Position numbers and translations under genes: made by a program | Origin: Candidatus Kaiserbacteria bacterium | GTDB taxonomy: Bacteria; Patescibacteriota; Minisyncoccia; Phycocordibacterales; UBA2100 | DNA length: 40,158 nucleotides | Assembly: GCA_028286865.1 (NCBI GenBank) | Contig: JAQBQU010000014.1 | Location: 1-40,158, forward strand | Reading direction: 5' to 3' | Part shown: positions 1 through 40,158 of the stretch, one piece after another | Layout: each line of letters starts with the position of its first letter | Position numbering within the stretch: the first letter of the stretch is position 1 | Notes under the pieces: model-generated | The model's input: the letters and a program-made list of their open reading frames with translations, nothing else | Told to the model about the DNA's origin: nothing | The model's database searches: none

Positions 1-116
1 TTGTGGATCTTCGACCACCCGTGCATGAAGAAGACCAAGCCCACGGCGACACGTATTAAAAGTAGTCCGATAGCGCGGTTGCGTCCGCGCGAGTGCATTC
101 CAATGAGTGAATCCAT
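1..116 (-). CDS. DoxX family membrane protein, N-terminal fragment (runs off window start)
   Basis: Reverse complement from ATG at 116 translates MDSLIGMHSRGRNRAIGLLLIRVAVGLVFFMHGWSKIH; RVAxGLxFxxHGxxKI is typical of DoxX N-termini. Too short for the ORF track. Confidence 0.6.
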   Translation of the reverse strand, partial: MDSLIGMHSRGRNRAIGLLLIRVAVGLVFFMHGWSKIH

Positions 117-198
117 AAAAATACTTACTTAATAACCAACGCCAAAAGTATAGCCCACAAAAGTGGCACCGAGCGGCCTCTGCGGGTAGTATGTAGAT

Positions 199-732
199 AT
201 GTCAGGTCATAACAAATGGTCACAGATCAAGCGCCAGAAAGGTGCCGCCGATGCCGCGAAGTCCAACGCCTGGGGCAAACTCGCCAAGCGCATCGCGGTC
301 GAGAGTAAGCTCGCCGACGGCAATACATCGTCGCCGACGCTGCGCACCCTTATAGAGACGGCGCGCGCTCAGAACATGCCGAAGGATTCGATCGAACGTG
401 CTGTTGCCAAAGGCATTTCCAAAGATGCCGGCGAGCTCGAATCCATCACCTATGAAACGTACGGTCCGGGCGGAAGCGCCATCATCATCACGACACTCAC
501 TGATAGTCGCAATCGCACCGCTCAGGAAATGAAACACTTACTATCCGAACTGGGCTTGGCCCTGGCCGCGCCGGGAAGTGCTGCGTGGGCATTTGAGAAA
601 AAGCCCGACGGCTCATATGAAGCATCAACCACAGTTGAGCTGACGGAAGAAGACAACGAAAAACTGATGCAGATCCTCACTAAGATCGACGACTACCAGG
701 ATACACAGGACGTGTTCACCAACGCCGCCTAA
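199..732 (+). CDS. yebC: YebC/PmpR family transcriptional/translational regulator
   Basis: MSGHNKWSQIKRQKGAADAAKSNAWGKLAKRI N-terminal signature. The 177 aa ORF is shorter than typical YebC (~240 aa). Confidence 0.9.
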   Translation: MSGHNKWSQIKRQKGAADAAKSNAWGKLAKRIAVESKLADGNTSSPTLRTLIETARAQNMPKDSIERAVAKGISKDAGELESITYETYGPGGSAIIITTLTDSRNRTAQEMKHLLSELGLALAAPGSAAWAFEKKPDGSYEASTTVELTEEDNEKLMQILTKIDDYQDTQDVFTNAA

Positions 733-801
733 CAATTGCCCTCGACATCCGTAGATGGTAGTGTCGCGGTAGGTTAGTCGTTCATGAAAGGAGTACGTTC
801 C

Positions 802-1548
802 ATGCCCAGCTTAGCAACAGCGGGCATCGAGAGTGCCCGCTTTCAACCGTTCGGCCCGCCGATCGAGGCCCTCTTTCCGAAGATGAATATCCCGGAAGCA
901 CTTCGTCCTGAGTTCTCTTTTCTGCTAAAGAGTGAGGGCTGCGAAGGTATACTTGCGCTTGTTGCGACAAAGTATTCCCTCGACAGCGCAGAGTACAAAC
1001 TGATCGAAAAGGCATGCGCCATCTGCACCGTCTGGCACGGTCCGCGAAAGCGGGCCAGTGGAGAATCGGAACGCGATCACTGTATGCGGTGCGCCATCAT
1101 GCTCTGGGTGTACCGGGGCGTGCGCAACGTAAATCGGATCGCGGCAATGATACTCCATGACCTCGCGGAAACCTTCCGCGCAGCATGGCCCATTGAACGG
1201 ATCGCCCGGGAGTTCAACAAGCTGGTCGCGCGGCATGTTCGCCGTCTCACCAAGCCAGTGCGCTTACCGGACGAAACCAAGCCAGAGAACGAACGGCGGT
1301 TCTTCCGTTCGCTGCAAAGCGCTCCGTGCGAGACCATCGAGGAGAAAGCGATGGACTTCCTCGACAATCTGATGACGTATTGGGGGCGGAGCGTGGAGCG
1401 GATGCGAGAAAAGATCCGCTTCGTGACGAAGTATTTTCTCCCGCTGATGCGTAAGTTCGTGAGCTTACGAAAGCTCGCCAAGACGATCCGGCTCTTTCTT
1501 GAGTTCATTGGCCATAAACTGGACAACGGGGTCGCATTTGCGTACTGA
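802..1548 (+). CDS. HD-domain protein resembling RelA/SpoT-type (MESH1-like) alarmone hydrolase
   Basis: ORF track starts at 784, but AAAGGAG (787..793) lies 8 nt before ATG 802. Motifs H(CMRC)...AAMILHDLAETF...KAMDFLDNL match the H...HD...D layout of RelA/SpoT HD domains. Confidence 0.5.
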   Translation: MPSLATAGIESARFQPFGPPIEALFPKMNIPEALRPEFSFLLKSEGCEGILALVATKYSLDSAEYKLIEKACAICTVWHGPRKRASGESERDHCMRCAIMLWVYRGVRNVNRIAAMILHDLAETFRAAWPIERIAREFNKLVARHVRRLTKPVRLPDETKPENERRFFRSLQSAPCETIEEKAMDFLDNLMTYWGRSVERMREKIRFVTKYFLPLMRKFVSLRKLAKTIRLFLEFIGHKLDNGVAFAY

Positions 1549-1555
1549 AATGCCC

Positions 1556-1592
1556 GCGGGCCGCCCTTCGAAGGGCGGCCCGCATTCTTTTT
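1556..1592 (+). terminator. Rho-independent terminator
   Basis: Perfect 28-bp palindrome GCGGGCCGCCCTTCGAAGGGCGGCCCGC followed by ATTCTTTTT. Confidence 0.9.
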
Positions 1593-1609
1593 GCTGATAC
1601 TATATATAT

Positions 1610-2116
1610 ATGAAAGTGCTCGCCATCGATCCGGGGTATGGCCGCTGCGGTATGGCTATCGTCGAGCGCGAGGCTTCGGGCAAAGACATTTTGATCCATT
1701 CCGACTGCATCGAGACCTCCTCGACGATGGAATTCACCGAGCGCCTCAATGTCGTGGCGAGCGCCTGCGCTTCACTCATTTCACAGCATGCGCCTGATAG
1801 TGTTGCGATGGAAAAGCTCTATTTCAGCAACAACCAGAAGACAGCGATGCGGGTGGCAGAGGTCCGCGGAGCAATTCTTGCGGTCGCGGGCGCTGCCGGG
1901 ATAGCCGTCACCGAATATACGCCGGGTGAGATCAAGAGTGCGACCACCGGTTACGGAAGCGCCGACAAGAAAGCGGTCGCGCAGATGGTGCGCATGCTTG
2001 TAAAAATAGACAAGGTCATTCGTCTGGACGATGAGTATGACGCGATCGCTATCGGGATCACACACCTCGCATCTGCACGCACTCACGCAGCACGCGTACT
2101 TCGCGCAGAGCGTTAA
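1610..2116 (+). CDS. ruvC: Crossover junction endodeoxyribonuclease RuvC
   Basis: MKVLAIDPGYGRCGMAIVE...MEKLYFSNNQKTAMRVAEVRG...YTPGEIKSATTGYGSADKKAV...DEYDAIAIGITH. Confidence 0.95.
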   Translation: MKVLAIDPGYGRCGMAIVEREASGKDILIHSDCIETSSTMEFTERLNVVASACASLISQHAPDSVAMEKLYFSNNQKTAMRVAEVRGAILAVAGAAGIAVTEYTPGEIKSATTGYGSADKKAVAQMVRMLVKIDKVIRLDDEYDAIAIGITHLASARTHAARVLRAER

Positions 2117-2137
2117 ATCGAGCTAAAATAACTCCAC

Positions 2138-4564
2138 ATGAATACTCCGAAGCGTTGGCGCCGCACACGCCGCCTGATCAACCGTATTCCCGAGTGGCTC
2201 CGTCTCACGATCGTGGGCATCTTCGCATTACTCCTCTTCGGGCTCGGCGGCATCATCGCATGGGCGGCATTCATGCCGATCCCGTCGATCGACAATTTCG
2301 AGAACCGCGCGGTCGCACAATCGACCAAGATATACGACCGCACCGGCAACGTCGTCCTCTACGACGTGCACGGTAACGTCCGCCGCACCGCGGTCCCGCT
2401 CGACCAGATCTCCCCGTATATCCAGAAAGCCGCCATCGCCATTGAAGATGCGACGTTCTATCAGAATCATGGCGTGCGACCGCTCGCCATCCTGCGCTCT
2501 GTCATTACCGACGTCATGACCGGTTCCTATGCCGAAGGCGGTTCCACCATCACCCAGCAGGTCGTCAAAAATGCCCTCCTGACCCAGGACAAGAGCATCC
2601 CCCGCAAGATCAAAGAAATGATCCTGGCGGTACGCCTTGAGCGCGTCTATTCGAAAGACCAGATCCTCCAGACCTATCTCAATGAAAACCCGTACGGCGG
2701 TACGATCTACGGCATCCAGGAAGCGTCGCAGTATTTCTTCGGAGTCGATGCAAAAGATGTAGACCTCGCCCAGGCGGCGTATCTTGCGGCACTTCCCCAG
2801 GCACCGACCTACTTCTCTCCGTATGGCAACCACCGCGCGGCACTCGACAACCGCAAGAACCTCGTGCTGACACGCATGAATATAAACGGCTACATCACCA
2901 AAGACGAAATGACCGAGGCAATGAACGAGCAGGTGCAGTTCAAGGATGAAGCGGAAGCCGGGATCAAAGCACCGCACTTCGTCTTCTTTATACGCGAATA
3001 CCTCGAAGAGAAGTACGGCGTCGATGCGGTCAATCAGACCGGACTGCGCGTGATCACGACACTTGATTACGACCTGCAACAGCATGCGGAAGACAGTGTC
3101 TCGAAATATGCCGCCGGCATGCAGAAGAATTTCAACGCATCCAATGAAGGCGTTGTCGCGATCGATCCGACGACCGGGCAGATCCTGGCAATGGTGGGAT
3201 CGCGCGGATATTTCGACGACACTATCGACGGCAAGGTCAACGTGACCACGTCACTGCGACAGCCGGGTTCGTCGTTCAAACCGTTCGTGTATGCGACCGC
3301 GTTTGAGAAGGGCTATACCCCGGACACGGTAGTATTCGACCTCCAGACGCAGTTCTCGACCGCGTGCTCACCGTCGGATTACGCCAACGACACGCCGCCG
3401 TGCTACTCACCATCCAATTACGACGGCACCTTTAAAGGGCCGCTCAAGCTTCGCAACGCGCTCGCGATCTCCGAGAACGTGCCCGCGATCAAGGTGCTCT
3501 ATCTCGCCGGGATCACAGCCTCCATCGCCACCGCGCAGGACCTCGGCATTACGACGCTCGCCGACGCCGCGCACTACGGCCTCACGCTGGTCCTCGGCGG
3601 CGGTGAAGTGAAGCTGCTCGAGATGACGGGAGCGTACGGCGTATTCGCCAATGATGGCGTGAAGAATCCGCCGACCGGGATCCTGCGTGTCGAAGACATG
3701 AAAGGCAACGTACTCGAGAGCTACACGCCGGCGAGCGTGCGCGTCCTCGATCCGCAGATCGCGCGCCAGATCAACGACGTCCTCTCAGACAACGTCGCAC
3801 GTACTCCGGAATTCGGTGCGGACTCCCCGCTGTACTTTGCCGGCAAGGACGTCGCCGACAAGACCGGTACCACCAACGACTTCAAGGATGTGTGGGTGAT
3901 CGGCTACACACCGTCGATCGTGGTCGGCGCGTGGGCGGGCAACAACAACGCGACCCCGATGGCCAAGAAGATCGCCGCATTCATCATTGCGCCGATGTGG
4001 CATGATTTCATGTCGTATGCGACCGATAAATATCCCGCTTCAGCGTTCGCTCCGCCGGCACCGGATCCGGCGCACGATACGCTTCCGCCGGTGCTCAACG
4101 GCAACTGGAACACCGACTCATCGCAGGGCATTCACGACATTCTCTACTGGGTCAACAAAGATAATCCGCGCAGCGGAGCTGCGGGCAGCCATGGCGACTC
4201 GCAGTATCCGTATTGGGAATATCCGGTCCAGCTCTGGGCCGCCGGGCAAGGCATGGGAGGCACCGCGCCCACGGCTTCAACCACGGATCCCAACGCGCCG
4301 ATAGGATTCCGCATACTTTCTCCGCAGTCCGGCAGCTTCGTGGCTTCAGATAATGCGATGACAATATCGTCGTACTATCCGGTCCCGCAGAACATCGTCG
4401 TCATCAATTACTTCTTCAACGAATCCCCGATCGGGGCCTCGACACAGCCTCCATACGCGATCACGTACGTGCCGACCGCTAAGGGGCCGGCGGTCATAAA
4501 AGCCGTTGCCCAGACCACTTCGGGTGCGACCGAAACACAGATGGTCTCCATCACGGTGCAGTAA
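2138..4564 (+). CDS. Class A penicillin-binding protein (transglycosylase/transpeptidase, PBP1A-like)
   Basis: GT51 motifs (EDATFYQNHGV, EGGSTITQQVVKN) and transpeptidase motifs (RQPGSSFKPFVY, SEN, DKTGTTNDFKDVW); C-terminal Ig-like extension. Confidence 0.95.
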   Translation: MNTPKRWRRTRRLINRIPEWLRLTIVGIFALLLFGLGGIIAWAAFMPIPSIDNFENRAVAQSTKIYDRTGNVVLYDVHGNVRRTAVPLDQISPYIQKAAIAIEDATFYQNHGVRPLAILRSVITDVMTGSYAEGGSTITQQVVKNALLTQDKSIPRKIKEMILAVRLERVYSKDQILQTYLNENPYGGTIYGIQEASQYFFGVDAKDVDLAQAAYLAALPQAPTYFSPYGNHRAALDNRKNLVLTRMNINGYITKDEMTEAMNEQVQFKDEAEAGIKAPHFVFFIREYLEEKYGVDAVNQTGLRVITTLDYDLQQHAEDSVSKYAAGMQKNFNASNEGVVAIDPTTGQILAMVGSRGYFDDTIDGKVNVTTSLRQPGSSFKPFVYATAFEKGYTPDTVVFDLQTQFSTACSPSDYANDTPPCYSPSNYDGTFKGPLKLRNALAISENVPAIKVLYLAGITASIATAQDLGITTLADAAHYGLTLVLGGGEVKLLEMTGAYGVFANDGVKNPPTGILRVEDMKGNVLESYTPASVRVLDPQIARQINDVLSDNVARTPEFGADSPLYFAGKDVADKTGTTNDFKDVWVIGYTPSIVVGAWAGNNNATPMAKKIAAFIIAPMWHDFMSYATDKYPASAFAPPAPDPAHDTLPPVLNGNWNTDSSQGIHDILYWVNKDNPRSGAAGSHGDSQYPYWEYPVQLWAAGQGMGGTAPTASTTDPNAPIGFRILSPQSGSFVASDNAMTISSYYPVPQNIVVINYFFNESPIGASTQPPYAITYVPTAKGPAVIKAVAQTTSGATETQMVSITVQ

Positions 4565-5407
4565 TTATTTCAGCATGCCGAGCAGCTCGACCGGATACCG
4601 GAAGCTCCCCTCTCCCGCGATCACCACATCGAACGCTTTTTTAAAGTCCTCGGTCTTTTCTGTTTCTCCTTTGAGAATTCCCATCGAGAGAATGGTCTTA
4701 TGCTTCTCTCCGTCTGCCATATGGATATCGTGGGTGAAGTCTCCCATAAGCAGAATATTGGGACGCTCCTGCGCAAGCGCGTGCATGTTGTACGACGGAT
4801 GTCCCTCGTTCTTGTTGAGCGAATGCACGATCGGGTTCATATACCCGACGACGGCTCCCTGCCCGTCAAATCGGTAGAAGTTTGAGATCACGTGAACAGT
4901 ATCAGAAAGTACGTCGTGATAGCGAAGGAATGACTCTATGAAGTCTCCCTGGCCGGCGGAGAAGACGATCACCGGTATCTTGAGTTCCCGCGCAATATGA
5001 AAAAGATCTTTCATTCCGTCGCGCGGAAGCACAATGTTCGCTTTCGCCGCTTTCGTAAAATCCTCGAGCCGCATATCGCCCCGTTGCGCCAGATCGAGGG
5101 TGTCCATATACCACTGGTCCATCTGTTTGTTCCGCTCTTCCATGGGAGCCGTTTCGGCCCAGAGCATGGGACTGTATTTGGTGAACATTCCCAAGTACTC
5201 TTCAGCGAACCATTTCGGGCGAAGCTGCGTACTTTCAAACACTCCCCAGCTTGAGTTGCGAATATGCTCTTCATTGGACGTATTCGCCGTGAGCGTTTGG
5301 TCAAAATCGACAACGATATGAAGCGTATGTGCGCCGTCTGCTTGTATATCGAGCCACTTCTTTTTAAAGGATGTGGGGTCAGAAATTATGACCTCGTCCG
5401 AGGGCAT
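4565..5407 (-). CDS. UMPH-1 / cytosolic 5'-nucleotidase III-like HAD phosphatase
   Basis: VVDFDQTLTANTSNEEH HAD motif I; VIVFSAGQGDFIESFLR; SNFYRFDGQGAVVGYMNPIVHSLNKNE; LLMGDFTHDIHMADG. Confidence 0.8.
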   Translation of the reverse strand: MPSDEVIISDPTSFKKKWLDIQADGAHTLHIVVDFDQTLTANTSNEEHIRNSSWGVFESTQLRPKWFAEEYLGMFTKYSPMLWAETAPMEERNKQMDQWYMDTLDLAQRGDMRLEDFTKAAKANIVLPRDGMKDLFHIARELKIPVIVFSAGQGDFIESFLRYHDVLSDTVHVISNFYRFDGQGAVVGYMNPIVHSLNKNEGHPSYNMHALAQERPNILLMGDFTHDIHMADGEKHKTILSMGILKGETEKTEDFKKAFDVVIAGEGSFRYPVELLGMLK

Positions 5408-5408
5408 A

Positions 5409-6509
5409 TCAGCGATTGAGCGGCATCACGAGGTACATGAACGACTGGTCGGAAACACCGTGGATGACGAGCGGACGTCCCGCACCGGAAAATGAGAGGA
5501 GGATACTGTCGGATTCTATCGCACCGACACAATCAGATAAGTAGCCGATATGAAAATTAATATCAAGGTCTTCACCCGAGAGTGCCGCATCTATCGAATC
5601 CGACATCTCTCCCACATCAGCACTGCGCGCGGTCGCTGAAAATATCTTCTTGCTCGGATAGACATGGACACCCACGTGCAAGTCGTTGCCCGAGAACACC
5701 CGCGCCTTGCGAAGCATTTCATTGAAATCGCTTTTGAGTACGGTCGCTTCGGTCGTCGATTTCTTCGGGATGATCTCTTTATAGTTCGGAAATGTCGCAT
5801 CCACGACCCGGGAGACATAGCGGATACCCCCTCCCACGACCACGAGCTGCGCGTCATCGGTCGAAAGTGTCACCGACTCGTCTTCGATGCGCTCAAGTAC
5901 ATGTAAGAGCTCCAGCGCGTGTTTAAGCGGTATCAAGAGGTCGCCGTTCATCTTCGCCCCCGTCCCCGTCACTGTTTTTTCGGCAAGACGGAATGAATCG
6001 GTCGCGACGCAGGTCATTGTGTCGTTCTTTATAGAAATATAGATGCTCCCGAGATCAGGCCGGATCATTGAGGGAGACGCGGCATATGAGACCGCTTGTA
6101 TCCCCTTTATAAGTCGGTCGCGAAGAATGGTGATGGTATTTTTAACAACATTTTTTGGGAGTGCGGGAAATTCCTCATGAGGGACCGATTTGATAAGTGT
6201 CTTTGTTCCGCGGGATTCGATCAGGAGATTCTGATCCTCCGTAATGAACGTCACCTTATCGCTCCCGATCGAGCGTATTGTCTGAGAGAGGATATTGGCG
6301 GGAACCGCTATCGATCCTTCCCCCTCCACCTCTCCCGGTATACGGGCTTCTATCCCTGCTTCAAGGTTTGTTGCCTTCAGTGTTATTTCACCATCAATTA
6401 TCTCTATGAGAATGCATGAGAGTACCGGGAGAGATTCTTTCTTTCCGGTGACCTTCTCGGCCATCAGGATCGCATTCAGTATTTTCTCTTTCGTAGTTGT
6501 TATCCTCAT
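5409..6509 (-). CDS. dnaN: DNA polymerase III beta sliding clamp
   Basis: 366 aa with clamp features (VLSCILIEIIDGEITLKATNLEAGIEARIPG) and C-terminal YLVMPLNR; adjacent to dnaA. Confidence 0.95.
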   Translation of the reverse strand: MRITTTKEKILNAILMAEKVTGKKESLPVLSCILIEIIDGEITLKATNLEAGIEARIPGEVEGEGSIAVPANILSQTIRSIGSDKVTFITEDQNLLIESRGTKTLIKSVPHEEFPALPKNVVKNTITILRDRLIKGIQAVSYAASPSMIRPDLGSIYISIKNDTMTCVATDSFRLAEKTVTGTGAKMNGDLLIPLKHALELLHVLERIEDESVTLSTDDAQLVVVGGGIRYVSRVVDATFPNYKEIIPKKSTTEATVLKSDFNEMLRKARVFSGNDLHVGVHVYPSKKIFSATARSADVGEMSDSIDAALSGEDLDINFHIGYLSDCVGAIESDSILLSFSGAGRPLVIHGVSDQSFMYLVMPLNR

Positions 6510-6770
6510 AGGACCATTTTTATAAATAATTGTCGGTGTTGTTGGGGGTGTGGATACTGTGGAGAAGTGAATTTAACCCAGTGTTTAAAGCATGCAAACC
6601 CGTACACTCCCCTGTTGAAAACTTCCGTGTAACCTGTGCCTGAAATGAGGATAACTCACCGGTCGCTGTTATGCCCACTGTTCTCCCCGTCTTGTTCGAG
6701 TGCCGAGCAGTCGTTGTCCCTTCTTCTGAGCAGTAGTTATACATACGTTATCCTCGGTAGTTATCCCCAA
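6510..6770. promoter_or_regulatory. dnaA-dnaN intergenic region with DnaA-box-like 9-mers (candidate oriC part)
   Basis: TGTGGATAC 6549..6557, TGAGGATAA 6646..6654 and TTATCCCCA 6761..6769 each differ from TTATCCACA (either strand) by 1; TTATCCTCG 6748..6756 differs by 2. Confidence 0.55.
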
Positions 6771-8120
6771 TTATGCGTGAATGAGGGTCCGAATGTGATC
6801 GATCTCGGCCTCAAGCGCATTATTGGTCTTGAGCTCTTCTTTGATCTTCTCGCACGAGTGGATGACCGTCGTGTGGTCGCGTCCGCCGAGCTTCTCTCCT
6901 ATTGAGGGATACGATACCGAAAATTCTTCGCGCAGGATGTACATAATGATCTGGCGCGGCTTCACCACCTCCTTCTTGCGGGTCTTCTCATAGATGCTCT
7001 TCTCGGCCACATCGTAGTAAGTCGCAATGCGGCGCACCACCTCATCGATCGAAACACCCTTGTTCGGCTTCACATTGTGTTTGATGAGCGCGCGCACGTC
7101 CGCATGAGAGATCGCTTTGCCCTTCAGCTGCGACTTGCAGACGATCATATTGAGCACACCTTCGAGTTCGCGGATGTTGCCGCGCACATTTTCGGCGATG
7201 TACTGAATGATGTCATCAGGAATAGAAAAGCCGTGCTGCTCTATCTTGGCTCTAATTATGGCTATTCTGGACTCTACATCGGGCTCCGGTATCTCCGCGA
7301 TCATTCCCGCCGAGAAGCGTCCCTTGAGACGGTCTTCAAGTCCCGGGAGGAGTGCCGGATGTTTATCGCTCGAAAAGATCACCTGCTTATTGTCGTCGTA
7401 GAGACGATTGAACACATGAAAGAGTTCTTCCTGTGTCTTTTCGGTGTTCGCAATGAGCTGTACGTCATCCATGATCAGCACGTCGTATTGCTGATACTGA
7501 TTCTTAAAATCACTTGAGCGTCCGGTGCGCACCGCATTGAGGAAATCCGTCGTGAAGCGCTCGGAGGTCACATACATGACCTTCTTATTGGCGTGGGATT
7601 TCTTAAAGTAGTTCCCTATCGACTGAATGAGGTGTGTTTTACCGTGGCCGGTCTGTCCGTAGATGAAAAGCGGGTTGTATGCGAGTCCCGGACGCTCGAG
7701 CACTGCCTTTGAAGCCGCGTGTGCGAGCTGATTGAAGGGGCCCACGACGAAGGTCTCGAAAGTGTAGCGCGGATTGAGGTTGTCGCGCTTGTCGATATAC
7801 ATCGGCTGGAGGTCCATGGAGGTGTTGTCGGTCGGCTGCACCCGCGGTTGCTTCCGCTCGGCCGAAGGGGCGGTGCGATGAACGACATATTCGACGGTCC
7901 GGACCGAGGTGTCGAGGCTTCGGAGGGCTTTCATGATGAGCTTATGGTGTTTTTCCATGAGCCATTCCTTCACGATCTTAGAAGGCACTGCCACCTGCAC
8001 TACCCCACTATCGTGACTTGCCACGTCGGTATTGCGGAACCAGGTGCGGAATGACGCTTGCGTAGTGCCGAGCTCTATTTGCACCAGGGCGTTTTGCCAC
8101 AATTCTCTGTTCGTCATCAT
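6771..8120 (-). CDS. dnaA: Chromosomal replication initiator DnaA
   Basis: NPLFIYGQTGHGKTHLIQSIGN Walker A, VLIMDDVQLI Walker B, GGRDHTTVIHSCEKI DnaA signature helix. Confidence 0.98.
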   Translation of the reverse strand: MMTNRELWQNALVQIELGTTQASFRTWFRNTDVASHDSGVVQVAVPSKIVKEWLMEKHHKLIMKALRSLDTSVRTVEYVVHRTAPSAERKQPRVQPTDNTSMDLQPMYIDKRDNLNPRYTFETFVVGPFNQLAHAASKAVLERPGLAYNPLFIYGQTGHGKTHLIQSIGNYFKKSHANKKVMYVTSERFTTDFLNAVRTGRSSDFKNQYQQYDVLIMDDVQLIANTEKTQEELFHVFNRLYDDNKQVIFSSDKHPALLPGLEDRLKGRFSAGMIAEIPEPDVESRIAIIRAKIEQHGFSIPDDIIQYIAENVRGNIRELEGVLNMIVCKSQLKGKAISHADVRALIKHNVKPNKGVSIDEVVRRIATYYDVAEKSIYEKTRKKEVVKPRQIIMYILREEFSVSYPSIGEKLGGRDHTTVIHSCEKIKEELKTNNALEAEIDHIRTLIHA

Positions 8121-8395
8121 ATATTCATCAGGAGAGACACGTGGGTACAGTATACGTCGGTGCTTTGTCCTCGTAAGCTTGCGCAGGGTCTATACACATG
8201 TTCATAACCTGTGGATAACTCTTCGCTTCGCAAAACATCTCCCCTGCCGTCGCTGTCTGGCACTGGTGTGCCAGCGCTGACGCTCGGCCCGTCGGCCTGC
8301 GCGACACGGCAGGAAAGATGTTTCGACTTCGCTCCGTTAGACAAAGAAGAGCGAAAAAGCTTGAAATATAGGGAATACAAGGTATAGTGGCGCTC
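8121..8395. promoter_or_regulatory. dnaA-rpmH divergent intergenic region, candidate oriC/regulatory region
   Basis: Exact DnaA box TGTGGATAA at 8210..8218; rpmH promoter TTGAAA 8361..8366 - 16 nt - TATAGT 8383..8388; nested inverted repeats 8233..8323. Confidence 0.6.
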
Positions 8396-8536
8396 ATGAG
8401 CACGAAACGAACGTATCAACCAAAGAAGCGAAAGCGAGCGACCGCACACGGCTTCCTCGGCCGTACCCGCACCCCGGGTGGACGCAAGATGCTCCAGCGC
8501 CGACGCGCCAAGGGTCGCGCCAAGCTCGCGGTCTAA
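8396..8536 (+). CDS. rpmH: 50S ribosomal protein L34
   Basis: 46 aa ORF below the track cutoff: [46 protein letters not shown]. Confidence 0.97.
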
Positions 8537-8559
8537 TTTTCCGCTTAAAGCGGTTCCAT

Positions 8560-8877
8560 ATGCCTAAGCAAAACCGCATTTCCGGGGCTCAAATACGAGC
8601 TATTTCAGGCGCGCGCCGTATTTCGGGCGACCTCTTCTCCCTATCGTTGTCCCCGAGCAGTGCACACATCCAGTGTGCCTGCGTGGTATCTAAAAAGGTC
8701 TCTAAGCTCGCGGTGAAGCGTAACTTAATACGCCGTCGCTGCCGGGAAGCACTTCGCGCTCATATCCCCCTGCTTCGACCGGGTGTCTATATATTCCATG
8801 CAAAGCGCGAGGCTGCGCAGGCGGACTTGGCCGACATTCGCGCTGATATCGAGAAGATCGCCGCAAAGATACGCTAA
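8560..8877 (+). CDS. rnpA: Ribonuclease P protein component
   Basis: VVSKKVSKLAVKRNLIRRRCREALR RNR-type motif; located between rpmH and yidC. Confidence 0.92.
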   Translation: MPKQNRISGAQIRAISGARRISGDLFSLSLSPSSAHIQCACVVSKKVSKLAVKRNLIRRRCREALRAHIPLLRPGVYIFHAKREAAQADLADIRADIEKIAAKIR

Positions 8878-8925
8878 AGCGCCCGCATATACACCCATCG
8901 CGTTACGCGATACAATCGTCACACT

Positions 8926-9654
8926 ATGATCTCACTACTTTTCCACGCCGTTATATACAACCCGATCTACAACGCGCTCATTTTCTTCATCGACCTCTTC
9001 CCTTCGCATGATGCCGGTATTGCGGTCATTATCGTGACGATCATCGTGCGCGTGATCCTCTTTCCCCTTTCAAAGCGTGCGATCCAGGCACAGATGGCAA
9101 TGAAGAAAGTCGCTCCGGAGATCGAAGCGATCAAGGCGCGCCTCAAAGAAAAGCCGGCAGAGCAGAGCGCTGCGATATTTGCACTCTACAAAGAGCGCAA
9201 CATACGACCCTTCGCCGGACTTCTGCTCATGCTCATCCAGCTTCCGATACTTCTCGGGCTCTACTGGGCCTTCACACGCGCCGGGCTTCCCGTCATCAAC
9301 GGTGCGATCCTCTACTCATTCGTGCATGTGCCGGATGTGGTGAACATGCATTTTCTCGGACTCATCGATATGAGCAAGCGAAACATCGTACTCGCATTTC
9401 TCGCGATGATCATGCAGTTCATCTATACGCGCCTTTCTATGGGACCCCGCGGGGAAAAGACCGCAGCGGAAGCCTCGTTCTCCAATGATATGGCGAAGAG
9501 CTTTGACCTTCAGGCGCGGTACGTCTTGCCGCTCATTGTCGGCGTGATCGGAGTCACGATCGCCGCCGCCGCAACGCTCTACTGGGTGACGAGCAGCGCA
9601 TTTATGATCTGCCAGGAACTCGTGACGGGACGCCGATTCCACGGCTCAAAATAG
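8926..9654 (+). CDS. yidC: YidC/Oxa1 family membrane protein insertase
   Basis: Hydrophobic, IVTIIVRVILFPLSKRAIQAQMAMKKVAPEIEAIKARLK motif; syntenic position. Confidence 0.95.
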   Translation: MISLLFHAVIYNPIYNALIFFIDLFPSHDAGIAVIIVTIIVRVILFPLSKRAIQAQMAMKKVAPEIEAIKARLKEKPAEQSAAIFALYKERNIRPFAGLLLMLIQLPILLGLYWAFTRAGLPVINGAILYSFVHVPDVVNMHFLGLIDMSKRNIVLAFLAMIMQFIYTRLSMGPRGEKTAAEASFSNDMAKSFDLQARYVLPLIVGVIGVTIAAAATLYWVTSSAFMICQELVTGRRFHGSK

Positions 9655-9697
9655 GGGGCTTTTGAGGATACCGCCGTACGGTGGTATAGTGCCAAGC

Positions 9698-10165
9698 ATG
9701 AACGAGGGAATCGAACTCATCCTCAAGGAATTTCTCGATGCGCTCGGGTTCCCCTATAAAGGGGTTCAACGCTCAGAGGTCGCCGGCCAGACGATATTCG
9801 CGATCGAGGCCGAAGACCCGCGGCCATTTCTCGGTAGTCATGGCGATACGATCCAGGCTATCGATATGCTCGTAAAAAAGATCGCCGAGAAGCGCATCGT
9901 ACCCCAGGAGGGTGAGGCAAAAATGTTCCTCATCGACATCAACGAGCATCGAACGAAGCAGATCAAAGATATCGAAACGAAAGCGCTCATGATGGCGGAG
10001 CGCGCGCGCTCGTTTCAATACGATGTCGAGCTGACTCCGATGAGCGCATACGAGCGACTCATCGTGCACACAACGCTTCAGAATGCTCCGAACGTAAAGA
10101 CCGAATCTCTCGGAGAGGGTCGCACGCGTCGCGTTGTCATCAAATACACTGCCGACGCGATATAG
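9698..10165 (+). CDS. jag: Jag/KhpB-like RNA-binding protein (KH/R3H)
   Basis: ATG 9698 follows TATAGT by 7 nt. Contains FLGSHGDTIQAIDMLVKKI (KH) and MMAERARSFQYDVELTPMSAYERLIVHTTLQ (R3H-like); follows yidC. Confidence 0.9.
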   Translation: MNEGIELILKEFLDALGFPYKGVQRSEVAGQTIFAIEAEDPRPFLGSHGDTIQAIDMLVKKIAEKRIVPQEGEAKMFLIDINEHRTKQIKDIETKALMMAERARSFQYDVELTPMSAYERLIVHTTLQNAPNVKTESLGEGRTRRVVIKYTADAI

Positions 10166-10168
10166 TCC

Positions 10169-10681
10169 TCAGTTGATAGGATTCCCCATTTGGTCGACCG
10201 GCACACCATTTACATTCTGAGTAGCCGCAGGAATACCGCCGTATGTGCTCACCGGCGCTTGGGCTGCACTCGATGCGGGTGCCGCTTGTGACTGCTGTAC
10301 GCTGTTGAGAATATTCAAATTCAAAAGCTGCGGATTGATCTGGCCCAAAATGAGATAGATAGAAAGCAAGAGGAGGATCCCGAGCGTCACATCGCCGAGG
10401 ACCTCTTTTGCTTTCTGCTTGTTCCCCCACATATCGCTGCCCATATACAGATAGCCCGCATATGCGATGCGCATCACCGCCAAGATCGCGCCGACGGAGA
10501 GCGATATTTTGAAAAGCGTGTTCACATACTGCCCGAGATTTCCCGATTGATAGGCGGAATTCAGCATCGGCGATTGAGACGAATCGGCAAGCGGAAAGAA
10601 ACCCGGCGTCGCCGCGTGAGCGGTGCCGGCCGAGAGACCGGTCAGCACAAGTACATAGAGAAAGAGTCTGAAAAAGCGCAT
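10169..10681 (-). CDS. VirB2/TrbC-like pilin-type membrane protein
   Basis: Signal-like N-terminus, then hydrophobic LFKISLSVGAILAVMRIAYAGYLYMGSD and DVTLGILLLLSIYLIL helices; T4SS-like context. Confidence 0.65.
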   Translation of the reverse strand: MRFFRLFLYVLVLTGLSAGTAHAATPGFFPLADSSQSPMLNSAYQSGNLGQYVNTLFKISLSVGAILAVMRIAYAGYLYMGSDMWGNKQKAKEVLGDVTLGILLLLSIYLILGQINPQLLNLNILNSVQQSQAAPASSAAQAPVSTYGGIPAATQNVNGVPVDQMGNPIN

Positions 10682-10682
10682 A

Positions 10683-11924
10683 TTATTTGTCTATTTTGAG
10701 CATCCAGAGCGAACGGTCAAGGTTATTGATGAACGCGATGTATGCTCCGCCGAGGTCAATGACCGGATCCTGCACATCGAGTGCGTATTTCGGATCCGTC
10801 GCGTACAACTGCTCGGCGGTACCCGCCGTAACGTCCACTTTCCACCACGAGTCCTGCGTGTGCACTGCTCCCGCATACCAGTCTTGCAGAAAGGTGTTCG
10901 TGCCGACCGATGCGGGCACGGCGCAGTATGCGACAAGCTCCGTCCACGGCGACCAGACGCACTTATCCGCCACCGTATGTATCGGAAGTGCGACCGCATT
11001 CTCCGAAGCGCTCGCTTTAGCAAAGAGGGTGAGCGTGCCGTTGTCCGAGGTGCTGTACAAAAGTGCGGATGACCCCGATCGCGGGAGGACGGTAAGGCCC
11101 GGAAGTGTGGTCAAGAGCGGCGTGAGAGTGCCCGTGGCACCAAGCTGGAACGCGGAGCCGTTCACATTGTCGGTGGCGTTCTGCACAAGATATATTTTTC
11201 CGTCATTGAGCCATCGCGCCTGCCAGCCCACGAGCGCAGAGGAGAATATTTTCTTCTGCACCACTCCTTTCCAATCGGTCGTGATACCGCTCGCTCCCCC
11301 GCTGAGCGGGGAGATGAAGAAGAGCTGCGCGGATGAGTCACGGACGGCAACAGTGCGGATATTCTGTGCAAGATAGATACCGGTAAGAGCGACCGGTACA
11401 TTGATCTGGTCCGACGAGCTCGTCGCCATCGTTCCTAAGAACGTGGTCACCGCCCCGCCTTCGGTCACCGCGCGCAAAAGCACTTGTCCCGACTGGGTAA
11501 AGCGCGCCTCATAGATCTTTGCAAAAAGTGTATTCGTGAGACGCGTCACTTTCGTTTGTGAGGCGTCCGCTTCCAGAACATTTCCGGTGGCCCGCTCGAC
11601 GAAATTGAGGCGCGTTGTTGAAGCGATGAAGCCCATCCCTGCCACCGGAGAGGATGTCACTTGCCACAGTCGCGGCGCTTGTGTGCCGGTCGCCCCGGTC
11701 GCAACAGTGCTTGAGCTGCTCTGGAAACCTGCCGCCGTATTCTGGAAGGTGCTCCCGTTGCTCGCTCCGAACGAGCTTGTCTGCCCGAAGCCGCGGGCGG
11801 CATCGGTCGCATCGGTCGCGGCCACCTGGCGGTGTACAAAGACGTACCAGCCGATGAGCCCGCCGATAAGGGCTACGATGATGGCGGCGGCAAGATATCT
11901 GACGATGTGATTTGCAGTGTTCAT
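10683..11924 (-). CDS. Membrane-anchored protein with beta-propeller-like (TolB/WD-like) ectodomain
   Basis: Start MNTANHIVRYLAAAIIVALIGGLIGWYVFV (N-terminal TM); repeated blade-like segments such as CVWSPWTELVAYCAVP, DSWWKVDVTAGTAEQLYATD and YIAFINNLDRSLWMLKI. Confidence 0.6.
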   Translation of the reverse strand: MNTANHIVRYLAAAIIVALIGGLIGWYVFVHRQVAATDATDAARGFGQTSSFGASNGSTFQNTAAGFQSSSSTVATGATGTQAPRLWQVTSSPVAGMGFIASTTRLNFVERATGNVLEADASQTKVTRLTNTLFAKIYEARFTQSGQVLLRAVTEGGAVTTFLGTMATSSSDQINVPVALTGIYLAQNIRTVAVRDSSAQLFFISPLSGGASGITTDWKGVVQKKIFSSALVGWQARWLNDGKIYLVQNATDNVNGSAFQLGATGTLTPLLTTLPGLTVLPRSGSSALLYSTSDNGTLTLFAKASASENAVALPIHTVADKCVWSPWTELVAYCAVPASVGTNTFLQDWYAGAVHTQDSWWKVDVTAGTAEQLYATDPKYALDVQDPVIDLGGAYIAFINNLDRSLWMLKIDK

Positions 11925-11929
11925 AGTAT

Positions 11930-12958
11930 CTATTGATGGAATGGATCGGCCGCTCCCCCGCTCCCTCCCCGTGCGGCGCTGTTGGAGAAGGTGATCCCCC
12001 ACGAGCCCTGCGCATCAAGGAAATAATTGGTCGAATGAGTCAGCTCGAGCCCGATATTCGCGATGCCGGTGGATTTTTCCGCATTGATCGTGATCTCGTA
12101 CGGCTTTGCGGGATCCGGAGTGACCGAGGTGCCGTTGACGGTCCATGCGTATTCAAGACGAGGATCCGTAGCACTTACTGTCGGGCCAAAGAACGGCACG
12201 ACAGTGAACGACATTTCGGTCTCGGGAATATAGGTGGTGTTTACGAGGGCCTTATTATAGAGAATACCGAAGAGCGGCGTATCTTCATAGAGCATGAGCC
12301 GGGGTGCTGTGTCCGGGATACGGAGGATGCCATTTGCCGCGAGCGTGCCGTCGGAAGATGCCGCGGTGACCGATATTGCGCTCGTCCCATAGAGCATCGG
12401 GCCGTCGAAGACCGCGGTCGACTTCCCGCGTCCGGATGCGGAGGAAACGACAGCCCCGTCTTTTTTCCAGGTGTACGTGAGCGTCTCCGGTGGGATGGCG
12501 CTTCCGGAGCGTACGAGATGCGGGATCGCCACGACCGTGACTGAGCTGCCCGCCGAGGAAAGTGCTCGCCCCCGGTAGAAGGGCGGCGTATAGGAGTCAG
12601 ATTCCCACAAGAGGTCGATCGATGCCGGTGTGATGGTGATGGCGCGCGACGCGGTGCCGTTATCCCCCGACACCGTCACCTGCACCTGGGTCGCGCTTCC
12701 GATAGGTCCCGTCACAATGTGCGCCTCGGTCGCACCGACGCCCTGCGCGATGACCCTCCCTCCCGCGGTCCATGTGATGGTCCCGTTCCCGACATCATAG
12801 AGGGCACTTTGTACGGTCAGAGTGACGGATGCATTCGGGCCCGGATATGCCGGAGCCGTAGAAATAGAGACCGCGGAATCAGCGCCCGGTATCGAGAATT
12901 GTGCGTATGCGGGCACGGCCACGAAGAGTATCAGCGCGAAGAGTAGGGCGTTCCTCAT
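11930..12958 (-). CDS. Exported protein with Ig/PKD-like domains
   Basis: Signal peptide MRNALLFALILFVAVPAYA; beta-rich repeats with PNASVTLTVQSALYDVGNGTITWTAGG and LTYTWKKDGAVV; overlaps the VirB4 stop by 4 nt. Confidence 0.6.
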   Translation of the reverse strand: MRNALLFALILFVAVPAYAQFSIPGADSAVSISTAPAYPGPNASVTLTVQSALYDVGNGTITWTAGGRVIAQGVGATEAHIVTGPIGSATQVQVTVSGDNGTASRAITITPASIDLLWESDSYTPPFYRGRALSSAGSSVTVVAIPHLVRSGSAIPPETLTYTWKKDGAVVSSASGRGKSTAVFDGPMLYGTSAISVTAASSDGTLAANGILRIPDTAPRLMLYEDTPLFGILYNKALVNTTYIPETEMSFTVVPFFGPTVSATDPRLEYAWTVNGTSVTPDPAKPYEITINAEKSTGIANIGLELTHSTNYFLDAQGSWGITFSNSAARGGSGGAADPFHQ

Positions 12959-14880
12959 ACTTCCCGCAAGGCGCCGCTGTTAAGGGAGCTACCGACGGTA
13001 GCGGTATCGGAACCCGGCGCGTGTGCGGCCGGTGCGGCTTGCGGAGTGTACGGAGTTGGCTCGATCGACTCGAGGTCCTGTTTCGCTTTTTTGATCGCAA
13101 GTATCTGCGACGGGTCAGAAGTAATGATCTGGTCTTCGGTATATGACGCGATGATCTTGAGCGCCACGTGCTTGAGTCCCGCGAAAAATATCCCCTCCCC
13201 CACATCGGATTCGAGGAGCAGGTATTTTTCTTCATCGGAGAGCTTGAAGGTAGATTGCACCAGGTCGACCGATGTCGGCGACTGTCGCAGTAAGAGCTGG
13301 ATCGATGAGTTGGTGATCATCGGAATGCCGTACGGAGAGTTCAAGAAGTCCGAGACGTCTTGGGTGATCGTGGAGATACCGAGATAGTATTTGCGTCCGC
13401 GCTTGGCGATAGAGAAAAGGAACGATGCGGTGTCTTCGGAGCGCATCATCCACCATGCCTCGTCGATGACCAGCAGTCGCTTGCGGAGCTCTTTACGCAC
13501 CTGATTCCAGATGTGGTGCGTAATGATGTACATAGCCACCGGCTTGAGGTCGTCTTCCATGTCGCGCACGGAGAATACAACGAGCTTTTTATTCATATCG
13601 ACGTTCGTCGGACGATTCATAAAGCCCGACCATGTCCCCTTCGTGTATTTGCTCAAACGCTGTACGAGAGACTCCGATCCTTCCATACCCGAGAGCACGA
13701 GCTCAAAGTCGGAAAGAAGCGGGGGCTCCACCGCGGCAAAATTCGCATCGGCGGTGATGTCTTTGAGCGCGTATGTCTCGGTGATCGCCTTGTCGATGAT
13801 CGCATCCTCTTCCGGAGTGAGGCCGCCTAACATAATGCGAAAGAGTCCGACGAGCGTGATGATGTTGTTGCGCAAAATATCTGCGGGCGCCTCATCTTCG
13901 CGCGGTACTGCAAGATCGAACGGATTGATGTGGTGCTCTGACGAGAGCGAAATATTAAAATAGCGGCCGCCGACGGTCTCCGCGAGGTACTCGTATTCGC
14001 GTTCAGGGTCGATAACGATCACTTCCGTATCGAACATAAGGCTTCGCAATATCTCGAGCTTGGTCGTATAGGATTTTCCGGCGCCGGATTTCGCGAAGGT
14101 CACGGAGTTGTAGTTCTCGAGCGAGAAGCGGTCGAAGAGAATGAGAGATGAATTATGGCGATTGATGCCGTAGAGAATACCGCGATCCGATGTGAGGTCG
14201 AATGAAATGAACGGAAATATCGAGGAAAGCGGCGCTGAATTGAGCTTGGTGTGCACGTTGAGCTCATCGGTCGCGAGTGGCAATACCGAGCGGAAGCCCT
14301 GTTCCTGCTGGAAGAGCGCCGGGCGGATATACACCAGACGCGATTCAAGTATCGAGCGAACTTCGCTTTCGGTCTTATCTATTTCTTCGCGGGTATTGCC
14401 GTAGATCGTGAGGTAGAGGCCGACATCGAAGATGCGCTCCTGTGCCTGCTGGAGGCTGTCGCGGAGTTGTTCGAGGTCGGAATACGCGGTGTCGAGCATC
14501 GGATCGCGCACGATCCCCTTCTGTTCGCGTGTCGCGATCTGGCTTTGTACCTCGGCGACCTTCTTCTGGAATTTGCGGAGCATCTCATTGGTATCCATCG
14601 GGTGGATGAATACGGAAATATCGATCACTTTGTCCATGTTGATGATCGGCGCGAACCATCCGGTCGTAAGAAAGCGCGGATACGAGATCACGAAGAAGGT
14701 GCGCGCGATCTTTTCACCCAGATCGAGCTCGCGGGAATTGACCTTGAGCGCGTGGGGCGCTATCACATCCTGCAGATTCAATACCCCTGTCTGATAGATC
14801 TCGTCCGGCAAGACCGGCAGGATATCCGCCATTGCTGTTTTGTTCTTGTTGCCGAACGGCAGTAGATCTGAAAATGCCAT
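12955..14880 (-). CDS. VirB4-family T4SS ATPase
   Basis: Walker A VTFAKSGAGKSYTTKLEILRSL (~14068..14100), Walker B KRLLVIDEAWWMM (~13443..13490), VIVIDPEREYEYLAE, ISTITQDVSDFL. Confidence 0.92.
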   Translation of the reverse strand: MAFSDLLPFGNKNKTAMADILPVLPDEIYQTGVLNLQDVIAPHALKVNSRELDLGEKIARTFFVISYPRFLTTGWFAPIINMDKVIDISVFIHPMDTNEMLRKFQKKVAEVQSQIATREQKGIVRDPMLDTAYSDLEQLRDSLQQAQERIFDVGLYLTIYGNTREEIDKTESEVRSILESRLVYIRPALFQQEQGFRSVLPLATDELNVHTKLNSAPLSSIFPFISFDLTSDRGILYGINRHNSSLILFDRFSLENYNSVTFAKSGAGKSYTTKLEILRSLMFDTEVIVIDPEREYEYLAETVGGRYFNISLSSEHHINPFDLAVPREDEAPADILRNNIITLVGLFRIMLGGLTPEEDAIIDKAITETYALKDITADANFAAVEPPLLSDFELVLSGMEGSESLVQRLSKYTKGTWSGFMNRPTNVDMNKKLVVFSVRDMEDDLKPVAMYIITHHIWNQVRKELRKRLLVIDEAWWMMRSEDTASFLFSIAKRGRKYYLGISTITQDVSDFLNSPYGIPMITNSSIQLLLRQSPTSVDLVQSTFKLSDEEKYLLLESDVGEGIFFAGLKHVALKIIASYTEDQIITSDPSQILAIKKAKQDLESIEPTPYTPQAAPAAHAPGSDTATVGSSLNSGALREV

Positions 14881-14881
14881 A

Positions 14882-15541
14882 TTATTGTGCGCCGGGGACC
14901 GGCATCGGTTTGCCGTCCTCGCCCGGGTTGAACATCTTGTAGAGCAATTCTATCGCCTCTTCGGTGCCGAGTTGTACGGTTCTTACACCGGTGCGGATAA
15001 GTCCCTGCTGCACGATCCCGATACGCTGCTCAAGCTGGGAGACCTGTTCCTCGAACGACTTATTCTCCTCCTCGGAAGACTGCTTCTTCCCGAACGGGAG
15101 CATGCTGGTGAGCCCGCTACCCTTTTTCGAGATAGTGGGTGCGTACGGCACGACAACGAAGAAGTTCTTGGTCATGATATTCGCCGCCTCGGTGAAGCTC
15201 TTCACGAACTCGATGTATTCACGTATCTGGATGCGCATCAGGTCGTCGAGCTGTTCTTTGTATGCGGCTTCGAGCGTTGCTACGTACGGACGGATGTCGA
15301 GCATGCGCGATTGCACGAAGATCTGTACCGAAAAATCGAGTGAGTTGAGGAAATTCTGGAACTGGACGATGAACGCGGTCTGTTCGTCTTCGGATTTCAA
15401 TGCGAAGTTGATCGACGATGCGAGGAGTATCGCGCGCAGTCCCCCGTCTTTGAGCATGACGACACCGTCGCGCACCTCAGAGATCGGCACGAAATCCTGT
15501 GTCGATTTAGAATTGGTGCGCGGTGATGTATCGGTCGGCAT
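14882..15541 (-). CDS. TraC-like / VirB4 N-terminal-domain-like protein
   Basis: Start MPTDTSPRTNSKSTQDFVPI at 15541; KDGGLRAILLASSINFALKSEDEQTAFIVQFQNFLNSLDFSVQIFVQSR resembles TraC/VirB4 N-terminal regions; 1-nt junction with the VirB4 ATPase gene. Confidence 0.75.
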   Translation of the reverse strand: MPTDTSPRTNSKSTQDFVPISEVRDGVVMLKDGGLRAILLASSINFALKSEDEQTAFIVQFQNFLNSLDFSVQIFVQSRMLDIRPYVATLEAAYKEQLDDLMRIQIREYIEFVKSFTEAANIMTKNFFVVVPYAPTISKKGSGLTSMLPFGKKQSSEEENKSFEEQVSQLEQRIGIVQQGLIRTGVRTVQLGTEEAIELLYKMFNPGEDGKPMPVPGAQ

Positions 15542-15542
15542 A

Positions 15543-16055
15543 TTATTGAATTGTACGCTCTCGAATGGACGATAGAACATCTTGTGCGGTGCGCATCGGG
15601 GCTACGTTGCCGCGCTGCGTGTCCTCGCGCTCTTCTTCGGCGGCGGTGCCGGCCGCGACGCGCTCCTTGATGTCGAGGCTCCACGCGAGCTCATGAAGAC
15701 GGCTGTCGGTGAGCTTCGGAATATAGACTTCAGCCGTTTTTGTCACCGCCTCCTGACGAACGACAGCCTTTTTCTTGGTCACATTGTTCCAGAGATAGAG
15801 CTTCGGATGCAAAAAGTAGTAAAAACCGTTCTCCAGAGCCAAAATAAAGGGCCTGCCGTTGACCTGGAAGAACGCGAGCGCAGCAGCGAGCGCGATGACA
15901 CCGACGATCAGCGGGATCGCTAGGAAAAAAGGCAAGAGTCGCCACAAAACATAGGTCATACCGAGGCCGCCTGCCATGAATACGAACTGTTTGAACGTGA
16001 ACGGACCGATGATCTTGTCCTCCACTTCAATAAATTGAGGAACCTGGAACTGCAT
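15543..16055 (-). CDS. PrgI family protein (VirB3-like position)
   Basis: MQFQVPQFIEVEDKIIGPFTFKQFVFMAGGLGMTYVLWRLLPFFLAIPLIVGVIALAAALAFFQVNGRPF, typical PrgI layout upstream of VirB4. Confidence 0.85.
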   Translation of the reverse strand: MQFQVPQFIEVEDKIIGPFTFKQFVFMAGGLGMTYVLWRLLPFFLAIPLIVGVIALAAALAFFQVNGRPFILALENGFYYFLHPKLYLWNNVTKKKAVVRQEAVTKTAEVYIPKLTDSRLHELAWSLDIKERVAAGTAAEEEREDTQRGNVAPMRTAQDVLSSIRERTIQ

Positions 16056-16114
16056 ACATATATAGTATAGCAGTCCGCGCATGCGCGCCGACGAAAAAAC
16101 GAATGAAGTGGGGG

Positions 16115-16714
16115 CTATTTCAGTTGTTCGCGATACGGATCGCCTTCTATCGTCTTTCGCTCGTGGCTTGGAGTGGCGGGTACGTATGTCGGAGAGATCG
16201 GTGCACGCTCAACGGTCGCCGTCGGAGCGGGGGCAGGCGGAGTCCCGGGAACTATTGAAGGAGCGGATGTTACGCTCGGAGTGATTGGAGTGGTCGTCGC
16301 TGTCGGGACCGGCTGATTCTCAGCTTTTGCGAGTTCCTGCCTCTGCATGTCCTCTACCCCGGTCGTCTTCACTGCCACGGCATCCGGATGATCAAGCTCG
16401 CGTTCCAGTTCTTTACGCACCGGGTCGAAAACAACGCGTGAAATGTCAGTCGCAAGGGCTTCTGCTGCCGTCTGGTCTATTCCAACTGTTTTTTCAATAT
16501 TTTTTACCAGATCCCCGCCCGAATGAATACCCAGAAGCGTAAGCTGCACTTCGTTTTCGAGAGATTCCCACTGATCCAGGTGGAGCTTATGCGCATCGGC
16601 AAGTTCCCGCATTTGTTTCGCAACATCAGCAGATGTGATCGCACGTTGTACGACTTTAGGCAGGCTCAGGAACCGTTGCTTTATCGCTTCTTTGAATTCG
16701 TTGGTTTCATCCAT
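16115..16714 (-). CDS. Hypothetical protein in T4SS-like operon with Pro/Thr-rich C-terminus
   Basis: 199 aa ORF, 8 nt downstream of the VirB6-like gene stop; helical N-terminus and low-complexity PTATTTPITPSVTSAPSIVPGTPPAPAPTATVERAPISPTYVPATP tail. Confidence 0.7.
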   Translation of the reverse strand: MDETNEFKEAIKQRFLSLPKVVQRAITSADVAKQMRELADAHKLHLDQWESLENEVQLTLLGIHSGGDLVKNIEKTVGIDQTAAEALATDISRVVFDPVRKELERELDHPDAVAVKTTGVEDMQRQELAKAENQPVPTATTTPITPSVTSAPSIVPGTPPAPAPTATVERAPISPTYVPATPSHERKTIEGDPYREQLK

Positions 16715-16722
16715 ATATTTTT

Positions 16723-19179
16723 TTAATGAGCGGCGGGACCATGATTATCGGCTGCAGGGGGGTGATCAGCTGCGGCTGCGGGCGCAGCTGCATGATTGTC
16801 TGCCTGCGCGGGCTCGGCTGCAGGAGCAGGGGCAGGGGTTGTTCCCCCGGCCTCTTGGATCGCTTCAGCGAAATCCTTAAACTTCTTTTTCTTATCCTGA
16901 TGCCCGACCTCGTGATCCGCGAGGTGCGCAAGATGTTCATTTTCTCTTTCCGTGTAAAAGACACTCGTGAACCTATTTCGAGCCAGATCTCCTGCAAGTG
17001 CACTCGCCGTGCGAGTGTTCTCATTGATGGTTCCTCTCGCTTTAGCCAGCACTTTTCCAAAGTCCTCAATTCTTTCGACTTCGCCTCGCGTGCCCGTAAC
17101 CGCCGCACTTGCTTCCTTGATCTTTGCTGTCTGCTCCGAGATCGCTTGCGCATGTCGATTTCTCGCATTGATTATATTTTGTTGTGCTGTGTCCGCATCA
17201 GCTTGTGTGCCGGTTCCCGTATCAGCCGCGTGCCGAGCTCGTTCGAGCTCCGTATGAAGAGCCTTCATTTCTTGAGCGTGATTGTCCTGAGTGGTTGCGA
17301 GACTGTTTTTAGCCGCCTGCTCCTCATTCTTGGCGCCTTCGTGTATCTCTGTCGCGCGGTTGTGTTGCGTGCTCAGGTCAACATTCTTTCGGATCTCCTC
17401 AGCAATTGCCTTACCGTCTGCTGCTTCTTTCTCGTGCTTGTCCGGTGTGATCCTTCTTGCCTGCTCTGCGATCGCGTGAGCCTTCTTTTCTTGCTCACCG
17501 AGGAATCCTCCCAGCTTACTGCCGGCAAGCGCATCAACCTTTAGGCCGGTGCCGGCGGCAACGGCATTACCAAGCGGAGAGCGCATCGCATTGAAATCGC
17601 TCTTCGCAACGCCCTTAAATCGTTGTGAGCCGAAATCGAATAATTGTCTTGAGAAGTCTGAACGCTTGCCGTCCTTCGAGGCCTCGGCCATGCGGTTACT
17701 TATAGCCATTGCAGGTCGGCCAAGAAGCTGCCTGCCACCAAACGCTGCTACGCGAGCGCCCATCGCGAGACCGAGTCCTGGTATCATTGCGGCGAAGTTG
17801 AATCCGCCGATGCCGCTTGAGAATTTGCTCGAAAGTTTAAAGGATGCAAAGAGAAGGCCGAGGATGATCACAAAGTTGAGCAGCGCCGTAATGTTTCCTG
17901 AGGCAGTCGGGTTCTGGGCAAGCCCGCCGATCGTGCCGGCATGTCCTATGGTGGCGCTGATCCCGGCGGACACCGTAAGCGTCACCCACAACATCATCAT
18001 CAGTATCGGGGCCAAGATCGCATTTTTCAGCAGTGCGCTCCACCACTTGCTCCAGCCATAGTTATCGGAAAGTTTGGGGATCAAATATGTAGCGAAAGCG
18101 AGAGAGGATGTAACGAGGAGGACAATAAATAGGATCGCTCGAGCTAAAAGAATGAATGAACCGTAAAGGAAAACAAGCGCTGTGGCGATGAGGAATACGA
18201 ATGAGAGCACGCCGATCACGAGCCCGGTCGACGCATCATCATTGGCCTCCTGGGCCGCACGAACCGCATTATATGAATCGGCAAATCCGGTCACACCAAG
18301 ATACTGGATGAACGTGCCGGCGATACCGGGGGCGGTTAGCTGCGTAGTACTGTTAGCCCCGCTCCCCGCCAATATGTCTTTGTCGGACTTAACCCCTGCT
18401 GATTTATCCGCGTTTGAGATCGAGGCACTGTAGAACTGGAAGGCGGTGAAGTTCGATCCGTCTATAACGAGCTTCGTGAAGAGAAGGCTGAAGTTGATCA
18501 GAACGGCGACGATAAGGACGCGGGAAAGTAATTTTTTTGCGCCATATTCAGTGATCCCAAGAATTGTCGAGATCGCAATAAATGTGAAGAATCCGATGAT
18601 GAGAATATTCGAGATGTCCCGGAAAACGGTCCATGCGTTATTTACGGCCGTCGCTATGCTCGCATACATCGGCGTTTGAAAGCTCACGACCGTGTAGTTG
18701 AGGACACTTTCAAAAAGAAGACCGCTCGCCGTCAGGCATTCGACCCCGATGAAGATCAGGAAAGACGCAATGCCGGCGAAAAGCGCACGAGTGATACAAA
18801 CTCCGGGGTTGAGAATCGATGTGAGTATGCCGGAGCAGGAAGTCGGGCTCTTATCTGTTCGTTTGCCTGCTGCGTCATATGATTGTGTACCGGCAACGTT
18901 ATCGACCGTTGTCCCTGTCCCGTCGGCATTATTTATAATATTGCCATTCTGATCGAGATTTGTTCTTTGTGTTTGCCCGTCAGCATCCACGGTACATGTA
19001 TATGTGCCGTCTGCATTCGATGTCAGTTGCGATCGGATGCCGAGCGCGGTGCTCCCCTGACTATCACAATAGCTCTGTGCAGTTGCTGCCATAGTTTGAT
19101 GCGGCAGGAACATAATTGATACACAGAACAAGGCCGCCATCCCCACGTTCCATACTCTTTTTTTAAACTCACGCCGCAT
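16723..19179 (-). CDS. VirB6/TrbL-like polytopic membrane protein with long coiled-coil C-terminal extension
   Basis: Signal peptide, multiple hydrophobic segments, then ~350 aa charged Ala-rich region ending in AAAPAAAADHPPAADNHGPAAH. Confidence 0.75.
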   Translation of the reverse strand: MRREFKKRVWNVGMAALFCVSIMFLPHQTMAATAQSYCDSQGSTALGIRSQLTSNADGTYTCTVDADGQTQRTNLDQNGNIINNADGTGTTVDNVAGTQSYDAAGKRTDKSPTSCSGILTSILNPGVCITRALFAGIASFLIFIGVECLTASGLLFESVLNYTVVSFQTPMYASIATAVNNAWTVFRDISNILIIGFFTFIAISTILGITEYGAKKLLSRVLIVAVLINFSLLFTKLVIDGSNFTAFQFYSASISNADKSAGVKSDKDILAGSGANSTTQLTAPGIAGTFIQYLGVTGFADSYNAVRAAQEANDDASTGLVIGVLSFVFLIATALVFLYGSFILLARAILFIVLLVTSSLAFATYLIPKLSDNYGWSKWWSALLKNAILAPILMMMLWVTLTVSAGISATIGHAGTIGGLAQNPTASGNITALLNFVIILGLLFASFKLSSKFSSGIGGFNFAAMIPGLGLAMGARVAAFGGRQLLGRPAMAISNRMAEASKDGKRSDFSRQLFDFGSQRFKGVAKSDFNAMRSPLGNAVAAGTGLKVDALAGSKLGGFLGEQEKKAHAIAEQARRITPDKHEKEAADGKAIAEEIRKNVDLSTQHNRATEIHEGAKNEEQAAKNSLATTQDNHAQEMKALHTELERARHAADTGTGTQADADTAQQNIINARNRHAQAISEQTAKIKEASAAVTGTRGEVERIEDFGKVLAKARGTINENTRTASALAGDLARNRFTSVFYTERENEHLAHLADHEVGHQDKKKKFKDFAEAIQEAGGTTPAPAPAAEPAQADNHAAAPAAAADHPPAADNHGPAAH

Positions 19180-19180
19180 A

Positions 19181-20884
19181 TTATTTCTTCCACTTCTGGA
19201 TCCACGCCTGGATCGTGGTTTGGTTGCTCACATTGCACCAGCCGACCGCCGGATAGGTCGTACCGTCCCATGCCGCATTCGCGGTGCCGTCGCTCCCCGC
19301 TCCTGTCCAGTTGGCAACCGTGTCGCTCAAAAGCTGCGTCATGGATCCCGTGATCGTGGTCTTCGACTGCTCTGCCGCCTGCTGATCGTATTGCGTGTGC
19401 AGCTTGTGCTGAGAGACGAGCGTATCGAGCTGCTGGAGTGCGATGCGTTGCGCATCGAGCGAGGTTGTATTGGTCACTCCGGTGAGCAGCTGATTGATGA
19501 GGGTAAGCGCAGTATTGGAGCTATTGATATTGGCCACGGTCGCGTTCGCGAGCGGCGTGATCTGTCCGTCGACGATCGCTTGAGAAAAGACGGTGGAGGT
19601 GGCGATCTTGAGGGTGATCGCCGAAGGGCAGGTCCGCACTCCCTCGGCGTCGGTGGTGCACCCTTGTGCGACAGCGGTGCAGGTGTTGTCGGATTTCAGT
19701 GTTCCCGATGTGCACACATTTTGGATGATCGCGTTCCAGCAGATATTTTCTTTGCTGCGAAGCGAATTGATCGTGTTGGTGAGTACGGTGCCGATCGCCT
19801 GCATTGCGGCGAGGTAGCCCTGCTCGATCGTGCGGTTGGCGCCGAGTATCGTGATGGCGGCATTGAGAGCGCTGTTGCGGATACCGGCGGCGGATTCGCT
19901 CGCGACCTGATCGAGATACGATGCCTGCGAGCCGGTCCGCTGAGTGAGTCCGATGAGTCCCCTGTTGTCTCCGGTCACCTGCGAAGTGATGCCCGCAAAA
20001 AGCGCGCCCACCATCTGATCGATGTCGTTGGCATTCTCGAGCTGGCGGAAGCCGGTCTGGAGCGCCTGCTGAATGTTGGAACTCACGATCGCTCCCGGTG
20101 TCACGGTGATGATGTTGCCGTTCTCATCCACGGTCTGTACCGGATATGTGCCGTTGCCCCACCCGACCTGTGTCATCTGGTCGTTCCACCCCGAAGCAGC
20201 ATCGCCCATCACAACGCCATTTGCCCGAATTGCGGCGAAATACGGCAAGCAGTTCGGATTCATCAAGGATGCGAGGCCCGCCCAACTGAATGATTGCGTC
20301 GGATTGGTCTCGAGCGCCTTGAGGTCTCCGGTATACGGGCACGCGAGCGACTGCGCGCGGGCGTTGATGCTCGCGGAGTATCCCTGTGCAATGGCTCGCT
20401 GTATGGATGCTTTGAAAGCCGGGTTCACGGCGCTGAGCGTACTGCCCTGCAAGCTGTTCACCACGGATTTCGTCCAGAACGCGGTGCTCTCCTGAGGAAT
20501 ACTTTGTAAAAACTGCGCCTGGCCGTTGCGTCCTGAGGTATAGACCACGGTCATCTGCTTGGTGAGCGCCGATGTCACGCCTTCGCGCTGACGATCGACG
20601 ATGCCGCGCAATACACACTCCTTATACACAAGATATCCCGTGTTGAGGGTCACCGCCGCGTCGTTGACCGGCACGTACGCGCCGCCGGTGGCGGAGAGAG
20701 AGCCGACGCTCATCGAATACGCTCCGTTGAGGTTGCAGCCGAAGACGCCGTCTTTTTGGAACGCATACGTGCTCGAATAATCAGCGGTCGCAGTGACCGT
20801 GTTCGTCGTATCGGTCTGTGCGGATGCAAGAAAAGGCAGGGCGAGTATCGCCGCGGCCGACAGTATTATGCGCGAATATCTCAT
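19181..20884 (-). CDS. Exported hypothetical protein of T4SS-like cluster
   Basis: 567 aa; MRYSRIILSAAAILALPFLASAQ signal peptide; operonic (TAATATG junction with the VirB6-like gene, 4-nt overlap upstream). Confidence 0.75.
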   Translation of the reverse strand: MRYSRIILSAAAILALPFLASAQTDTTNTVTATADYSSTYAFQKDGVFGCNLNGAYSMSVGSLSATGGAYVPVNDAAVTLNTGYLVYKECVLRGIVDRQREGVTSALTKQMTVVYTSGRNGQAQFLQSIPQESTAFWTKSVVNSLQGSTLSAVNPAFKASIQRAIAQGYSASINARAQSLACPYTGDLKALETNPTQSFSWAGLASLMNPNCLPYFAAIRANGVVMGDAASGWNDQMTQVGWGNGTYPVQTVDENGNIITVTPGAIVSSNIQQALQTGFRQLENANDIDQMVGALFAGITSQVTGDNRGLIGLTQRTGSQASYLDQVASESAAGIRNSALNAAITILGANRTIEQGYLAAMQAIGTVLTNTINSLRSKENICWNAIIQNVCTSGTLKSDNTCTAVAQGCTTDAEGVRTCPSAITLKIATSTVFSQAIVDGQITPLANATVANINSSNTALTLINQLLTGVTNTTSLDAQRIALQQLDTLVSQHKLHTQYDQQAAEQSKTTITGSMTQLLSDTVANWTGAGSDGTANAAWDGTTYPAVGWCNVSNQTTIQAWIQKWKK

Positions 20885-21711
20885 GGTGTTTTTTGGGAGT
20901 AGTACGAGCCGAGCGCGTTGAATGAATTGTACATGTCCGCTTCTGCCTTATTATACGTGCGCAAAAGCGCAGCGCTCGCGAGCGCATCTTCACCGTGGAC
21001 CGACATCGCTTCGATAGTCGCAGAGAATTCGCTCATCGCATTGAGCACACTCAGGTGATAGTTGACCGCATCGCGCGGGACCACCACGTGTGCGGTGAGT
21101 GCGATCGCCTCATCGTAATTGACCGCAGCTGCGCGCAGCTGGGTGAGGTACGTGGGATCGCTCGTCTCTTCGTATTTTGCAAAAAGGTCGAGCTCGGAGA
21201 GAGTGTTCTTCAAAAGAGGCGCAAATGCGGTGCGCAGATCCGCGCGATACGTGAGCATGCGCTGGTATGAGGTGTCGGTGTCGGTCTTGAGGTCGGCGAG
21301 GGCGTACGTCTTATACGATACGACGGCGCGCATATTGGCGGCTACATTTCCGGCCGCGAGCGCGGCGGTACTCGAGGAGTATGTTCCCTGATCCTGAAGT
21401 CCCGCGTACTGGCCCACGAGCTGGGCAGTTACCATCGGCCCGATCATAGCGATCGGATCAGTGTTCGAAGTGTTCGATGCGTCGACCCCGACGACCGTGC
21501 TCTGCCCCAAAAGAAGTTTTTCCTGTTGTTGCGTCGCGGCGTCTCCTGCGGAGACATCCGTATCACTCGATGCCACCTCCGCTACCGCGACCGAAGGTTC
21601 GGGTTGCATGGATCCGGTAATGCGCCACGCGGAAACGCTCAGGAGTGCAATCACAGAGAGCATGGCAGCTACTGACATGGGAGTGAGAGTGATGTGTTGC
21701 AATACGCGCAC
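20881..21711 (-). CDS. Membrane-anchored hypothetical protein of T4SS-like cluster
   Basis: 276 aa; N-terminal TM (MSVAAMLSVIALLSVSAWRI), then helical region; 4-nt overlap with the next gene. Confidence 0.7.
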   Translation of the reverse strand: MRVLQHITLTPMSVAAMLSVIALLSVSAWRITGSMQPEPSVAVAEVASSDTDVSAGDAATQQQEKLLLGQSTVVGVDASNTSNTDPIAMIGPMVTAQLVGQYAGLQDQGTYSSSTAALAAGNVAANMRAVVSYKTYALADLKTDTDTSYQRMLTYRADLRTAFAPLLKNTLSELDLFAKYEETSDPTYLTQLRAAAVNYDEAIALTAHVVVPRDAVNYHLSVLNAMSEFSATIEAMSVHGEDALASAALLRTYNKAEADMYNSFNALGSYYSQKTP

Positions 21712-21764
21712 ACTAGAAGTATATCACCGCACGCAGCGTGAATGGCTCAGTTGCTCCCCTTTTT

Positions 21765-22724
21765 TCAGATACCGCCGCCTCCCGAGAATGTAAATACGCT
21801 TCCCGGATCTCCCGGAGCGAACACAACGCCCGAGAGCGAAAGATATTGCGCGAGCGCGACGTATTTCTTGGTGAATGTCTCGACGGAAGTGTCATATGCC
21901 TTGATCGCCGCGATGAACGTGTCATCGCCGGGAGCGTCGGGGACGGCGCTGAGCTTCTCGCCGATGTCGATATAGCCGGCAGCGAGCGCCTGATTGAGGG
22001 TTTTGGCCGCATCGGGCACCCCGTCCATGGTCTGAAGTGATACACCGACCGCTTTGAGCGCATCGCCGATATCCTTTACGGCCCGTCCTTTTTGGGTATT
22101 TTGGCGGTCGACTGCCTGATCTTTTAAGATAGAAGATGTATTTTGGCGACCGCTTTCGTATGTTTGTATATACCCTCCCGCGTTGTTGCCGTATTCATAC
22201 AGTGCCTGTTGCGCCGCGCTGCGCGTTCGGCCAGGTGAAGTCGTACTGATAAGCCCCTGAGGGATGAACTGATATGAGGCATGTATCGAAGTATCTGCTG
22301 TTGTGGTACCTGAAACCGAAGCATTTGGCTGAGTTCCGACACCCATCGAAGTAGCCCATGCCTGCACGTCGAATGAATCACCAGTATTTTGGCTCACTGC
22401 GACGGTATGTACCGGGATCGGAGTGAGAGAAATGGCAGTGTTGCCGCCGGAGCCTCCGGAGGAAAGATTCGTCAGTACCGGGTTTTGTTCCCCGTACGAA
22501 GATGAGTTGACCAGTGTACCGTCACCGCCGCCCCATACCTGCAGCGTATTGGTAGCGGATGCCGGCACGTGGCTCTTCACGACAATGGCGCCAAGCACGA
22601 GAAGTATTCCCGCGCCCACGCACGCGCTCGTGTATATATGAGTACTGAGCCATTCCGCCGCCCCCATTCCCTGCGGCGCCGCTGTTCGGGGAGTGTACCC
22701 GCTCTTATCGATGAAGGGCTCCAT
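21765..22724 (-). CDS. Membrane-anchored hypothetical protein, first gene of T4SS-like cluster
   Basis: Likely start MEPFIDKSGYTPRTAAPQG at 22724 with TM ACVGAGILLVLGAIVV; TATACT -10 lies 7 nt upstream. The ORF-track extension to 23087 overlaps the divergent gene and is unlikely. Confidence 0.7.
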   Translation of the reverse strand: MEPFIDKSGYTPRTAAPQGMGAAEWLSTHIYTSACVGAGILLVLGAIVVKSHVPASATNTLQVWGGGDGTLVNSSSYGEQNPVLTNLSSGGSGGNTAISLTPIPVHTVAVSQNTGDSFDVQAWATSMGVGTQPNASVSGTTTADTSIHASYQFIPQGLISTTSPGRTRSAAQQALYEYGNNAGGYIQTYESGRQNTSSILKDQAVDRQNTQKGRAVKDIGDALKAVGVSLQTMDGVPDAAKTLNQALAAGYIDIGEKLSAVPDAPGDDTFIAAIKAYDTSVETFTKKYVALAQYLSLSGVVFAPGDPGSVFTFSGGGGI

Positions 22725-22763
22725 GAGAGAAAGTATACCGTATTGATATCGTATACTGTCCGT

Positions 22764-23078
22764 ATGCGTGCACTGATCGCTTCCGCTCTCCTGACATTTC
22801 TTTTCCCGCTGAGCGCCTTTGCATTCCCGTTCGGCGGGCAGGCCGCACTCGTCATCCCCTGCTACAACGGTGCTATCTATGCGTTCATCGGGCCTCCTAT
22901 CGGCGGCCCGTATATATGGACCCCGTCGACGCAAACCTATCGCAACGGTCCGCCGACGCACTCCGGTCAGTGGCTCTTGGGTCTTGCGGGCGCTCCCTAC
23001 TATTGCATCGTCTCCATCGAACCGATCAACGTATTTCCTGGAACCGCAATTATGATGCTTGGGACCTCTCAGCAATAA
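22764..23078 (+). CDS. Small secreted protein with two conserved-looking Cys
   Basis: MRALIASALLTFLFPLSAFA signal peptide; FPFGGQAALVIPCYNG...GQWLLGLAGAPYYCIVS...PGTAIMMLGTS; TATACT ends 6 nt before ATG; dedicated terminator. Confidence 0.7.
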   Translation: MRALIASALLTFLFPLSAFAFPFGGQAALVIPCYNGAIYAFIGPPIGGPYIWTPSTQTYRNGPPTHSGQWLLGLAGAPYYCIVSIEPINVFPGTAIMMLGTSQQ

Positions 23079-23104
23079 AAACAGCACCTTCGTGCTGTTT
23101 TTAT
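23077..23104. terminator. Rho-independent terminator (bidirectional)
   Basis: AAAAACAGCAC-CTTC-GTGCTGTTTTT. Confidence 0.85.
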
Positions 23105-23215
23105 GCGAGAGGTCAGGCGGAGCGTTACCGAGCCAGTAGGCGAGGTCGCGAGCCGTGGTCAGAAAAATTTCTGAGCGACGGCGAAGAAATTATTTGTGAC
23201 CTTCGCAACAGTAGG

Positions 23216-23983
23216 CTAGTACAATTTCTCCGTAAGAAGCTTCCACTCCCCGATCTTAATATCCTCCGCCCGCGCTTTCTCAGGTATCCCGCACTCGCTC
23301 ATCGCAGCGATCACCTTTTCTTTCTCGAACACGACCGCAAGATTGTTCGCGACGAACTTTCGCTTTGATGCGAATCCGGCGCGAACGACCGTGAAGAATT
23401 GCTCTTCGGTGATAGTGTCAAAAAAAGTTCCCGAAATATCGGTAATAGCGAGTATCGCAGAATCTACCGACGGTGGCGGCGAGAAATGCGTCTTCGAGAC
23501 CTTGGCGATGATCTTGGGCACGCCGAAGGCCTTCACTGAGAGCGACAAAATACTTTCCTTTACTCCCGTGATGCGCTGCGCGACCTCTTTTTGAATAAGC
23601 AGTGCCATTGCCCGCGGCTTATCTTTTGCGGTGAGGAACTGACGGATGATCTCGCCGGTGATGTAATACGGAATATTTGCGGCAACAATGTATCGAGAGA
23701 TGCCGAGTGATGCGGGCGTCACGTTGCGGATATCGTCTGAAACGATCGTGAGCTTTCCGCTCGATATCTCCGCGGCGAATGTCTCATTGAGAAGTGTCAC
23801 GAGTGCCTCGTCTTTTTCGATCGCGATCACGGGGCCCAAAGTAAGAAGTTCTCGTGTGAGTACGCCTTTGCCGGGGCCCACTTCCACGATCACTTCCCCT
23901 TCCAGCGGTTCTACCGCATGCGCGAGCGTACGCGCTGCCCACGAATGTATGAGGAAATGCTGACCGAGTCGTGCGCCCTTCAT
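23216..23983 (-). CDS. rsmA: 16S rRNA (adenine1518/1519-N6)-dimethyltransferase
   Basis: KGARLGQHFLIHSWAARTLAH; VEVGPGKGVLTRELL; IVAANIPYYITGEIIRQFL; KTHFSPPPSVDSAIL. Confidence 0.95.
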   Translation of the reverse strand: MKGARLGQHFLIHSWAARTLAHAVEPLEGEVIVEVGPGKGVLTRELLTLGPVIAIEKDEALVTLLNETFAAEISSGKLTIVSDDIRNVTPASLGISRYIVAANIPYYITGEIIRQFLTAKDKPRAMALLIQKEVAQRITGVKESILSLSVKAFGVPKIIAKVSKTHFSPPPSVDSAILAITDISGTFFDTITEEQFFTVVRAGFASKRKFVANNLAVVFEKEKVIAAMSECGIPEKARAEDIKIGEWKLLTEKLY

Positions 23984-25884
23984 ATAATGTATGTCTCATC
24001 GTCGTCGAGCAGTGATCGCTTGCGAACCGAGGGAGCAATGGTGTTCATAAGACGCGCATCGATATCTTCGAGGAATTCCGATGGCAGCGTGTATTCGCGG
24101 GAGCCGTATTTCATACGCTCCGCAGCATAGCTGAGATACAGTCGTTTGCGCGCGCGCGTGAGGGCGACATAAAAGAGCCGGCGGTCCTCTTCGGGGTCGC
24201 GTTTCTCGTCTTCACGCGTCGACGGAAAAAGCCCCTGTTCAAGCCCTGTAATGAATACCGCGTCGAATTCAAGGCCTTTTGAAGCATGCACCGTCATGAG
24301 CGATACCGCGCTCACTTCGTCTTTGATCTGGTCCTGGTCGCTCTGGAGCGCAGCCTCTTCGAGCAGTTTTTCCATTCCCTCCGGACACGTGTCCGAATCG
24401 AATTTGGTCGCGAGGTTCACGAGTTCGCGGATGTTGCCGAGGCGCTCCTCGCCGTCGTCCGCATTTTTGTACATGTTCTCGATGCCGCTTGCCTCGACCG
24501 CGTAGCGTACCGCTTCGGATGCGGGCAGTGTATTGATCGCATGCTTGATGCGCACTAAGATGTCGCGAAAGTTGGCGACCTTGGCGCGCGCGGCGGCCGG
24601 GAGCGCGGCATCATCTCCGGCGAGTACTTTATCGAGCGTCACTTTGCCTATCCCGCGCGGCGGCACGGATATGATGCGTCCGATATCGATCTTATTCTTG
24701 TCGTTCATTGCGGCGCGCAGGTACGAGAGCGTGTCTTTTACCTCCTTGCGTTCAAAGAATCGCGTGCCGAGCACACGGTACGGGACATTGTGATGGAGCA
24801 GTGCCTCTTCGAGTGCGCGTGATTGGAAGTTCTCGCGATATAAGACCGCGATATTCGAGGGCGAGGTGCCGGTCTCCACAAGTTTCAGTGCCGATTGCGC
24901 CACGAACCACGCCTCATCGATCTCGTTGCGCGCACCGTAGAGCGTGATCGCTTCGCCCACGATATTCTCAGTGAAGAGTCGCTTCGGGCGGCGGCGAACG
25001 TTCTTCTCGATGACCGAATTCGCCGCAGTCAAAATGGTCGAAGTCGAGCGATAGTTCTGCTCGAGAAGCACCACCTGTGCTCCGGGGAAATTATCTTCGA
25101 ATCCGAGCAGGTGTTCGATGTCGGCACCGCGCCAGCTGTAGATGTTCTGGTCGGTGTCACCCACGACGCATATATTGCACGTCGCACCCGCGAGGATGCG
25201 CGCGATCTCGTACTGCGAGCGGTTGGTATCCTGATATTCGTCGATCGTGATGTACTTCCAGCGATTCTGCAGTAGTGAGCGCGTGTGTTCCGACGAGCGG
25301 AGCATGTGCAGCGTTCTGTATAAAAGGTCATCGAAGTCGAGCGCCTCCTCTTCTTTGAGAAGCTTCTCGTAGATCTCCCATGCCTGGGCTACGGCCCGCT
25401 CGCGGAAGGTCCGCGCCTTTGCCTGATACTCCGATACCGAGGTCCCGTCCCCTTTTTCACGCGAGATGCCGCTGAGGATCGCCCGCGGCGTCCAGTTCTC
25501 GATGCCGAGCTTCTCGAGTGCCTGCTTCACCGCGCGCACGCTGTCGTCGCGGTCCCAAATACTGAATCCGCGCGGCAGCCCCGCTTCTGCGTGGAACTCC
25601 CGGAGCAATCGCACGCCGAGCGCATGGAAGGTCGACACGATCGGCATGCCCGAGGTCTCCGGGACGAGCTTCCGTACCCGTTCGCGCATCTCTCCGGCCG
25701 CCTTATTGGTAAAAGTAACCGCCAGTATCTGCCGCGCCGGTATCCCTTTGTCGATCAAATGGGCGATGCGATGGGTGATGGTCTTGGTCTTTCCGGCTCC
25801 GGCACCCGCCACGATCAAAAGCGGTCCTTCGGTATGTAACACTGCCTGTTTTTGTTGTATATTGAGTCCTTCGAGGTGGTCCAT
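23980..25884 (-). CDS. UvrD/PcrA-family superfamily I DNA helicase
   Basis: LLIVAGAGAGKTKTITHRIAHLI; ITIDEYQDTNRSQYEIARIL; VGDTDQNIYSWRGADIEHLL; LMTVHASKGLEFDAVFITGLEQGLFPS; VALTRARKRLYLSYA. Confidence 0.96.
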   Translation of the reverse strand: MDHLEGLNIQQKQAVLHTEGPLLIVAGAGAGKTKTITHRIAHLIDKGIPARQILAVTFTNKAAGEMRERVRKLVPETSGMPIVSTFHALGVRLLREFHAEAGLPRGFSIWDRDDSVRAVKQALEKLGIENWTPRAILSGISREKGDGTSVSEYQAKARTFRERAVAQAWEIYEKLLKEEEALDFDDLLYRTLHMLRSSEHTRSLLQNRWKYITIDEYQDTNRSQYEIARILAGATCNICVVGDTDQNIYSWRGADIEHLLGFEDNFPGAQVVLLEQNYRSTSTILTAANSVIEKNVRRRPKRLFTENIVGEAITLYGARNEIDEAWFVAQSALKLVETGTSPSNIAVLYRENFQSRALEEALLHHNVPYRVLGTRFFERKEVKDTLSYLRAAMNDKNKIDIGRIISVPPRGIGKVTLDKVLAGDDAALPAAARAKVANFRDILVRIKHAINTLPASEAVRYAVEASGIENMYKNADDGEERLGNIRELVNLATKFDSDTCPEGMEKLLEEAALQSDQDQIKDEVSAVSLMTVHASKGLEFDAVFITGLEQGLFPSTREDEKRDPEEDRRLFYVALTRARKRLYLSYAAERMKYGSREYTLPSEFLEDIDARLMNTIAPSVRKRSLLDDDETYII

Positions 25885-25935
25885 TGCATGACTATAACAT
25901 GCAAAATGTGGCCGTAAGCCAAGGTTTTATACGCT

Positions 25936-25956
25936 TTTTGTCACTTTTTGACAAAA
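25936..25956. promoter_or_regulatory. Perfect inverted repeat between divergent uvrD and LysM-M23 genes
   Basis: TTTTGTCA-CTTTT-TGACAAAA; right arm overlaps a TTGACA -35-like hexamer (25948..25953). Confidence 0.5.
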
Positions 25957-25981
25957 TAGTTATCCCCTCCTGCAATATAGT

Positions 25982-26282
25982 ATGAATTGACGATGAATCC
26001 TCCCCTGGTAGGGTGAATAGAACGGTAGCACAAACCGATTCCTGAAAAGGCGATCTCCCAAATAAGTGAGGTTTAAAGCCAAATTCCAGCCTAACTGCCC
26101 GTGCTATCGATAGAATAAGGCTTATTGTCTAGCTCAATGAGCGAAGAGAGAAAGTTCACTTTCACTCTTGCGAATGAGCGACGACAAAAGGTCTTCCAAT
26201 CTGACCTATTTTAGGGAATAAAAAGAACTCTTCGGAGAAGCGTAGCGGCGCTCCCAAGACGAAATACGGTAAGGGTCGATTC
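25982..26282 (+). ncRNA. Putative structured 5' leader of the LysM-M23 gene (possible riboswitch, class unassigned)
   Basis: ~300 nt non-coding; 9-bp pairing CGGTAGCAC (26023..26031)/GTGCTATCG (26101..26109), hairpin AAGAG-A-GAAAG-TTCA-CTTTC-A-CTCTT (26144..26169), hairpin AGGTC (26189..26193)/GACCT (26203..26207) followed by ATTTTA. Confidence 0.4.
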
Positions 26283-27386
26283 GTGCACGCGACGATCTCC
26301 CTCATTTCCTTGATGCTTATCCTCGGAACATTCGTTCCGGCAGTCGCTCGGGCGTCGGTCTTAAGCGTTATTTTGGCTTCTATCAAGAGCAATACCGCTT
26401 CCGCCGATACTATTCCCGCTACCACCTCGGGCAACGTCCAGACCATGGATCTCCTCAAGCCTGCCACCAATATCGATCCCTCGCCGACACGCGGTAGCGC
26501 TGCCATCGCCATCGTCGATGATTCCGCGCTTCTGCCTCAGGAAGGTCCCTCGGGGACCATCGCCGACATCGAAAAGCCGAAGAACGGCACGATCAGTACG
26601 TACGCGGTACAAGCGGGAGACACCATTGCAAGCGTTGCGGATCACTTCAATGTGTCCCCCAACACGATCATTTGGGCCAACGACCTCACGAAGTCCTCGA
26701 AGCTTAAGACCGGCCAGATCCTCACCATTCTCCCGATCACAAGCGTGAAATACACCGTCAAAAAGGGCGACACCATCGCCGCTATCGCCAAGCGTTACAG
26801 TGCAGACGCCGCCGACATCGCCAATTACAACGGTATCGACGAGACAACCCTCGCCGTCGGTGCGAACATCCTCATCCCGGACGGCGAAGTCCCCGCCTCT
26901 GCGGCAGTGAAGACCTCCACGACCAGGGTCCTCAAGGGTACGACCGCCTCGGGCCGCATCGTGGCGGACGCGAACAATCCGGCGGAGCCGTCGCACAATG
27001 TGGGCCCCGTAGGAACGGCAGCTGAGGTGAGCTACTACATTTCACCGCTCCAGGCCGGGACCTACGTGCAGACCCAGGGCATTCACGGCTACAACGCGGT
27101 CGACCTCGCTCCGTACGGCGGCAGAGCACTTCCGGTCATGGCATCTGCCGACGGCTCGGTCGTCGTCGCAAAGTCCGGCGGATACAACGGCGGCTACGGC
27201 AGCTACGTCGTTATCTCGCACAGCAACGGCTCGCAGACGCTCTACTCGCACCTCTCCAAGGTCACGGTATCGGTCGGCCAGCGCGTGGTACAAGGCCAGG
27301 TCGTCGGCAACGTCGGCGAGACGGGCGAAGCCACCGGGCCTCACGTCCACTTCGAGATCCGCAACGGCATCCGCAATCCGTTCTAA
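26283..27386 (+). CDS. LysM-repeat M23 family metallopeptidase
   Basis: GTG start; signal-like N-terminus; two LysM repeats (YAVQAGDTIASVADHFNVSPNTIIWANDL, YTVKKGDTIAAIAKRYSADAADIANYNGI); M23 motifs HGYNAVDLA, YSHLS, GPHVHFEIRNG. Confidence 0.93.
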   Translation: MHATISLISLMLILGTFVPAVARASVLSVILASIKSNTASADTIPATTSGNVQTMDLLKPATNIDPSPTRGSAAIAIVDDSALLPQEGPSGTIADIEKPKNGTISTYAVQAGDTIASVADHFNVSPNTIIWANDLTKSSKLKTGQILTILPITSVKYTVKKGDTIAAIAKRYSADAADIANYNGIDETTLAVGANILIPDGEVPASAAVKTSTTRVLKGTTASGRIVADANNPAEPSHNVGPVGTAAEVSYYISPLQAGTYVQTQGIHGYNAVDLAPYGGRALPVMASADGSVVVAKSGGYNGGYGSYVVISHSNGSQTLYSHLSKVTVSVGQRVVQGQVVGNVGETGEATGPHVHFEIRNGIRNPF

Positions 27387-27405
27387 TGCGACTTCTCTGC
27401 CCCGG

Positions 27406-27430
27406 AAAAGCGCCCAACAGGGCGCTTTTT
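27406..27430 (+). terminator. Rho-independent terminator
   Basis: AAAAGCGCCC-AACA-GGGCGCTTTTT. Confidence 0.9.
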
Positions 27431-27436
27431 CACTGA

Positions 27437-27497
27437 TTGCTTTTTATCTATTATATGGTATAATTGAGTCTGAATATAAACGCCAAGGAGGCTGCTC
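27437..27497 (+). promoter_or_regulatory. Promoter plus SD-containing 5' UTR
   Basis: TTGCTT 27437..27442 - 16 nt - TATAAT 27459..27464; AAGGAGG 27485..27491, 6 nt before ATG 27498. Confidence 0.7.
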
Positions 27498-28022
27498 ATG
27501 TTGGACTTTCCCAATCGTCGCATGGAGGACATGCTGACCGATCGCGTTCACTATCTGCTTTTGCGCCCGCAGCAAGAGATCGGGGCCGGCAAAGGTCTTG
27601 CCCGCGCGCTGCATGTCGCGGCATTCACCGAACGCGCGTTCGTCGCCTACTTCGGCAACGACAAGCACGATGGATCGCCCGGCTTTTTCACTGCAGCGAT
27701 GCGGAACAATATCGCCGACCGCCTTCGCAACGCACACCTGCAGCCCGAGGAAAGCCGCTTCCGCGATATTCTCGACTGGAAGCACTGCAACAAGCCGCAG
27801 CTTCACGATGAGCTCCGTATCAATCTGCTGCGGCTCTTGAAAGAGAATCCACAGCCGTATGGAGTCATCGGACTTGAGCTGCATCTTTTGCTCGACATGC
27901 GAATGATGTACAACGCGACCGGATACCGGTCGGCGTTCGAGGAGTCGGACCACATCGCGTATCCGCAGCTTCGCGCGATGCGGCTCGCGCTTGAGGCTCA
28001 GACATCGAAAGCCGCCAGCTGA
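27498..28022 (+). CDS. Hypothetical protein, no recognised family
   Basis: 174 aa ORF with consensus promoter, strong SD and dedicated terminator. Confidence 0.8.
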   Translation: MLDFPNRRMEDMLTDRVHYLLLRPQQEIGAGKGLARALHVAAFTERAFVAYFGNDKHDGSPGFFTAAMRNNIADRLRNAHLQPEESRFRDILDWKHCNKPQLHDELRINLLRLLKENPQPYGVIGLELHLLLDMRMMYNATGYRSAFEESDHIAYPQLRAMRLALEAQTSKAAS

Positions 28023-28045
28023 TCCTCTCGCTCTTTCTGCAGATC

Positions 28046-28076
28046 AAAACGGCCGGGAATCCCCGGCCGTTTTTTT
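28046..28076 (+). terminator. Rho-independent terminator
   Basis: AAAACGGCCGGG-AATC-CCCGGCCGTTTTTTT. Confidence 0.92.
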
Positions 28077-28162
28077 ATTTTAGGACCCCTTCCGGGAATG
28101 TCTTCGCTGTTGGTGAAACAATCTTTTCTCCCCTGCCTCAGTGCGACCGTATACCTGAATAC

Positions 28163-29686
28163 CTAGAGCTCGCGTTGGCGATATTGGAGCGCTTCGAGCA
28201 TGTGTGCAGGCTCGATCGAGTCGGAGCCGCCGAGGTCCGCTATGGTGCGAGCGAGTTTGATGGTGCGGTGATAGCCGCGCGCGGAAAGTTTCATCTGCTT
28301 CGCCGCGCTCACGAGTGTGCGTTCGGCTTCAGCGGAAAGTTTGGAAAGTGATTCGATCTCTTTGGGACCCATATCAGCATTGGTCGACATGTGTTTGGAG
28401 GTAGTGAAGCGCGCTTCTTGCCGCTCGCGTGCAGTACGAATTCGATCGCGTGCTTTTTGTGTCTGCCCATCCTCCCCCTTCAGTTTGATGGCGAGCGTTT
28501 CCGGCGGCATATCGCCTACCTGCACCCACATGTCGATGCGGTCCGCGACGGGACCGGAGATCTTCCGACGATAGCGGTCGATCGCATTGGGCATGCAGCG
28601 GCAATCGCGCGTGCCGTATTTGCCGCACGGACACGGATTGAGCGCCGCGACGAGCATGAAATTCGCCGGGAAGGTCGCTGAGCCGCGCGCACGTGCAACC
28701 GATACCTGCGAATCTTCGAGCGGTTCACGAAGAGCATTCACCACATCGCGGTGAAATTCAGGAAACTCGTCGAGAAACAGAACTCCTCTGTGAGCGAGCG
28801 TGACTTCTCCCGGCCGAGGGATCGTGCCGCCGCCGATAAGTGACGCATATGATGAGGTGTGATGCGGAGAGCGGAAGGGAGGACGGCGTACTGCGCCTTC
28901 CGCTATGCCCGCGAGAGAATGGATGGCGGTGACCTCGATCATCTCGTTCTCCGAAAGATCAGGCAGAAGTGCTCGCGCGGCACGCGCGAGCATGGTCTTG
29001 CCGGTGCCGGGCGGGCCATAGAGCGCGATGTTGTGACGCCCCGCTGCGGCGATCTCGAGTCCTCGCTTGGCGCTCTCCTGCCCGCGTATATCAGAAAGTG
29101 AAACAGGGTCCTCGTGCTCCGACGCTTCGTATACCGGTGCCGTGTGTGAGGGGATCGCGTATTCTACTTTTTCATCGAGATGCGCGAGGATGTCCGAAAG
29201 GGTGCGCACGGGAAAGACCGAGATACCCGAAACAAGTGCCGCTTCATCGGCATTTTCCGCCGGAATGAAGAGCTGTGTGAGTTGTTTCTCGCGCGCAAGG
29301 AGTGCTATGGAGAGCGTGCCGCGGATCGGACGAAGTGTGCCGTCGAGTGCGAGCTCTCCGGCGAATAATTTGCCGGCGGGATCGAATTTGAATTCCTCGG
29401 CCGCCAGCAAGTACGAAAGCGCGACCGGCAGATCGAATGCGGCACCCTCCTTTTTGAGTTCCGCAGGAGCGAGGGATATCACGATCTTCTTATTGGTGGA
29501 TTTCGGCGAAGTGAGTCCGCTGTTCTTGATGGCGGAGGCCACGCGGTCACGCGCCTCTTCGACCGCCTTGTCGGGAAGTCCGACGACATTGAATGCATGG
29601 AGTCCTCGTCCGATGTCGGCTTCCACGGAAACGAGATGAGCCGCGGGCAAGGACGGCTGCGCACCGAATACCCGGGCGAAGTTCAT
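28163..29686 (-). CDS. comM: YifB/ComM family Mg-chelatase-like AAA ATPase
   Basis: VEADIGRGLHAFNVVGLPDKAVEEARDRVASAIKNSG; NIALYGPPGTGKTMLARA; FRSPHHTSSYASLIGGG; GVLFLDEFPEF; NPCPCGKYG. Confidence 0.95.
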   Translation of the reverse strand: MNFARVFGAQPSLPAAHLVSVEADIGRGLHAFNVVGLPDKAVEEARDRVASAIKNSGLTSPKSTNKKIVISLAPAELKKEGAAFDLPVALSYLLAAEEFKFDPAGKLFAGELALDGTLRPIRGTLSIALLAREKQLTQLFIPAENADEAALVSGISVFPVRTLSDILAHLDEKVEYAIPSHTAPVYEASEHEDPVSLSDIRGQESAKRGLEIAAAGRHNIALYGPPGTGKTMLARAARALLPDLSENEMIEVTAIHSLAGIAEGAVRRPPFRSPHHTSSYASLIGGGTIPRPGEVTLAHRGVLFLDEFPEFHRDVVNALREPLEDSQVSVARARGSATFPANFMLVAALNPCPCGKYGTRDCRCMPNAIDRYRRKISGPVADRIDMWVQVGDMPPETLAIKLKGEDGQTQKARDRIRTARERQEARFTTSKHMSTNADMGPKEIESLSKLSAEAERTLVSAAKQMKLSARGYHRTIKLARTIADLGGSDSIEPAHMLEALQYRQREL

Positions 29687-29746
29687 GAAAATATAATACC
29701 AAGAGACGCCCCAGAAGGGCGCCTCAACTAAAGGAAACTGGGGATT

Positions 29747-30121
29747 CTACAGATCGTCCGCGTACTCAAGGAGCGTACGAGCAGACGGATTGGCCTTCAG
29801 GCGGTCGAGCGGGATCGGTTCTCCGGATGCTTCGCAGATACCGTAGAGGCCGTTATCCATTTTTTCGAGCGCCTCGACGACATCGAGGTGTTTTGATTCG
29901 AGTTCTTCAACGAGCGGAACGTTGGTCGCTAATTCCTCGATCTGATCGGCGACATCGTTGGGATCCGATTCCTCTCCCTCGAATCCGACCGATGCCCCCT
30001 GCCAATCACCCGTCTCACTTTGTACTCGGCCATGACTCGCCAGCTCCTCTTCTAGATCTGCCTTTTGTATCTCGAGCGCCTCACGGAGTTCCTCCATGTC
30101 GCCTTGTGGAATATTTCTCAT
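29747..30121 (-). CDS. TraR/DksA-like protein with degenerate zinc finger
   Basis: EALEKMDNGLYGICEASGEPIPLDRLKANPSARTLLEYADD matches the DksA/TraR C-terminal segment but keeps only one of four Cys ligands. Confidence 0.8.
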   Translation of the reverse strand: MRNIPQGDMEELREALEIQKADLEEELASHGRVQSETGDWQGASVGFEGEESDPNDVADQIEELATNVPLVEELESKHLDVVEALEKMDNGLYGICEASGEPIPLDRLKANPSARTLLEYADDL

Positions 30122-30171
30122 GCGCCGAGTATACCTTACCGATAGATTAAATTCACGTGTAGATACCTGCG

Positions 30172-31404
30172 CTAGAGACGCTTCCCCGCCTGCAGGCGGC
30201 TCAGTATTTCGGTGAAGGTATACGGACTCTCCGCAATGACGAGAATGCCGCGGGTCGGGAACGAGTAGTAGAGTTCGACCGCTCCGGAATTATCTTTGAG
30301 CTCGCGTACATCGTAATTGTGCGTCACATCGTCGACGAACGTGCGTGTCGCCGGAAGTCCTGCCGCATCAACGGTTGTCATCGGGACAGCGGTGAATATA
30401 GGCGAGAGGTCGGCGTTCATGTGCGCCTCCCACGAGAGCATGCCCGCGAATGCGCGATCATACGAGGTTACCGGTATCACCAGGACCGGCGCGTTCTTAT
30501 CGACCGTATGGATGCCAAAAAAGAAATCGCTTCCGAGCGCGCGCAAGAGATCCGCCGGAGGATTCGCGCCGATGGCGGTAAAGAATTCGGCGAGCGTGAT
30601 CGGGCGCACGACGGGCTTCCCTTGCGCATCAAGGGACCCGGTCTGGATCGTCGGAACGATCTGCTTGATCGAGCCGAGCGATGATGAGCCGCCGTTGCGC
30701 GCGAGCGCGAGCTCAGTCCTGATCGAATTCGCGGATTTTCCGTCGACCGGATATGAAAGTGTCTGCTCCGCAAAGACGAGCGAGTTCGATGTCTGGACCG
30801 AGACGGGGGACGCGCTTTGGCCCATCACATACAAGACACCGAAGATCGCCGCGACACCGAGGACCAAAAGTACGATCGCGGTCACGATGACGCCCGCGTA
30901 TGAGCGGTGCTTCTGAGGTGCAAAATTACTCTCGATCGGTCCGGGGCGCATCTTCTGCTGCTCGAGCGATGCCGCGCGTACGACCGATATCTTGTTATCG
31001 CGCACTACGTGCTGCAGATCCTGTTTAAACGTGTGGAGCGCTTTGACCGATCCGTCGTCTTCCGGGTCCTTGGGATTCACCGGCGCCGCCGGTATCACCG
31101 GAGGCACTGTCTCAGCGGCGCTTTTCTTTTGAGCGATGTCGGCGCGCACGTCGCCGCCGAGCACCGTGTCGAATGATTTCACTTCGATCACGCGCTTCTT
31201 GTCCTGCGAGAGTCCTCCCTCACGCCTCTCCGGAAGCTTCACGTTCTGCAATATTTTCGCGATGTCGTTCTTGATATCTCCCGCGGCAGGGGTAGGTACG
31301 GAAGAAGCCGGCGCGCCCGCTCCCGGTGTGGGAAGAGGCGCGCCGGCTGGGCTTCCGGAGGCGGGAGTATTAGCGTCGGGGTGTGAATGATTTTCGGGCT
31401 CCAT
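30172..31404 (-). CDS. Membrane-anchored hypothetical protein downstream of pnp
   Basis: Likely start MEPENHSHPDANTPASGSPAG at 31404, overlapping the pnp 3' end; single TM YAGVIVTAIVLLVLGVAAIFGVLYVM and ectodomain. Confidence 0.7.
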   Translation of the reverse strand: MEPENHSHPDANTPASGSPAGAPLPTPGAGAPASSVPTPAAGDIKNDIAKILQNVKLPERREGGLSQDKKRVIEVKSFDTVLGGDVRADIAQKKSAAETVPPVIPAAPVNPKDPEDDGSVKALHTFKQDLQHVVRDNKISVVRAASLEQQKMRPGPIESNFAPQKHRSYAGVIVTAIVLLVLGVAAIFGVLYVMGQSASPVSVQTSNSLVFAEQTLSYPVDGKSANSIRTELALARNGGSSSLGSIKQIVPTIQTGSLDAQGKPVVRPITLAEFFTAIGANPPADLLRALGSDFFFGIHTVDKNAPVLVIPVTSYDRAFAGMLSWEAHMNADLSPIFTAVPMTTVDAAGLPATRTFVDDVTHNYDVRELKDNSGAVELYYSFPTRGILVIAESPYTFTEILSRLQAGKRL

Positions 31405-33553
31405 GATCGTCTCCACCGGCTGACGGCTTGAGTCCTTTACGTGAGGCCCAGTCCGGATCAGCAGCTTTGATAGAGAGATTATAGCGTCCTTTCTCATCTA
31501 TTTCCTTGAGTACGACCGGGACCATGTCGCCGATATGGAGCGCCTCGGAAATATTGTTGATCCGGAACGGCGCCACCTCGGATACGTGCACCAAGCCGTC
31601 GGCGTTCGCTCCGATCTTCACGAAGGCGCCGAAGTCCATCATGCGCACCACTTCACCTTCAAATTTGTCGCCCACCATGAATTCGCGGGTGAGGTCCTGG
31701 ATCTCCTTGAGCGCGGCTTCTGCAGCGCCACCCCGTCCGGTGATGAATATCGTTCCGTCGTCTTCGATCGTGATGTCGTCAGCGAGCGTGCGCTCGCGGA
31801 TGCCATTGATCATCTTGCCGCCCGGGCCGATCACGAGGCCGATCTGGTCGACCTTCACGTGCATGGTAAGGATCTTCGGAGCGCGCGGAGATATGTCGGC
31901 ACGTGGAGCGGGAATTTCTGTGGTGATGACCTCAAGGATCTGCATGCGCGCCTTTTTGGCCTGCACGAATGCTTCTTCGAGGACCTTCAAGGGCACCCCT
32001 TCCACTTTCACATCCATCTGGACTGCAGTGACCCCTTCAGTAGTACCGGCGACCTTGAAGTCCATATCTCCATGATGATCTTCCGGACCCTGGATATCCG
32101 TGAGCACCTTATATGCACCCGTTGCATCGCTCATCATGCCCATCGCGATACCGGCGACCGGACGCTTGATAGGAACTCCGGCGTCCATCATCGCGAGCGT
32201 ACCTGCACACACAGAGGCCATCGAAGTGGAACCATTGGAAGCAAGAGATTCGGCGACGATACGGATGGTGTACGGAAAGACTTCCTTTGCAGGAAGGACC
32301 GCACGAAGTGCCTTTTCAGCAAGTGCGCCGTGGCCGATCATGCGGCGGTTCGTTCCACCCATACGACCGGTTTCTCCGACCGAGAACGGCGGAAAGTTGT
32401 AATGGAGCATGAAGTTCTTCTTCGCTTCCTGGTACTCGATGGTGTCCACGAGCTGGGAGTCGCCCGGCCCCCCGAGTGTAAGTACGCCGAGTACGTGAGT
32501 CGCACCGCGATAAAAGACGCCGGAGCCGTGTACGACCGGAGAAAGTCCGCCGGCCTGAGCGAACAGCGGTCGGATCTCATCCATCTTTCTGCCGTCGGCA
32601 CGACGGTCATTCTTGATCGCTTCTTCGTGAATGTAATTGTTCACATGCTCTTCGTAGTGATTGTCGAGAAGGCCCGCCTTCACCTCAGGGAAGCGCTCGA
32701 GCGCGGCTTTGATCCATTCGCTTTTGAGCGCGCCCATCTTCTTTTTGCCGATATTCCCATCAGTCGATCCGAATATCGCTTCTTCGAGCTTTGGAACGAT
32801 GAGTTCGGTGAATGCGGCCTCTACTTCGGGAGTGACCGCCGGAGCCGTGAATACCTGCTTTACCTTGCCGCGTTCAGCGACGATCATTTTCTGCCATGCC
32901 TGGATCTTTTCGATCTCTTCAGAGACCTGAGCGAATCCTTTTGCGAGCAGCTCCTCCGAGACTTCGTTCGCGCCCACTTCGATCATGTTGATGAGACCGT
33001 CTTTGCCGCAGGCAAGAAGATCCATGCGAGAGCCTTCCGCTTCGCGCTCCTTATAGGTCGGATTGACGATGAATGTTCCTGCTTCTTCTCCCTGTTCAAG
33101 ACGCACTGCAGATACCGGGCCATTCCACGGAATGTCGGATGTCGCCAGCGCGAGCGATGCCGCGTTTACCGCGAGAAGGTCGGTATCATAATCCTCGATC
33201 GAAAGTACCGAGATGATCACCTGAACGTCGCGCTTGAGTCCCGCAGGAAACAGCGGGCGGATGGTGCGGTCGACGATGCGTCCCGAGAGCACCGCCTCTT
33301 CTGAAGGGCGACCTTCGCGGCGCATAAAGCGCGAGCCCAAGATGGCGCCCGCTGCATAGAATTTTTCCTCGTATTCGACGGAGAGCGGGAAATAATCGAG
33401 AGAACTTTCCTTGCTTCCCATCACCGCGGTCGCGAGGACCGCGCTGTTGCCGTAGCGGAGCAAGACCGATCCGTTGGCCTGATCCGCCCACGTGTTGAAC
33501 TCTGCGGACATGGTCTGACCTCCTATCTGGAGCTCATATACTTTCTTTTCCAT
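31370..33553 (-). CDS. pnp: Polyribonucleotide nucleotidyltransferase (PNPase)
   Basis: Two RNase PH-like halves, KH (VDQIGLVIGPGGKMINGI) and S1 (GDKFEGEVVRMMDFGAFVKIGANADGLVHVSEVAPFR) domains. Confidence 0.98.
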   Translation of the reverse strand: MEKKVYELQIGGQTMSAEFNTWADQANGSVLLRYGNSAVLATAVMGSKESSLDYFPLSVEYEEKFYAAGAILGSRFMRREGRPSEEAVLSGRIVDRTIRPLFPAGLKRDVQVIISVLSIEDYDTDLLAVNAASLALATSDIPWNGPVSAVRLEQGEEAGTFIVNPTYKEREAEGSRMDLLACGKDGLINMIEVGANEVSEELLAKGFAQVSEEIEKIQAWQKMIVAERGKVKQVFTAPAVTPEVEAAFTELIVPKLEEAIFGSTDGNIGKKKMGALKSEWIKAALERFPEVKAGLLDNHYEEHVNNYIHEEAIKNDRRADGRKMDEIRPLFAQAGGLSPVVHGSGVFYRGATHVLGVLTLGGPGDSQLVDTIEYQEAKKNFMLHYNFPPFSVGETGRMGGTNRRMIGHGALAEKALRAVLPAKEVFPYTIRIVAESLASNGSTSMASVCAGTLAMMDAGVPIKRPVAGIAMGMMSDATGAYKVLTDIQGPEDHHGDMDFKVAGTTEGVTAVQMDVKVEGVPLKVLEEAFVQAKKARMQILEVITTEIPAPRADISPRAPKILTMHVKVDQIGLVIGPGGKMINGIRERTLADDITIEDDGTIFITGRGGAAEAALKEIQDLTREFMVGDKFEGEVVRMMDFGAFVKIGANADGLVHVSEVAPFRINNISEALHIGDMVPVVLKEIDEKGRYNLSIKAADPDWASRKGLKPSAGGDDHGARKSFTPRR

Positions 33554-33670
33554 TGTATTGGGTGATGCCAGGATTTCAGTAGCGAGCCATTATTTGGCTG
33601 CACTGCCTATCCGGGCACCACGGCTATTTACTAATAAATTGACTATACCATATCGTGTTATTGTTTCGAC

Positions 33671-33889
33671 ATGAACAAACATTCACGCGAATCCTTTATT
33701 TATCGCATCACCATGGCCTCGACGATCTTCTCCGCCGTACTGTTCTTCGTTATCGTCCTGCTCGAGCTGTGGATCCGCTGGAAGATCAATCAGAACTTCA
33801 CGATGCTCGGCAATTTTGAACTTCCGAGCCTCGCACTTTTGCTTCTCGGGCAGCTCGCCGTACTCTCCTTCGTTCATCGCGACCGATAG
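33671..33889 (+). CDS. Small two-TM membrane protein, hypothetical
   Basis: 72 aa; TATTGT -10-like box ends 6 nt before ATG; two hydrophobic segments. Confidence 0.55.
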   Translation: MNKHSRESFIYRITMASTIFSAVLFFVIVLLELWIRWKINQNFTMLGNFELPSLALLLLGQLAVLSFVHRDR

Positions 33890-33910
33890 GGCGCGTGCTA
33901 GGATGCCCGC

Positions 33911-34897
33911 ATGTGGAAACTATTCGTATTTCCGAGCGCAGTCGCGCTTGTCGCCGCAGCGGGTATCTGGCTGTGGGGCGGAGTGCAGGCGCTCATCCTC
34001 GTTGCGCTTTTGGCGGTCCTTGAGACCACGCTCTCTTTTGATAACGCGGTCGTGAATGCAAAGGTGCTTTCCCGCATGAATCCCTTGTGGCAGAGCCGCT
34101 TTATGTTGTGGGGCATACCGGTCGCGGTGTTTGGTACGCGACTCATCCTCCCGCTTTTTATCGTGGCCGCAGCTGCAGCCCTGTCCCCGATCGCCGTCGC
34201 GAAGCTCGCGCTCTTTGACAGTCGCGCGTACGGAGCCGCACTGCAGCATGCACATGCGGCCATCGCTGCCTTCGGCGCGACCTTTCTCATGCTCGTATCC
34301 TTAAAATATTTCTTTGACCGGAAAAAGACAGTCCACTGGATCAAAAGTATCGAGCGGCATTTCTCACGCTGGGGCGGCATCGAGGCGATCGAAATAGGCC
34401 TTGTTCTCTCGATATTATTGACGAGCGCGTTCTTTGCCTCGTACGAAGCGGCAACCATCCTGAGCGCCGGAGTCATCGGTATGATCCTCTTTATTATTAT
34501 GGAAGGCTTCACGCAGTCATTCGAGCTCGACGCCAATGCCACACGGGCGGGCCTTTCGCTCTTTATATATCTCAACGTTCTCGACTCGGCATTCTCTCTC
34601 GATGGTGTGGTGGGAGCCTTCGCTATCACCTCGCTCTTGCCGGTCATTATCGCGGGCCTCGGCATCGGAGCGCTCTATGTACGCGCCTTCACTGTCTCGC
34701 TCGTGCGCGCCAAAACACTCGAGACCCTCCCCTATCTTGAACACGGAGCGCACTACGCGATATTCGCACTCGCGCTCACGATGCTCGCGAGCCTGTATGT
34801 CGACGTGCCCGAAGTCATAACGGGGCTCATCGGCTTCGTGTTCATAGCACTCGCCTATTGGTCGTCACGCGAGGAAAGAATTACTCAACGCCGGTGA
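33911..34897 (+). CDS. DUF475/TerC-like integral membrane protein
   Basis: LVALLAVLETTLSFDNAVVNAKVLSRMNPLWQSRFMLWGIPVAVFGTRLILPL; second SAFSLDGVVGAFAIT motif. Confidence 0.85.
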   Translation: MWKLFVFPSAVALVAAAGIWLWGGVQALILVALLAVLETTLSFDNAVVNAKVLSRMNPLWQSRFMLWGIPVAVFGTRLILPLFIVAAAAALSPIAVAKLALFDSRAYGAALQHAHAAIAAFGATFLMLVSLKYFFDRKKTVHWIKSIERHFSRWGGIEAIEIGLVLSILLTSAFFASYEAATILSAGVIGMILFIIMEGFTQSFELDANATRAGLSLFIYLNVLDSAFSLDGVVGAFAITSLLPVIIAGLGIGALYVRAFTVSLVRAKTLETLPYLEHGAHYAIFALALTMLASLYVDVPEVITGLIGFVFIALAYWSSREERITQRR

Positions 34898-35501
34898 TCT
34901 TCGAGATCTCGGCGATCTCTTTTTCAGCCTGATTTTCGGTCGTGGGCGCGTCGTCGGCGAATTTGGTACCTGCTCCGCGGCGCGCTCCCCCGCGATAGTT
35001 CATGAGGTAGCGGCGCGGGTCGGCATCGAGGTCCAGAAAGTGATCGGTCGCCTCTTTGAGCTTGCCCGATGTCGAGCGGCCGAATGAAACGACCTCCACT
35101 TGGCAGCCGCCGTGTGTTCGCAAGTATTCGACGAGTGGAATGAAGTCCCCGTCTCCGGTGAAAAGTATCACCGTGTCGAGTTTTGGTGCCATCGTGATGG
35201 CGTCGACCGCCATTCCGACGTCCCAGTCGGCCTTTTTAGCGCCGCCAAAGAATATCTGGAGGTCTTTGGTGCGTGTTTCGATGCCTATTTTGCCCAAAGC
35301 TTCAAAAAAGCCTTGTTCTTCGCCGCTTTCTGTCGTTACCACGTATGCCCGGGCGCGGATAAGGCGTCTGCCGGCCACGGAATCCTTCAGAAGGTTGCCG
35401 AAGTTAACGCGCGCATGATAGAGGTTCTTCGCGCTGTGGTAGAGGTTCTGTGTGTCGATGAAAACGCCGACACGCTGTTCAGGATGTTTGATGATTGCCA
35501 T
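34881..35501 (-). CDS. NYN domain (LabA/DUF88) PIN-like putative RNase
   Basis: RVGVFIDTQNLYHSAKNLYHARVNFGNLL; KADWDVGMAVDAITMAPKLDTVILFTGDGDFIPLVEYLRTHG. Confidence 0.9.
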   Translation of the reverse strand: MAIIKHPEQRVGVFIDTQNLYHSAKNLYHARVNFGNLLKDSVAGRRLIRARAYVVTTESGEEQGFFEALGKIGIETRTKDLQIFFGGAKKADWDVGMAVDAITMAPKLDTVILFTGDGDFIPLVEYLRTHGGCQVEVVSFGRSTSGKLKEATDHFLDLDADPRRYLMNYRGGARRGAGTKFADDAPTTENQAEKEIAEISKITGVE

Positions 35502-35600
35502 ATAAATTAAGAGCTATGCCGAGCAGACAATAAAAGCGTCTACCCTCTTTATAAAGTATGCCCGTGAAGTCAAGATGATCGAAAAAGTTGAGCAAAAAGA

Positions 35601-35625
35601 AAATAGAAGCCGTTGGCTTCTATTT
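35601..35625 (-). terminator. Terminator hairpin overlapping the rpsO stop codon
   Basis: AAATAGAAGCC-GTT-GGCTTCTATTT (plus strand); followed on the minus strand by TTCTTTTT; rpsO stop TAG at 35620..35622 is in the stem. Confidence 0.8.
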
Positions 35626-35886
35626 CTTGAGACCGAGTTTCTTGACGAGCGTGCCGTATGCGCGCTTGTTGGTGCCTTCAAGATACTTCAAATGCTTTCT
35701 TCGGTCAGCCACAAGGCCCAAAAGACCGCGGCGGGAGTGCTTGTCCTTGTTGTTTTTGTTCAAATGAGCGGACAATTCCTCGATCCGGCGCGTCAAAATG
35801 GCCACCTGCACCTCGGGAGACCCCGTATCGGTGTCATGGCGCTGTGTCTTCGTGATCTCGTTTGCCTTCTTTCGCTTCGTGAGCAT
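35620..35886 (-). CDS. rpsO: 30S ribosomal protein S15
   Basis: HDTDTGSPEVQVAILTRRIEELSAHLNKNNKDKHSRRGLLGLVADRRKHLKYL. Confidence 0.97.
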   Translation of the reverse strand: MLTKRKKANEITKTQRHDTDTGSPEVQVAILTRRIEELSAHLNKNNKDKHSRRGLLGLVADRRKHLKYLEGTNKRAYGTLVKKLGLKK

Positions 35887-35956
35887 GCCAGAATATTAGC
35901 ATATTACCTCGCTTTTTGCAAGATTTGGCCCGTGCGGGCCCTCTGAGGGGTAATTA

Positions 35957-35984
35957 AAAAGCGCCTCTTCTCAGAGGCGCTTTT
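35957..35984 (-). terminator. Rho-independent terminator downstream of the FKBP gene
   Basis: AAAAGCGCCTCT-TCTC-AGAGGCGCTTTT. Confidence 0.85.
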
Positions 35985-36001
35985 CGGGGCTTAAAATAAG
36001 C

Positions 36002-36517
36002 CTATTTTGCTGGTGTAGAGGTCGCAGGCTGTACTTTGACGAGCTTGACGTCGAAGACGATGGTCGCATTGGCCGGGATGATCTCCTTGCCGGATGCATC
36101 CTTGACCGAGGTAGTGCCGTAACCGAGGGCCGGTGGGATGGCGAGCAAGCGCTCTCCGCCCTCCTTCATACCGTTAACACCGATCTGGAAGCCCGGGATC
36201 AAGCCCTGAGCGCCGAGAACGAAGGTAAGGGGCTGGTTGTTGTGAGCAGCTGAGCTGTCGAAGACGGTGCCGTCCTGCAATTGACCGACGTAGAGGACCG
36301 ATACCGTGTCTCCAGGCTTTGCCTGAGCGCCGGTGCCGGCAGTCACTTCCTGTGCCTGGACCTGGTTGGGGTCTACTGTGGTTGCGGTCGTGGTGGTCGC
36401 CGCAGCAGTGGTCGTGGCAGGAGCTGCTGAAGTGGACTTATAAATAAAGTATCCGCCGATAATAACTACGAGTACGACAACTGCCCAAATGACAGTATTT
36501 TTTGTGTTGGTATTCAT
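36002..36517 (-). CDS. FKBP-type peptidyl-prolyl isomerase, membrane anchored
   Basis: Start MNTNTKNTVIWAVVVLVVIIGGYFIYK at 36517; KPGDTVSVLYVGQLQDGTVFDSSAAHNNQPLTFVLGAQGLIPGFQIGVNGMKEGGERLLAIPPALGYG. Confidence 0.95.
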   Translation of the reverse strand: MNTNTKNTVIWAVVVLVVIIGGYFIYKSTSAAPATTTAAATTTTATTVDPNQVQAQEVTAGTGAQAKPGDTVSVLYVGQLQDGTVFDSSAAHNNQPLTFVLGAQGLIPGFQIGVNGMKEGGERLLAIPPALGYGTTSVKDASGKEIIPANATIVFDVKLVKVQPATSTPAK

Positions 36518-36626
36518 AGCTATAGAATAGCGTCTCCCTCGATTCGCGCAAGGTGTGAATAGTCGGGGAATGGGATAACTGTCATGGATTAGCGCGCCAG
36601 AAACATCAATTTGATACAGTGGATAT

Positions 36627-37781
36627 ATGGAACCGCTGGCATCACGTATCAGGCCGAAAATATTGAGCGAATTCGTGGGCCAAGAGCATCTCACCGGCGA
36701 GGGCAAGCCCTTGCGCGTTGCGATAGAAAAGAAGGAGTTGTTCTCATTCATACTTTGGGGGCCGCCCGGAAGCGGCAAGACCACCCTTGCGCGCATCTAT
36801 GCCAATGCGCTCGATGCTGATTTCTTTGAACTCTCCGCGGTCGAGGCCGGCAAAGACGATATCCGCAAAGTGCTCGGCACCCGTGCATCTCGCACGCCGA
36901 CCTTAGGAATGGACAAGCCGAAGATATTATTCGTCGATGAGATACATCGCTTCAATAAAGCGCAGCAGGATTTCCTGCTCCCCTTCGTCGAGCGCGGTGA
37001 CATCACCCTCATCGGCGCCACGACTGAGAATCCGTCATTTGAAATAATTTCTCCGCTGCTCTCGCGATGTCGTGTCTTCGTGCTCAATGAGCACAATGAA
37101 AATGAGATGGAGAAAATTCTCAAGCGCACCAAAATAAAAATGCCGAAGGATGCGCGCGACTGGCTCATCCGTCTCGCATCCGGCGACGCGCGCCAAGCCA
37201 TCACCGCGCTCGAGACCGCAGAAGCGCTCTACGGAAAAGTGACGCTCGACACCCTCAAAGAAGCGGTGCAATCCAAACATCTTCGCTACGATAAAAAAGG
37301 CGACGAGCACTACAATACGATCTCGGCATTCATAAAATCGATGCGTGCATCACAACCCGATGCCGCGCTCTATTATCTGGCGCGCATGGTGGACGCCGGA
37401 GAGGATCCGAAATTCATCGCACGCAGGATGGTGATCTTCGCGAGCGAAGACATCGGGCTCGCACAGCCGACCGCGCTCGTCGTCGCCAACGCGGTCTTCG
37501 AGGCGGTGAATAAGATCGGATACCCGGAAGCGACCATCAATCTCGCGCACGGCGTTGCGTACCTGGCTCAGAGTAAAAAAGATCGCCGCTCATACGATGC
37601 GATATTCGAAGCGCTCGATGATGTGAAGAAATTCGGCAATCTCCCGATACCGATGAATGTGCGCAATGCGCCGACGAAGCTGATGAAAGACCTCGGCTAC
37701 CATAAGGGATACAAGATGTACGACACTGAATCGTATCTCCCTGAAAAGCTCAAAAAGAAGAAATATCTAAAGGATGAGTGA
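36627..37781 (+). CDS. rarA: Replication-associated recombination protein A (RarA/MgsA AAA ATPase)
   Basis: MEPLASRIRPKILSEFVGQEHL; SFILWGPPGSGKTTLARIYA; ILFVDEIHRFNKAQQDFLLPFVERGDITLIGATTENPSFE. Confidence 0.95.
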   Translation: MEPLASRIRPKILSEFVGQEHLTGEGKPLRVAIEKKELFSFILWGPPGSGKTTLARIYANALDADFFELSAVEAGKDDIRKVLGTRASRTPTLGMDKPKILFVDEIHRFNKAQQDFLLPFVERGDITLIGATTENPSFEIISPLLSRCRVFVLNEHNENEMEKILKRTKIKMPKDARDWLIRLASGDARQAITALETAEALYGKVTLDTLKEAVQSKHLRYDKKGDEHYNTISAFIKSMRASQPDAALYYLARMVDAGEDPKFIARRMVIFASEDIGLAQPTALVVANAVFEAVNKIGYPEATINLAHGVAYLAQSKKDRRSYDAIFEALDDVKKFGNLPIPMNVRNAPTKLMKDLGYHKGYKMYDTESYLPEKLKKKKYLKDE

Positions 37782-37811
37782 TGCGTCGCACAATATCGTA
37801 TACTTATATTA

Positions 37812-38744
37812 ATGGCTGCTGACCTCAAGGAACTCAAGTCTCAGTTCCTCGAATATCTCGAGATCGAAAAGGGGCGCGGAGTGAAGACGGTCGAAAATTA
37901 CGACCGCTATCTCACCCGCTTTTTTACACAGGCAAAGGTCACGAAGCCGGGAGATATCACCGAGACCATGGTGCGCGAATTTCGCATCAATTTGAATCGC
38001 TCGGCCGGGGTCGCGGGGACGATGAAAAAGAACACGCAGAACTATCATCTCATCGCACTGCGCGCATTCCTCAAATTCCTGCGCAAGCGTGATGTCGAAA
38101 GTCTCAATCCGGAACGCATTGAACTCGCGAAAGTCGGCGGGCGCGATCTCGACCTCATCACCGTCGACGAGCTCAACCGTATTATGAAAGCACCGCAAGG
38201 TGAAACGCTCCCCGCGCTGCGCGATCGCGCAATTCTTGAACTACTTTTTTCTACCGGCCTTCGCGTATCCGAACTCTGCAATCTCAATCAGGATCTCGAT
38301 CTCACGCGCGATGAATTCTCGGTGCGCGGCAAAGGAGAAAAAGTGCGCGTGGTCTTTCTCTCTCCCGAAGCGAAGAAAGCGGTCGCTGCATATATAAAGA
38401 AGCGCGGCGATATGTCAGATGCGCTCTTCGTGAGCTACGGAGCGAAGTTCGCGAAGAAATCCGATAAGAAAGGCGCAGACAAGGATCTGCATCGTCTCAC
38501 TCCCCGCTCGGTCGAGCGCTTGGTGAAACAATATGCGATCAAAGCAGGTATCACCCGCAAGGTCACTCCCCACGTGATCCGTCACTCATTCGCGACCGAT
38601 CTCTTAAGCAATGGCGCCGACCTCCGCTCGGTCCAAGCGCTCCTCGGCCACGCAAATATTTCTACGACCCAGGTCTACACTCACGTGACCGACAGGCACC
38701 TGAGCGAAGTGCATAAGCAGTTTCACGGCAAGCGCCGCGGTTAG
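37812..38744 (+). CDS. Xer-type tyrosine recombinase
   Basis: LLFSTGLRVSELCNLNQ, HVIRHSFATDLLSNGADLRSVQALLGHANISTTQVYTHV (R..HxxR..Y). Confidence 0.93.
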   Translation: MAADLKELKSQFLEYLEIEKGRGVKTVENYDRYLTRFFTQAKVTKPGDITETMVREFRINLNRSAGVAGTMKKNTQNYHLIALRAFLKFLRKRDVESLNPERIELAKVGGRDLDLITVDELNRIMKAPQGETLPALRDRAILELLFSTGLRVSELCNLNQDLDLTRDEFSVRGKGEKVRVVFLSPEAKKAVAAYIKKRGDMSDALFVSYGAKFAKKSDKKGADKDLHRLTPRSVERLVKQYAIKAGITRKVTPHVIRHSFATDLLSNGADLRSVQALLGHANISTTQVYTHVTDRHLSEVHKQFHGKRRG

Positions 38745-40102
38745 ATCCTGCGAACGATACCGCTGAACGCATCCACTTCCACAACGTCGCCGTCTTTGAA
38801 TACCTGAGTGGCGATCTTGGTCCCGATGATGCAGGGCTTCTTGAGTTCGCGGCTCACGATCGCCGCATGCGATGTGATCCCGCCTTCATTGGTGACGATC
38901 GCGCCTGCGAGTTTCATCAGCGGCACGAATTCCGGCCGCGTCATCGAAGTGATAAGAATGTCCCCCGCTTGCATCGCTTTCGCACTTTCGTGATGCGCTT
39001 CGAGCACGACGCGAACGGTGCCCGTCGCCTTCCCCTTTGAGGCGATCATTCCTTTCAGTTCGCTGACGTCAGTGCTCTCCGCTGCTGTCAAAGAATCCCA
39101 GAGAAGTTTCGCTTCGTTTCCGTACGTGAATTCGAAACGTCCGTCGGCGGTCACGTGCAGCAGAACACTGTCTTCGCATTGCGAACGGACCGCTTCATTC
39201 GAGAGTTCCCCGGCGAAGAGCGCATCGATCTGGTCGATACGAACTCCGTTCACGAGAACCGGGTCGATCGAGTGTCTGAGCATCACTTCGCGCAGAATGC
39301 GCACGAGCCCGTAGATGCCGGTGTAGTTGAGTCGCTTGCGCGTATCGCGCCATGTCGTGAGCGAGCGGAAGAACGCCAGCGGATTCTCATTGAGCCCGTG
39401 TGCGGCAAGAGTGGTCCGCTCCTCTTCCTCGGGCGAAACGAATATGTCGTCTTCTGTATGCCCTACCGAGTTCTCAATGAGCACGTCAGTGAGTTCCGAA
39501 AAGCTGGAGTAGTTGGTCGCGAACCAAAAGAACCGGTCGTGCAGGTCGCTGCGCAAGAGTGTGCCCGCACGCAGTTGCGTGAGCGCGTGTCCCCATTCGG
39601 AGAGGTACGACGGTTCACGCGGCGTGAGCAAGACCTGCAGCTCATGATCGGTGAACCCGTACATCTGTTGTATGCGCTCGATCTCTGCCCGGTCGAAGCC
39701 GGGATCAAAGGTGTCGATAAAGATCGAGATCGCCCACATCTCCTGATCAAGCGCGAACATGCGATCGTAGGCCGCACGCAATTCGGCGAGAGACATTGCA
39801 GAGAGATCGAGCTGTGCGATCGCGTGCGCCTCATGCGTGAGCATTGCATCAATGCGGGTCCAAGCCGCATCCCACTCCGGCGGAATGCCGTGCTCCGAGA
39901 GTCGGATGACCTTGCGCGCTACTCGCTCCATCCCGCTCTCGTCCCACAGGACACCCATGAAATTCTTTTTGAAGTACGTATAAAATTCTCCCCAGCTTTC
40001 GCCGACGTAACCGCTCCGTGATCCAACGACCGCAAGGCACCACAAGAGGCTCTGGTACATACCCGTTGTCCCTTCTTGCCGGTACGGCTTTTCGAATGTC
40101 AT
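38741..40102 (-). CDS. PEP-utilising enzyme mobile (phosphohistidine) domain protein lacking an ATP-grasp domain
   Basis: C-terminal GDILITSMTRPEFVPLMKLAGAIVTNEGGITSHAAIVSRELKKPCIIGT phosphohistidine swivel signature; helical N-terminal ~330 aa. Confidence 0.85.
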   Translation of the reverse strand: MTFEKPYRQEGTTGMYQSLLWCLAVVGSRSGYVGESWGEFYTYFKKNFMGVLWDESGMERVARKVIRLSEHGIPPEWDAAWTRIDAMLTHEAHAIAQLDLSAMSLAELRAAYDRMFALDQEMWAISIFIDTFDPGFDRAEIERIQQMYGFTDHELQVLLTPREPSYLSEWGHALTQLRAGTLLRSDLHDRFFWFATNYSSFSELTDVLIENSVGHTEDDIFVSPEEEERTTLAAHGLNENPLAFFRSLTTWRDTRKRLNYTGIYGLVRILREVMLRHSIDPVLVNGVRIDQIDALFAGELSNEAVRSQCEDSVLLHVTADGRFEFTYGNEAKLLWDSLTAAESTDVSELKGMIASKGKATGTVRVVLEAHHESAKAMQAGDILITSMTRPEFVPLMKLAGAIVTNEGGITSHAAIVSRELKKPCIIGTKIATQVFKDGDVVEVDAFSGIVRRI

Positions 40103-40158
40103 ATTTTTCGCGCCGTGCCTTTCGACGTGTCGACTTCAATGGTGTCACCGTCTTTGAA
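40099..40158 (-). CDS. C-terminal fragment of a second PEP-utilising mobile-domain protein
   Basis: Reverse complement reads FKDGDTIEVDTSKGTARKI*, paralogous to VFKDGDVVEVDAFSGIVRRI* of the adjacent gene; ATGA 4-nt overlap. Confidence 0.7.
   Translation of the reverse strand, partial: FKDGDTIEVDTSKGTARKI

Follow-up and report, generated by a model that had tools for sequence, protein, structure and literature searches.

Conjugation systems of the MPF-FATA type, such as CTn2/CD1110, pGO1 Trs and pCF10 Prg, have a relaxase and a coupling protein and do without VirB2 pilins. To our knowledge, none of them has a propeller or Ig module. A relaxase-less type IV secretion system (T4SS) of MPF-FATA type is described across the Patescibacteria, near dnaA, in the main text of Quinonero-Coronel et al. 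2025 (PMC12102498). In that text, VirB1-type proteins, some with M23/LysM domains, are associated with virB4 in Paceibacteria, VirB8 is rare, and the authors suggest Ced-like or Com-like import of DNA or macromolecules. In the Saccharibacterium Southlakia epibionticum ML1, Tn-seq indicated that the T4SS genes SEML1_0006-0019 are essential for epibiotic growth, as the main text of PMC10633639 reports. A 2025 review treats the Patescibacteria T4SS as a known newcomer (PMC12857230), and its role has been described as completely unknown (PMC11665869).

A packed eleven-gene cluster beside dnaA-dnaN

The window (the whole 40,158-nucleotide stretch that was analysed, contig C19) belongs to a 0.87 Mb genome of 21 contigs that is 90% complete. 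Eleven minus-strand genes at 10169-22724 are read from 22724 down to 10169. The first-pass annotation had called them co-directional and tightly packed; all the ORFs are present, and the intergenic gaps of -38 to +53 bp amount to operon-like packing. The features are as follows.

5409-10165, mixed strands: dnaN and dnaA (minus), yidC and jag (plus), conserved neighbours on one flank
10169-10681, minus: g1, VirB2-like pilin with a signal peptide and two TM helices (PF18895 in relatives; alignment)
10683-11924, minus: g2, TM-anchored beta-propeller with two invariant cysteines, C322 and C334 (AlphaFold2, conserved alignment)
11930-12958, minus: g3, secreted protein with three Ig-like domains (AlphaFold2, Foldseek)
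12955-14880, minus: g4, VirB4 ATPase without its N-terminal part (NF045971, PF19044, 4ag5)
14882-15541, minus: g5, TrsD, the detached VirB4 N-terminal domain (NF041427, NF045975)
15543-16055, minus: g6, PrgI/VirB3 (PF12666)
16115-16714, minus: g7, soluble protein with a Pro-rich tail and a conserved C-terminal DPYREP motif (no TM segment; conserved alignment)
16723-19179, minus: g8, putative VirB6-like polytopic protein, extended by a C-terminal soluble region (about seven hydrophobic segments)
19181-20884, minus: g9, secreted Cys-rich orphan (N-terminal hydrophobic segment, signal-peptide-like)
20881-21711, minus: g10, single-TM anchored orphan of the g11 family (shared profile)
21765-22724, minus: g11, single-TM anchored paralogue of g10 (shared profile)
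23216-25884, minus: ksgA and uvrD, likewise conserved, on the opposite flank
26283-27386, plus: peptidase with LysM and M23 domains (Pfam) that lies outside the operon, a candidate wall hydrolase of VirB1 type

Start codons were corrected for the propeller gene (ATG at 11924) and for g11 (22724); those of TrsD and PrgI are probably at 15541 and 16055. The cluster had been placed beside oriC. It does adjoin dnaA-dnaN (5409-8120), in a setting like that of the Paceibacteria loci near dnaA/dnaN/ksgA in the main text of PMC12102498. Since DnaA boxes do not cluster anywhere in the window, the placement of oriC by such clustering is unsupported, and the description should read "beside dnaA-dnaN".

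Core components of the secretion system

The computed family assignments bear out a T4SS core of Gram-positive type. VirB4 scores 368 bits against NF045971 of NCBIfam (curated cut-off 325, E 8e-110), exceeds the cut-off of PF19044 and matches the solved VirB4 structure 4ag5 (E 7e-41). NF045971, the CD1110-type conjugation ATPase family, is the closest family to this protein. Named close relatives are all from Patescibacteria (or uncultured bacteria), and the nearest are Candidatus Kaiserbacteria, which makes this a Patescibacteria genome of Paceibacteria type. PrgI likewise exceeds its curated cut-off (PF12666, 36.6 bits against 27, E 7e-9).

The gene between them had been called TraC-like. 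It is present, but it encodes TrsD, the N-terminal part of VirB4 as a separate protein, which matches NF041427 (E 5e-7, below the curated cut-off) and positions 86-238 of the VirB4 profile NF045975 (E 3e-10). TrsD adjoins VirB4 in 75 of 76 loci of the order and in 38 of 40 distant loci. VirB4 of family NF045971, TrsD and PrgI are also what the cluster shares with the MPF-FATA conjugation systems.

The window pilin alone matches T4SS_pilin (PF18895) at E 0.1, below the cut-off, and 21 of 24 members of its family match at E <= 0.01, in line with the VirB2-like assignment. The topology and position of g8 suggest the proposed VirB6/TrbL-like protein; TrbL/VirB6 matches are weak and occur in 2 of 34 relatives, and the window protein itself matches no profile. 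No Pfam or NCBIfam match to VirB8 was found among the ten cluster proteins scanned, and no VirB5 homologue was recognised. VirB4, TrsD, PrgI/VirB3, VirB6 and a VirB2-like pilin, with no relaxase, are the composition given in the main text of PMC12102498; the cluster resembles it, with g8 as the putative VirB6. Since the T4SS and its dnaA location are described there for the phylum, we regard both as already known.

Vertical inheritance at dnaA

Separate genome samples were drawn for the order and for the phylum; VirB4 is present in 89 of 98 genomes of the former and in 135 of 145 of the latter. Synteny was counted on sufficiently long contigs of the 80 nearest named loci, a set of top matches rather than a random sample. 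The conserved order is ksgA-g11/g10-g9-VirB6-g7-PrgI-TrsD-VirB4-Ig-propeller/pilin-jag-yidC-dnaA. On these contigs, dnaA is retained in 50/50, propeller and pilin in 57/57, Ig in 63/63, VirB6 in 58/58, g9 in 54/54, the g10/g11 family in 53/53 and g7 in 61/63, and operon genes overall in 97-100%. Conservation of the accessory genes at the locus exceeds chance. Pairwise distances of VirB4 track those of DnaA (r 0.93; 0.90 for the housekeeping yidC). The T4SS is vertically inherited at dnaA, as had been supposed. Sequence identity among Kaiserbacteria-like genomes is about 90% for VirB4 and about 40-55% for the exported proteins.

An ordinary integrative conjugative element would share the core genes of the conjugative MPF-FATA type, and the genome has a VirD4-like gene outside the locus. 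However, neither of the two relaxase families searched (PF03432, PF13814) occurs in the 90%-complete genome, and the locus is near-universal rather than patchy, keeps its synteny and its link to dnaA, and has VirB4 distances that agree with those of DnaA. Because of this distribution and the absence of both relaxase families, we reject such an element as the explanation and consider it very improbable, in agreement with the first-pass annotation, which had seen no relaxase in the cluster and had doubted a conjugative element.

The VirD4-like protein is encoded on contig C8, outside the cluster; it exceeds the cut-offs of PF10412, PF02534 and PF12696 and has no evident N-terminal TM segment. 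As the first-pass annotation noted, no VirD4 gene lies in the cluster; the candidate is elsewhere in the genome. As candidates for VirB11, four strong T2SSE matches were found, two of them neighbours on contig C16; all look like pilus-type ATPases, none lies in the cluster, and they were rejected.

The stated lack of a VirB1-type gene has to be revised, since the candidate LysM-M23 peptidase flanks the island 3.6 kb beyond the cluster. When the best match on the contig of virB4 is taken in genomes of the order, it lies within 35 kb in 56 of 56 and within 20 kb in 53 of 56, being upstream and divergent in 53 of these 53. Because housekeeping genes intervene before the operon, this linkage alone is no proof of function.

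Accessory and orphan proteins

AlphaFold2 modelling with alignments of relatives gave for g2 a beta-propeller joined to a TM helix by a disordered linker (pLDDT 87), and for g3 three Ig-like domains (pLDDT 90). The TM-anchored propeller and the exported Ig-like protein noticed on first reading are therefore both upheld. Foldseek matched g2 to generic beta-propellers; PD40 matched in four relatives, and the TolB profile matched weakly (E 0.02-0.08). Since the TolB match is weak and the Foldseek matches are generic, the function of the propeller cannot be read from its fold, and no specific relative could be assigned. For g3, Foldseek returned Ig/Fn3 tandems, relatives show weak PKD/Ig matches, and an AxAQ motif is conserved at the likely end of the signal peptide. 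The Ig protein, found in 8 of the 145 phylum genomes, hardly occurs beyond the order and its neighbours, so that it is not a universal T4SS part.

The Pro-rich orphan g7 and the membrane-anchored or exported g9, g10 and g11 are all present as ORFs. The g7 protein is probably cytoplasmic. In the g9 family, Fn3, surface Ig and F5/F8 type C domains are each added in one to two relatives; since the N-terminus is also signal-peptide-like, g9 may be exposed at the cell surface. The g10/g11 family has two copies in 25 of 80 loci. No convincing known family was found for g9 or g10/g11.

Since the entire dnaA region is syntenic, linkage within the order is by itself weak evidence, and the propeller, Ig and orphan genes might be mere neighbours in a conserved stretch of chromosome rather than parts of the machine. 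Several observations argue against this and leave it quite unlikely: the operon-like packing, gene fusions that join Ig to a membrane gene and, once, to the pilin, and the position of the propeller, which in distant lineages is linked to VirB4 and, where VirB4 is remote, to the pilin. Once housekeeping distances are removed, propeller and Ig show the strongest distance correlation among the components (0.60); VirB4-TrsD, an expected physical pair, gives 0.45. Propeller-pilin, for which the pilin alignment is short, gives -0.18, which counts against a pairing of these two.

Linkage of propeller and pilin across the phylum

The many hits across the phylum in which the propeller profile covered just the N-terminal TM segment were excluded, and matches reaching the propeller body were counted, with the tally made by hand. 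Outside the order, such matches occur in 36 sampled genomes; 26 have the propeller no more than 20 kb from virB4. In the other 10, the propeller is on a different contig from virB4 (8 genomes) or far off on the same contig (2 genomes). Among these, one (G120) is unconfirmed by the refined profile and another (G193) is cut by a contig end. The pilin adjoins the propeller in all eight readable cases away from virB4 (G224, 519 kb from virB4; G152, 93 kb; G237, G225, G136, G195, G210 and G099), and Pfam T4SS_pilin supports six of these eight pilins. Pilin-propeller pairs also occur as tandem repeats in two loci (L152, L157). The propeller accompanies the pilin in much of the Patescibacteria. Against the pairing count several distant loci, such as L150, L153, L161 and L162, where the propeller stands by VirB4 with no recognisable pilin adjoining.

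Several of the pilins that adjoin these propellers carry extra domains, namely SLT, M15 or C39 peptidase, GDSL lipase and GH18, and further pilins elsewhere bear Amidase_2 and NlpC/P60 domains. We consider it about an even chance that the propeller is a dedicated partner of the VirB2 pilin, in a module that duplicates and relocates jointly and in which some pilins are fused to hydrolases, and that it gives a base or tip unlike those of known T4SSs. The main text of PMC12102498 names neither a propeller nor an Ig protein, both of which the window cluster has, and the pilin-hydrolase fusions of the relatives were not met in that text. The Southlakia T4SS of PMC10633639 resembles the cluster in its Gram-positive-like composition, pilins, low locus-tag numbers and lack of a recognisable coupling protein or relaxase; it differs in its series of pilin genes, and the word "propeller" is absent from the main text. 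Relative to these two main texts, the propeller-pilin linkage and the wall-hydrolase pilins appear to be new.

A proposed contact and export apparatus

With a probability of roughly 0.7, we regard the cluster as a vertically inherited, non-conjugative Patescibacteria T4SS of MPF-FATA type that serves an episymbiont as a contact and export apparatus and in which the propeller is associated with the pilin. We infer that the products form a complex in which TrsD and VirB4 would act as one split ATPase on a membrane base of PrgI and VirB6. This ATPase would drive assembly of the VirB2-like pilus and, when a host cell is touched, transport macromolecules across the envelope. The proteins g2, g3, g9, g10 and g11 would make up the exocellular part, which is built from different proteins in other T4SSs. 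For the TM-anchored propeller, a role alongside the pilin as a gate, scaffold or pilus-base factor is most likely, and the secreted Ig protein may work with the propeller. A surface or adhesin-like part is suggested for g9, and the neighbouring LysM-M23 peptidase probably opens the wall.

Transport could also run inward, the T4SS importing DNA or other host macromolecules in a Ced-like or Com-like manner. Such import is proposed in the main text of PMC12102498, has a Helicobacter precedent cited in PMC11665869, and would suit the absence of the two relaxase families. On the other hand, the genome encodes its own ComEC and four type IV pilus-type ATPases, VirB4 is nearest to an exporting conjugation family (NF045971), and the wall-hydrolase domains on some pilins of relatives fit an outward-acting device. 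We therefore consider import unlikely, although clearly more plausible than a conjugative element. Because ComEC is present and pilins of relatives are fused to wall-active enzymes, we favour contact with protein export as the direction and substrate of transport. DNA uptake, one of three roles offered by the first-pass annotation, becomes the least favoured in view of ComEC and the pilus-type ATPases, and export or attachment fits better. Overall, what it had observed was confirmed, with corrections, and its interpretation is partly supported: the T4SS core, vertical inheritance and non-conjugative nature stand, and a VirD4-like protein and a VirB1-type candidate have to be added outside the cluster.

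The T4SS is one of the few macromolecular machines retained by nearly all reduced Patescibacteria genomes, and it is essential where tested. A defined list of exocellular parts, together with an expressible propeller-pilin pair, would provide starting points for studying how episymbionts make contact with their hosts and exploit them.

Gene order and gene fusions among T4SS genes

The propeller-pilin order of the genes for the TM-anchored beta-propeller protein and the VirB2-like pilin is seen in 29 Kaiserbacteria-like loci, including the window (10169-11924), and the reverse order, pilin-propeller, is found in 32 other loci (e.g., L068, L070, and L073). In loci L191-L197 and L201 and in members of alignment A8, the VirB2-like pilins of relatives form fusions with enzymes, wall hydrolases among them; the domains on the fused pilins are SLT, M15, C39, NlpC/P60, Amidase_2, GH18, and GDSL.

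A small polytopic membrane protein conserved in the islands of relatives is absent from the T4SS island of the window. Most non-Kaiserbacteria loci carry it between the genes for the VirB4 ATPase and the secreted Ig-domain protein, for example:

L075:11806-12483, small polytopic membrane protein in the VirB4-Ig interval

The protein is also present in this interval in L051, L061, L063, and L066. In four loci (L073, L078, L091, and L100), an upstream small polytopic membrane protein and the Ig gene are fused, and L084:11827-14208 is a single 794-aa frame comprising membrane protein, Ig domains, and pilin; assembly errors are possible.

Interrupted VirB4 genes

Long in-frame insertions split the VirB4 genes at the Walker A motif (GKS) in three relatives, L188, L189, and L190 (genomes G157, G045, and G048), with interrupted frames of 989, 1267, and 1281 aa, respectively. 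The insertions end in VHN|S, as is typical of inteins.

Neighboring ORF and the g9 family

In the window, one ORF adjoins the LysM-M23 gene, which encodes a candidate VirB1-type wall hydrolase outside the operon:

27498-28022, + strand, 174-aa ORF

A Pfam scan of this ORF gave no match. A few relatives of g9, the secreted Cys-rich orphan of the island (alignment A3), have extra domains (Fn3, bacterial surface Ig, or F5/F8 type C), which would be expected for surface-exposed proteins.
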